Shown: in pieces, positions 1 through 43,544 of the stretch | How positions within the stretch are numbered: position 1 is the first letter of the stretch | Layout: every line of letters begins with the position of its first letter | Source: a virus | DNA: 43,544 nt | IMG/VR virus record: IMGVR_UViG_3300046009_010179 | Coordinates: 1-43,544 of that record | Direction: 5' to 3' (one strand) | Program-made: the position numbers and the translations under genes | The notes under the pieces: generated by a model | Databases searched by the model: none | Told to the model about the DNA's origin: nothing | Seen by the model: the letters and a program-made list of their open reading frames with translations, nothing else

Positions 1-1347
1 TTTCTTAAAGTAGGTCCCTCAAATGATCTAGGTCAACCGTTTGCTAATCCAGCAGCATTATTTTATGGCAACGCTAGCGACTATTATCAACTAAATTTAC
101 AAAATATAGCCTCAACCGGTAGCGGAGATCTAGTAGTCACAGCCGACGACGGAGCCGATGGCGAACATTTTATAGCCATGGGTATCAATAATACCGGATG
201 GGCTGATCCTAATTATCCAATGGGTTCGCCGGGAGATGGTTATCTGTGGATTACAGGGGGAAATTTACAACTAGTATCACGCGAAGACAATATAGAATTA
301 TTAGTAGGAAATATTTCCACACCACAGGTTGTTCTTACACAATCAAATATTTTAAAATTATCCTCCGGTGTAACGCTGCAATTTGGCGATGGTTCTAGTC
401 AAACTTCTGCTTTTAATAGTGCTTCTTACACATCAACAATAAATTCTATAGACGCCAACATCGGGCTAATAGCAACCAATCTAGCTACTTTGAATAGTAA
501 CGCAGCTAGCCAGGCATCCGTATTAATTACATTAACAGCCAATGCAGTAACACAGGCACAATCATTGGATATTTTGTTGTCTAACGCAGCTACGCAAGAA
601 ACAACTGTTAATAATTTAAGTGCAAATTTAGGCACAGCCACAATCAATATTACCGCATTACAGTCTAATGCAGGGTCACAGGCTGTTTCTATTAATTCAT
701 TGAATGCAAATATTGGATCATATCAAACTTTTGCAAACGCTAATGCGGCTGCGCAAGCAGCAACTCTAAACACTTTAAGTTCTAATGCAGTTATACAAGC
801 GCAGGCTATAGATAACTTGATCTCAAATGCGGCTACACAAGGCGCTTCGTTAAACACCTTAAGTGCAAATATTGGTGCATACCAGACCTGGGCTAATATC
901 CAGATCCCTAATCTGCCACTGTTTTCGGCCAATCTTGGTGCATATCAAATATATGCTAATGCAATAAATGCTACCACACAGGCTAATTTAGGTGCGTACC
1001 AATTATATGCTAATGCCAATGCCGCTGTTCAAGAAATTGCAATAAACACCATAAATGCAAATATCATTGCAATGAATTTGGCTATTGCATCTGGACCAAA
1101 TTTACAAGCAGTTTCTAGCAATGTATTACCTAGTGCTAATGTTACATATAGCCTTGGTAGTCAATCAAGACAATGGAAAGATTTATGGGTTAGCAGTAAC
1201 ACAATATATATTGGAGGTGCTGCATTAACAATACAAAGTGGTAATTTGTTAGTCAACGGTAATCAGATTAATTATTCTACACCTGCATTTGATTTTGGAA
1301 CTTTTGGTTCACCAATAAATTACACACTAGATTTAGGAACGTTTTAG
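1..1347 (+). CDS. Fibre/virion structural protein, 5'-truncated by window edge
   Basis: The frame is open from base 1, so the in-frame ATG at 178 is internal and the true start lies left of the window. Visible: about 448 residues. The first ~140 residues look like a glycine/aspartate-rich beta domain. Residues after about 150 hold at least eight copies of a 14-15 residue repeat centred on (S/T)NAA(T/S)Q followed by hydrophobic x(2-3) spacing, plus several ANxGAYQ variants. This fits a long two-heptad-per-repeat trimeric coiled coil, as in phage fibres. The C-terminus has a YSLGSQSRQWKDLW motif, seen again in the 2245-4167 protein (HSLGSTTAWWNNVY), which points to a shared fibre tip or collar module. 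It is the first of five collinear fibre-type genes. Exact T4 counterpart not assignable. Confidence 0.8.
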   Translation, partial: FLKVGPSNDLGQPFANPAALFYGNASDYYQLNLQNIASTGSGDLVVTADDGADGEHFIAMGINNTGWADPNYPMGSPGDGYLWITGGNLQLVSREDNIELLVGNISTPQVVLTQSNILKLSSGVTLQFGDGSSQTSAFNSASYTSTINSIDANIGLIATNLATLNSNAASQASVLITLTANAVTQAQSLDILLSNAATQETTVNNLSANLGTATINITALQSNAGSQAVSINSLNANIGSYQTFANANAAAQAATLNTLSSNAVIQAQAIDNLISNAATQGASLNTLSANIGAYQTWANIQIPNLPLFSANLGAYQIYANAINATTQANLGAYQLYANANAAVQEIAINTINANIIAMNLAIASGPNLQAVSSNVLPSANVTYSLGSQSRQWKDLWVSSNTIYIGGAALTIQSGNLLVNGNQINYSTPAFDFGTFGSPINYTLDLGTF

Positions 1348-1356
1348 GAGAATATA

Positions 1357-2223
1357 ATGGCATTACAAATACGCCGCGGATTGGCAGCAAATAGAACTTC
1401 AATAACACCGGCTGCTGGTGAAATAATTTTCACAACAGATACTAATCAAATTTATATAGGCGACGGAAGTACCCCGGGCGGAAATCCAGTTGCACTTACT
1501 GCAAGCGGAAATATTACTGTAGGAAATTTAACTATAAGTTCTCCTGGAGTTATTGACCTAGGCGGTAATATTTTAACGTCTGGATTAGTAGGTACATTAG
1601 CAAATTTGACTTCTGCTGGTGGTGACATAATTAGTTTGTTTGCTAATGCAGCTAGTCAAGCAACAACATTAGATACTTTAACTGCCAACGCAGCAACACA
1701 AAGTGTAGAATTAGTAACATTAACTGCTAACGCAGCAACACAAAGTGTAGAATTAGTAACGTTAACTGCTAACGCAGCTACACAAGCTACAACACTGTCA
1801 ACATTAACTGCCAATGCAGCATCACAAGCAAATGATCTAAACACTTTGTATTCGAATGCCTCGGCTCAGGCAGATTCACTGACTATATTGAATTCTATAG
1901 CTTCAAGTCATATTGCTAATTTAGCAGCTCTGACAAATAATGCAGCAGCTCAAGCTACATCAATTGACATAATTAATGCAAATGTTACAGCAGCCAATTT
2001 GGAAATAACTAATTTAATTTCAAATGCCGCTACACAGGCAACTTCTTTGTTGACACTAGATGCCAATGTAGGAGTTTTGACAACAGACCTGGCTTCTTTA
2101 GACGCTAATGTAGGTGCAGAATTATACACCATGGGCAATTATCAAAACTGGACAAGTAATGTAACAACCATATCGTCGGCACTAGATCAGTTGGCAGAAA
2201 GAATTAAAAATTTAGGTGGTTAA
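1357..2223 (+). CDS. Short fibre-type protein with Mtd-N-like head and heptad repeats
   Basis: 288 residues, start chosen at 1357 after a GGAG Shine-Dalgarno. The N-terminus (QIRRGLAANRTS, then GEIIFTTDTNQIYIGDGS) is the small beta domain found at the front of many phage fibres and of the Bordetella phage major tropism determinant. Residues ~95-260 are a run of 14-residue TxxANAATQ repeats, the same repeat type as in the preceding gene, predicting a trimeric coiled-coil shaft. The C-terminus is a short helical tail. A tandem 42-bp DNA duplication lies in the shaft. Nine bases separate it from the upstream gene, so the two are probably cotranscribed and assembled together. Role as a fibre or adhesin is inferred from architecture. 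Confidence 0.75.
   Translation: MALQIRRGLAANRTSITPAAGEIIFTTDTNQIYIGDGSTPGGNPVALTASGNITVGNLTISSPGVIDLGGNILTSGLVGTLANLTSAGGDIISLFANAASQATTLDTLTANAATQSVELVTLTANAATQSVELVTLTANAATQATTLSTLTANAASQANDLNTLYSNASAQADSLTILNSIASSHIANLAALTNNAAAQATSIDIINANVTAANLEITNLISNAATQATSLLTLDANVGVLTTDLASLDANVGAELYTMGNYQNWTSNVTTISSALDQLAERIKNLGG
1680..1763 (+). repeat. Tandem 42-bp repeat inside fibre shaft
   Basis: Two adjacent 42-bp units (1680-1721 and 1722-1763) differ at only two positions and encode two identical 14-residue coiled-coil repeats (TANAATQSVELVTL). The near identity, against more diverged flanking repeats, suggests recent unit duplication and adjustable shaft length. Confidence 0.85.
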
Positions 2224-2244
2224 ATAAAGAAAACGGAATAAAAA

Positions 2245-4167
2245 ATGGCTATAGATTTAATTGATGTAGGTGCAACTGCCAACGATGGATCAGGAGATTC
2301 AATCCGGGCTGCATTTCAAACTGTAAACAATAATTTTGATTTTGTAAATGGCGGCTTATTTGCAGGATCAGAAGCTACCACTATTAGTGCAGTCAGTGTC
2401 ACCGGCGGAGTAATAGTATCTAATACATCAGTTACTGCCAATTCTACTACATCTAATAGTGTAGTGGTTACTGGTGCACTAGGAGGCAATTTATTTGTTC
2501 AAAGTAATGGTGCTTACATAATTGGTAACGTCAACATCATTGGTAATTTAAATGTATCAGGAACACAAGCAGCGGCACAGGCCCAATCATCAACTGCTTC
2601 GTTGTTAAATTTACATTACTCTGCTTCGCCATTCCTTTTAAATGATAGTAGAGACATTGGTTTAGTTTGGCAGTACTACACTACAGGACCAGAAAAAAAA
2701 GCTTTTCTAGGCTGGCAAAATTCAACTGAAAGTTTAGTTTATTTGGATAACATTACAGAAAACATTTCTAATGTTATCACAGCCGGTACTCCAGGGAACG
2801 TGCAAATTGGCTCCTTACTGATAGCTAACTCAACAGTTGCTAACAGCAATGTTTCAGGAGCTCTAAATGTTACAGGTGGAGCGAGTGTAGGAGGTAACCT
2901 ATATGTGGCAGGCAATGTGGTTTCAACTTTTGCCAATGTAGCTAATCTTGCTGTAACTGGTTATCATGTTGGCAACATGTACTTTGCAGGAGCGGATACA
3001 GTTTACATAAATGGTAGTCCAGTGCAAACAGCGGCAACTGCATTTAATGGTGGAACAATTGGTCTAGCTACTATATTCAATGATGTCACACAATCAACAT
3101 CGGCTGTGTCTGGTGCAGTACAAATCAGAGGCGGACTTGGCGTAGCCGGTAACATATGGGCAGGAAATATTCATGCTAACATTGGCGGTAACGTAAGAGC
3201 AAATATTCAAGGCAATATTTTTACTTCAGCTCAACCATTTATAACTAGCCTAGGAACACTTACAGGTTTATCAGTTCAGGGTCAAATTAACAGTCGTGAT
3301 ATTGTTCCAGACACAAATTTAACTTACAATATCGGTTCAAGTAATTCTACTAGATACAATAAAATCTGGGCGTTTGATACTGATTTCAGTGGTGCAATGA
3401 CTTTGGCAGGTGAGGTAACCTCAACTGCTAACATAAATCTTAATAGAGCATCAGTTATAGGAATACAAACTACTACCCCGATTGCAGAAATATTTAATAG
3501 TGCAGCAACCACAATAAGAATTGGCAGCGGAGGGATTACCGAATTCAACAGCAACTCTCAGGCTGTAAGTACCTCAACCGGAGCAGTAAGAATTCGCGGC
3601 GGCATGTCCATTGCCAGTGGCAATTTGTTTATATCAGGCTCAGCTGGAACAAGTTTAACAGCTACAGGTAATATAATAGTAGGTGGAAGCATTTTACCCA
3701 CAAACGGAAATTTAACTCATAGCTTAGGTAGTACAACAGCATGGTGGAATAATGTTTATGCTGGTACCTTCAGAGGCGAATCTGTTACGGCGAGATATGC
3801 CGACTTAGCCGAAATTTATAAATCAGACGTGCCCTACGAATATGGCACAGTTGTAATTTTTGGTGGATCAGAGGAAATTACTACAACAAACGAACAAGCA
3901 GATGTTAGAGTAGCAGGAGTCATAAGTCAAAATCCAGCGTATCTCATGAATAATTCTGCAGAAGGTCTGCCTGTTGCTCTGCGAGGACGAGTACCAGTTC
4001 GTATAACAGGTCCAGTATCCAAGGGTGATTTGTTGGTAACATCAACTATACCTGGTTATGCTAAAAGTGTAGGTAGAGATAACAGTTACGGTTTGGCTGT
4101 ATTTGCAAAAAGTCTCACTGAAGATTATAGAAATGGAACTAAAATAATTGAGGCGGTAATTTTGTAA
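2245..4167 (+). CDS. Large tail-fibre protein with GALVVRGG-type repeats
   Basis: 640 residues. The N-terminal motif (VGATANDGSGDSIRAAFQ...NNNFDFV) is common at the start of T4-like fibre and baseplate-attached proteins. The middle carries beta-rich repeats of the form (S/T)xSxxSGAVxIRGGxGxxGNxxxxGN, typical of phage fibres, shared with the 7698-9701 protein. The C-terminal ~120 residues begin with ARYADLAEIYKSD and contain GTVVIFGG and DVRVAGVISQNPAYLMN. I know this as a recurrent C-terminal module of marine T4-like fibres, possibly a trimerisation or intramolecular chaperone domain, but have no proof. The stop overlaps the next start by one base (TAATG), so translation is probably coupled. 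Confidence 0.8.
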   Translation: MAIDLIDVGATANDGSGDSIRAAFQTVNNNFDFVNGGLFAGSEATTISAVSVTGGVIVSNTSVTANSTTSNSVVVTGALGGNLFVQSNGAYIIGNVNIIGNLNVSGTQAAAQAQSSTASLLNLHYSASPFLLNDSRDIGLVWQYYTTGPEKKAFLGWQNSTESLVYLDNITENISNVITAGTPGNVQIGSLLIANSTVANSNVSGALNVTGGASVGGNLYVAGNVVSTFANVANLAVTGYHVGNMYFAGADTVYINGSPVQTAATAFNGGTIGLATIFNDVTQSTSAVSGAVQIRGGLGVAGNIWAGNIHANIGGNVRANIQGNIFTSAQPFITSLGTLTGLSVQGQINSRDIVPDTNLTYNIGSSNSTRYNKIWAFDTDFSGAMTLAGEVTSTANINLNRASVIGIQTTTPIAEIFNSAATTIRIGSGGITEFNSNSQAVSTSTGAVRIRGGMSIASGNLFISGSAGTSLTATGNIIVGGSILPTNGNLTHSLGSTTAWWNNVYAGTFRGESVTARYADLAEIYKSDVPYEYGTVVIFGGSEEITTTNEQADVRVAGVISQNPAYLMNNSAEGLPVALRGRVPVRITGPVSKGDLLVTSTIPGYAKSVGRDNSYGLAVFAKSLTEDYRNGTKIIEAVIL

Positions 4168-7100
4168 TGAGCACTATTACTTGGTCAACTCCACGTGGCA
4201 ATTTAGGAACTATACCAGAATCAGAATTTTTTTCCTATAATTTAGAAGCGATTGATAGTGATCAACAACCTCTCTTCTACAGTTTTATAAGTGGCAGTTT
4301 ACCAGCCGGCCTATATGTGACCCAACAAGGTTTTTTGCGAGGAACTCCGATACTTCTCAGCAATTATGATTCAACACAAATTTTTTCATTCACAGTAAGA
4401 GCAACTAATCCCCAAGGACGAGTAGCCGACAGAACGTTTTACGTGACAGTAACAAACAATTCTGGTCCTTCAATTACACTGCCTTCAGATCTAATTGGTG
4501 CGTGGTTTGATGGAACATATTTAGAATATCAGTTTCAATACACAGTTGATAATCCTAATTCGGTTCCAGTATTTCAAGTTGTGTCGGGATCGTTGCCACC
4601 GGGGGTGTCAATTTCAAGTTCAGGATTGTTGCAAGGTTACGTAGAAATTATTAGTCAAGATATTACACAAACAGGTTATGATGGTTTAAGTAACGACAGC
4701 AACATATATGATCCAAAAACAAAAAGCACCGACAGATACTATAATTTTCAACTACAAATATCTGACGGTTTAAAATACGAAACAAAAAATGTTACATTGT
4801 TAATTGTAAGTAAAAGAAACTTTACAGCTGATAATGATATTACATTAATTAACAATAGTTTTATTAACATTGATGCGGACAACAATTATAGACCTACAAT
4901 AATTAATTCTCCAGACAGTTTACCAGTTTTAACTTCCGGAAGTGTCTTTGCATATAGATTTTTAGCGTATGATCCTGATGACGAAGATGTATCCTGGGAA
5001 ATTGACGAATTGGCTTTTAGCGGATTAGACGATTTAGATTATCCACTTGAACAAATATTAAACGGCAATGGCACAGGAGGCCCTTATACTTTATCTATAG
5101 TTCCAATCAATGCTGCAAGAATAGTTGTAAGATTAAACGATATTTTGTTGACAGCATATACTGATTATACCACAGCCGGTGATCAACTTACTTTTACTGG
5201 TGCTACTCCCCAGTTAACAGACACTATACAAATTTTATTCATTGAAGTTGATTCTGGTTTCGATACATTGTTATTTGATCAGGGAGCGTCAGGTCTACCG
5301 TCTGGATTATCCATTAATGAGCGTACAGGATGGATTTTTGGTACTTTACCAGCACAGGTATCTGAGTTTGTAACTTATACTTTTAGAATTACTGCCTTTA
5401 GAACCGCCGACCCAACATTAAAAAGTGATGCGGTTACATTTAATCTAACTGTTCAAAGAACTTTAAATGAGGAAATAGTGTGGGAATCACCTAGTTTCCT
5501 TGGTTATATTGATAATGGCACAGTTAGTGAACTAGCTGTGCAAGCTTATAATACTTTAGGGAAAGAGCTTACATATTCGTTTTCATATGACGACCCTTAC
5601 AAAAAACTACCACAAGGAACCAAATTTTTACCTTCTGGAAGATTGGTAGGAAGAACTACCTTTAGGTACTTTTCTTTAGATGGCACTAATGCTATTTTAA
5701 ACCTGATTAATACGACAGGATTAGAAGTAGGTATGCAGGTAGCCGGGCCCAATATATCATCAGGCAGTAGAATCATTGCAATTACAAGTGCTACCTCAAT
5801 TGAAGTAAGGCCTGCAATCTATGTTAAACAAGGAACTCTTTTAACATTTTTTAATTTAGATCAAACAATAACAAAATCAACAACAACAAATGCAGTATCT
5901 ATTACCATTGATAATGGCAGAACTACATTTGACCAATTAGCAAGATTTACTGTGCTCGCTACAACAACAGATGGTACTTCTTCTGCTAAAAAAGAATTCA
6001 CCGTAATGGTGAGACCAAGGAATTTGTCACCATTTGAAAACATTTACCTAAGATCATTGCCGTCAGAGCAAGATAGAAATTTATTACGTTCACTTACTAC
6101 AAACGAAGAAATTTTTACTCCTTCGTTGATTTATAGACCTGATGATGCAAACTTTGGTGTAGTAAAATCTTTCAAATTTTTATTCTTGGCCGGATTACTA
6201 CCTAGTACAGCAGAATCATTTATAAATGCAATAAGATTCAACCATTACAATAAAGTAATCAATTTTGGAGAAGTAAAAACGGCTCTTGCTAAAAATGAAG
6301 ATGGCGAGATAGTTTACGAAGTTGTTTATGTTGATGCACAAGACAGCCAAGCATACGACACACTAGGACCAGATTTAGTTATTGATTTAGATATTGCAAA
6401 TGGTTTCGTGCTTGATGACACCGAGTACCGCACAATTTATCCAAACAGTTTTAACAACATGCAGCTGAGAGTAGAAAGAGCACTTGGGTATTCCAATAGA
6501 GGCGCTCTCCCTACATGGATGCTTACCGTGCAAGAAAATGGCAGGATTCCGGGACTAACAAGAGCCATAGTTTTAGCATATGTTAAACCAGGTGCTAGCA
6601 AACTTATTGCTTACAGACTAAAGCAAAGTCTAAAAACAAGCGAAGTTAACTTTAGTTTCGTCGCTGATAGATATCAATGGGACAATTATCTGTCAGAATT
6701 TTACAACCCAGAAACAGCCAAATTTGAACCAAGTGTGCAAACCACTTTTGACAAGTATATTAATCAATCAACCACAGGCGATATAGTAAGGACTTCGGTT
6801 ATAACCACAACTGTAAATTCTACAACTATGATTGTTCCAAATTCGGTGAAAGTTGCATATGGTTGGTTAGTTTCAAGTCTCGACGACGAGTCAATTATAG
6901 AAGCAAATGTGCAAGTGATTTCTACTACAACTAATGCAATATCAACAGTTTTAGGACTTTCGTCAAATGTATCTGCTACGGCTGGTGCACTGATAAAAAT
7001 TAATGGGGAAACAAAAGTAGATTATGCAGTTAGCGTACCGTTTAATAGTATCAACAATACACTTTTAAGCAGACTGAGAGCTAGTTTTTACATTGATGGT

Positions 7101-7697
7101 GTAGTAAATTTCTTAGAGGGTGAAACTCTTATATTTAAAATTCAAGAAGGTTTTGTTGGAGTCGACAACGACGGTTGGGTAGATCAAAACGGTAATATAA
7201 TACCAGGTTATTTGGAAAAAATTTCAAATTCTTCTGTTATTAACAAACGCAGCGGAGCATGGAAGATTACCTGGGAAGAATTAACCGAAATTGGATTTGA
7301 TGGTGACGACGTAGGATTTGATGCGCCTTCGGGGGATTTAGTAAATGGGTACTTTGATCAAAGCGGAGATGCCGAAGTTAAATTATTGTTCCAAAACGAA
7401 ATTGTATTTAATCAGCAAGTTTACATAAGGTCGGGTAAAAGCTATCCAACAAGCATATTAACATACACCACTAGCCAAGGCAGTGCTATTCCATATTTTA
7501 TTCCAGTAATTACTACAATTAGAACAGCCGAAACCACGTTTGACGGAGGCACCTGTTGTGTGCGTGAGCGTGATATTCAAAGAGGAGCAAAAGGTGTACG
7601 TGGTGGCACTAACTTTAGCACCAACAGGGACAAATATGTCAAACCCGAAACTAAGGATAAATATATCAAGTTCCCACAAAATGGAGTTTTTGTATAA
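4167..7697 (+). CDS. 1176-residue Ig-like (He_PIG-type) virion protein
   Basis: At least four stretches follow the putative-Ig (He_PIG) pattern of a Y/F-S-x(n)-SGSLPxGLxxxxxGxLxGxP sort: near residues 31-62, 130-155, 368-395 and 470-500. Cadherin-like DPDDEDVSW and NPQGRVADRTFYVTVT segments also occur. This predicts a chain of beta-sandwich domains on a long extended protein, usual in phage fibres, distal tail or adhesion proteins. The C-terminal 60 residues are short, basic and contain an adjacent Cys pair (GGTCCVRERD), perhaps a tip. No enzyme motif was recognised. The start overlaps the upstream stop, and the stop is directly followed by the next ATG. Virion location is inferred from family and neighbours. 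Confidence 0.75.
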   Translation: MSTITWSTPRGNLGTIPESEFFSYNLEAIDSDQQPLFYSFISGSLPAGLYVTQQGFLRGTPILLSNYDSTQIFSFTVRATNPQGRVADRTFYVTVTNNSGPSITLPSDLIGAWFDGTYLEYQFQYTVDNPNSVPVFQVVSGSLPPGVSISSSGLLQGYVEIISQDITQTGYDGLSNDSNIYDPKTKSTDRYYNFQLQISDGLKYETKNVTLLIVSKRNFTADNDITLINNSFINIDADNNYRPTIINSPDSLPVLTSGSVFAYRFLAYDPDDEDVSWEIDELAFSGLDDLDYPLEQILNGNGTGGPYTLSIVPINAARIVVRLNDILLTAYTDYTTAGDQLTFTGATPQLTDTIQILFIEVDSGFDTLLFDQGASGLPSGLSINERTGWIFGTLPAQVSEFVTYTFRITAFRTADPTLKSDAVTFNLTVQRTLNEEIVWESPSFLGYIDNGTVSELAVQAYNTLGKELTYSFSYDDPYKKLPQGTKFLPSGRLVGRTTFRYFSLDGTNAILNLINTTGLEVGMQVAGPNISSGSRIIAITSATSIEVRPAIYVKQGTLLTFFNLDQTITKSTTTNAVSITIDNGRTTFDQLARFTVLATTTDGTSSAKKEFTVMVRPRNLSPFENIYLRSLPSEQDRNLLRSLTTNEEIFTPSLIYRPDDANFGVVKSFKFLFLAGLLPSTAESFINAIRFNHYNKVINFGEVKTALAKNEDGEIVYEVVYVDAQDSQAYDTLGPDLVIDLDIANGFVLDDTEYRTIYPNSFNNMQLRVERALGYSNRGALPTWMLTVQENGRIPGLTRAIVLAYVKPGASKLIAYRLKQSLKTSEVNFSFVADRYQWDNYLSEFYNPETAKFEPSVQTTFDKYINQSTTGDIVRTSVITTTVNSTTMIVPNSVKVAYGWLVSSLDDESIIEANVQVISTTTNAISTVLGLSSNVSATAGALIKINGETKVDYAVSVPFNSINNTLLSRLRASFYIDGVVNFLEGETLIFKIQEGFVGVDNDGWVDQNGNIIPGYLEKISNSSVINKRSGAWKITWEELTEIGFDGDDVGFDAPSGDLVNGYFDQSGDAEVKLLFQNEIVFNQQVYIRSGKSYPTSILTYTTSQGSAIPYFIPVITTIRTAETTFDGGTCCVRERDIQRGAKGVRGGTNFSTNRDKYVKPETKDKYIKFPQNGVFV

Positions 7698-9701
7698 ATG
7701 ACAAGCCAAGTTAATCCAAACAATATCGACGGTACCTACCCTGTAGCCGGGCAAGACAATGATAGTCAAGGTTTCCGCGACAATTTTACTAATATTAGAA
7801 ACAATTTAACATTTGTTAAAGCAGAAATAGAAGATATTCAAAACAAAGCTATCTTTAAAACTGCACTTAATAACACTACCTTAGATAATGAATTTGCAGG
7901 TAATATTATTTCAAATCCATCTTTAACTGCGTGGAGAGAAACTTATAATAATATCGGAAGTGCAAGCGGATCTGTAACTGTTAATTTTGCCAATGGTAAT
8001 TTTCAAAAAATTACAATGGCAGGGGCAATGACACTATCCTTTAGTTTTCCAGCAAATACCAATAATCAGCTTGCATCAATTAAATTATGGATAGTAAATC
8101 CAAGTGCAAGTTATACACTTACATTGCCTAGTGCAGTAACTTTAGGAGATCCTGACACTATCGCAGGATTAAGCGGCACGAGCCCTCCTATAATAACTTT
8201 TACATCAGCTGAAATAGCAAATAATACCAATTATTTGTTTGAATTCTTTACAGTTGATGGTGGAACCACAATTGGTATTAAAGATTTAATTAGAAACCGT
8301 GATGTAGATTTATCAGGTTTTACAATCAGTGGCAATTTATCATTAGACAATGTAACTGCTAGTGGAAGTTTATCTGCTAGTGGCACAGGTATATTTGAAG
8401 GAAATATATTAGCCAACTCAAATACCAGTTCTAGTACAACTACTACAGGTGCATTAGTTGTTCGAGGTGGAGCAGGTATTACCGGTGATATAAGAGTGGG
8501 CGGTACAGTTTATGCCACTTCTTTTGTTGGTACTGGTGTTGGAGGTAACGTTGTTGCTCCAAGCGGTACGGATTCTACAAGTTCTACAACTGGTGCTTTG
8601 GTAGTAGTAGGGGGTGCCGGCGTAAGTGGCAATTTGTTTGTTACTGGCAATGCAGTGTTAGGTTCATCAACAACTAGCAATGTGGTTGTTGCAGCTACTA
8701 CAACATCAATATCAACTACAACAGGTGCTTTGGTAGTCAGTGGCGGTATTGGTATTGCTGGAAATATTTTTAGTACTGGCAATGCAGTACTAGGCTCATC
8801 AACAACTAGCAATGTGGTTGTTGCAGCTACTACCACGTCAACATCAACTACAACAGGTGCTTTGGTAGTCAGTGGCGGTGTTGGTATTGCAGGTAATTTA
8901 AATTTACCAGCCGGATCTACTAGTATAGTCCCAATTAGTTTTGGTGTAGGTGCCACTGGCGGTAACATTACCGGAGTACAACAAGGTGCATTTGAAGCCA
9001 ATCTTGGCGTGGGTGCCACAGGAACAGCCTCCAACGTTTTATACTTTGCACCAACCAATGTTACATCGTCCGGAGAAGCTTTAATTCCAGCTACACATTA
9101 TTATGTGTTAGGTGGTAATATAGACTTATGGGGCAAAGCTCAATTAAATAGAGTCAATTCAATCACAGAGATACCATTGTTCGGAAATCTTGCTGCGGGC
9201 TCTCCTGAATCAAATGCAGGTTTATGGATTGGTAACGTAATGTTAGCTGCTGGCACAACTTACGAAATGGATATGAAAATTCATTGTGAAGCAAGTGCAG
9301 CTCTTACCAGTTCGAACATTGCGTTAAAATTCTTAGGAAACGCAACAGTAAGTTATCTGCAATATGATACAGTGTTTGTACCTGCTCGCGGTACAACATC
9401 AACTGCGGCTTCGACTACACATTTCTACAACACAGGAATTTTACAAGGATATGGTGCTGCGGCAACAACTATAGCAGCAGCTGGTACACCTTCCAATTTC
9501 ATGATTAGAGCTAAAGGAATTTTTAGAATCAACGGTCAAGGAACATTGTGTCCTACGTTAAACTTTGGTGTAGCTCAAAGTACTCAAACTATAGCCACTC
9601 TAGCAGGTAGTTACATAAAGTGGACCCCAGTTGGTACAGCAGCTAACATAGCTATTGGTACTTCAATGGGTGCACCATGGGCAGGTGGTGTAGGATACTA
9701 A
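7698..9701 (+). CDS. Tail-fibre protein with internal 44-residue repeats
   Basis: 667 residues. The N-terminus (DGTYPVAGQDNDSQGFRDNF, then IRNNLTFVKAEIEDIQ) matches the attachment-type N-terminus of T4-like fibre proteins and resembles that of the 2245 gene. A beta domain with NFANGNFQKITMAGAMTLSF follows. Residues ~240-405 hold repeats of the TTTTGALVV(R/S)GGxGI(T/A)G type. Two are 44-residue copies that are nearly identical at DNA level. The C-terminal ~250 residues form a distinct domain, perhaps the receptor-binding tip, with an AAGTTYEMDMKIHCE-like beta pattern. It is last in the fibre operon: a terminator-like hairpin and a new promoter follow within 65 bp. Confidence 0.8.
   Translation: MTSQVNPNNIDGTYPVAGQDNDSQGFRDNFTNIRNNLTFVKAEIEDIQNKAIFKTALNNTTLDNEFAGNIISNPSLTAWRETYNNIGSASGSVTVNFANGNFQKITMAGAMTLSFSFPANTNNQLASIKLWIVNPSASYTLTLPSAVTLGDPDTIAGLSGTSPPIITFTSAEIANNTNYLFEFFTVDGGTTIGIKDLIRNRDVDLSGFTISGNLSLDNVTASGSLSASGTGIFEGNILANSNTSSSTTTTGALVVRGGAGITGDIRVGGTVYATSFVGTGVGGNVVAPSGTDSTSSTTGALVVVGGAGVSGNLFVTGNAVLGSSTTSNVVVAATTTSISTTTGALVVSGGIGIAGNIFSTGNAVLGSSTTSNVVVAATTTSTSTTTGALVVSGGVGIAGNLNLPAGSTSIVPISFGVGATGGNITGVQQGAFEANLGVGATGTASNVLYFAPTNVTSSGEALIPATHYYVLGGNIDLWGKAQLNRVNSITEIPLFGNLAAGSPESNAGLWIGNVMLAAGTTYEMDMKIHCEASAALTSSNIALKFLGNATVSYLQYDTVFVPARGTTSTAASTTHFYNTGILQGYGAAATTIAAAGTPSNFMIRAKGIFRINGQGTLCPTLNFGVAQSTQTIATLAGSYIKWTPVGTAANIAIGTSMGAPWAGGVGY
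8643..8898 (+). repeat. 132-bp direct repeat in fibre gene
   Basis: A unit beginning ACTGGCAATGCAGT at 8643 recurs at 8775, exactly 132 bp (44 codons) later, with only a handful of differences and similarity running to about 8898. It encodes TGNAVLGSSTTS...GALVVSGG(I/V)GIAGN. The in-frame period and high identity indicate recent duplication of one fibre repeat. Confidence 0.85.
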
Positions 9702-9713
9702 TATTCTAAAAAG

Positions 9714-9742
9714 TTGACTCCTAGCTTTGCATAGTTTATAAT
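9714..9742 (+). promoter_or_regulatory. Sigma70-type promoter (TTGACT-17-TATAAT)
   Basis: TTGACT at 9714-9719, exactly 17 bp spacer, and TATAAT at 9737-9742. Initiation is expected near 9749-9751, just upstream of the AGGAG ribosome site (9753-9757) of the MazG gene. It would drive the tightly overlapped 9764-14913 operon using unmodified host polymerase, which fits early expression. The two hexamers lie within or beside the arms of the hairpin described next. Confidence 0.8.
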
Positions 9743-9763
9743 TGTGCAAACTAGGAGTTTTTT
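9717..9763 (+). terminator. Terminator-like hairpin overlapping the promoter and holding the MazG ribosome site
   Basis: Arm 9717-9731 (ACTCCTAGCTTTGCA) pairs with 9745-9758 (TGCAAACTAGGAGT): 14 base pairs with one bulged C at 9725 and a 13-nt loop, followed directly by six T (9758-9763) and the ATG at 9764. It can end transcripts from the fibre operon. The 3' arm contains the AGGAG ribosome site, so read-through RNA would also hide it, while RNA starting at ~9749 would lack the 5' arm and be freely translated. Confidence 0.7.
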
Positions 9764-10198
9764 ATGACTGTAGATTTGAATAGATACAAAGAATTTGTCG
9801 AAGCAGTAACTTCCAAACCCTCAAACAATCTTACCACATTTATCAATCGGTTGGATACCCTAGATGCTAACTTTGATTACGATAAAGATGCTCATGGCCC
9901 GGATATAAATGTTCCTTTATTGCTTACAGCAGCACTAGGACTAGCGGCCGAAACAGGCGAATTTTGCGAAATACCAAAAAAGATATACTTTCAAGGTAAG
10001 CCTTTAACTGAAGAAAATGTTTTTCATATGAAGCGTGAATTGGGCGACATCATGTGGTATTGGGCCAATGCTTGCCGTGCTTTAAATTTAGATCCTAACG
10101 ATGTCATTGAAGAGAACGTAAATAAATTGAAAGCACGTTACCCGGGCGGCGAATTTGATGTACATCACTCCGAAAATAGGAGAGAAGGAGACTTGTAA
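9764..10198 (+). CDS. mazG: MazG-like nucleotide pyrophosphohydrolase
   Basis: 144 residues with the all-alpha NTP pyrophosphohydrolase signature: GLAAETGEFCE (acidic E63, E66, E69) and, 22 residues on, KRELGDIMWYW (E92, D95), which together bind the catalytic Mg2+. Phage MazG proteins hydrolyse (d)NTPs and are usually thought to adjust nucleotide or alarmone pools; the actual substrate here is unknown. First gene behind the 9714 promoter, with AGGAG six bases before the ATG. Its stop overlaps the next ATG by one base. The length is typical of small phage single-domain MazG. Confidence 0.85.
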   Translation: MTVDLNRYKEFVEAVTSKPSNNLTTFINRLDTLDANFDYDKDAHGPDINVPLLLTAALGLAAETGEFCEIPKKIYFQGKPLTEENVFHMKRELGDIMWYWANACRALNLDPNDVIEENVNKLKARYPGGEFDVHHSENRREGDL

Positions 10199-10434
10199 TG
10201 CATCCACTAGTAGGAAACTTAGAAGAACTTTCAAACGAAGAATTGCACAAAAAATATAATGATTTAATGGCGAAGTTTAATCAAGCTCATAGACATGGTC
10301 CAACTAGTGTGATTCCACAAATGCAGTTGATACTAGAAAACTACAAGTTTGAAATGGAAAAACGTAATCGCAAAACACTTGAAGAAATTGAACAAAAAAA
10401 TAATAAATTTAAAGGTATAATTGATATTCAATGA
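10198..10434 (+). CDS. Small conserved-type phage protein, unknown function
   Basis: 78 residues, charged and mostly helical in appearance, with the opening MHPLVGNLEELSNEELHKKYNDL. It resembles a class of small T4-like phage proteins I have seen near replication genes, but I cannot assign a function. No cysteine cluster, signal peptide or membrane segment. It sits between MazG (TAATG overlap) and the Pol III alpha-like fragment (ATGA overlap), so translational coupling within an early operon is likely. Confidence 0.7.
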   Translation: MHPLVGNLEELSNEELHKKYNDLMAKFNQAHRHGPTSVIPQMQLILENYKFEMEKRNRKTLEEIEQKNNKFKGIIDIQ

Positions 10435-10949
10435 AATCAGACAATTTTGGTCAAGTTTACGTATCAAGTAAAGAGCTTTGTGATATTTTATATACACAAC
10501 CAGAAATTGATATAGGCCAATTTTTCGTAGAAGATTGGGATCAATACAATAGTTCCGTTAAAACAACGTTTTCCAATTTACCTTTAGTTAAAGAGTATCA
10601 TCCATTACCAGGCAACTATTCCTTAGATATGTTTCATAATACAAACCAAACAACATGGAACATGCCCGAGGACTATGCTACATTAGACATAGCACAATGG
10701 ATATTAGATCAATGCAACACTCAAGAGGAATTACAGCGTGTAGGCCAAGAGTTACTTTTATATCAAGAAAGAAATTTATTCCCGCTGCTCAAACAACTGA
10801 AATATGTAGTAGATACATGGAGAAAATACAATATAGTTTGGGGAGTAGGTCGCGGATCAAGTGTGGCTAGTTATGTGCTATATTTAATTGGAGTTCATAA
10901 AATTAACAGCATATATTATGATTTAGACATAGCCGAATTTTTACGATAA
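10431..10949 (+). CDS. DNA polymerase III alpha-like fragment
   Basis: 172 residues. The last ~45 residues (VWGVGRGSSVASYVLYLIG, then YYDLDIAEFLR) match the nucleotide-binding/palm entry of bacterial C-family polymerase DnaE, where GRGSAAGSLVAY...DPL.YDLLFERFLNP is highly conserved. The protein stops just there, so the catalytic aspartates, fingers, and the N-terminal PHP and most other domains are missing. It cannot be an active polymerase. A long helical segment (QEELQRVGQELLLYQERNLF) precedes the motif. It may be a domesticated remnant that binds nucleotides or interferes with host Pol III; this is inference. It overlaps the upstream gene by ATGA. Confidence 0.6.
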   Translation: MKSDNFGQVYVSSKELCDILYTQPEIDIGQFFVEDWDQYNSSVKTTFSNLPLVKEYHPLPGNYSLDMFHNTNQTTWNMPEDYATLDIAQWILDQCNTQEELQRVGQELLLYQERNLFPLLKQLKYVVDTWRKYNIVWGVGRGSSVASYVLYLIGVHKINSIYYDLDIAEFLR

Positions 10950-10952
10950 ATA
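10945..10952 (+). promoter_or_regulatory. T4 late-promoter-like octamer GATAAATA
   Basis: GATAAATA, one base from the T4 late consensus TATAAATA, spans the stop codon of the previous gene and lies 17 bp before the ATG at 10970. It could give an internal late start for the 10970 and GroES-like genes. Confidence 0.4.
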
Positions 10953-10969
10953 GGTACAAGGAGATTTAG

Positions 10970-11374
10970 ATGAAAAAGGTATACACAACAGCAAATGGTA
11001 AGCAAGTTAATCTTGACGCACTCATTTCAGACAATGAGCAAACTATCGCAGTAGGAAACATGAAAGTCAATGCCCGGGGAGACAAACTAGGACCTGGTGG
11101 TAAAATTGAACAGACTAAAGAACAAATTATGAAAGAGTATTATAAACTAAACACTCCGGTTGCAGTAGACACACCACCGCAACCCCATCAATCCAAAAAG
11201 TCAAAAGATCTAACCGACGATTGGGTAGAACCAACTAGTGATACAGATTTTGAAAGTGCTCCGACTGCAACAGATTCAAAACCTAGTTTACGTGGTAAAC
11301 TAGCAGATTCTGTATCACAATCAAAAGTAGTTGAAAAAACTGAAGTTAAAAAAACTGGTCCATCAAGAATTTAA
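10970..11374 (+). CDS. Unknown phage protein with disordered acidic C-half
   Basis: 134 residues after a strong AAGGAG ribosome site. The N-terminal ~55 residues are compact (KKVYTTANGKQVNLDALISD, then AVGNMKVNARGDKLGPGGKI) and look like a conserved T4-like phage domain. Residues ~60-134 are Pro/Ser/Thr/Asp-rich and low complexity, ending in basic KKTGPSRI, probably disordered. No known function. It directly precedes the GroES-like gene (12-bp gap), and a late-like octamer lies upstream, so a head-assembly role is possible but unproven. Confidence 0.65.
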   Translation: MKKVYTTANGKQVNLDALISDNEQTIAVGNMKVNARGDKLGPGGKIEQTKEQIMKEYYKLNTPVAVDTPPQPHQSKKSKDLTDDWVEPTSDTDFESAPTATDSKPSLRGKLADSVSQSKVVEKTEVKKTGPSRI

Positions 11375-11386
11375 TAAGAGGTTATA

Positions 11387-11809
11387 ATGAAATTAGACAA
11401 TCCGTTTGATCAAAAACGAGGATATCAATTTGGCTTGGAAATTAACGGCGAAATTAAACCGTTGCATGATAGTATTATTGTTTCAGACATGAGTTTCGAA
11501 GCTAGACAATTATCTAGCGGTATAGTGTTATTAGGCGATGATGGTAAAACTGACGGCATACGTCCACGTTGGGGCAAGGTATATGCTGTTGGTCCAGAAC
11601 AACAAGATGTTGCAGTAGACCAATGGGTGCTTATAGAACATGGTAGATGGAGTCGAGGCGTAAAAATTTTAAAAGACGGTGAAGAAATTGTAATCCGTCG
11701 TGCAGACCCCGAAGCCATTATTTTTGTTTCAGACACTGAACCAGATAACGTAGATTCAATTTCAACAGCAGTTCACGCAGAACGTCGCACAAGAGAACAA
11801 TACGAATGA
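11387..11809 (+). CDS. GroES/gp31-like co-chaperonin
   Basis: 140 residues with a GroES-type beta-barrel pattern: IKPLHDSIIVSDM, a mobile-loop-like glycine/hydrophobic stretch (LSSGIVLLGDDGKTDG), then RPRWGKVYAVGP and VDQWVLIEHGRWSRG. GroES caps the GroEL chamber; T4 gp31 replaces it to fold the major capsid protein gp23. The SGIVL segment (residues ~43-47) is a good candidate for the GroEL-contacting mobile loop (IVL). Length exceeds GroES (97) and gp31 (111) because of a C-terminal extension (~110-140). Stop overlaps the next ATG. Confidence 0.75.
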   Translation: MKLDNPFDQKRGYQFGLEINGEIKPLHDSIIVSDMSFEARQLSSGIVLLGDDGKTDGIRPRWGKVYAVGPEQQDVAVDQWVLIEHGRWSRGVKILKDGEEIVIRRADPEAIIFVSDTEPDNVDSISTAVHAERRTREQYE

Positions 11810-12606
11810 TATCAACATTACCATTGCGAAGAGCTCATAGACTTGAGCTGACTGATTACGGCCATGAAGACCATTGCATTTGGTTAGAAATGGATCATCA
11901 ATTTGAACGTGTTCCTAGTTTTAAAGAAATTTTTGATTACTATGCAGTAAAAAATTATTGGAGTAAATGGATTACTCCGGGTATGACTTGTATAGATATT
12001 GGGGGACATTCGGGTGATACTGCTATTCCTATGATGGTATACAGTCGTGGCACAGTATTAACAGTTGAGCCAAACCCTACTATCAGACCCTACTTGGAAC
12101 TAAACTGTCATATTAACAGGCACTTGGGTGGTACTTTTGTTGTTGCCTCGGAAGCTGTCACTGACAAGAATGCAGATAATTTAACTTTCAAGGATCATCA
12201 TAATGGCATGTGTAACGGAGGACTAATTGGCGAAAATTGGGATGCAGAAACACAGGCCAAAATGGCCGGAATGAGTGGCGACAGTATTCAAGTTTCAGGC
12301 ATGACTTTGGAATCCATGCTAGAAAAATATCTAACCAACGACGAAATAGCTAACATTGGCTTTATCAAAACAGATACAGAAGGACATGATATAGAAATTA
12401 TTCGCAATATACGTGATATTCTTGTACAATATAAACCTGTGCTGTTTACAGAATGGTTCGCTCAGTATAGTCAAGCAGATTCTCAAGAACTATTTCGAGT
12501 AATCAACGATGCAGGCTATGTTGCACTGAATCCTTATACAATGGAAGAAGCAGATGTAGAAATTCGCAGTGAAGATTTATTATGTTTACACAAAGATAAT
12601 CTATGA
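11806..12606 (+). CDS. FkbM-family SAM-dependent methyltransferase
   Basis: 266 residues. The Rossmann SAM-binding loop is CIDIGGHSGDTAIPM (residues ~62-76), followed by VLTVEPNPTIRPYLELN (acidic E88) and FIKTDTEGHDIEIIRNI, all FkbM hallmarks. FkbM enzymes O-methylate sugars or small molecules. In a phage the target could be a virion glycan, host surface sugar or modified base; none is shown by sequence. ATGA overlaps on both sides place it inside the replication operon, between co-chaperonin and clamp loader, an unexpected location for a sugar methyltransferase and suggestive of insertion as an accessory gene. Confidence 0.85.
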   Translation: MISTLPLRRAHRLELTDYGHEDHCIWLEMDHQFERVPSFKEIFDYYAVKNYWSKWITPGMTCIDIGGHSGDTAIPMMVYSRGTVLTVEPNPTIRPYLELNCHINRHLGGTFVVASEAVTDKNADNLTFKDHHNGMCNGGLIGENWDAETQAKMAGMSGDSIQVSGMTLESMLEKYLTNDEIANIGFIKTDTEGHDIEIIRNIRDILVQYKPVLFTEWFAQYSQADSQELFRVINDAGYVALNPYTMEEADVEIRSEDLLCLHKDNL

Positions 12607-13523
12607 AAGAACTTTGGACTGAAAAGTATCGCCCACAAACACTAGATGGATACGTGTTCACTGATCCTGCACAACGTGAACAAATAGAACATTTTGTTCA
12701 AGAAAAAAGTGTTCCTCATTTGTTGTTTACTGGACCAGCTGGTACAGGAAAAACCACATTGGCTAAAATTTTAGTCAATAGTTTAAACATTGATCCTTAT
12801 GACTTTTTACAAGTGAATGCCAGTCGAGATAACGGTGTTGACTTTTTAAAAAGCAAAATTGAAGGCTTTGTTAGTACGTTGCCATTTGGTGATTTAAAAA
12901 TTGTGCTACTAGATGAAGCAGACTATCTGTCGCATAATGCACAGGCCATCCTACGTGGACTAATGGAGACTTATCAGAGTCAAGCAAGATTTATTCTCAC
13001 TGCCAATCTTGCTCACAAAATTATTGGTCCTTTAAAAAGTCGTTGTCAGCAAATTGTCATTGACAAAACAGATCAAACTGAATTTACTAGTAGAGCAGCA
13101 ACAGTATTAATCACCGAAGGTATTGAATTTGACTTAGATACTCTTGACAGCTATGTTAAAGCAACTTATCCAGACTTACGTAGTTGTTTAAAATTGCTTC
13201 AAACAAATAGTATATCAGGCACACTCTCAATATCACGAAGTTCAAGCAATTCTGGCAGTACCGATTATAAACTTGATGTAGTTAACTTATTCAAGCAAGG
13301 AAAAATTCGCGAAGCTAGAACATTATTTTGTTCAAATACGTCTGCTGATGAATGCGAAAGTGTATTTACTTGGATGTATCAAAATCTAGATCTCTGGGCA
13401 TCCACGCCCGAAGGTCAAGACGAAGCAATCAAGATTATACGTAAAGGTGCAGCAACTCATTCTTTAGTAGCAGATCATGAAATCAATCTTTCTGCCACAT
13501 TTGTTGAATTAAGTCAAATATGA
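12603..13523 (+). CDS. 44: Clamp-loader ATPase large subunit (T4 gp44-like)
   Basis: 306 residues, close to T4 gp44 (319). AAA+ signature: Walker A GPAGTGKT (44-51), Walker B VLLDEAD (101-107), RFC-type LKSRC arginine-finger motif (144-148), and N-terminal EKYRP as in RFC subunits. It would load the gp45 sliding clamp for gp43 polymerase and link the clamp to late transcription. In T4 the small loader subunit gp62 follows; here an unrelated-looking 124-residue gene does. ATGA-type overlaps with both neighbours. Confidence 0.92.
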   Translation: MKELWTEKYRPQTLDGYVFTDPAQREQIEHFVQEKSVPHLLFTGPAGTGKTTLAKILVNSLNIDPYDFLQVNASRDNGVDFLKSKIEGFVSTLPFGDLKIVLLDEADYLSHNAQAILRGLMETYQSQARFILTANLAHKIIGPLKSRCQQIVIDKTDQTEFTSRAATVLITEGIEFDLDTLDSYVKATYPDLRSCLKLLQTNSISGTLSISRSSSNSGSTDYKLDVVNLFKQGKIREARTLFCSNTSADECESVFTWMYQNLDLWASTPEGQDEAIKIIRKGAATHSLVADHEINLSATFVELSQI

Positions 13524-13894
13524 AAAAACAATCAATTTATCTAGTAGCAAATTATACTGCTAAACCAAAAAATCCTGCAAAAACACATATCAAAGGATAC
13601 ATGAAAGATCCTGCAAATGTGCGTTATGATGAACAGGTACACATTAGTACAAAACTGAGACCAAAAGATATTACTAGTGCTAAAATAATTATGAACTTGA
13701 GCGACAAGGTTGTCCAGGTGAACAATTTCAATCACAACAAAGACTTTAACGAATTGTTCAAGTATTTTTTCAAGGGTTATCACAAATACATCACAGACAT
13801 CATGGTCCAACTTGACGCAGAATATTTTAGTTCAATGTTAGACGAACTACAGGCAGAAGTAGACGCTGAAAAGAATGAAGAAGTTCAAGCTTAG
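13520..13894 (+). CDS. Unknown protein following the clamp loader
   Basis: 124 residues, no motif that I recognise. N-terminal half has short beta-like stretches (SIYLVANYT, AKIIMNLSDKVVQV), the C-terminal half is helical and acidic (ELFKYFFKGYHKYITDIMVQLDAEYFSSMLDEL). It has the position and roughly the size expected for the loader small subunit gp62, but I see no sequence resemblance, so I do not name it. Overlaps gp44-like by ATGA and the cupin gene by 20 bp, so it is part of the same operon. Confidence 0.65.
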   Translation: MKKQSIYLVANYTAKPKNPAKTHIKGYMKDPANVRYDEQVHISTKLRPKDITSAKIIMNLSDKVVQVNNFNHNKDFNELFKYFFKGYHKYITDIMVQLDAEYFSSMLDELQAEVDAEKNEEVQA

Positions 13895-14198
13895 TGAAAG
13901 CGGTGCTAGAGGTTGGTTTATTGGCAACTTCCCTAACGCTGTAGTACGTACTCAAGACTTTGAATGCTGTTGGCAATCCAATCCAGCTGGCGCAAAAGAT
14001 CGTCCGCATGTACATAAAATAATTACCGAAGTTCAATTGATTACTCGAGGTCGTATGATTATCAATGGCATAGAATTTGGTCCAGGAGACATTTATGTTT
14101 CTGAACCAGGTGAATCATACTATGCAGAATATTTAGAGGATACTGAAGTTGTTGCAGTTAAATTTCCCAGCATTCCTGACGATAAATATTACGTATGA
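13875..14198 (+). CDS. Small single-domain cupin
   Basis: 107 residues. Cupin motif 1 is visible as RPHVHKIITEVQLITRGRMI (H45, H47, E52: candidate metal ligands) followed by the turn GIEFGPGDIYVSEPGE, the typical PGD motif between beta strands. The second motif is weak (no clear H near the C-terminus), so it may bind ligand rather than catalyse. Cupins of this kind occur in sugar and small-molecule metabolism; substrate unknown. The start is inside the end of the previous gene; the stop overlaps the next ATG. Confidence 0.7.
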   Translation: MKKFKLSESGARGWFIGNFPNAVVRTQDFECCWQSNPAGAKDRPHVHKIITEVQLITRGRMIINGIEFGPGDIYVSEPGESYYAEYLEDTEVVAVKFPSIPDDKYYV

Positions 14199-14434
14199 AC
14201 CCCAAAATGCTTAAAGCCATGCGTCAAAAAAGAAAGCGGGAAATTGATCCTAATGCTCCTCCGCGACCCAATCTCATGAGACACGATGTCAAGCTCAAAC
14301 AACAAGACGAGATAATTGATAGAATGAACAGAGAAGTGCATTATCTGAAAGATACTGTAAGAAGATTAGAAAACAAACTGTTTAATCAAACAAATTATCT
14401 TGACGCATTACACAATAAACTAAGAAAACAATGA
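14195..14434 (+). CDS. Small basic coiled-coil protein
   Basis: 79 residues: a basic N-terminus (KMLKAMRQKRKREIDPN) followed by a heptad-patterned helix (residues ~32-79, IIDRMNREVHYLKDTVRRL). Predicts a parallel coiled coil that could bind nucleic acid or a partner. Function unknown. ATGA overlaps to cupin and deoxyribonucleotidase genes argue it is truly translated. Confidence 0.65.
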   Translation: MNPKMLKAMRQKRKREIDPNAPPRPNLMRHDVKLKQQDEIIDRMNREVHYLKDTVRRLENKLFNQTNYLDALHNKLRKQ

Positions 14435-14913
14435 CAACTTTGTATTTAGATATGGACGGAGTTGTGGCAGACTTCGACGAGTATGCCCATCGAACTTTGG
14501 GATTGCCTCCTAGTGCCGGCATTTATCCCGATGATCAATGGCAAATTTTAGCTGAAAATAAAAGAATTTATCGAGATTTAAAGAAAACTATCTACGCAGA
14601 TCAATTGGTTGATGAGTGTAAAGATTTAACTTTAACTAAAGAATTTGATTTGCGTTTTTTGACCGCGGTCCCTAAGGCCAACGACATTACATGGGCCTTT
14701 TATGACAAAGTCATATGGGCACAAACCTATTTTCCGGGTATACCTGTGATGTTTGGTCCTTACAGCAAAGACAAGTGGCAACACTGTTTTCCGGGAGACA
14801 TTCTAATAGATGATAGATCAAGCAATATAGATGAATGGCGTGCAGCAGGTGGCATCGCCATTCATCATGTTGGTTTTGATTCTACACTATATGAACTTTT
14901 TAAGCTGTATTAA
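14431..14913 (+). CDS. 5'(3')-deoxyribonucleotidase-like HAD phosphatase
   Basis: 160 residues. HAD motif I LYLDMDGVVADFD (nucleophile D7, acid D9), motif II LTAVP (T79), motif III lysine in YSKDKWQ (K113/K115), motif IV DILIDDRSSN (D127, D128), and IDEWRAAGGIAI, all as in the NT5C family. These enzymes dephosphorylate deoxynucleoside monophosphates; in a phage this fits dNMP pool control alongside MazG. Last gene of the operon. Its stop codon overlaps the PhoH stop on the other strand by four bases (TTAA), with no terminator between. Confidence 0.8.
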   Translation: MTTLYLDMDGVVADFDEYAHRTLGLPPSAGIYPDDQWQILAENKRIYRDLKKTIYADQLVDECKDLTLTKEFDLRFLTAVPKANDITWAFYDKVIWAQTYFPGIPVMFGPYSKDKWQHCFPGDILIDDRSSNIDEWRAAGGIAIHHVGFDSTLYELFKLY

Positions 14914-15662
14914 TCCTCCCCGTAAAGTTTAAGAACTTCAGCTACAGCAGGATGCCTACGAACATCCTTGACTGCAAATTCCACGCCAGCAATGTATTGG
15001 CTGTCAAAGTTTTTAATTAGTCTTTGAAAGTCCAATAATCCGTTGTCCTTGGCCCTACGGTCGGCCTGCTGCGTATCACCTGTTACGACCATCTTGGAGT
15101 TTTCGCCTAGTCGAGTTAGCAGCATCTTCATCTGACTTGGTGTCGCGTTTTGCATTTCGTCTGCAATAATCCACGAATTTTTAAATGTCCGCCCTCGCAT
15201 GTATGCTAGTGGAGCAATCTCAATATATTTTTCTTCTAGCAGACGCGATACCTCTTGTGGTCTATAATACTCCTCTATGATATCAAAGATGGGTCTAGTC
15301 CATGGCTCCATCTTTTGATTTAGTGTACCCGGCAAAAATCCATGTTGCTCGTCATCAACGCCTACTGCGGGCCTGGTAATTACAATTTTAGAACATTCTC
15401 CTGCTCTAAATGCTTTTAGCGCGGCCAACACAGCCAGCATAGTTTTACCTGTACCTGCCGGGCCTGCGGCAAAAACTATTAAGCGTTGGGGATTTTCTAG
15501 TAAATCTATATATTTTTCTTGGTTAAGACTTTTAGGAATAAGTTGTATGGTACGACGTTGTTTTTGGTACGAATCAATATTGCTTACTACTGCCAATTGT
15601 GCTGCTTCGCTTCTGCGACGTTTGCTCAAGAGTGCCTCCTTTATAATTGGTGGATCTGTCAT
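14910..15662 (-). CDS. phoH: PhoH-like ATPase
   Basis: 250 residues. Walker A GPAGTGKT (67-74), the PhoH sequence KIVITRPAVGVDDEQHGFLPG, Walker B-like WIIADEMQN, and MVVTGDTQQADR. PhoH ATPases are widespread in marine phages regardless of host; proposed roles include RNA modification or helicase activity, but the function is unsettled. Start at 15662 has AAGGAG eight bases upstream (complement). Transcribed against the flanking operons; 3' end overlaps the HAD gene. Confidence 0.92.
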   Translation of the reverse strand: MTDPPIIKEALLSKRRRSEAAQLAVVSNIDSYQKQRRTIQLIPKSLNQEKYIDLLENPQRLIVFAAGPAGTGKTMLAVLAALKAFRAGECSKIVITRPAVGVDDEQHGFLPGTLNQKMEPWTRPIFDIIEEYYRPQEVSRLLEEKYIEIAPLAYMRGRTFKNSWIIADEMQNATPSQMKMLLTRLGENSKMVVTGDTQQADRRAKDNGLLDFQRLIKNFDSQYIAGVEFAVKDVRRHPAVAEVLKLYGED

Positions 15663-15686
15663 AGCCCGAGCTCCTTAGAGTGGGCT
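15663..15686 (-). promoter_or_regulatory. Hairpin around the PhoH ribosome site
   Basis: On the minus strand AGCCC (15686-15682) pairs with GGGCT (15667-15663), and an inner CTC/GAG pair brackets the AAGGAG site (complement of 15671-15676). The whole lies directly against the start codon, so it could damp PhoH translation. A TTTAAATA late-like octamer (complement of 15715-15722) is upstream. Confidence 0.35.
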
Positions 15687-15827
15687 TCGCATCTTTTTAT
15701 CAAGTCCACATGATTATTTAAAGATCTAAGTTTTTATGATTAACAGCATTTTAATCACTTGGAAATGAGACTAAGTAAAAGACTGTAGACCAGTATTTGC
15801 CAATTGAAAATAATTAAATCTAATTAG

Positions 15828-15835
15828 AATAAATA
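15828..15835 (+). promoter_or_regulatory. Late-promoter-like octamer AATAAATA
   Basis: AATAAATA, one base from the T4 late consensus, ends 5 bp before the ATG at 15841. If used, the transcript would be nearly leaderless. The rest of the 178-bp gap (15663-15840) between divergent PhoH and this gene shows no ORF or tRNA; it is AT-rich. Confidence 0.35.
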
Positions 15836-15840
15836 ACTGT

Positions 15841-16377
15841 ATGGCACAAGACATTTCCGATATTTTAGAAAACTTAAAAACTATCACAATGACAGATAGT
15901 TCAATCAACACACTGTTGGATTTTGAACGTGTAATCGACGAGCTTGATGTGTATACATTTGATAACTGGAAAAAGGGCGAACTAGTAGCTGGCCCAAAGT
16001 ATGAAAAATATTTTGTTACATGTACTTTTATGTGGCCTTACAAATTAATGCCCGATCCTCGTGGCGGCGAACGTTTGCTTGATTATGGCTGCGAAATAAA
16101 GTACAAAAAGGATCACCTTGTTTATCCAATAAAAGTTGAAGATCCTAACGATTTTCAACCCGGAACTAAGGTTCCTAAGATGAATCGAATTCCAGTGTGG
16201 CTAGTAGAAATTGTTATGCCAAAACAGCTGATGCAAGAAATCAATCAAGGTAGTGTAGAATTAGAAAAAGACAGCGTAGACGCAGAAGATATTGAACAAA
16301 GCTATGAGGAAGGCTTGGATGATAATATCTACAAAACCGATACTGATGCGTCAACACAAGTACAGGCAGGGGTTTAA
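15841..16377 (+). CDS. Unknown protein, acidic C-terminus
   Basis: 178 residues. The central region (YEKYFVTCTFMWPYKLMPDPRG, then IKYKKDHLVYPIKV and RIPVWLVEIVMPKQL) looks like a mixed alpha/beta domain. The last ~45 residues are acidic and likely disordered. No domain recognised, no signal peptide. First gene of a rightward unit facing away from PhoH; the next gene starts two bases after its stop. Possibly virion-associated given the late-type octamer, but unproven. Confidence 0.65.
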   Translation: MAQDISDILENLKTITMTDSSINTLLDFERVIDELDVYTFDNWKKGELVAGPKYEKYFVTCTFMWPYKLMPDPRGGERLLDYGCEIKYKKDHLVYPIKVEDPNDFQPGTKVPKMNRIPVWLVEIVMPKQLMQEINQGSVELEKDSVDAEDIEQSYEEGLDDNIYKTDTDASTQVQAGV

Positions 16378-16378
16378 T

Positions 16379-16918
16379 ATGCTAAACGAAGGACTTGAAA
16401 AAAACGATTTAAAAAGGCTTGTAAAACCAGAATTGCACGTAGATGAATTTAGAAGTAAAATGGGTAAAGATGAGGATATTATTGTCCTAAGCTTTAAAGT
16501 AAATGGCCGGGCACCTGCCAATGATTTGGTTAATTTCATTGAAAAAGGGTATGAATGGGTAGTAGACGCCGACATTAGTGCTGGCGAAATGGATGACGGT
16601 GATTTTCTGGTGTTTGTTGAATGTGACCGTACTCCCCAAGCTGCTGATGAAATTATAAAAATGTTAGAAGATGTAACTAATCTAACAGATCAAAAAATTG
16701 AAGATTGGAAATTGCAGTTTAGATCAAATCCTAGCCTATTAGATGTGTCAATTGAAAATATCCAAAATAACTTAGCTTTAACACCACAAGATTACATTGC
16801 TCGTCACGGTGATAAAAAACTGGACGAAATGCGTACCGCAGCAGGAGTGCCAGTAACTACTCGAGCTCCTATCAACGATCATACACAAACCATAAGAAGC
16901 CTAGCCGGCATTCTTTAA
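16379..16918 (+). CDS. Unknown protein, alpha/beta
   Basis: 179 residues from the ATG at 16379, preferred over an upstream alternative start at 16292 because an AGGGG ribosome site precedes 16379 and the longer form would run back through the upstream gene. The N-terminal ~95 residues (DIIVLSFKVNGRAPANDLVNF, WVVDADISAGEMDDGDFLVFVE) read like a small alpha/beta fold. The C-terminus is helical, with TAAGVPVTTRAPINDHTQ. No family recognised. Paired with the preceding gene, so probably acts with it. Confidence 0.65.
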   Translation: MLNEGLEKNDLKRLVKPELHVDEFRSKMGKDEDIIVLSFKVNGRAPANDLVNFIEKGYEWVVDADISAGEMDDGDFLVFVECDRTPQAADEIIKMLEDVTNLTDQKIEDWKLQFRSNPSLLDVSIENIQNNLALTPQDYIARHGDKKLDEMRTAAGVPVTTRAPINDHTQTIRSLAGIL

Positions 16919-16927
16919 CCAAAATAG

Positions 16928-16935
16928 CATAAATA
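16928..16935 (+). promoter_or_regulatory. Late-promoter-like octamer CATAAATA
   Basis: CATAAATA, one base from the T4 late consensus, lies 25 bp before the first lysis gene (16961), the spacing expected if late lysis genes start here. Its last three bases overlap the hairpin at 16933-16957. Confidence 0.5.
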
Positions 16936-16957
16936 CTGTTAGTTCAACTAACAGTAT
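16933..16957 (+). promoter_or_regulatory. Perfect 11-bp hairpin in the spanin leader
   Basis: ATACTGTTAGT (16933-16943), loop TCA, then ACTAACAGTAT (16947-16957): perfect inverted repeat ending three bases before the ATG at 16961. No Shine-Dalgarno sequence is visible. It could block ribosome entry, stabilise the mRNA end, or be an operator. It has no T-run, so it is not a standard terminator. Confidence 0.6.
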
Positions 16958-16960
16958 ATT

Positions 16961-17452
16961 ATGTGGCTTTTACATTTACTACCTGATTCATTAATTCTTT
17001 TTATAACTTACGCCATGCTTTTCTTTGGATTAGCAGGCTTAATAGTGGGTTTTTTACTCAATAAATTTGCAGTCAAAATTGTTTCATTGATCATTTTCTG
17101 CTGCGGCATTTATTGGTACGGCGGATATTCTACGGAAATGCAGTGGCGTGCTAGAGTTGAAGAGATGGAGGCCAAAGTCAAGCTAGCCGAAGCCAAGTCA
17201 CAGCAGGCCAACGAAGAGATAGAGCAGCGAGTAGTTGAAAAAACAAAAGCTGTGCGTGATAAAGGTCGCAAACAAGTAGAGTATATTCATAGATTAGTTG
17301 AAGGCAAAACTGTTGAAATAGTTAAGGACATGAGTGAACAAGAAAAACAGGTGTTCTTGGCTAAACAAAAAGAATTACAAGATGCACTTAAAAATTGTCC
17401 TGTTCCGAGGATTATTGTAGAAGAACATAATAAGGCAGCAGATCCAAAATGA
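16961..17452 (+). CDS. Inner-membrane spanin-like (Rz-type) protein
   Basis: 163 residues: two hydrophobic segments (~5-30 and ~34-52), then a long charged helix (~55-140; EEMEAKVKLAEAKSQQANEE) predicting a periplasmic coiled coil, and a C-terminal CPVPRIIVEEHN. It is followed with a four-base ATGA overlap by a small lipoprotein, the usual Rz/Rz1 order. I infer an i-spanin that helps fuse inner and outer membranes at lysis. Classical Rz has only one membrane helix, so the extra one is unusual; a structural role cannot be excluded. Confidence 0.6.
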   Translation: MWLLHLLPDSLILFITYAMLFFGLAGLIVGFLLNKFAVKIVSLIIFCCGIYWYGGYSTEMQWRARVEEMEAKVKLAEAKSQQANEEIEQRVVEKTKAVRDKGRKQVEYIHRLVEGKTVEIVKDMSEQEKQVFLAKQKELQDALKNCPVPRIIVEEHNKAADPK

Positions 17453-17715
17453 AAATTATAGTGTTATTCATATCTTTATTACTAGTGGGTTGTTCAACAA
17501 CAGTCCCTGTAGTTGCCAAATTCCCAGCAGCGCCAAAGTCTTTAACACAACCTTGTCCTCCACTACAAAAAATAGAAGGTGAGCAAGTTTCAATTGTTGA
17601 TTTACATACCAAGGTAGTTGAAAATTATACTCTATATTATGAATGTTCAATCAAGGTTGAAGAATGGAACGCATGGTATACCAAACAGAAAAAAATATTT
17701 GAGGAAATAAAATGA
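17449..17715 (+). CDS. Small lipoprotein, o-spanin (Rz1-like) candidate
   Basis: 88 residues with a signal peptide and lipobox LLVG-C15. The mature part has CPPLQKIEGEQ and then YYECSIKVEEWNAWY, giving two further cysteines and a C-terminal helix. Outer-membrane lipoprotein predicted. Overlapping the Rz-like gene by ATGA suggests they form a spanin complex. A second lipoprotein gene (18394) lies two genes on, so which one is the true o-spanin is open. Confidence 0.65.
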   Translation: MKIIVLFISLLLVGCSTTVPVVAKFPAAPKSLTQPCPPLQKIEGEQVSIVDLHTKVVENYTLYYECSIKVEEWNAWYTKQKKIFEEIK

Positions 17716-17762
17716 CCCAAGAGCAAGAAGCATGCCCCAAATGCGGCGGCAAACATAACTAA
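17712..17762 (+). CDS. Possible 16-residue CxxC micro-ORF
   Basis: ATG overlaps the lipoprotein stop (ATGA) and reads MTQEQEACPKCGGKHN before TAA. The CPKCGG knuckle is typical of half a zinc ribbon. Too short to fold alone; may be a real micro-protein, a decayed gene or a translation relay. Reported because the coupling signal is clear. Confidence 0.3.
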   Translation: MTQEQEACPKCGGKHN

Positions 17763-17776
17763 AAAGGACTAACTAA

Positions 17777-18394
17777 ATGGAACTAACCAAAGAGCAGCTA
17801 AGAGAACTTCTACCAAAAAATCCCTACATTGACCATTGGCATCGTGCCTTGAGTCAATTGCTACCAGATTATGAAATTAATACACCTCAAAGAATTGCTG
17901 CCTTTATGGCACAGTGCGCTCATGAGAGTGGTAATTTTGTTTTCCTTACAGAAAATTTAAACTACAAAGCAGAAAGCCTAATGAAAATATTTGGCAAGTA
18001 TTTCAAAGACATGGCAACTGCCAAGGCTTATGAAAAAAAGCCAGAAAAGATTGCTAATAGAATTTATGCTAACCGTATGGGCAATGGCGACGAGGCAAGT
18101 GGAGATGGATATCGTTATCGTGGTCGCGGTCTAATTCAATTGACTGGTAAAACAAACTACACCTGGTTTGCAGCTTCATTAGAAATAAGTGCAGAAGAAG
18201 CAGCCGAATACACACAGACCTTTGAAGGTGCAGCACAAAGCGCCTGTTGGTTCTGGGAAACTAACAAGTTGAACAATGAAGCCGACAAAGGCGACATCAA
18301 AACAATGACTAGAAAAATCAATGGCGGCTTCATTGGCCTTGATGACCGCATCAAGCACTATAACCATGCACTGCACGTATTAGGAGTTCATTAA
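17777..18394 (+). CDS. Endolysin, GH19 chitinase-like
   Basis: 205 residues, a complete GH19 fold: AAFMAQCAHESGNFVFLTENLNY region with catalytic E50 and E59, then YRYRGRGLIQLTGKTNY (substrate cleft), and ACWFWE...INGGFIGLDDR. In phages GH19 enzymes cut the glycan strand of peptidoglycan. No signal peptide, so it needs a holin to reach the wall. Ribosome site AAGGA upstream at 17764-17768. Its stop overlaps the next start (TAATG). It lies between the spanin-like pair and further small membrane proteins, making this the lysis block. Confidence 0.92.
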   Translation: MELTKEQLRELLPKNPYIDHWHRALSQLLPDYEINTPQRIAAFMAQCAHESGNFVFLTENLNYKAESLMKIFGKYFKDMATAKAYEKKPEKIANRIYANRMGNGDEASGDGYRYRGRGLIQLTGKTNYTWFAASLEISAEEAAEYTQTFEGAAQSACWFWETNKLNNEADKGDIKTMTRKINGGFIGLDDRIKHYNHALHVLGVH

Positions 18395-18633
18395 TGAAAT
18401 ATCTGTCACTATTAATACTACCATTATTAGTGGCTTGCTCGGAAGGTTATCGTTATCCTTGCCAAGATCCAGATAATTGGGAAAAGAAAGAATGTAAAAA
18501 ACCATGGTGTGCGGCAAATGGTACTTGTCCAGAAGATCTGACACCTTATGAAAAAGACAAAGTAGGCGGAGCGCCAGGTAATCCAAACTTACAGCCTGCG
18601 CCACAGGCACCACGAAAAGGAGAATGTAAATGA
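18394..18633 (+). CDS. Cysteine-rich small lipoprotein
   Basis: 79 residues, lipobox LLVA-C15, then a mature part with five more cysteines (YPCQDP, KKECKKPWCAANGTCPEDL, GECK) and a Pro-rich tail (NPNLQPAPQAPRKG). The proline-rich stretch is also a feature of Rz1-type o-spanins, so this is an alternative o-spanin candidate. Disulphides are likely in the periplasm. Couples to the endolysin by TAATG and to the next gene by ATGA. Confidence 0.6.
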   Translation: MKYLSLLILPLLVACSEGYRYPCQDPDNWEKKECKKPWCAANGTCPEDLTPYEKDKVGGAPGNPNLQPAPQAPRKGECK

Positions 18634-19133
18634 TTAAAGATATTTGGGAAGGCCCAAGATATACAACCGAAGAACTAAATGCAAGATTAAAATTCTTTAT
18701 TGGCATTGTATTGGGCTTAACACTATTTGGTATTGTATTTGTAGTGTTATACAGTTTGATTTTTGTAACTCAACCAATGAATGGTATGAGTCCAGTAGAT
18801 AATAAGTTTTTTGAACTTATTATTCCTATTGCCACATTCTTGACTGGAACATTATCGGGTATTATGTTAGCAGGCGATGACAAAGAATTGCGAGCAAAGG
18901 CATTAGAAGCAGCCAACAAGCCGCCTCCGCCAAGTGCTCCACCACCTGCACCTACTAGAATTGAACCAACATTGGGCGGATTTGGTGTGCCAGCAGCAGG
19001 AGCATTTGGAGTGGCTGATCCGACTCCATTGGCATCACTGGCTGATGCAGCATTAAGTAGCTTTACACCCAGTGTAGGCGCAGGGTTCGGTGGTAAGGAA
19101 GCACCTGTGCAACCAGATCATCCGGAGCGATAA
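18630..19133 (+). CDS. Two-helix membrane protein with Pro/Ala-rich tail, holin candidate
   Basis: 167 residues. Two membrane segments (~22-46, LKFFIGIVLGLTLFGIVFVV, and ~62-80, FELIIPIATFLTGTLSGIML) with a short loop, followed by a charged stretch and a long Pro/Ala/Gly-rich tail (PPPPSAPPPAPT). The two-helix hairpin with cytoplasmic-looking charged end fits a class II holin, but the tail is longer than usual. Location beside the endolysin supports a lysis role; which of this and the next gene is the holin is undecided. Confidence 0.5.
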   Translation: MIKDIWEGPRYTTEELNARLKFFIGIVLGLTLFGIVFVVLYSLIFVTQPMNGMSPVDNKFFELIIPIATFLTGTLSGIMLAGDDKELRAKALEAANKPPPPSAPPPAPTRIEPTLGGFGVPAAGAFGVADPTPLASLADAALSSFTPSVGAGFGGKEAPVQPDHPER

Positions 19134-19360
19134 TGCTGTTTTTAGTCAAAATGCTTTCGGGTGAAAATGAAGCCAATCCAAGTAGTAAAAGAGTAATTAC
19201 TTTTTTAGCTTTTCTACTTGTATCGATTGGTTTCATTGCAGAATTATTTTTTGAAAAAAAAGTAAGCCCGCAAACATTTGACGCAATGATGTACATAGTA
19301 TTAGGCGGACTGGGTTTTACAGCATCAGAAAAATTTACTAAAAAGGGGACACCAAAATGA
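19133..19360 (+). CDS. Small two-helix membrane protein, holin-like
   Basis: 75 residues: helix ~21-40 (VITFLAFLLVSIGFIAELFF), short polar turn with a Lys pair, and helix ~49-66 (AMMYIVLGGLGFTASEKF), ending in a basic KFTKKGTPK tail. Size, two-helix topology and basic tail match class II holins or pinholins. The neighbour at 18630 is the other candidate; they may act as holin and antiholin. TAATG overlap upstream, ATGA downstream. Confidence 0.55.
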   Translation: MLFLVKMLSGENEANPSSKRVITFLAFLLVSIGFIAELFFEKKVSPQTFDAMMYIVLGGLGFTASEKFTKKGTPK

Positions 19361-19548
19361 AAAAACTATTAGCAATTGTATTAGTAGCTTTAATGCCTGT
19401 GGCATTTGCCGCAGAAGAGAAACGAGTTTGTGTCAAGGAATTTGATAACAAAACCAACAAAGAAAAAGAAGTTTGCAAAACAATCAAGGTACATAAGAAG
19501 TTAGAAGGTACCAAAATTGAAGATGCAAAAAAAGACGGTAAAAAATAA
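19357..19548 (+). CDS. Small secreted basic protein with two cysteines
   Basis: 63 residues: cleavable signal peptide (LLAIVLVALMPVAFA then AEEKR), mature ~45 residues very rich in Lys/Glu with two Cys (KRVCVKEF, KEVCKTIKV) that could form a disulphide. Function unknown; a periplasmic accessory of lysis or superinfection control is conceivable. Last gene of the unit, 22 bp before a strong terminator. Confidence 0.55.
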   Translation: MKKLLAIVLVALMPVAFAAEEKRVCVKEFDNKTNKEKEVCKTIKVHKKLEGTKIEDAKKDGKK

Positions 19549-19570
19549 TCAACAATTATTTTTAGATAAC

Positions 19571-19597
19571 AAGCCCAGTTTAACTGGGCTTTTTTTG
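19571..19597 (+). terminator. Rho-independent terminator ending the lysis operon
   Basis: AAGCCCAGT (19571-19579), loop TTA, ACTGGGCTT (19583-19591): nine-base-pair stem with four G-C pairs, followed by T through 19596. Strong intrinsic terminator directly ahead of the DnaJ promoter, insulating it from read-through. Confidence 0.92.
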
Positions 19598-19598
19598 T

Positions 19599-19627
19599 TT
19601 GACAAACTGTTTTAAAAGGTATATAAT
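19599..19627 (+). promoter_or_regulatory. Perfect consensus sigma70 promoter before dnaJ
   Basis: TTGACA (19599-19604), 17-bp spacer, TATAAT (19622-19627): both hexamers and spacing match the consensus exactly. The start site should fall about 7 bp beyond the -10, i.e. at 19633-19635, which is the ATG itself (19634). The mRNA would be leaderless or almost so, and no ribosome site is present. Strong early expression on host polymerase is implied. Confidence 0.9.
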
Positions 19628-19633
19628 TGTACT

Positions 19634-20500
19634 ATGACTTATTACGACACCTTAGGAATTTCAGAATCTGCCAGTCCGGATGAAATTAAAAAGGCTTACC
19701 GTAAACTAGCCAATCAACACCATCCTGACAAAGGCGGCGATACAACAAAGTTTCAACAAATTCAATCTGCTTACGATATACTGAGCGACGATAATCGCAG
19801 AGCACAATACGATGCCGAGCGTCGTGGTATGGGCGGATTTAGATTTTCTGTCAATGGTCAAGACTTTGGCGGCGGTGTTCCACCAGAAATGGAGGACATG
19901 CTGAGAAACTTTGGTTTCAGTTTTGGACCAGGATTTGCTAGTCACGGTGATCCTTTTTCTGTTTTTAGACAACAGAGAAAAAACAAAGACATTCAAGTTG
20001 GAATATCAGTGCCATTGGCAAGTACCTTGGATGCACAAGAAAAAACAATTAGCGTTCAAAGTACCAACGGAGAACGTTATTCAGTAAACGTGCAAATTCC
20101 TCGTGGGGTTAGACCAAACAGTGTAATCAAGTTCCCTAATTTGGGTGATAACTTTTTTGGAAGTTTACCTCGGGGTGATTTGTATGTAAGAATACAGGTC
20201 GAAGGAGATCCAAGATTTTTAGTTGATAACGTTGACTTGATTAAACTTCATGAAATCGATTGTATAAGTGCAATTGTAGGAACAACACTAGCAGTAGAGG
20301 GACTTGATGGCAAGAAATTTGACTTGCAAATACCCCCAGGAACACAGCCCGGTAGTAAGTTAAGAATACCCGGTCAAGGTTTGTATGTAATGAATCAAAG
20401 CAACAGAGGTAATTTGATTGTTCAACTTGGCGTGTATGTTCCGACCAATTTGAACATTGACCAAATCAAGAGTCTCAAAAGTATTTTCAACATTCAATAA
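19634..20500 (+). CDS. DnaJ/CbpA-type J-domain co-chaperone
   Basis: 288 residues. J domain at the N-terminus (YYDTLGISESASPDEIKKAY) with the invariant HPD (30-32, in QHHPDKGGD) that stimulates DnaK ATPase, a Gly/Phe-rich linker (~68-108), then two C-terminal beta domains (VQIPRGVRPNSVIKFPNLGDN; LQIPPGTQPGSKLRIPGQG). The CxxCxGxG zinc repeats of DnaJ are absent, so it is CbpA/DnaJB-like. Expected to recruit host DnaK to phage or host substrates. The only gene right at the perfect promoter; ClpA-like follows eight bases later. Confidence 0.9.
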   Translation: MTYYDTLGISESASPDEIKKAYRKLANQHHPDKGGDTTKFQQIQSAYDILSDDNRRAQYDAERRGMGGFRFSVNGQDFGGGVPPEMEDMLRNFGFSFGPGFASHGDPFSVFRQQRKNKDIQVGISVPLASTLDAQEKTISVQSTNGERYSVNVQIPRGVRPNSVIKFPNLGDNFFGSLPRGDLYVRIQVEGDPRFLVDNVDLIKLHEIDCISAIVGTTLAVEGLDGKKFDLQIPPGTQPGSKLRIPGQGLYVMNQSNRGNLIVQLGVYVPTNLNIDQIKSLKSIFNIQ

Positions 20501-20503
20501 ATA
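20496..20503 (+). promoter_or_regulatory. Late-promoter-like octamer AATAAATA
   Basis: AATAAATA spans the dnaJ stop, 5 bp before the ATG at 20509. If functional, ClpA-like could also be made late. Also possible by chance in AT-rich DNA. Confidence 0.25.
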
Positions 20504-20508
20504 TTTTT

Positions 20509-22797
20509 ATGTTACAAACTAACCCAGAAATTGATTTAATTGTTTCAGAAGCTATTGATATAGCCAAAAGTTATAGTCATGAGTATGTGACCTTGGAACA
20601 TGTTTTTCTCTCAATGATTAGATTCAATCCATTTAGAGAATTTTTAACTAACTTTGGTGTTGATATAGAAGGGCTAGATGCAGATCTAGCGGCCTATATA
20701 GAAAATCAAACTTACCTTGTAGCAGAAAATATTGAGCCAAAAAAAACTCATGCACTTGAAAGAACATTTAACAGAGCTTTTACACAAGTGCTGTTCAGTG
20801 GAAGGACTCATGTGCAAATTATGGATTTGTTTTTGAGTATCAACTCGGAATCAAATAGTTACGCACACTACTTTATTGTAAAATATCAACTTGAACGTGG
20901 CAAGTTAATCGAACAATATAATAAACTTTATAAAACAGAAGCAAACAAAGCAGTAGTCAGTAATGCCCAAGCTGATAAAATTCTCGAACACTACTGTACA
21001 AATTTAAACAAGCTGGCCACCAATAACAAAATTGATCCAGTTATTGGTAGAGACAATGAAACCAATGAAATCATTGAAATTCTAGCACGTAGAAACAAAT
21101 GTAACGTTTTAATGATTGGCGATCCGGGTGTTGGAAAAACTGCTATTGCAGAAGGATTGGCCCTTTCAATAGTCAATGAGCTGGTGCCGGACTATCTCAA
21201 AAACTACACAGTATACAATTTAGATATCGGGAGTTTGCTTGCTGGTTCCAAATACCGTGGTGATTTTGAAGAAAAAATTCACGAAATTATTAATGCTTTA
21301 AATTCCAAAGAAAAAACAATTTTGTTCATCGACGAAGCACATCAAATGCGTGGTGCGGGTGCAGGAAGCCAAAGCAGTGTGGATTTTTCTAACATGATAA
21401 AGCCTGCTCTAAGCAAAGGCAAAATCAAAGTAATAGCTTCAACCACATGGGAAGAATATACTCAAAGCTTTGAGAAAGATCGAGCTTTGATGCGACGCTT
21501 TCAACGTGTAACCATTGATGAGCCATCTGTTAAAGTTGCCAAAGAAATTTTGTTTGGCTTGCGTGGGCACTTTGAAAAGTTTCATGATGGTATCGTAACA
21601 GACGAAGCTATTGAATCAGCTGTAGATCTTAGTGTGCGTTTCCAAACTGACAAGAAACTACCAGACAAGGCCATTGATCTAATCGATGCTTGTTGTGCAA
21701 AATTAAAAATCAAGTATAACAATTTGGAAAGCTGGCAAGTAACAAAAGCCGATGTAGTATCTGCTATTAGCAATATGACCAAGATCCCAGAAGATCAAAT
21801 TGGTAATGTCACACAGTCAAAAGTAATGACAAATTTGGACGTACAAATCAAAGACAAACTTTTTGGTCAAGACCGGGCAGTTGATAGTGTATTAGAGAAA
21901 ATTTATGTAAGCCGTGCAGGACTTAAAGCTATTAACAAACCAATTGGCAGTTTCTTATTTTCAGGCCCAACTGGCACAGGTAAAACAGAACTAGCAAAAC
22001 TGCTATCAGAATCTCTAGGCATGAAATTGTTGAGATATGATATGAGTGAGTATCAAGAAAAACACGCAGTGGCTAAACTGATTGGTGCACCTCCGGGCTA
22101 CGTAGGTTACGATGATGGCAATCTAGGCGGTGGCTTGTTAGTTAGTGAAATTGAAAAAAATCCTAACTCAATAATACTAATGGATGAAATTGAAAAAGCA
22201 CATCCTGATGTTAGCAACGTGTTATTGAGCATGATGGACGAAGGTATAGTTAGTAGTAGTAACGGTAAGAAGGCCAGCTGTCGCAACTCTATTATAATTT
22301 TAACTTCCAACTTGGGTGCTGCTGACAATGAGAAAAACACAATTGGCTTTACACAAAATCTAGAGCGCACAGACGAAGATGATAAAGCAATTAAAAACTT
22401 TTTTGCTCCAGAATTTAGGAACAGACTAGATGGTGTAATTAAGTTTAACAAGCTAAATGAACTGAGCATGCGTAAGATAGTTGGTAAGTTTATTACAGAC
22501 ATCAATGATTTACTAATTGATAAACAGCTAAGAATTAGGCTTACAGAGTCAGCAGTGGATGAATTAATCAAACAAGGATTTGATAAAAAACTGGGTGCCA
22601 GACCTTTACAACGCAAAATAAATGAACTTATTAAAGTTCCGTTGAGTAAAATTATTTTATTTGACAATTTAAACACAGGCAATATAATAGTAGTAGATTA
22701 TAATAAAGAGTTTACTTTTTTACCAATTTCATCAACTGACCCAACATACAGAATTGACACTAATGGATACATTGTTTTGGAAGAATCTATCTCCTAA
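20509..22797 (+). CDS. ClpA-like AAA+ unfoldase (two ATPase domains)
   Basis: 762 residues, close to E. coli ClpA (758). N-domain 1-~145 ([11 protein letters not shown]). D1: Walker A GDPGVGKT (204-211), Walker B ILFIDEA (271-277), RR pair (329-330). D2: Walker A GPTGTGKT (486-493), ILMDE (556-560), [12 protein letters not shown] (633-644), sensor-2 GARPLQR (696-702). Between, the loop NTIGFTQN (611-617) lines up with ClpA's IGL tripeptide that docks into ClpP. All ATPase motifs look intact, and there is no coiled-coil M domain, so not ClpB. No ClpP in the window: it presumably feeds host ClpP. Overlaps the next gene by ~35 bp. Confidence 0.92.
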
Positions 22798-23485
22798 CAT
22801 CGAAACACTTTCATCTACTAAACAGTTTTATAATCAATATTATTTTAGATTAGATATCTACGCACCAGGATGCAAAAGCATTCGCTGTGACGATGTTAAT
22901 TACGACATAGATCGTCGTAAAGATTGGGTTAGAGATTATAGACGTCAAGGTTCGTGGTGGAATAAAAGATTGGCTGAATATTTGCAACACGCAGATGTCG
23001 GATTTTTATACAGTCTTAAAGATTTGTATTACGAATATCCAGATGTCAAAATTCGTACAGAAGAACCAAAGGTATCTGTGTATGCCACGGATGAACTAGT
23101 ACTACAATCTGTAGCTAAGTCTATGGATCCGGTATATAGAGATAATCTAACATCCATTACAGGTCCTGCAGATGAAAAAATCAAAGCATTACTTGATCAA
23201 CACGTAGTTTTAGTTAAAAAACCTCCCAAGTTTAGATATAGAATTTGGCTCAGAGAAAAACAATTTGACGTAGGAGTAAGGCACCAGGTACTTGCTTACC
23301 TTGATAGTCTTGGCGATTTGGTAAGAATTTCAGACCACTCTAGAGACAACTTAGAAAAAGAACATAACTGGATTTGGGGAGCAAATTTTTACACAAACGA
23401 TAAACATGTAGCAACCTTCCTTACACTAATTCATCCAGATTTGATTAGAGAAGTTTCAGAGCTGGTTTGCTTGGATAATAAATAA
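22763..23485 (+). CDS. Unknown 240-residue protein
   Basis: Start taken at ATG 22763; a TTG three codons earlier is possible. Overlaps the ClpA-like gene by 35 bp. Aromatic- and Arg-rich (KDWVRDYRRQGSWWNKRLAEY, PPKFRYRIWLREKQFDVGVRHQ), with alternating beta-like strands. The opening LDIYAPGCKSIRCDD has two Cys. No enzyme motif recognised. Its position directly behind dnaJ-clpA suggests a third member of that early unit, possibly a substrate adaptor, but this is speculation. It ends 24 bp before a 56-residue gene. Confidence 0.65.
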   Translation: MDTLFWKNLSPNIETLSSTKQFYNQYYFRLDIYAPGCKSIRCDDVNYDIDRRKDWVRDYRRQGSWWNKRLAEYLQHADVGFLYSLKDLYYEYPDVKIRTEEPKVSVYATDELVLQSVAKSMDPVYRDNLTSITGPADEKIKALLDQHVVLVKKPPKFRYRIWLREKQFDVGVRHQVLAYLDSLGDLVRISDHSRDNLEKEHNWIWGANFYTNDKHVATFLTLIHPDLIREVSELVCLDNK

Positions 23486-23509
23486 TCATATTATTCAAGG
23501 ATTGCTACA

Positions 23510-23680
23510 ATGGCAAAAGTACATGAAGAAGTGATTGTAATCACAATCAGTAAATTAGTTAAAGACAGTGACGCAGCAGATGTGCCCGATCTAGCAAATG
23601 CAGAAATTATTGCAGCGTTAGGATCCGTGGCCGAAGAGCTTTTTGGCAGCGGCGTTGTTGTTGAAGTCAACAAAGCATAA
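23510..23680 (+). CDS. Small acidic protein (56 residues)
   Basis: Below the usual 60-residue cut-off, so easily missed. Start 23510 has AAGGA eight bases upstream. Sequence opens MAKVHEEVIVITISKLVKDS, then a helix (DVPDLANAEIIAALGSVAEEL) and a strand (GVVVEVNKA). Alternating beta-alpha-beta character and a clean ribosome site support a real gene. Function unknown; sits between the 240-residue unknown and the glycosyltransferase. Confidence 0.75.
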   Translation: MAKVHEEVIVITISKLVKDSDAADVPDLANAEIIAALGSVAEELFGSGVVVEVNKA

Positions 23681-23704
23681 TCAATTTAACCAAGAGAGAA
23701 ATCA

Positions 23705-24649
23705 ATGACCAAAAAAATAATTGGAGATAAGTCCTCTACGCAGGCAAGCGCAGTAGCGGCAATTAAAGCAGCAGCAGCACAACGAGCCACCGGAGAAACA
23801 CCCAGTCCACAAGATGCAGTTTCTTTAATTAAAGCGGCCGCAGCAAAACAATCATCTGCCCCTCAACAACAGGGTGTTCCTTTTGATTTTACCAAGTGTC
23901 ATTTACACATAGGTATGCCTTGTTATGGTGGTAATGTAAGTGAGCCTACTATGACTTCGTTGCTTAGATTTATTTTGATGGCTCAACAGGTTGGATTAAA
24001 TTGGTCGCTTGATACTATGGTTAATGAATCATTGGTCACACGAGCTAGAAATAATTTAATGGCAAAAATGATGACTAATCAAAGTGCCACACATTTTATG
24101 TTTATTGATGCTGATATTCGATTTCAGCCAGAATCAATTTTACAAATGATGGCCTGCGACAAGGATGTGATTGGTGGTCTATATCCCAAGAAAGCATTAC
24201 CAGTAAACTATGTGATCAATCTAAAGCGTGAAACCAAAGTACAGGGAGATATTTTTACTGTGGATACTATGGGCACAGGTTTCTTGCTATTCAAGCGTCA
24301 CGTATACGAACAGCTATGTGCAGCTCATCCTGAAACAAAGTATGTGGATGACGTAGGTTTAGGCAAACAATACGAGCCTACCATGTACAGTATTTTTGAT
24401 GTAGCCATTGACGAAAAAGGTCATTACTTGAGTGAGGATTGGTTGTTCTGCCGTAGATGGAGTGCGCTAGGTGGAGAAATCTGGGCTCATGGCAAAGTAT
24501 TGCTCAATCACATTGGTCACTATGAATTTGTGGGTGACTTAAGCAAGATGCCACAATTTGCGCAGCCACACGGGCAAGCACCACAAATCGAAGCAGGTCC
24601 AGCTGCATTACAAGATGCAATTAAGATGGCACAAAAGGCTCCTGCCTAA
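23705..24649 (+). CDS. GT-A fold glycosyltransferase
   Basis: 314 residues. The N-terminal ~55 residues are Ala/Gln-rich with two copies of an AVxxIKAAAA(Q/K) repeat, likely a flexible or helical appendage. The catalytic part starts at HLHIGMPCYGG, has RARNNLMAKMM, and FMFIDADIRF with a DAD metal site (135-137), then GLYPKK and a C-terminal SEDWLFCRRW like the ED motif of GT2/GT-A enzymes. Should transfer a sugar from a nucleotide sugar; acceptor unknown (modified DNA base, capsid or host glycan). Neighbouring CBM-like gene and FkbM enzyme are consistent with glycan work. Confidence 0.85.
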   Translation: MTKKIIGDKSSTQASAVAAIKAAAAQRATGETPSPQDAVSLIKAAAAKQSSAPQQQGVPFDFTKCHLHIGMPCYGGNVSEPTMTSLLRFILMAQQVGLNWSLDTMVNESLVTRARNNLMAKMMTNQSATHFMFIDADIRFQPESILQMMACDKDVIGGLYPKKALPVNYVINLKRETKVQGDIFTVDTMGTGFLLFKRHVYEQLCAAHPETKYVDDVGLGKQYEPTMYSIFDVAIDEKGHYLSEDWLFCRRWSALGGEIWAHGKVLLNHIGHYEFVGDLSKMPQFAQPHGQAPQIEAGPAALQDAIKMAQKAPA

Positions 24650-24659
24650 GGATTAGATT

Positions 24660-25127
24660 ATGTCTAACAACGAAACATTACATTTTAAAATTGGGCTTAG
24701 TGGCACCTTGGCTACAAAGTCTCCAGAATTTAAAATATTAATTGACGATAAAGAATGCTTTAACGGCAAATTAAACAACCCAGATAATGTCACAGAGTAT
24801 TTTGAATTTGACGCTGAAATTGAAGAAGGTGAACGTAACTTAGTAATAGAATTCTTTAATAAAGAAAGTCATGACACACGTAAAAATGAAGCTGGGGAAA
24901 TAGTGTCTGATTTGTTGTTAAACATAGATACTATAGAAATTGACGACATTGATTTAGCAAACCTTAAATGGACACTAAGCGATTACTATCCATCTTACCC
25001 TAAGAATTATGCAGATGAATATAATCCACCAAAGTTAGTTAAAAATTGCGTAAATCTTGGTTGGAATGGGCGGTGGATTTTGCCTTTCCAAAGTCCCTTT
25101 TACATTTGGTTGTTAGAAAACATATAA
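24660..25127 (+). CDS. Beta-sandwich, carbohydrate-binding-like small protein
   Basis: 155 residues. Strand-rich N-terminal ~110 residues with LHFKIGLSGTLATKSPEFKI, EYFEFDAEIEEGERNLVIEF and LLNIDTIEIDDIDLANLKW. The pattern and the acidic/Asn-rich loop resemble a CBM36/60-type Ca-dependent carbohydrate-binding fold; this is a weak similarity by eye. A short aromatic C-terminus (GWNGRWILPFQSPFYIWL) follows. Related pattern in the 26057 gene. Could be a decoration protein on the virion. Ribosome site AAGGA before the ATG. Confidence 0.55.
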   Translation: MSNNETLHFKIGLSGTLATKSPEFKILIDDKECFNGKLNNPDNVTEYFEFDAEIEEGERNLVIEFFNKESHDTRKNEAGEIVSDLLLNIDTIEIDDIDLANLKWTLSDYYPSYPKNYADEYNPPKLVKNCVNLGWNGRWILPFQSPFYIWLLENI

Positions 25128-25135
25128 GCTAAATA
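25128..25135 (+). promoter_or_regulatory. Late-promoter-like octamer GCTAAATA
   Basis: GCTAAATA lies 20 bp before the ATG at 25156, at the start of the proposed internal-protein group. Matches the NNTAAATA core shared by the other candidate late sites. Confidence 0.45.
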
Positions 25136-25155
25136 TAGCAATAGAATGGTAAACC

Positions 25156-26064
25156 ATGTTTATTGCTAACTTATTTGAAAATTACATTACAGAGGCTGGA
25201 CCGCAACTGGTGGTACTATACCCAGGGCGTTTCCAGCCTTTTCATTTAGGGCACAGAGAAGTTTTTGCTAGCCTGCAAAATAAGTTTGGTAGAGACAGTG
25301 TTTTTATTGCTACTAGTAATAAAACAGAACTACCAAAAAGTCCATTTAATTTCAGCGATAAAACAGTATTCATGAATGCAGCTGGTATTTCTTCTGACCG
25401 CATATTAGAAGTATCAAGCCCTTACAAATTACCCGAACAATTTAATCCAGCCAACACTATTTTTATAGTGGCCGTGGGTGCACCTGATAGAGACAGACTC
25501 AAACCAGACTCTCTTAAAAAAGATGGCAATCCAAGTTATTTTAAAACATTTACTAATATATCTGAATGTACCACTGCTGATCAACATGGCTATGTGATCA
25601 TAGCAGAAGAAAGACACAAAGTTATAGAAATAAACGGCCAAAAAGTAGACGTAAGTCACGGCACACAAAGTAGAGCAGCTTGGAATAGTGTACGTAACGA
25701 TCCCAAACAAAGAAGTCAATTTTTGCTGCAAATGTATGGGCGAGATGATCCTGAACTAGGACGTATACTAGATAAAATTCCTACAAATGTGAACGAAGAG
25801 GCAGCGGGTGTTGGTGTAGTCAAAAATAGTAAAGATCCCAGATATGTCATGGCAACCATGGGCGATGATAACGACGTTACAGCAGCTACCTTGCCTCGAA
25901 TGATGGCAGGATATCACCTCACTAAAAAGTATAAAAAACTAAAAGAAGAAATTGATGTACTTAAAGAAAAATGGTCAGCCAAGTACAAACGCAGTATAAA
26001 TTGTAATAATCCACGTGGTTTCAGTCAAAGAGCACATTGCCAGGGCAGAAAGAAACATGGATGA
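25156..26064 (+). CDS. Nucleotidyltransferase with capsid-targeting-like N-terminus
   Basis: 302 residues. Residues 18-175 are a cytidylyltransferase/NMNAT-type Rossmann fold: YPGRFQPFHLGH with the HxGH nucleotide-activating motif (30-33), and SHGTQSRAAW (168-176) like the (S/T)xxxxR signature. It would adenylate or cytidylate a phosphorylated substrate; NMN, pantetheine and sugar phosphates are possible. It opens MFIANLFENYITEAG with ITE|A as a candidate head-protease site. The C-terminal ~30 residues are basic with two Cys (INCNNPRGFSQRAHCQGRKK), a tail I have seen on other marine T4-like proteins. I infer a packaged internal enzyme. Confidence 0.75.
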   Translation: MFIANLFENYITEAGPQLVVLYPGRFQPFHLGHREVFASLQNKFGRDSVFIATSNKTELPKSPFNFSDKTVFMNAAGISSDRILEVSSPYKLPEQFNPANTIFIVAVGAPDRDRLKPDSLKKDGNPSYFKTFTNISECTTADQHGYVIIAEERHKVIEINGQKVDVSHGTQSRAAWNSVRNDPKQRSQFLLQMYGRDDPELGRILDKIPTNVNEEAAGVGVVKNSKDPRYVMATMGDDNDVTAATLPRMMAGYHLTKKYKKLKEEIDVLKEKWSAKYKRSINCNNPRGFSQRAHCQGRKKHG

Positions 26065-26371
26065 TTTTAAACACATAAAAATTAATGTAGAATGTCATAA
26101 AGTAGAAAATGCTGTTTACAGAATCTACGTGGATAATGATTTAATTACCGAAAGAACATTTATTTGGCCTGGATATAAAAATTATATACGAGAAAATATT
26201 ATTTGTCTTTTGGATCCAGGTGAGCATACGCTGACTCTTGAAAATTGTAGTAAACATGGATATTTTGATATTACAGATTTCACATTAAATGATAGTAATA
26301 CTGGTTTAATTAGTATTAAAGGCGACGACTCCTACACTGGCAGAATTATCACATTTCAAGTCAATCAATAA
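26057..26371 (+). CDS. Small beta-rich protein, CBM-like
   Basis: 104 residues from ATG 26057 (a GTG further upstream at 26015 would run into the previous gene's reading). Strand pattern HIKINVECHKVENAVYRIYVDND, NIICLLDPGEHTLTLENCS, ISIKGDD resembles the beta protein at 24660, so possibly a paralogue or related carbohydrate-binding fold. Function unknown. Overlaps the nucleotidyltransferase end by 8 bp. Confidence 0.6.
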   Translation: MDDFKHIKINVECHKVENAVYRIYVDNDLITERTFIWPGYKNYIRENIICLLDPGEHTLTLENCSKHGYFDITDFTLNDSNTGLISIKGDDSYTGRIITFQVNQ

Positions 26372-26374
26372 ATA
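26367..26374 (+). promoter_or_regulatory. Late-promoter-like octamer AATAAATA
   Basis: AATAAATA followed by C, 23 bp before the ATG at 26397, spanning the stop of the preceding gene. Good spacing for a late promoter. Confidence 0.45.
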
Positions 26375-26396
26375 CTTTATAAACGGATTTAACAAT

Positions 26397-26861
26397 ATGA
26401 AACCAACAGAATTTATAGTAGAAAATAGCGTAATCGCACAAGAAGCAGATGACATGCATCGCGACCATGAAGTGCAAATGGCCCGTAGTCAACTATATAG
26501 TACAGCACAGGCAGCTATCGAAATACACAAATTGCTTAAAAATGTAAGCGAAATGGAAGGCCTCGAAGGTTGGGTACAGACTAAAATTGCTATAGCAAGT
26601 GAGTATTTAGAAAGTGTTCGCGATTATTTAAAATACGAACAAGTTAGTCAAGATCAGGAAATGATGCCTTTTGCCGAAAGTGCCGCAGATTATGCTTTGG
26701 ACCAAATGTTAAACGAAACGGCCAGTGCTGGTGCAAGCGGTGCAGGCGGTATTGCTACCAGCATGGCAGGACCAGCTGGCAAACCCAGCACAGGTAAACC
26801 TAAAAAAATTGCCAATGCACACAAGGCTAAAAAAATTGCAGTAGGCAAAGGTGTTTACTAA
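26397..26861 (+). CDS. Putative internal/scaffold-type head protein
   Basis: 154 residues opening MKPTEFIVENSV, very like the T4 internal-protein targeting sequence (remembered as MKTYQEFIAE...), with IVE|N as the candidate cleavage. Residues ~20-95 are helical (QMARSQLYSTAQAAIEIHKLL, EGWVQTKIAIASEYLESV). After ~105 there is an Ala/Gly-rich hinge, then a basic Lys-rich tail (KPKKIANAHKAKKIAVGK) that could bind DNA. I recognise this layout from marine T4-like phages without a defined function. A role inside the head is inferred. Confidence 0.6.
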   Translation: MKPTEFIVENSVIAQEADDMHRDHEVQMARSQLYSTAQAAIEIHKLLKNVSEMEGLEGWVQTKIAIASEYLESVRDYLKYEQVSQDQEMMPFAESAADYALDQMLNETASAGASGAGGIATSMAGPAGKPSTGKPKKIANAHKAKKIAVGKGVY

Positions 26862-27367
26862 TGAGTGCGATGCGTGACCTTCTTGAAAAAATGACTTTTG
26901 CTGGACAAGCAGTAGGTCAGAAGCCCGGCGATCAGGTACGTGGCAGTGAGCCTATGCCTCGAAAAGGTGGCGGTAAAAAACATCCTTATGCAGGTAGGTT
27001 GGTAGGCGGCGACGAAAGTGTGGAAGAAGACCTAGAAGAAAGTCTACGTCGTCAATTTATGGAATATGGTGCCCAAGGTTCTGCCATCGGAAACGACAGT
27101 GGTGTTACTAATGCAGATAGAGTCATGCGAGCACAGGAGAAGCAAGCTGGTAAACAAAACACAATGGCACAAATATCCGGCCTGGGTAACGAATTAAAAG
27201 TGGCCAGAGCTCAACTTTCTCAATTGAATAGATCCATGCCCCAAGGTGCAAGCCCTGCGGAAAAGGCAGCAGCACTACGAGATATTCAAGCACAAAAAAT
27301 AGGCATTCAATCGCAAATCAAAGGTCTGTCTTCACAAATAGCAGATTTGAGATCACAATCATTTTAG
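26861..27367 (+). CDS. Putative internal/virion protein
   Basis: 168 residues. Starts MSAMRDLLEKMTFAG with LLE|K near the N-terminus (possible head-protease site), then a Gly/Lys-rich segment (PMPRKGGGKKHPYAGRL), an acidic patch (ESVEEDLEESL) and a C-terminal helical region rich in Gln/Ala (QEKQAGKQNTMAQI, QKIGIQSQIKGLSSQIADL). Looks like a disordered or coiled virion protein. Overlaps the upstream stop by one base; next gene follows after 9 bp. Function unknown. Confidence 0.55.
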   Translation: MSAMRDLLEKMTFAGQAVGQKPGDQVRGSEPMPRKGGGKKHPYAGRLVGGDESVEEDLEESLRRQFMEYGAQGSAIGNDSGVTNADRVMRAQEKQAGKQNTMAQISGLGNELKVARAQLSQLNRSMPQGASPAEKAAALRDIQAQKIGIQSQIKGLSSQIADLRSQSF

Positions 27368-27376
27368 AGATAGAAA

Positions 27377-29482
27377 ATGTTACTTTCCGAATTTATAAAT
27401 TTAAAAGAAAAACCCGGATGCAACATGACCGAATCAGGTCGTGCCTGTGCTGTACACGGATTAAACGAATGCCCTGGTTATAAAATGATTGAAGATTCTG
27501 CCAGAGAAAAGTTGCACAAACGTCATCAAGAGCTACGTAAAAAATCTGGCTTGCCTGATCCTGAATATTACAAAGAACTTAAAGCCAGTTATGATTTACC
27601 TGATCAAGAAAGACTGGCTCGTGTAAAAGAAATAAAGAAAAAGTATAATGTCAATGAAGGCGGTCCATTCAGTTACGGTGCCAAGAAGCCTAGAAAAGGT
27701 AGTGTGGCAGATCTTGCTGCAAAGAAACGACAAGAACAGGAACGTAGTCGGCAGCCTATAGAGCCCAAGGATCAACGAGTTGGTGTCGCTAAGGTTGTTA
27801 AAGAACTTGATGTCAAAGGCGCTTCGGCCGGGGACGATGCTGCCTACAATCAATATGCTCAAACAAGAGCCTTTGGTGACCGAATGGACAGGGAGGCAAG
27901 CGCTACACCTAATCCATCTTCATTTGCTTTGTCAACACAAGCTGGATGGGACAATCAAGATTTGCAGCCTAAAACTCAACATTACCAAAGTCCATTAAGT
28001 AAAGAACTTATTGCTGCTCAAACAACAGGTTTAGCTGCACAAAATCCAGAAATGGAAAAACGCTATACTATGAATAAATTAGCAACGAAACCTAAAATGA
28101 CAAGTGCTGAATTTGCAGCTCAATTGGAATCACAAGGTGTGGCGGAAGGCTCGGATAACATCACTGCTGTATTTTCTGGTTATGGAAATTATATGAGCGG
28201 TCGTGGTGCTAATGTATTTAAACATTATGGTATTACGGTATTAGACAAACAATATTTTGAAGATGAAGATATCGCAGAATATACAGTTAGCGGCAGTAAA
28301 GAGGCATTGGATCAAGCGAGAGCATATTTAGAACGCAGCGATCAATTCGGTGGTATGATTATTAAACAAGGTGTGGCGGAAGGCGTAACCAGCCCGGAGA
28401 TCAAGCAAGCATACGATGCCATAATGAAAACTGCGCCCAAGAGTCCTGAAAGAAAAAGAGCCATCAAGCACTATCAACAACTCCGCGACGATGCACTAGA
28501 CAAGAAAAAAGAGCAAGGTGTGGCAGAAGGCAGAGGAAATATAGAAGCATTAAGAACAGAGTTGATGGGCGAATATTTAAACATCTATTACAATGCCCTG
28601 GATGGTTGGAATATGACTGATCATATAATTAATTTGCAAGATGTTTACGGCCGTGTTAAAAGAAGCCGAGATCCTGTATTGCAACAAACTTATAACCTTC
28701 TCATGGATCATGCCGAAGAAAGCATAGATGTTCAAGCCTCGGCGGCACTTAAAGCAATACGAATACTAGGCGATGAACCCAATTATACTCCGCCACCAAG
28801 ACCACCAATGTCGCCAGAGGATTCGGCCCGGGCAGATGCTTTTGTAAATCAATTCTTAGCAGCATTAGTATCGCATGGTATTAAAACGCATCCTGATTGG
28901 CAAAAAAACAATGACAAAGGTGTGGCGGAAGGCAGAAAACCCGACTACAATTTTGATATAGAAGATCTTAAAAAACTAGAACAAGTTAGAGATCTAGAAA
29001 CTTTAAAAACACTAGCACTACAATTAATTAGCAAGCCAAGTGCTAAACCAATGAAACCAGAAAAAGTAGAATGGTTTAAATCAGCACTTGAAAGAATGGA
29101 CAGTCCATTAAAGGTTATAAAGTTAATGTATGATTTATTACTCAGTGGCGAAGGACATAGTGTCATTGGTAGCCGTAAAAGTATGAATCCAAATACATAT
29201 CGTCAAAGATTTGGCGAAGATCAAGTAACCAACGAGGACGTGGAAAAATACCTAGAAGAAATGCGACGAGCAGGCTATGAAGTTTTGCATGAAGAATCGC
29301 ACAGTTGTCCTGAGTGTGGTGGTCCTGCTTTTAGTGATCAATTGTTAGCAGAGAAGAAAGACGCTTGTTATAGCAAAGTGAAAAGTCGCTACAAGGTTTG
29401 GCCTAGTGCTTATGCATCAGGTGCACTAGTACGCTGCCGCAAAGTAGGTGCCAAGAACTGGGGCAACAAAAGTAAAAAATGA
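27377..29482 (+). CDS. 701-residue modular protein with repeated GVAEG linkers
   Basis: Opens MLLSEFINLKEKPGCNM (EFI like T4 targeting peptides; LKE|K site), with a Cys-containing N-terminal patch (CNMTESGRACAVHGLNECPG). Segments of unlike character are separated by QGVAEG at residues 253-258, 331-336, 380-385 and KGVAEG at 514-519. Segment 259-330 is alpha/beta; 337-379 helical; 386-513 helical with Pro-rich patch; 520-701 ends in SCPECGGPAF (zinc knuckle) and DACYSKVKSRYKVWPSAYAS...CRKVGAKNWG, a basic Cys tail typical of marine phage proteins. Likely packaged and cut at GVAE|G. Domain functions unknown. Confidence 0.7.
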   Translation: MLLSEFINLKEKPGCNMTESGRACAVHGLNECPGYKMIEDSAREKLHKRHQELRKKSGLPDPEYYKELKASYDLPDQERLARVKEIKKKYNVNEGGPFSYGAKKPRKGSVADLAAKKRQEQERSRQPIEPKDQRVGVAKVVKELDVKGASAGDDAAYNQYAQTRAFGDRMDREASATPNPSSFALSTQAGWDNQDLQPKTQHYQSPLSKELIAAQTTGLAAQNPEMEKRYTMNKLATKPKMTSAEFAAQLESQGVAEGSDNITAVFSGYGNYMSGRGANVFKHYGITVLDKQYFEDEDIAEYTVSGSKEALDQARAYLERSDQFGGMIIKQGVAEGVTSPEIKQAYDAIMKTAPKSPERKRAIKHYQQLRDDALDKKKEQGVAEGRGNIEALRTELMGEYLNIYYNALDGWNMTDHIINLQDVYGRVKRSRDPVLQQTYNLLMDHAEESIDVQASAALKAIRILGDEPNYTPPPRPPMSPEDSARADAFVNQFLAALVSHGIKTHPDWQKNNDKGVAEGRKPDYNFDIEDLKKLEQVRDLETLKTLALQLISKPSAKPMKPEKVEWFKSALERMDSPLKVIKLMYDLLLSGEGHSVIGSRKSMNPNTYRQRFGEDQVTNEDVEKYLEEMRRAGYEVLHEESHSCPECGGPAFSDQLLAEKKDACYSKVKSRYKVWPSAYASGALVRCRKVGAKNWGNKSKK
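28133..28933 (+). repeat. Four dispersed 18-bp linker repeats (QGVAEG)
   Basis: CAAGGTGTGGCGGAAGGC occurs at 28133-28150 and 28367-28384, with one change (GCA for GCG) at 28514-28531, and with AAA for CAA at 28916-28933. All are in frame. Nucleotide identity is nearly complete, including third positions, while the sequences between them are unrelated, so the repeats are linkers, not a duplicated domain. Confidence 0.9.
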
Positions 29483-30048
29483 GATATAGACAAATTTTAG
29501 AAGCTTGTTGGGACGGATATCAACAACGTGGCATGAAGAAAAAAGGTGACCGCCAGGTACCTAACTGTGTTAAAATGAGCGAACAAGAACTAGAAGAAGA
29601 TCTTAAAAAATGGTTTCGTGAAAAATGGGTTAGATTTGGCCCAGATGGTAAAATTCGCGGAGAGTGTGGCGGTAGAGACAGCGGCGAAGGCAAACCAAAA
29701 TGTTTGCCTGCCAGTAAAGCACATGCACTAGGTAAAAAAGGTCGTTCCAGTAGTGCAGCAAAAAAACGCAGAGAAGATCCCAATCCAGAACGTCGTGGAC
29801 CAGCAAAGAATGTGGCTACCAAGACACGTTCAATGAAAGAACAAATACCTGAACTAAAGCCGGACAATCAGCCGGAACCAACACCACTCAAAAAAGGTTT
29901 GAATGTTTTAGGTAACATTTTTACAGCAGGTAAACTTCTGTCAGATCCAAAAGCTCTAGCACATCAAGAAGTATTAAATGTGATTGACCCTAACAGACAA
30001 AATCAAAGTATTATTAGACGCATGCAGAAAGATGAACCTCAACAATAA
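29479..30048 (+). CDS. Basic internal-type protein
   Basis: 189 residues opening MRYRQILEACWDGYQQRG (ILE|A candidate site). A Cys/Lys/Arg-rich body follows: MKKKGDRQVPNCVKM, DLKKWFREKWVRFGPDGKI, GECGGRDSGEGKPKCLPASKAHALGKKG, KKRREDPNPERRGPAKNV. Strong positive charge and paired Cys suggest nucleic-acid binding, perhaps with DNA in the head. I have seen this C-rich basic module in other marine phage proteins. The ATG overlaps the previous stop. Confidence 0.6.
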   Translation: MRYRQILEACWDGYQQRGMKKKGDRQVPNCVKMSEQELEEDLKKWFREKWVRFGPDGKIRGECGGRDSGEGKPKCLPASKAHALGKKGRSSSAAKKRREDPNPERRGPAKNVATKTRSMKEQIPELKPDNQPEPTPLKKGLNVLGNIFTAGKLLSDPKALAHQEVLNVIDPNRQNQSIIRRMQKDEPQQ

Positions 30049-30060
30049 TGTATTCAATCA

Positions 30061-30717
30061 ATGTCATTTTTAATAGCTAATACACCACCAATACACAGTT
30101 ACATCAGGCGTGAATTTTTATATGACTTTGAACGGGGACATGGAGAATATGAACCCTGTATATGGATCACCATTAAAAGTATAAGAGGACAAGCATTTAG
30201 AATTGAGGCTTACTTACCAAACTATGGCGCACTTTATGACAAGCTACCTTTACATGCGTTTGTGTCACGCACAGAAAATCTTGACCCAGAAAATTTTTTA
30301 CCTTTAGATACTCTTCAAATTTGGGATTGCTTTGACTATGACATCGCAATCATACAAAAGGCTTTTCTAAAAAATCTCAGTTGCAAGTTTTATGCCAAAG
30401 ATAAACAAATGTATTCTGGTAATTATTTGTTTACAGTAGATAACGCACACCCAGATCAAAATACTATAGACACCGGATACAGTGAATGGCCCGAAGACCA
30501 TAAAAGTTTCAATTTTATTGAATTGGATAATGGACAGTATGCAGCGCAACCTAACAATAGATGTTTATTTTATGATGCGGCAAGCAATCCTAGTACGATG
30601 AAGTTTCCTGACTTCAAAGTTTGTACTAGAAAGTATGTGGTAGAACAAAATCCCAAATGGCGTTTGGGCGATACTGATACAGTAATGTATGAAAAATCAA
30701 ATTTAACTGGAGAATAA
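30061..30717 (+). CDS. Conserved-type T4-like phage protein, unknown function
   Basis: 218 residues, clearly globular and aromatic-rich: IHSYIRREFLYDFERGHGEY, CIWITIKSIRGQAFRIEAYL, TLQIWDCFDYDIAIIQKAFL, then a NGQYAAQPNNRCLFYDA motif. I recognise it as a protein widespread in marine T4-like phages, usually of unknown function; no catalytic motif visible. Precedes a 49-residue basic protein by one base. Virion or metabolic role cannot be decided. Confidence 0.7.
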   Translation: MSFLIANTPPIHSYIRREFLYDFERGHGEYEPCIWITIKSIRGQAFRIEAYLPNYGALYDKLPLHAFVSRTENLDPENFLPLDTLQIWDCFDYDIAIIQKAFLKNLSCKFYAKDKQMYSGNYLFTVDNAHPDQNTIDTGYSEWPEDHKSFNFIELDNGQYAAQPNNRCLFYDAASNPSTMKFPDFKVCTRKYVVEQNPKWRLGDTDTVMYEKSNLTGE

Positions 30718-30718
30718 A

Positions 30719-30868
30719 ATGGCAAAAGCAAAAGGTACAGCATCTGGAAAACCAGCAATTGATCATGTAGTCAAGCGTACACACATTGGCGGACTACGAC
30801 CAAAAACCAGCTCAATGAACAAAAGCTATAAACGAAGCTTCAAACCAAATAGAGGTCAAGGTAGGTAA
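30719..30868 (+). CDS. Small basic protein (49 residues)
   Basis: Below usual length cut-offs. MAKAKGTASGKPAIDHVVKR, then THIGGLRPKTSSMNKSYKRS and FKPNRGQGR: very Lys/Arg-rich with Gly, resembling small conserved T4-like phage proteins; likely binds nucleic acid. GGAG ribosome site six bases before ATG 30719. Its 3' end overlaps the oppositely oriented radical SAM gene by 13 bp. Confidence 0.8.
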   Translation: MAKAKGTASGKPAIDHVVKRTHIGGLRPKTSSMNKSYKRSFKPNRGQGR

Positions 30869-33258
30869 AGAGGATAATCAAATAGTTTGTTAAAACTTTT
30901 ATTATAAGCTTTATCTGTATCTTTTGTAAATTGAACGAACCGTTTAAAATTTTCGGGGTCACTATCTTGTTCTAAATTTTTAATTAGAAATCTACAAAGT
31001 TCTTTAAACTTAAATCCATTATGGTCAGGAACTTCTTCAAAAATTTTAAGCGCATTTTGTAATTGCAACAAAGCTCTTGTTTTTAATTCAGGTGGTAGCA
31101 CTCTTGGATTTAAATACGTTGGTCCATCAACAGCACGAATAGCAAAAAAAATCTCCAATTTTCGCTTGAACAAATTTGCCAGAAATCTAGCTAAATTTTC
31201 AATACCTAAGATAGTATAAGCCGAAAGGGCTGTATTAACTACAACTTCTACATTTGGTAGCTCTATCATTGAATAAACATTTTTTTCCACTTGAGTCCAT
31301 ATTGTACCTTCTCTCTGGTATTCTGCTATTTCGCCGGTGGCATCGATACTGAATGTTAAATGAAGGTATTTAAATTGTTTTAGTTTATCTAAAATGTAAG
31401 GGTTAACAGTGCTACAATTAGTAGTAAACATTAATTCTATGTTTTTATCATATTGCTTAGAGATAATGTAATCTAACAAATCATAATTTGTTTTAATTAG
31501 CATAGGTTCGCCACCTGCCAAATTGAGTTTATTTAAATTACTAAGTAGATTTAAAATTTCGTTGTAATTAGCATCAGTGGTGTGATTGTGAGCTTTCATA
31601 CTATCGGTCAATTGATACCATACTTTTAATTCGTTGTTGTTTTCAACTACATTAACTATACTACTACTATCATTTGGTCCGCACATTCTACAACTAAAAT
31701 TACATGTATTGCTTGCTCTGAATTCTAAAAATTTGGTTCCGATATTTGTATTAACAGATAAATTCTCCTTTTTCAATGGATATTTAGAATAAACCATTGT
31801 TCTAATACTAGAGTATCCTTGATCTTCTAATCGCCAACAATCAGAACAACTACTTGGTCTCTTTCCTTCAAGTAAATCTTGTTTAAGATTTTTTATAAAT
31901 TCACTTGATAAAAAATCTGATGGTGAACCTTGTATTTCTACCTTATTAGCACAGCATACTCTTGCACTATTTTGACTATAATACAAACTTAACCATGGAG
32001 CAGAGCATATTACCTGTTCTTCCTTGCTAATATTAAAATCATCATTTTTAAATACAAGGTCATGTAAATTTTTTATTGATTGATTTGCAATTGGTATATG
32101 ATGTTCAATTACTCTATGTAGATAACCAAAATATTTGTAAAATTGCGTGCTCAGCCCAGATGTAGGAGTAAAAATTACTTTATTTTTGATTTGTGAATTC
32201 AAAAAATATGTTTGATCAAAAACATAAACTCTCGAGTCTATATATTCACTGAGGTCAATTAATCTTGAGTTTAACGTAATTTCAAAATCTTCAACAATTA
32301 ATGGAACATTATTAGAATCATCGTCCTCAAATTGGAATGTTACAGACTCTTTAACTGCTATTTGTAATGCATCATCAACTGACAGATTCAAATTATTGTT
32401 TACTTTTGTGTCTTGCTTGGGTTGAACTGAATTTGATTTTTGTTGAAATATAAGATGAAAATTTGGAATTATGCTGCTGAGAATATTTTTTTGTACAACT
32501 TCATATAAGTTTACTGTATTGCCCTTGGGATAAAATTTCCATTGATTAGTATCTACATTATATATCTTGATAAAATCAGCTGTAGTAGCATAAAACAAAG
32601 TTAAGATATTGTTGAAATTATAAATTATCCCGGCTGCATTACCGCCAGAGGGGTCTATGCTATATTCCTTATTCCAATTCACTACAAGTTGTAGTAAGTC
32701 ATCTAATGTCAAAACAATGTTTTTATCAGCTGAGCTATCTTGAAATTTAGACAATAATATAAAGTTATTGTCGTTTAATTTGTTTGCCCAGCCACCATTT
32801 GGATTTTCTTCTATTGATTTAATTATTAAATTTGGATCAACCCCTTTTTTTACATATTCGTCGATCATATCAACATTTACACCGCCTGAATTATACAGGG
32901 GAGTGGATTGCAATTTTTCTTTAAGATACTGACTTAGTAATTTTGGTAGTGGTTTTACATCTACATCAAACTGTTGAATGTTAATTTTTGGTGGTTCAAA
33001 GAGTACTTCGTCACTTAAATTATTATGAACTTCTATGGTAGTATTTTTAACAGGTATTTTCTTACCTGTTTTTTCGAATAAAAGTAGAACATAATCAGAA
33101 TTAATTATTTTTTCATAATCTTGTACTAAAGGTATAAAAACTATTTCTGTTACATTAGTAATCTCTCTATTTCTCTTGCTTTTTAAGCATACAAAATCAT
33201 TGTTTTGATAGTTAATACTTTGAATTAATTTTTCTACTTTTTCTACGTAATTTTTCAT
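30856..33258 (-). CDS. Radical SAM protein 1 with long unknown N-terminal extension
   Basis: 800 residues, about twice the size of the other six. Residues 1-~410 match nothing I know (mixed alpha/beta, with a possible helix around 183-196). From ~415 it is a twitch-type radical SAM enzyme: C418SAPW, C435C436 and C471SDC474 of an auxiliary cluster region, CNFSCRMC core (519/523/526), LAGGEPML (580-587), and the C-terminal tail with YNKSFNKLF. It should generate a 5'-deoxyadenosyl radical; substrate unknown. Sole leftward gene here, with its own late-type octamer upstream. Extension may recognise the target. Confidence 0.85.
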   Translation of the reverse strand: MKNYVEKVEKLIQSINYQNNDFVCLKSKRNREITNVTEIVFIPLVQDYEKIINSDYVLLLFEKTGKKIPVKNTTIEVHNNLSDEVLFEPPKINIQQFDVDVKPLPKLLSQYLKEKLQSTPLYNSGGVNVDMIDEYVKKGVDPNLIIKSIEENPNGGWANKLNDNNFILLSKFQDSSADKNIVLTLDDLLQLVVNWNKEYSIDPSGGNAAGIIYNFNNILTLFYATTADFIKIYNVDTNQWKFYPKGNTVNLYEVVQKNILSSIIPNFHLIFQQKSNSVQPKQDTKVNNNLNLSVDDALQIAVKESVTFQFEDDDSNNVPLIVEDFEITLNSRLIDLSEYIDSRVYVFDQTYFLNSQIKNKVIFTPTSGLSTQFYKYFGYLHRVIEHHIPIANQSIKNLHDLVFKNDDFNISKEEQVICSAPWLSLYYSQNSARVCCANKVEIQGSPSDFLSSEFIKNLKQDLLEGKRPSSCSDCWRLEDQGYSSIRTMVYSKYPLKKENLSVNTNIGTKFLEFRASNTCNFSCRMCGPNDSSSIVNVVENNNELKVWYQLTDSMKAHNHTTDANYNEILNLLSNLNKLNLAGGEPMLIKTNYDLLDYIISKQYDKNIELMFTTNCSTVNPYILDKLKQFKYLHLTFSIDATGEIAEYQREGTIWTQVEKNVYSMIELPNVEVVVNTALSAYTILGIENLARFLANLFKRKLEIFFAIRAVDGPTYLNPRVLPPELKTRALLQLQNALKIFEEVPDHNGFKFKELCRFLIKNLEQDSDPENFKRFVQFTKDTDKAYNKSFNKLFDYPLYLP

Positions 33259-33287
33259 AGTAATTTATGAATTTTGAGTCACAAATC

Positions 33288-33295
33288 TATTTATG
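33288..33295 (-). promoter_or_regulatory. Minus-strand late-promoter-like octamer CATAAATA
   Basis: Complement of 33288-33295 is CATAAATA, 29 bp before the radical SAM 1 start codon (33258). It lies back-to-back with a rightward octamer at 33316, so the 86-bp gap carries two divergent candidates. No ORF or tRNA in the gap. Confidence 0.5.
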
Positions 33296-33315
33296 GATTT
33301 GACCTTAGGCTTTGG

Positions 33316-33323
33316 ACTAAATA
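33316..33323 (+). promoter_or_regulatory. Late-promoter-like octamer ACTAAATA
   Basis: ACTAAATA followed by C lies 21 bp before the Dps ATG (33345), matching the NNTAAATA core. An AGG (33333-33335) between may serve as a ribosome site. Confidence 0.45.
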
Positions 33324-33344
33324 CTTCAATATAGGAATATGTAA

Positions 33345-33779
33345 ATGGAATCGCTACACAAAGCCCTTAAAATTGCTTTTGCAAGTGAATATGCTTTTTA
33401 TTTAAAAGCACATTATTTTCATTGGAACGTGGAAGGCCCCGGCTTTCCTCAATTACACGAGCTATTTGGTAAAATATACGAAGAAGTATATGGCAGTATA
33501 GATACATTTGCTGAAGAAATACGGGCAACTGGAACCTATACACCCGGTTCGTTTACACGTTTTAGCATTTTAAGTCAAATTGAAGACGAAGTAGAAGTGC
33601 CCGCTGCAGAACTAATGTTAGCTGAACTTCTTCAAGATAGCGAACGCATGGAAGAAATGTTCCGTATTGTGTTTAGAGCAGCAGAAGAACTTGGACTACA
33701 CGGACTAAGCGATTTCTTAGCTAGTCGCCAAGATGCACACGCAAAACATTCTTGGATGTTACGTTCAACCCTTAAATAA
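33345..33779 (+). CDS. dps: Dps-like ferritin
   Basis: 144 residues with the intersubunit ferroxidase ligands of Dps: FHWNVEGPGF (H26), QLHELF (H38), SIDTFAEEIR (D53, E57). Dps dodecamers oxidise and store iron and can bind DNA, protecting it from hydroxyl radicals. Among several [4Fe-4S]-cluster radical SAM genes it might manage iron or peroxide; inferred only. Rightward unit starts here and continues into radical SAM 2 after 21 bp. Confidence 0.88.
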   Translation: MESLHKALKIAFASEYAFYLKAHYFHWNVEGPGFPQLHELFGKIYEEVYGSIDTFAEEIRATGTYTPGSFTRFSILSQIEDEVEVPAAELMLAELLQDSERMEEMFRIVFRAAEELGLHGLSDFLASRQDAHAKHSWMLRSTLK

Positions 33780-33800
33780 AGTTTTATTCAAAAACTTTTT

Positions 33801-34955
33801 ATGATAACACTATCAAGAGACATTGGGCGCAACTTTTGTTATGCGCCCTGGACTAATCTTCACATCAACCCACAAGGTGTTTACAAACTTTGCTGTGCAG
33901 GACAAGTTCCAATTGGAAATTTAATTACAACACCAATTACAGAAGTTTTAAATTCCTCAAAGATAATCGAAATAAAACAAGCCATACTGGACAACAAGTA
34001 TCATAAAAATTGTGAAATTTGTGTGAATCAGGAAAAACACAGCGATTCAAGTGAAAGAGATTGGTACAACGATATAGCCGAAAATCAACCTATTCAATTG
34101 AATGCTATAGAAGAAACACATTTACAAAATTTAGATATAAGATGGTCTAACACTTGCAACTTAAGTTGTGTTTATTGTGGCGATGAAGCAAGTAGTCAAT
34201 GGGCTTCTTTAAAAAATCTTAAACCTAACAGAATAGATTATTCAAATACTATGCCAGATATTTTAAAATTTATCGAGGCAAATAAAAAAACTTTAAAAAA
34301 TTTAGCACTGCTAGGCGGTGAACCACTTCTTCAAAAAGAAAATGAACAACTTTTAGATGTAATAGACAAAAACGTACATATAAACGTTATTACAAACTTG
34401 AGCGTTCCTTTAGAAAATAATAAAATTGTTAAAAAATTATTAGAAAAAAACAATGTAGTATGGGACATTAGCTTTGAAACTATTAATGAAAAATTTGAGT
34501 ATGTAAGACATGGCGGTAGTTGGGAATTAATGACAAAAAATATTAGATACCTACAAGCAGTTGCTAAAAACCAACCAGGACACCTAATAGGTATTACAGG
34601 ACAATTTAGTGTTTATAATGCATTAGACTTATCAGAAGTCAACAGGTTTTTCTACGAAAATAATTTTCCTCAACCAAGATGGAACGAACTCACTTACCCA
34701 ACAATTTTATCTGTCGCTAATTTACCAAAACATTTTATAGATAAAAGTGTTATAGAATTAGAAAATTCTGTACAATTTATTAAATGGCCAAAACAACAAA
34801 AATTTTTGTTAGATATAGCAAACAATCTGAAAAATTTAACAGTTAAAACACAAAACTGTAAGCCATTAATTGATTGGCATATAAACCAAGAAAATACTTA
34901 TTGGCCTAACTTTAAATATAAGTTTGTTGATTTATGGCCGGAGTATTTAGAATGA
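33801..34955 (+). CDS. Radical SAM protein 2 (twitch-type)
   Basis: 384 residues. N-terminal cysteine region: C13YAPW, K-L-CC (31-32), C71EIC74. Core CNLSCVYC (C119, C123, C126), then GDEASSQW, LLGGEPLL, and FEYVRHGGSWELMTKNIRYL as the conserved post-core helix. The twitch region should bind a second Fe-S cluster. Start ATG 33801 with weak ribosome site. ATGA overlap with the alpha/beta hydrolase implies coupled expression. Substrate unknown. Confidence 0.88.
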   Translation: MITLSRDIGRNFCYAPWTNLHINPQGVYKLCCAGQVPIGNLITTPITEVLNSSKIIEIKQAILDNKYHKNCEICVNQEKHSDSSERDWYNDIAENQPIQLNAIEETHLQNLDIRWSNTCNLSCVYCGDEASSQWASLKNLKPNRIDYSNTMPDILKFIEANKKTLKNLALLGGEPLLQKENEQLLDVIDKNVHINVITNLSVPLENNKIVKKLLEKNNVVWDISFETINEKFEYVRHGGSWELMTKNIRYLQAVAKNQPGHLIGITGQFSVYNALDLSEVNRFFYENNFPQPRWNELTYPTILSVANLPKHFIDKSVIELENSVQFIKWPKQQKFLLDIANNLKNLTVKTQNCKPLIDWHINQENTYWPNFKYKFVDLWPEYLE

Positions 34956-35533
34956 AAATAGTTTATGTTCACGGTGCCAGCGCAACCAGTGAAAGTTTTA
35001 ATTATATTAGACAAAGTATTGGTTCAGACACTGATATAGTTATTAACTACGACAGTAGAAATGGTTTTGAAAAAAACTTAGAACACATGAAAGAGCTTCT
35101 AATAGAAGAAGAAAAGATGTTTTTTGTTGCACATAGTCTTGGTGGAATATATTGTTTACATTTAGCAGATATTTTACAAAATAAAGTAGTAGGAGCAGTT
35201 ACTCTAAGTACCCCATATGGTGGGGCTGAAATAGCAGATGTTGCAAAATATTTTTTGCCTTACAGTAGATTACTTAAAGACATTGGTCCTAATTCATACG
35301 CAATGAAACATTCACGAAATATCAAGAAATTGCCTCCATGGACTAATGTAGTTACAACCAAAGGAAGTGCACCGTGGGTGCCTGGTAAAAATGATGGTGT
35401 TGTGACTATTGCCAGTCAAATGTGTCGTGATGACATAATGGAATTGATCGAACTAGATTACAATCATTACGAAGTTGTACTAAGTGAAAGAGTAATTGCT
35501 ATTATCAAAGAAAGATTGCCAAATGTTAGGTGA
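34952..35533 (+). CDS. Alpha/beta-hydrolase, lipase-like
   Basis: 193 residues from ATG 34952 (overlapping the previous TGA). The nucleophile elbow AHSLGG has S62 and is preceded by VYVHGAS, the oxyanion region. Candidate acid D148 (PGKNDGVV) and histidine H172 (YNHYEVV) complete a Ser-Asp-His triad. Resembles PGAP1/lipase or esterase families. Could deacylate or hydrolyse an ester in a product made with radical SAM 2; no evidence on substrate. Overlaps the small membrane gene by 11 bp. Confidence 0.78.
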   Translation: MKIVYVHGASATSESFNYIRQSIGSDTDIVINYDSRNGFEKNLEHMKELLIEEEKMFFVAHSLGGIYCLHLADILQNKVVGAVTLSTPYGGAEIADVAKYFLPYSRLLKDIGPNSYAMKHSRNIKKLPPWTNVVTTKGSAPWVPGKNDGVVTIASQMCRDDIMELIELDYNHYEVVLSERVIAIIKERLPNVR

Positions 35534-35717
35534 GTTACCGTACATGATAATATGGGGATTCTTTAGCGCAATGGGTTGGATGGGCGCAAATTACGCAATG
35601 GAAAAATATTTTCCGGAAAAACTAAAGCAAGAAACTCAAGTATGCAGTGAATGGCGTGAAGAAATTGATGAAAATGGCAAAACAACAAGAACTAGAAGTT
35701 GTGAACCAAAAAAATAA
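35523..35717 (+). CDS. Small single-pass membrane protein
   Basis: 64 residues from ATG 35523, chosen over a start at 35496 because the longer form runs through the hydrolase end. One membrane helix (ELPYMIIWGFFSAMGWMGANY) then a short soluble tail with two cysteines (TQVCSEWREE, TRTRSCEPKK), which may form a disulphide. Function unknown. Followed by the GC-rich leader and radical SAM 3. Confidence 0.6.
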   Translation: MLGELPYMIIWGFFSAMGWMGANYAMEKYFPEKLKQETQVCSEWREEIDENGKTTRTRSCEPKK

Positions 35718-35719
35718 GA

Positions 35720-35781
35720 ACACCCTTAGGACCGGTGTACGCGGCTGCTGCGTCAACTAAAGGAGTCGTGCCCTGCAGTTG
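35720..35781 (+). promoter_or_regulatory. GC-rich structured leader of radical SAM 3
   Basis: The 77-bp gap 35718-35794 is about 57% G+C by hand count, far above the AT-rich surroundings. Three tandem hairpins: ACACC/GGTGT (35720-35724/35734-35738), ACGCG/TGCGT (35739-35743/35749-35753), and CAACT/AGTTG (35754-35758/35777-35781), followed by GGAAGTGAG next to the ATG at 35795. No ORF. A cis-regulatory RNA is plausible; I could not match it to a known class. Confidence 0.5.
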
Positions 35782-35794
35782 GAAGTGAGCATCT

Positions 35795-36892
35795 ATGAAA
35801 AATTACTGTCCAGATTTATTTCAAAATCTTTTTATTCAAAAAACTAACGCCAACCAAGTAGAACTAGGTTTTTGCTGTGTTAGTAAATTAAGTCCTCCTT
35901 TGGACAAAATTGATTTTGGTGATAATTATTTAGAAAATCAGAGACAAAAATATCTACTAACAAACACTTTGCCAGAAAGTTGTTCGCAATGTGTTCATGA
36001 CGAATCAGCTAACAGCACTTCTAGAAGGTTACAGCAACTAGAACACAACAGAAATCATAATTTTAGCACTACAAATAATCTTAGATTCCTGCAATATAAT
36101 TGTGACAATATTTGTAATCTAAAATGTATTGCATGCAGTAGTCTATACAGCAGCTCATGGATTGATGATGAAATAAAGTTAGGGGTTAGAAAACATCAAA
36201 ATATAAAACCAACAAAAAATAATCATTTATTGTTTGACTTTGATATAGAAGGAATACAACAGATATATTTCAATGGCGGTGAACCATTATTAACAAAGGA
36301 TCATGTTAATGTTCTAAGTTATATGGCAAATAAAATCAATCCATGTAATATTCATGTATTGTACAATACAAATGGCACAATTCTACCAAGCAATGAAGTT
36401 TTACGTTTATGGGAAAAGTTTGCAAGCGTTACTCTTATTGCTAGTATAGATGCTATACAATCTCAATTTGAATATATAAGATATCCCGGCAATTGGGAAT
36501 CTGTGCAAAATAATTTAAAAGAATACAAAAAATTTGCTACACTTAACATAGGAGCAAACATTGGAGTTCATAATATTATGTATTTTGGCGAGTTATTTGA
36601 TTATGCATTAGAAAATGAAATACAGTTTAACTTCCAAAGCGACACACAAGGTAAGCTATCATTAAAAAATTTACCTGTGCATCTAAAATCTTCGGTCAGA
36701 GACAATATAGTAAGCGTAAAAGAATCACCAACTAAAACAATACTTTTAAATACACTTAACGCCGATCATAACTGCGATTTATCCTGGATCAATTACTTAA
36801 ACAATTTAGATAAAATAAGAAACACCAATTGGAAACACAGTTTATCTTCATTATATCAACTTGATCCATCTTTTTTCAATAGCCATGAATAA
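35795..36892 (+). CDS. Radical SAM protein 3 (twitch-type)
   Basis: 365 residues. N-terminal C5PDLF, FCC (27-28) and C63SQC66; core CNLKCIAC (107/111/114), then SSLYSSSW, FNGGEPLL, FEYIRYPGNWESVQNNL and a C-terminal RNTNWKHSLSSLY tail. The spacing is that of the radical SAM family members next door, but the identity is low. Expected [4Fe-4S] cleavage of SAM. Overlaps radical SAM 4 by 8 bp (ATG at 36885). Confidence 0.87.
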   Translation: MKNYCPDLFQNLFIQKTNANQVELGFCCVSKLSPPLDKIDFGDNYLENQRQKYLLTNTLPESCSQCVHDESANSTSRRLQQLEHNRNHNFSTTNNLRFLQYNCDNICNLKCIACSSLYSSSWIDDEIKLGVRKHQNIKPTKNNHLLFDFDIEGIQQIYFNGGEPLLTKDHVNVLSYMANKINPCNIHVLYNTNGTILPSNEVLRLWEKFASVTLIASIDAIQSQFEYIRYPGNWESVQNNLKEYKKFATLNIGANIGVHNIMYFGELFDYALENEIQFNFQSDTQGKLSLKNLPVHLKSSVRDNIVSVKESPTKTILLNTLNADHNCDLSWINYLNNLDKIRNTNWKHSLSSLYQLDPSFFNSHE

Positions 36893-38144
36893 ACAATTTC
36901 CAATTAAGTCCGATACAGCTTGTCTTTTAAAATGGTCTTGGTCTACAGTTTTTTTAAGTCTAGCTAGCTCAAGTAGCTGCCATAGATGTGATCATGACAC
37001 ATTTCGAGTAGGCGAATTTCATACATTTCACAATACACCACGTAAAGTGTTAAGCAGAGAAATGATGCGCAAAGGTGAATGGCCTCAAGCCGGGTGTCAA
37101 TATTGCCAAACAATTGAACAGTCAGGCGGAATGAGTGACCGTCAATATCAGCTTATCAATGGACATTATGAATATGCTACTGAATTAGATCAAGATTCAA
37201 GTCTGAATGAAGTTACACCAACTATACTTGAAATGTATTTTACTAATGTGTGTAATATGAGTTGTCTTTATTGTGGTCCACATTTTAGCAGCAAGTGGGA
37301 AGAAGAAAATCGTAAGTTTGGACTTTTTGAACGTGGTACTGTTAAACTGGTACCAGAAGATACTAGAATGACTTCTAACTATAATGAATTGTTAGAAGAA
37401 TTTTGGATATGGTTCAAACAAAATCATTTAAAGTTAAGGTACTTTCATGTGTTAGGTGGCGAACCTTTTTATCAAAAAGAATTAGAATTGTGTTTAGATT
37501 TTTTTGACGCCAATCCAAGTCCGGATTTAACTTTAAACTTAGTGAGTAATTTAAAAGTAGAACCTCGACGTTTTGCTCGTACTATAGATCGAATGATGTC
37601 GTTGAAGGATGCAGGAAAACTAAAAAGAGTTCAAATTACAGGCAGTTTAGACTGTTGGGGGCCACAACAAGAATATGTAAGATGGGGTTTGGATCTCAAT
37701 GAGTATACTACCAACATGGAGTATATGCTCACAAAGGACATTACATTGTGCATCAATGCTGCGGTAAATGCTTTGTCAATAAAAACAATGCCAGAGTATT
37801 TTGAAAAAATAAATTACTGGAATCAATTGAAAAAAGATCTAGGATTCAAATGGGATTATATTAATTGGAGTTGTACTAGTGTTCCTAGCCCAGGGCACAT
37901 GAAACCGGACATTTTTGGACCCGAAGTATTTCGTGATGACATAGAACGAATCTTAAGTGTTATGCCAGAAGACAACGAACAGCAAATTAATATCAAAGAA
38001 CACTTTAAAGGTATAGCTGCAAAAATACTGAGTAGACCTAAAAACCCAGAAGCTATAGAAAATTTAAAAGTATATCTCGACGAAATAGATCGTAGACGAA
38101 ATACCAATTGGAAAATTTTATTTCCATGGTTGTTGGATCAATAG
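36885..38144 (+). CDS. Radical SAM protein 4 (twitch-type)
   Basis: 419 residues from ATG 36885; an upstream TTG at 36861 is rejected because 36885 gives an 8-bp overlap with the upstream stop. N-terminal cysteines C13, SSCHRCDHDTF (C32, C35) and C71QYC74, core CNMSCLYC (123/127/130), GPHFSSKW, LGGEPFY, QEYVRWGLDLNEYTTNM, and C-terminal RRRNTNWKILFPWL. The first cluster region is shifted relative to the siblings (CHRC for CC), so it may ligate differently. Converges with radical SAM 5, overlapping 7 bp. Confidence 0.86.
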   Translation: MNKQFPIKSDTACLLKWSWSTVFLSLASSSSCHRCDHDTFRVGEFHTFHNTPRKVLSREMMRKGEWPQAGCQYCQTIEQSGGMSDRQYQLINGHYEYATELDQDSSLNEVTPTILEMYFTNVCNMSCLYCGPHFSSKWEEENRKFGLFERGTVKLVPEDTRMTSNYNELLEEFWIWFKQNHLKLRYFHVLGGEPFYQKELELCLDFFDANPSPDLTLNLVSNLKVEPRRFARTIDRMMSLKDAGKLKRVQITGSLDCWGPQQEYVRWGLDLNEYTTNMEYMLTKDITLCINAAVNALSIKTMPEYFEKINYWNQLKKDLGFKWDYINWSCTSVPSPGHMKPDIFGPEVFRDDIERILSVMPEDNEQQINIKEHFKGIAAKILSRPKNPEAIENLKVYLDEIDRRRNTNWKILFPWLLDQ

Positions 38145-39139
38145 TTATACAACCAAGGTGGATTTAGTTTTACAAATTTTGGATCTTTAATAATCTGCAA
38201 AAATCTGTAATGCAAATCATGTTGCGGATTATGCACAGCTTGGGCATCAAAATCGTGAAAACTTCCCCAATCCTGTAACAAAGTAAAGTCGCAACTGTCT
38301 ATTTCATTATCATCACAGAATTCAATAAATGTTAAAACGTCTTCTAAATTTTCACGTTGAATAACAAAGCTGGCGAAGATTTTAAATTTATATGTTTCTT
38401 TTAAAATATTTAGATAATCTATATTATCCAGTAGTGTGTTCCATTTAGCAGGACGTCTTACTCGCTCATAGGTTGGTGCGGTAGCCGCATCAATACTTAA
38501 TTTTATGATTTTTAAATTTGGTAAAATAGACAAATCGTTTATGTGACGTTTTATTAGTGTGCCATTTGATCTAATTTCATAGTTAACATTTTCATTAAAT
38601 TCTGATTTTAAAAAATTTGTATATATAGGACTAGCAAATGGTTCGCCGTTGCTACCTATTAAAATATTAATTTTTTTATCTGGTTTTTGATCTATCCAAG
38701 ATTGCACACGACCCAACCATGATTGTCTTTCTTGTACATAATCATTGTCATCTTTGAATATCATGCCTGAACGACATGACGGACATTGCAAGTTGCAAGA
38801 ATCGTCTATTCCTATCTGTATTTCATAATCAAAGGTTATGTTTTTAATCTGTGCTGCTACTCCGCAATGCTTAGTATCACAATATTCGTATTCGCCTTTA
38901 CTAATAGAGTTTTGTACCATTTGTGCAACAGGACTTGAAAAAATTTCATCAAAACTATAAAAATCTAACACATGGCCCACAGAATAGGGAACCCAGGCAT
39001 CACACCCGCAAACAAATATTCTACCCAATCTGTCAATGTGAACTTCCTTCCAAGGCCAATTACATCTATTAGGAGCAATGTTTTTAATACTAGGTAAATT
39101 TCGAGTATTTCTATGAAACACTAAGTCATGTTCAGTCAT
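38138..39139 (-). CDS. Radical SAM protein 5 (leftward, divergent member)
   Basis: 333 residues from ATG 39139; a TTG at 39163 is less likely. N-terminal CNWPWKEVH and VCGCDAW, plus CDTKHC (twitch-like), core CNLQCPSC (115/119/122), followed by RSGMIFKD rather than SSxW, GSNGEPFA, and YERVRRPAKWNTLLDNI. It lacks the RNxxWKxxFP tail. Its first codons overlap the oxygenase stop by 8 bp (ATGACTGA), so the oxygenase is upstream and cotranscribed. The GEP motif (SNGEP) differs from the usual GGEP. Confidence 0.85.
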   Translation of the reverse strand: MTEHDLVFHRNTRNLPSIKNIAPNRCNWPWKEVHIDRLGRIFVCGCDAWVPYSVGHVLDFYSFDEIFSSPVAQMVQNSISKGEYEYCDTKHCGVAAQIKNITFDYEIQIGIDDSCNLQCPSCRSGMIFKDDNDYVQERQSWLGRVQSWIDQKPDKKINILIGSNGEPFASPIYTNFLKSEFNENVNYEIRSNGTLIKRHINDLSILPNLKIIKLSIDAATAPTYERVRRPAKWNTLLDNIDYLNILKETYKFKIFASFVIQRENLEDVLTFIEFCDDNEIDSCDFTLLQDWGSFHDFDAQAVHNPQHDLHYRFLQIIKDPKFVKLNPPWLYNY

Positions 39140-39755
39140 CTGGATGTTTGATTGTAAGCCCAACTAAAATACTGTATCTGTCAGAATCTGATTTATTCAT
39201 TCCAACATGAAGATTTGGTCCATCATTAACATGTAACCAACCGTCACCAAAATTGGTAGTCAATCTAACTTCATTTTCTTGTTTATTATCCCAATAAAAA
39301 TACGTTGACAAGTTTGGATCATCTTTTTCGGTTAGATATATCATACCGGTTGCAATTAATCTTCTATAATCAGTATGCGGTTTAAGATACCAACCGGGCG
39401 TATCTTTTTGATAATAAGCATGCCAATCTGCAAATCGTTTCATTTTATTTAAATCCATGCCCCATAGTCCTTCAAACTGTGGACTGTATGAGTACAAAGA
39501 TTCTAATGCCAATTGGTGTACTTCGGAACTTTGAATGTAATTGATAATCGCCTGTAATTTTTTACTTTTTGGATTTTGATTTTGAATCAACCAACGATAA
39601 TAAAATGCATTATTTTCTTGACCAACATGCTGCTTTTCCCCTTGCGGTACCCAAACTTCGTTATTGAGTTCGTTTGTAATGGTTGAATAATCATAATCCA
39701 ATGTAAGTTTTATGTCAGATAGGAAAAATCTGTTCTCTGTAAATTGAAGGCGCAT
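39132..39755 (-). CDS. 2OG-Fe(II) oxygenase
   Basis: 207 residues with the facial triad HTD (H127, D129) and H183 (GPNLHVG) and the 2-oxoglutarate-binding R193 (SDSDRYSILVGL), spread as in the prolyl-4-hydroxylase-like group. Uses O2, Fe(II) and 2-oxoglutarate to hydroxylate a substrate, here unknown. Directly coupled to radical SAM 5, so one substrate handled in sequence is a reasonable guess, although an O2-using and an O2-sensitive enzyme in one operon is notable. A late octamer (complement of 39760-39767, AATAAATA) is 5 bp upstream of its ATG. Confidence 0.82.
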   Translation of the reverse strand: MRLQFTENRFFLSDIKLTLDYDYSTITNELNNEVWVPQGEKQHVGQENNAFYYRWLIQNQNPKSKKLQAIINYIQSSEVHQLALESLYSYSPQFEGLWGMDLNKMKRFADWHAYYQKDTPGWYLKPHTDYRRLIATGMIYLTEKDDPNLSTYFYWDNKQENEVRLTTNFGDGWLHVNDGPNLHVGMNKSDSDRYSILVGLTIKHPDD

Positions 39756-39759
39756 TGAA

Positions 39760-39767
39760 TATTTATT
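39760..39767 (-). promoter_or_regulatory. Minus-strand octamer AATAAATA
   Basis: Complement of 39760-39767 reads AATAAATA, 5 bp before the oxygenase ATG (39755). Very short leader if used; may be chance. Confidence 0.25.
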
Positions 39768-39803
39768 GGGTTAAAATGAATGAATTTAAGTTTGTATATT
39801 TGC

Positions 39804-39822
39804 ATTAAATAGTATATACTAT
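39804..39822 (+). promoter_or_regulatory. Late octamer and palindrome before dsbA
   Basis: ATTAAATA (39804-39811) overlaps a perfect 14-bp palindrome ATAGTATATACTAT (39809-39822), 23 bp before the dsbA ATG and just upstream of AGGAG (39834-39838). The palindrome could bind a dimeric regulator; TATACT (39815-39820) could also be a -10 box with a weak -35 at 39791 (TTTGTA, 18-bp spacer). Confidence 0.4.
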
Positions 39823-39844
39823 CAATTTTAATCAGGAGAATCAA

Positions 39845-40105
39845 ATGGGTTCAAGAATGTTCAGTGCAGAACAAAAAGCAAAACTTACTCAAATTATCAA
39901 CGAAGGCATGACAATCATGCAAGAAGTAGAAGATCTAAATGCCGGGTTGTCTGATACAATTAAAGCTGTAGCTGAAGAAATGGAAATTAAACCATCTATA
40001 CTTAAAAAAGCTATCCGTGTTGCATTTAAATCTAAACTAGGTGACGAAAATGCCGACCACGAGGAACTGAATACCATTCTAGAAACGGTCGGAAAAACTT
40101 TATGA
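39845..40105 (+). CDS. dsbA: DsbA-like dsDNA-binding protein
   Basis: 86 residues, helical with SAEQKAKLTQIINEGMTIMQEVEDLNAGLSDT and MEIKPSILKKAIRVAFKSKLG. T4 DsbA is an 89-residue dsDNA-binding protein that stimulates late transcription; marine T4-like phages have a same-sized protein of this pattern next to gp43. The identification rests on size, pattern and context, so is moderate. ATGA overlap with radical SAM 6. Confidence 0.6.
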   Translation: MGSRMFSAEQKAKLTQIINEGMTIMQEVEDLNAGLSDTIKAVAEEMEIKPSILKKAIRVAFKSKLGDENADHEELNTILETVGKTL

Positions 40106-41274
40106 TAGATACTCGGTGTATATTAGCCGAGACCAGTTTAAGCTTGCATAATGGCGGGCACGTAAGTATATGCAACGGAAGTAGGCAAATGTTTGCCGAC
40201 GGCAACGGCGATCTAATTACCTTGGACAAGCATTCATTGGAACATGCATGGTCAAGTCCTACTAGAAAAGAAATTGTGCGGTCTTTAGCCAACAATATCA
40301 AACATGAAAATTGTTTAGATTGTTGGCTTAAAGAAGAAGCAGGTTTTCCTAGCATGCGAAAAATTCATAATCAGAATCTGGCAATAGATAGTCGCTTGGA
40401 TTCACAACCACAAGTTTTGATTTTAAAACCTGGTAACGTTTGTAATTTAGGCTGTAGGCATTGTGATTCTTCTGTGAGTAGCGGATGGTATCAGGATGAT
40501 TTTCAATCAAACCATAAAGATTTAGATTACGAAGAGTATTTAGAAAAATTTGAAGTAACTAGAAATAGTTATTCAATTGATAATGCCAATTGGAATGTAA
40601 TAAAAGATTGGAGTAAAAATGTAGTTTATTGGGATTTGTATGGTGCTGAGCCATTGCTTATTAAACCATTATTAGATGCATTGTATGAACCAGTTCAATC
40701 AGGTACTGCCGATAAACAAAGTATTCATATAAACACTAACGGTACGATTTGGCGAGAAGAATTTGTAGATTTATTTAAAAATTTTAAATCAGTTAATCTT
40801 GACATAAGTGTTGATGGCATCAATGAGCGATTTGATTATTTACGTTATCCAGCTAAGTTCAATGATGTATTAAATAATATATTAAAATATCAAAAGTTAA
40901 GCAATAATATTCCATCAATTAAGACATCAGTTACAGTTACAGTAAGTATTTTTAATGTATTGGATCTTGATAAAATTTTAAAGTTCTTTAACGATTTGCA
41001 AATTAACTGTAGCTTCAATCTCTTGCATAATCCAGAATATTATAATCTGCGTATCTTACCTACCACTGCAAAGTTGGCAGTTAAAAATCATTTACTTAAA
41101 AAATTTAATCATCCACTTAAAAGACCCATAATGGAGTTCGTTGATCTCGAAATAGATACAGAGAATTCAATAGAAAATTTTTTTGCAATTACAAATAAAA
41201 TAGATAATCTTCGTAACCAATCTTTTAAAAACACATTTCCTGAAATGTTTAACCTTATAAAAATGCATGAATGA
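40102..41274 (+). CDS. Radical SAM protein 6 (twitch-type)
   Basis: 390 residues. N-terminal TRCILAE (C6), SICNGS (C24, single cysteine in place of CC), C71LDC74, core CNLGCRHC (114/118/121), DSSVSSGWYQDD, and LYGAEPLL (a departure from GGEP), FDYLRYPAKFNDVLNNI, and C-terminal RNQSFKNTFPEMF. Inserted in the dsbA-gp43 stretch with ATGA overlaps both sides. The reduced first cluster set and GAEP suggest this member may have a different or weaker cofactor chemistry. Confidence 0.86.
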   Translation: MIDTRCILAETSLSLHNGGHVSICNGSRQMFADGNGDLITLDKHSLEHAWSSPTRKEIVRSLANNIKHENCLDCWLKEEAGFPSMRKIHNQNLAIDSRLDSQPQVLILKPGNVCNLGCRHCDSSVSSGWYQDDFQSNHKDLDYEEYLEKFEVTRNSYSIDNANWNVIKDWSKNVVYWDLYGAEPLLIKPLLDALYEPVQSGTADKQSIHINTNGTIWREEFVDLFKNFKSVNLDISVDGINERFDYLRYPAKFNDVLNNILKYQKLSNNIPSIKTSVTVTVSIFNVLDLDKILKFFNDLQINCSFNLLHNPEYYNLRILPTTAKLAVKNHLLKKFNHPLKRPIMEFVDLEIDTENSIENFFAITNKIDNLRNQSFKNTFPEMFNLIKMHE

Positions 41275-41554
41275 TACAATAGTAAAAATATTTGATTGGA
41301 TAGCCGAAGATTGGCACAGTAATAAGATAAGATTTTTTATTGAAATACTTGCATGGGCATGTAGTGTTGGTTGTGCATTAACTTTTGCACTCACAGTCCC
41401 AAATCCTCCTTTATTTTGGTTATATCCGTTCTGGATAGGCGGTTGTTTATTATATTCTTGGGCCGCATGGACCAGAAAAAGTTTTGGTATGCTATTGAAT
41501 TATCTTTTAATCACTGGCATAGATTGCATAGGATTAATTAGATTACTTGTATGA
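41267..41554 (+). CDS. Small three-helix membrane protein
   Basis: 95 residues: about three membrane segments (~22-43, ~47-65, ~73-92) with short loops and NPPLFWLYPFW / WAAWTRKSFG motifs that I have seen in T4-like phages. Not a holin by its longer loops and gene context; a transporter-like fragment is possible. Overlaps both radical SAM 6 (8 bp) and radical SAM 7 (ATGA), so produced together with them. Could anchor a modified product or the enzymes at the membrane. Confidence 0.6.
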   Translation: MNDTIVKIFDWIAEDWHSNKIRFFIEILAWACSVGCALTFALTVPNPPLFWLYPFWIGGCLLYSWAAWTRKSFGMLLNYLLITGIDCIGLIRLLV

Positions 41555-42834
41555 GTCAAACACTTTGCCCTTTACCCTTTAGCCACCAACATGTACAGCC
41601 CAATGGTGAAATAAGATTCTGTTGTGCTTCGCGACCGGATTCAAATAAAAGATTAGACAACGAAACATACAATGTCAATCAAGATACGCTTAAAGATGCA
41701 TGGAATAGTGAATCTATAAAAAAATTAAGATTAGAGTTAATCAACGGAGAAACTCCAGAAGCTTGCCAATATTGTTGGGAAAGAGAGAGCGAAGACCATA
41801 CTAAAGGTACCAGTATGCGAATTGATTTCTTAGATAGGATTCCTATTAACACAATTTCTGACAGAATTGAATTTGCTAAAAACAATGATGGATATCTAAA
41901 TGATTATCCTTTTGATTTTCAAATCATGTCAGGCAATCTTTGTAATTTAAGTTGTAAAATGTGTACTCCGCAGTACAGTACGTCTTGGTCTAAATTTTAC
42001 TCCAATCAAGGAGTATCTAATTTTAATGAAATCAAGTTTTCAAAAAACTATCAACCAAACAGTGTAGAAGAAAAACATTTTAACAAAACTTATGATTGGC
42101 CTAACACCAATCCTTTAAACACAATTCTTAAAGATTATTTTGATGATATTCGCTCTATCTTTTTGATTGGTGGAGAACCTACTATAATTGATGGTACGTT
42201 TGATTTTTTACAACACATGATAGATTTAAAGTATCAAAATAAATTATATCCATGGATAAGCACAAACTGTACCAACATCAATCAAAGACTTATAAACTTG
42301 CTAGATCAATTTAATCGTACAGGTATGAACTTAAGTTTGGATGGTATGGATGACATAGCTTACCTTCAAAGAACTCCGTCAAATTGGAATCAGATACAAA
42401 CAAACGTTGACAAATTAATGGATTGGGCGCATACAAGGAAAAAAACAAAATTTACAAACCTTAATGTGCATTCTGTAGTCACTAGCCTTAATTTACATCA
42501 TATAGGTAGTTTTTGGAAATATTTAATTGATAGGTATTCAAACAAAGATTTTACAATAAGTTTTATGCCTGTTCTCGAACAATACGACAACTTTAGTATA
42601 TCAATTGTACCATCAGAACAAGCAAAAAATATTTTACAGGATACTAAAAATCTTGCCTTATCTATTCCTGACAAATATAAAACCGTTTTTGAAAAACTAA
42701 TTTACACTATAGAGACTACTGAGTTTAGCCCAAGTTACGAAGCTATACAGTACCAGTTAGATCAGTTACAAAACTTTCATCCTGACAAAGAAATCAAAAA
42801 AATCTATAGCATTTATTACAATGATAGTTTATAA
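41551..42834 (+). CDS. Radical SAM protein 7 (twitch-type)
   Basis: 427 residues. N-terminal C6PLPFSHQHVQPNGEIRFCC (24-25), C72QYC75, core CNLSCKMC (131/135/138), then TPQYSTSW, LIGGEPTI, IAYLQRTPSNWNQIQTNV. Closest to the classic twitch pattern C-PW/PF ... PNGE ... CC. The C-terminus departs from the RNxxWKxxFP tail. Ends 6 bp before the gp43 ATG, so cotranscribed with the polymerase start or nearby. Substrate unknown. Confidence 0.87.
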   Translation: MSQTLCPLPFSHQHVQPNGEIRFCCASRPDSNKRLDNETYNVNQDTLKDAWNSESIKKLRLELINGETPEACQYCWERESEDHTKGTSMRIDFLDRIPINTISDRIEFAKNNDGYLNDYPFDFQIMSGNLCNLSCKMCTPQYSTSWSKFYSNQGVSNFNEIKFSKNYQPNSVEEKHFNKTYDWPNTNPLNTILKDYFDDIRSIFLIGGEPTIIDGTFDFLQHMIDLKYQNKLYPWISTNCTNINQRLINLLDQFNRTGMNLSLDGMDDIAYLQRTPSNWNQIQTNVDKLMDWAHTRKKTKFTNLNVHSVVTSLNLHHIGSFWKYLIDRYSNKDFTISFMPVLEQYDNFSISIVPSEQAKNILQDTKNLALSIPDKYKTVFEKLIYTIETTEFSPSYEAIQYQLDQLQNFHPDKEIKKIYSIYYNDSL

Positions 42835-42840
42835 TTAACT

Positions 42841-43544
42841 ATGAGTTATGTTGACGCACTATATGATCGTAACCAGGATCGTATCCACATTGTGGAACGT
42901 GTTCGGGGAGAACGCATATACAAAGAATATCCAGCCAATTACATCTTTTACTATGATGATTCACGTGGTAAGTTCCGTACTGTCTACGGTACTCCTGTTG
43001 CTAGGTTTTCAAGTCGTTCTAATAAGGAATTTCAAAAAGAACTACGTATTAATAGCAACAAACGGCTTTGGGAATCGGATATCAATCCTGTATTCAGATG
43101 TCTCGAAGAACACTATCTGGGCGTAGAATCACCAAAATTACAAACTGCGTTTTTTGACATTGAGGTCGATTTTGATCCAGTAAGAGGATTCAGTAGACCC
43201 GAAGATCCGTTTAATCCAATTACTAGTATTTCAGTTTATCTTGACTGGTTAGATAAATTAGTTACCTTGGTCGTTCCTCCTAAAAGTTATAGTTGGGCAA
43301 CTGCTCAAGAAATCTGCGACCGGTATGACAATTGTTTTTTATTTGAACGTGAAGAGGATTTATTAAACACTTTTTTAGATCTTATTGATGACGCTGATAT
43401 ACTGAGTGGGTGGAACTCAGAAGGCTTTGATATTCCATACATGGTCATGCGTATAACCAGAGTATTAAACAAAGACGATACACGTAGATTTTGTCTATGG
43501 GGGCAACTGCCTAAACAGCGAACATTTGAACGATTTGGTGCCGA
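42841..43544 (+). CDS. 43: DNA polymerase gp43-like, family B, 3'-truncated by window edge
   Basis: Open through the right edge; 234 codons visible. N-terminal domain (MSYVDALYDRNQDRIHIVER), then the exonuclease with Exo I AFFDIEVDFD (DIE, residues ~105-107) and Exo II GWNSEGFDIPYM. Both match T4 gp43-type B-family polymerases of marine phages, so 3'-5' proofreading is intact as far as visible. The catalytic polymerase part is outside. A different-frame ORF at 42848-43126 in the same DNA is a shadow. Follows radical SAM 7 with a 6-bp gap. Confidence 0.93.
   Translation, partial: MSYVDALYDRNQDRIHIVERVRGERIYKEYPANYIFYYDDSRGKFRTVYGTPVARFSSRSNKEFQKELRINSNKRLWESDINPVFRCLEEHYLGVESPKLQTAFFDIEVDFDPVRGFSRPEDPFNPITSISVYLDWLDKLVTLVVPPKSYSWATAQEICDRYDNCFLFEREEDLLNTFLDLIDDADILSGWNSEGFDIPYMVMRITRVLNKDDTRRFCLWGQLPKQRTFERFGA

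Follow-up and report, generated by a model that had tools for sequence, protein, structure and literature searches.

Seven divergent radical SAM genes inserted separately into a T4-related phage backbone, with a possible role in glycan tailoring

Why should a T4-related phage carry an array of seven radical SAM genes, and what might they modify? The question is raised by IMG/VR virus record IMGVR_UViG_3300046009_010179, of which we analyzed a stretch of 43,544 nt (hereafter, the window). A sequence-only reading had placed seven radical SAM open reading frames (ORFs) at 30856-42834, and all of them were found there, intact. They are P1 (30856..33258, minus strand), P2 (33801..34955, plus), P3 (35795..36892, plus), P4 (36885..38144, plus; a TTG start at 36861 is given in the ORF list), P5 (38138..39163, minus), P6 (40102..41274, plus) and P7 (41551..42834, plus). 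A gene for a putative 2OG/Fe(II) oxygenase (39132..39755, minus) overlaps P5 by 32 bp and is conserved together with it. Its HxD...H...R pattern (H127xD129, H183 and R193) was invariant in the three sequences aligned. The match of the oxygenase to PHROG 3254 was weak, and neither a Pfam match nor, by sequence, a related solved structure was found for it. An Rfam search of the whole window gave no match.

Most of the array belongs to one protein family. The NCBIfam model NF033640 (N_Twi_rSAM, twitch domain-containing radical SAM protein) has a curated whole-protein cut-off of 170 bits, which was passed at near full length by P1 (285 bits), P2 (224), P3 (202), P4 (228), P6 (260) and P7 (242). 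P1 has an extra N-terminal region of 405 aa ahead of its radical SAM domain (residues ~407-798), and searches with this orphan region gave no relative or family. P5 scored 57.8 bits against NF033640; because this is below the cut-off, P5 is classed from its sequence as a distant SPASM/radical SAM relative only. Its Pfam SPASM score was above the cut-off (22.8 vs 21.5 bits) and its Radical_SAM score slightly below (28.9 vs 29.5 bits, E = 1.6e-6). These results are far beyond chance, and they support the earlier assignment of the array to one twitch/SPASM radical SAM family, with six members above the cut-off and P5 as a distant relative. Pfam SPASM was also above its cut-off in P2, which matched Radical_SAM as well, and in P7; P6 fell below it (18.0 vs 21.5 bits), and P1, P3 and P4 were not listed. 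The name of NF033640 states no function, and none was found to be assigned to the N-terminal-twitch family.

The motifs described earlier were mostly recovered in our alignment, where identity to the first sequence was 19-28%. CxxxCxxC was present in all seven proteins. So was the upstream cysteine set, whose auxiliary cysteines are invariant and N-terminal, unlike those of canonical SPASM/twitch enzymes, in which the auxiliary domain is C-terminal to the barrel. The columns common to all seven were CN..C..C, the E-P pair within [GN][GA]EP, and an S, an R and an N. Residues like (S/T)SxW had been noticed in six proteins; we found (S/T)SxW in P2, P3, P4, P6 and P7 and SSSI in P1, and none in P5. 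The RNxxWKxxFP tail attributed to four proteins is real, but it is loose and clear only in P3, P4 and P6.

The concern that most of the proteins might lack a SAM-binding pocket was not borne out. A GGE-like SAM-site motif accompanies CxxxCxxC in all seven, and the AF2 model of P6, the sole array protein modeled, has a radical SAM fold (pLDDT 93.3) that Foldseek matched to SAM-bound enzymes with probability 1.00. The solved folds nearest to this model were viperin, BlsE, DesII, SkfB and anSME, with viperin (VIA Z = 12.8), BlsE (12.7) and DesII (12.3) tied. Columns 6-76 of the family profile, which are N-terminal, matched BtrN 184-257, a twitch that is C-terminal in that enzyme, so the order is permuted. 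Identity in the fold match was 15-16%; the likeness to the sugar-acting enzymes BtrN, BlsE and DesII is one of fold and gene neighborhood. By sequence, the SAM core was closest to SkfB, anSME and TigE. SkfB and anSME, which are peptide and sulfatase enzymes, also have a similar fold, but their domain order is permuted relative to the array family.

The array genes were inserted one by one into intergenic slots of a conserved T4-related phage backbone. The backbone genes are, all on the plus strand, a Dps/ferritin-like gene (33345..33779; Pfam Ferritin, 1e-19), an alpha/beta hydrolase-like gene (34934-35533; weak Pfam match), a small membrane-type gene (35496-35717), a conserved 86-aa gene (39845..40105; in most polymerase relatives, at 49-95% identity), a 95-aa membrane-type gene (41267..41554) and the 5′ part of a family-B DNA polymerase gene cut by the window end (42841..43544). 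P6 lies between two backbone genes with a short overlap at each end, and its slot is empty in 44 of 53 relatives. The slot of P7, between the membrane-type gene and the polymerase, is empty in 47 of 58 relatives and in the contig L512 holds a 42% relative. Because the backbone is present and the slots are empty in most relatives, the genes must have been gained separately. No other array gene is as widely kept as P2, which occupies the same slot between the Dps-like and hydrolase-like genes both in the sister contigs and in numerous other relatives. The interspersed backbone genes and the use of both strands rule out one operon of seven. The hydrolase and membrane proteins had been counted as parts of the same system, but they belong to the backbone and are present, like the Dps/ferritin-like gene, in relatives without radical SAM genes. 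The longest polymerase relatives are jumbo contigs of up to 374 kb.

Once gained, most of the array was retained. The sister contig L411 has P2-P7 and the oxygenase in the same order and strand and lacks P1, and L412 and L413 show the same order and strand over the parts that they hold. Identities in the three sisters were 70/55/54% for P3, 89/82/83% for P4, 82/74/73% for P5 and 68/64/63% for the oxygenase. The dN/dS of P4 against L411 was 0.034, with dS near saturation; for the array genes it was about 0.2 or less where estimable, with synonymous sites close to saturation. P2-P7 are therefore kept under purifying selection. An AU test rejected a single clade for P1-P4, P6 and P7 (P = 2.6e-5, on a quick tree with long branches and with P5 left out), which agrees with the earlier view of old paralogues rather than recent copies. 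Because they do not form a single clade, these six paralogues are old, separate acquisitions, and tandem duplication within this phage is ruled out for them. The idea that the enzymes form one pathway is favored by the order kept in the sister contigs and by a CL9-type gene, for which searches gave no family, that weakly links the sister arrays to a five-enzyme operon of other phages; that the genes are separate insertions speaks against it.

Among polymerase relatives, the window seemed exceptional, since none of 80 loci had more than one family gene, an impression tempered by the sister contigs. Such an array had been called highly unusual in a phage, and this was not supported: arrays with 5-16 of these genes are found repeatedly in IMG/VR, so uniqueness among phages is ruled out. 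Like the window, the T4-like TARA_ERS488813_N000010 has many radical SAM genes, with 12 reported in one genome (PMC5332604); the accessible part of that report gives this count and an Fe-S reading, without families, arrangement or slots. Single bacterial genomes had up to 42 matches. The motif scan of bacteria gave much noise, as most of its loci fell outside the family, and true members were chosen by profile. In pelagimyophages, radical SAM genes are variable cassettes of the host-recognition cluster, in the receptor-binding region (PMC7029224), whereas those of the window adjoin the DNA polymerase and not fibers.

Gene neighborhoods elsewhere bear on function. In other phages the family forms a five-enzyme operon, A-B-C-D-E, with conserved order, which adjoins fibre-region genes (CL5, CL3 and CL4) and two CL1 genes and also has carbamoyltransferase genes beside it; the pelagimyophage cassettes fit this arrangement. 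The model of CL1 is GT8-like, nearest to glycogenin/LgtC. Genes for GT8-like proteins, carbamoyltransferase and UDP-Glc dehydrogenase were found in array loci and none in 892 kb around the polymerase. Because this control sets fibre-side loci against the replication region, part of the enrichment is regional. Members of different A-E operons were mostly 40-77% identical, and the window enzymes reached 24-28% at best against them, short of orthology; because of this low identity, their function may differ. In Vibrio phage K566 (OZ196521.1), GT8 and GT4 genes are interspersed among five members of the family. These five are distant (best matches 22-29% identical) and lie near the lipid-A genes PagP and LpxC, not near the polymerase. 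On a Methylomagnum plasmid, the family is in a polysaccharide-like cluster with GT2, two GT4, UbiA, an ABC exporter, a methyltransferase and a dioxygenase. Bacterial clusters with the family have GT2, GDSL, sulfotransferase and carbamoyltransferase genes.

As the family adjoins sugar-transferring genes in other phages and in bacteria, it probably has a role in building or editing unusual surface sugars. Radical tailoring of a glycan is our best hypothesis for the array, held with about even confidence; we infer the substrate, the reaction and the site of action from gene neighborhoods. Each enzyme would cleave SAM reductively at the [4Fe-4S] cluster of CxxxCxxC, would use the cluster of its N-terminal twitch as an auxiliary center, and would abstract a single hydrogen atom at a particular site in a sugar or glycan intermediate. 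The result might be oxidation, deamination, decarboxylation, epimerization or coupling, as with BtrN, BlsE and DesII, and the coupled putative 2OG oxygenase would contribute another oxidation step. In concert with glycosyltransferases encoded outside the fragment or in the host, the enzymes would produce an unusual glycan on the tail fiber or virion or on the host surface. Several facts count against this reading. The slots of the window hold no glycosyltransferase; genes for a GT-like protein (23705) and an FkbM methyltransferase (11806) are present, 6-19 kb away. SkfB and anSME, which act on peptides or proteins, are nearest to the SAM core in sequence, and adjacency to tail fibers also fits protein modification. 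The low identity to the operon members, noted above, counts here as well. More tentatively, giant T4-related phages and some bacteria may possess radical SAM assembly lines in which several non-redundant N-terminal-twitch enzymes act in sequence with GT8-type glycosyltransferases on a heavily tailored glycan of the phage fiber or host surface, and the window may hold a second, separately accreted set.

The main rival, which we consider rather unlikely, is peptide or protein modification, in which side chains of tail fibers or of a RiPP-like peptide would be cross-linked, epimerized or oxidized. The core sequence, the A-E operon beside tail-fibre genes and weak matches to many peptide-maturase models favor it. 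However, a check for small peptides revealed no precursor candidate in the intergenic stretches, although one may lie at a distance, and the sole small ORF nearby (30719) also occurs in L201, which is without the array. Moreover, the neighbors in phage, plasmid and chromosome are sugar-transferring or sugar-modifying.

An auxiliary metabolic role in Fe-S or tetrapyrrole chemistry of the host, suggested in AMG surveys that include 'ahbD', seems improbable. Viral radical SAM genes are filed under Fe-S metabolism in one report (PMC5332604), and a viral survey has 261 'ahbD' instances, an inference it termed rather speculative (PMC9301287). However, scores for the AhbD, MoaA, NirJ and PqqE models were far under their cut-offs (for AhbD, TIGR04545, at most 28 bits among the matches listed vs 500), and many divergent copies per genome are ill-suited to a single cofactor step. 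Slightly less probable still, the genes could be mostly selfish passengers, spreading among intergenic slots by phage recombination like homing endonucleases and benefiting the phage little. Several slots have single, clean insertions and the presence of the genes is patchy, which would suit this, but the order is kept under purifying selection, and no endonuclease was noticed in passing among the array ORFs. Viperin-like antiviral or counter-defence nucleotide chemistry is very improbable, since the top fold rank of viperin is a tie with BlsE and DesII and its weak profile match (NF038283) reached at best 44.6 bits vs a cut-off of 180.

The N-terminal-twitch family is large and present in both phages and bacteria, and surveys class viral radical SAM genes as metabolic. 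The GT8-like genes in conserved order beside tail fibers make glycan tailoring a testable reading, and Vibrio phage K566, as a named phage, offers a route to the substrate. If these enzymes do act on glycans, radical chemistry would be added to the means by which phage or host surfaces are modified.

Seven open reading frames, each with a CxxxCxxC motif, lie at 30856-42834 of the window, which is the entire IMG/VR record (43,544 bases). They are P1 (30856-33258, minus strand), P2 (33801-34955, plus), P3 (35795-36892, plus), P4 (36885-38144, plus), P5 (38138-39163, minus), P6 (40102-41274, plus) and P7 (41551-42834, plus), and a six-frame search of the whole record recovered the same seven places. 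In an NCBIfam search, six of the seven proteins passed the cut-off of NF033640, the model named 'twitch domain-containing radical SAM protein'. P5 scored 57.8 bits against a cut-off of 170, and in Pfam it was over the cut-off for SPASM and slightly under that for Radical_SAM. P5 is accordingly the least certain family member among the seven. The Cys, CN, E-P, S, R and N columns were invariant in an alignment of all seven. The open reading frames, profiles and shared columns thus bear out the seven radical-SAM genes proposed by the sequence-only reading. The array genes have 29-35% GC, compared with 34-41% for backbone genes of the same region.

Structure prediction, which that reading had suggested, was performed for P6 as the sole protein of the seven, with 101 additional sequences (mean pLDDT 93.3, pTM 0.90). 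The model has a radical-SAM fold. Its nearest solved folds were radical-SAM enzymes, several of them SAM- or SAH-bound (anSME, SkfB and a sactipeptide thioether enzyme), and comparisons with viperin, BlsE and DesII gave Z of 12.3-12.8. In P1-P5 and P7 a SAM site is predicted from the aligned motifs. The N-terminal columns of the family profile match the twitch of BtrN, which is C-terminal in that enzyme, whereas the matching auxiliary part is N-terminal in the window family. The auxiliary domain is thus permuted to the front of the protein.

The DNA polymerase of the window has many relatives, some on contigs of 320-374 kb. These share a backbone consisting of the genes at 29479 and 30061, Dps, the hydrolase, the genes at 35496, 39845 and 41267, and the polymerase. 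All seven radical-SAM genes occupy slots between backbone genes. Of 53 loci, 44 had no gene of at least 100 aa in the P6 slot (39845-41267), and 47 of 58 had none in the P7 slot (41267 to the polymerase); the near-identical contig L008 was counted among them. P6 overlaps both neighbours by a few bases, and the backbone pair abuts in relatives without P6. Judged by eye, alternative slot occupants included SGNH-like, glycosyltransferase-like and methyltransferase-like genes. The hydrolase and membrane proteins, earlier taken as partners of the array, proved to be backbone genes common to the polymerase relatives.

The backbone protein at 30061-30717 matched PHROG 3704 at 302 bits (labelled 'ferredoxin', a name from PHROG alone) and had no Pfam match. 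A 49-aa basic ORF at 30719-30868 (MAKAKGTASGKPAIDHVVKRTH...) is also present in L201, a locus without the array. The non-coding stretch at 35718-35794, between two genes, resembled the matching L201 stretch by eye and had no Rfam match. In L213, L220, L221, L225 and L229, leaders of about 62-67 bases that resemble one another precede the polymerase start. The 701-aa protein at 27377-29482 repeats GVAEG four times, and its final 50 or so residues show a 72-82% match to cyanophage proteins. Products of several nearby genes (among them 25156-26064, 26397-26861 and 29479-30048) start with short leaders, which we take to resemble the capsid-targeting leaders of T4.

Three sister contigs carried parts of the array. 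The 35-kb contig L411 had P2, P3, P4, P5 with its neighbouring putative oxygenase, P6 and P7 in the same order and strands as the window, and P1 was missing. L412 ran from P2 to P6 and then ended, and L413 started inside P3 and extended to the polymerase. P2 occurred by itself in the Dps-hydrolase slot of many further relatives, and L512 had P2-, P6- and P7-like genes. An AU test on a quick tree rejected one clade of P1-P4, P6 and P7 at P = 2.6e-5, with a difference of 566 log units, in agreement with the earlier view of old paralogues. The seven proteins were 19-28% identical to the first sequence of the alignment. The dN/dS of array genes was 0.03-0.21 where estimable, a rough range with many synonymous estimates saturated. 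We read the array as a stepwise accretion of old paralogues that were retained afterwards.

Such an array had been called highly unusual in a phage, a claim that did not hold. A motif scan of IMG/VR gave at least 120 stretches, and all 50 records probed from it had family members, 1-16 per record and 15 within a single 36.9-kb contig; these records were selected by motif, and the counts are not a prevalence. Twelve radical-SAM genes are reported for one T4-like genome (PMC5332604), and pelagimyophages carry radical-SAM cassettes within a host-recognition cluster (PMC7029224). KVP40-type and other Vibrio phages had one to a few such genes each, and single bacterial genomes had up to 42 matches. 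Counts of 19-42 NF033640 matches, many clustered, were seen in G065 and G071 (Bdellovibrionota), G066 (Gammaproteobacteria MED685), G067 (bacterium) and G076 (Pacearchaeota), at E up to 0.001, where the weaker hits may represent different radical-SAM proteins. A 903-aa protein (L179:6721-9432) has two fused family domains.

No glycosyltransferase gene lay within the array of the window; the nearest such genes noticed were glycosyltransferase-like (23705) and FkbM methyltransferase (11806) genes. The gene at 39132-39755 has a 32-bp overlap with P5 and is conserved together with it. Its HxD...H pattern points to a putative oxygenase, and neither Pfam nor solved structures searched by sequence gave family support. 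In other phages, most or all members of a five-enzyme radical-SAM operon, A-E, were found in order at at least 10 loci (L161, L168-L170, L174-L179, L185), with orthologues mostly 40-77% identical. At several of them, the operon comes after CL5 (a gene of tail-fibre type and a relative of window gene 2245), the neighbour genes CL3 and CL4 and two CL1 genes. IMG/VR contigs are genome fragments, and the genome of the window could have an A-E operon farther to the left, beyond the record. Modification of a peptide or a fibre is the main rival explanation of function. CL1 matched nothing in PHROG and gave no meaningful hit in Pfam; its model (pLDDT 92.7) was GT8-like, nearest to glycogenin and LgtC.

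The 150 neighbour genes included carbamoyltransferases, UDP-glucose dehydrogenases, DegT and epimerases. Array loci had genes of the GT8-like, carbamoyltransferase, UDP-glucose dehydrogenase and CL9 types, all four of them absent from 892 kb around the polymerase, an imperfect control drawn from different genome regions; the excess of DegT and epimerase over these 892 kb was not significant. CL9-type genes (L280:2515-3432, L411:10894-11772, L412:10901-11782, L174:13543-14622) are present both in operon loci and in two of the sister contigs. Their proteins have the conserved motifs LNK-H-FF, H-E-LE and GKTL and no Pfam family, and the sister-contig gene matched the operon CL9 weakly (hmmsearch one-sequence mode; phmmer 2.7e-4). 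CL9 is possibly a partner or substrate of the enzymes.

In Vibrio phage K566, profile matching placed five genes in the family; two GT8 genes and two weak glycosyltransferase matches are interspersed among them, and PagP (by annotation) and LpxC (Pfam E = 1.3e-40) are in the vicinity. On a Methylomagnum ishizawai plasmid, a family member with a twitch radical SAM annotation has GT2, UbiA and two GT4 genes as neighbours, together with genes for an ABC exporter, a methyltransferase and a PhyH-type dioxygenase. Bacterial family clusters contained GT2, GDSL, TauD, sulfotransferase and carbamoyltransferase genes besides housekeeping genes. The best-supported putative function of these enzymes is the radical-chemistry tailoring of a glycan, to which we give about an even chance.
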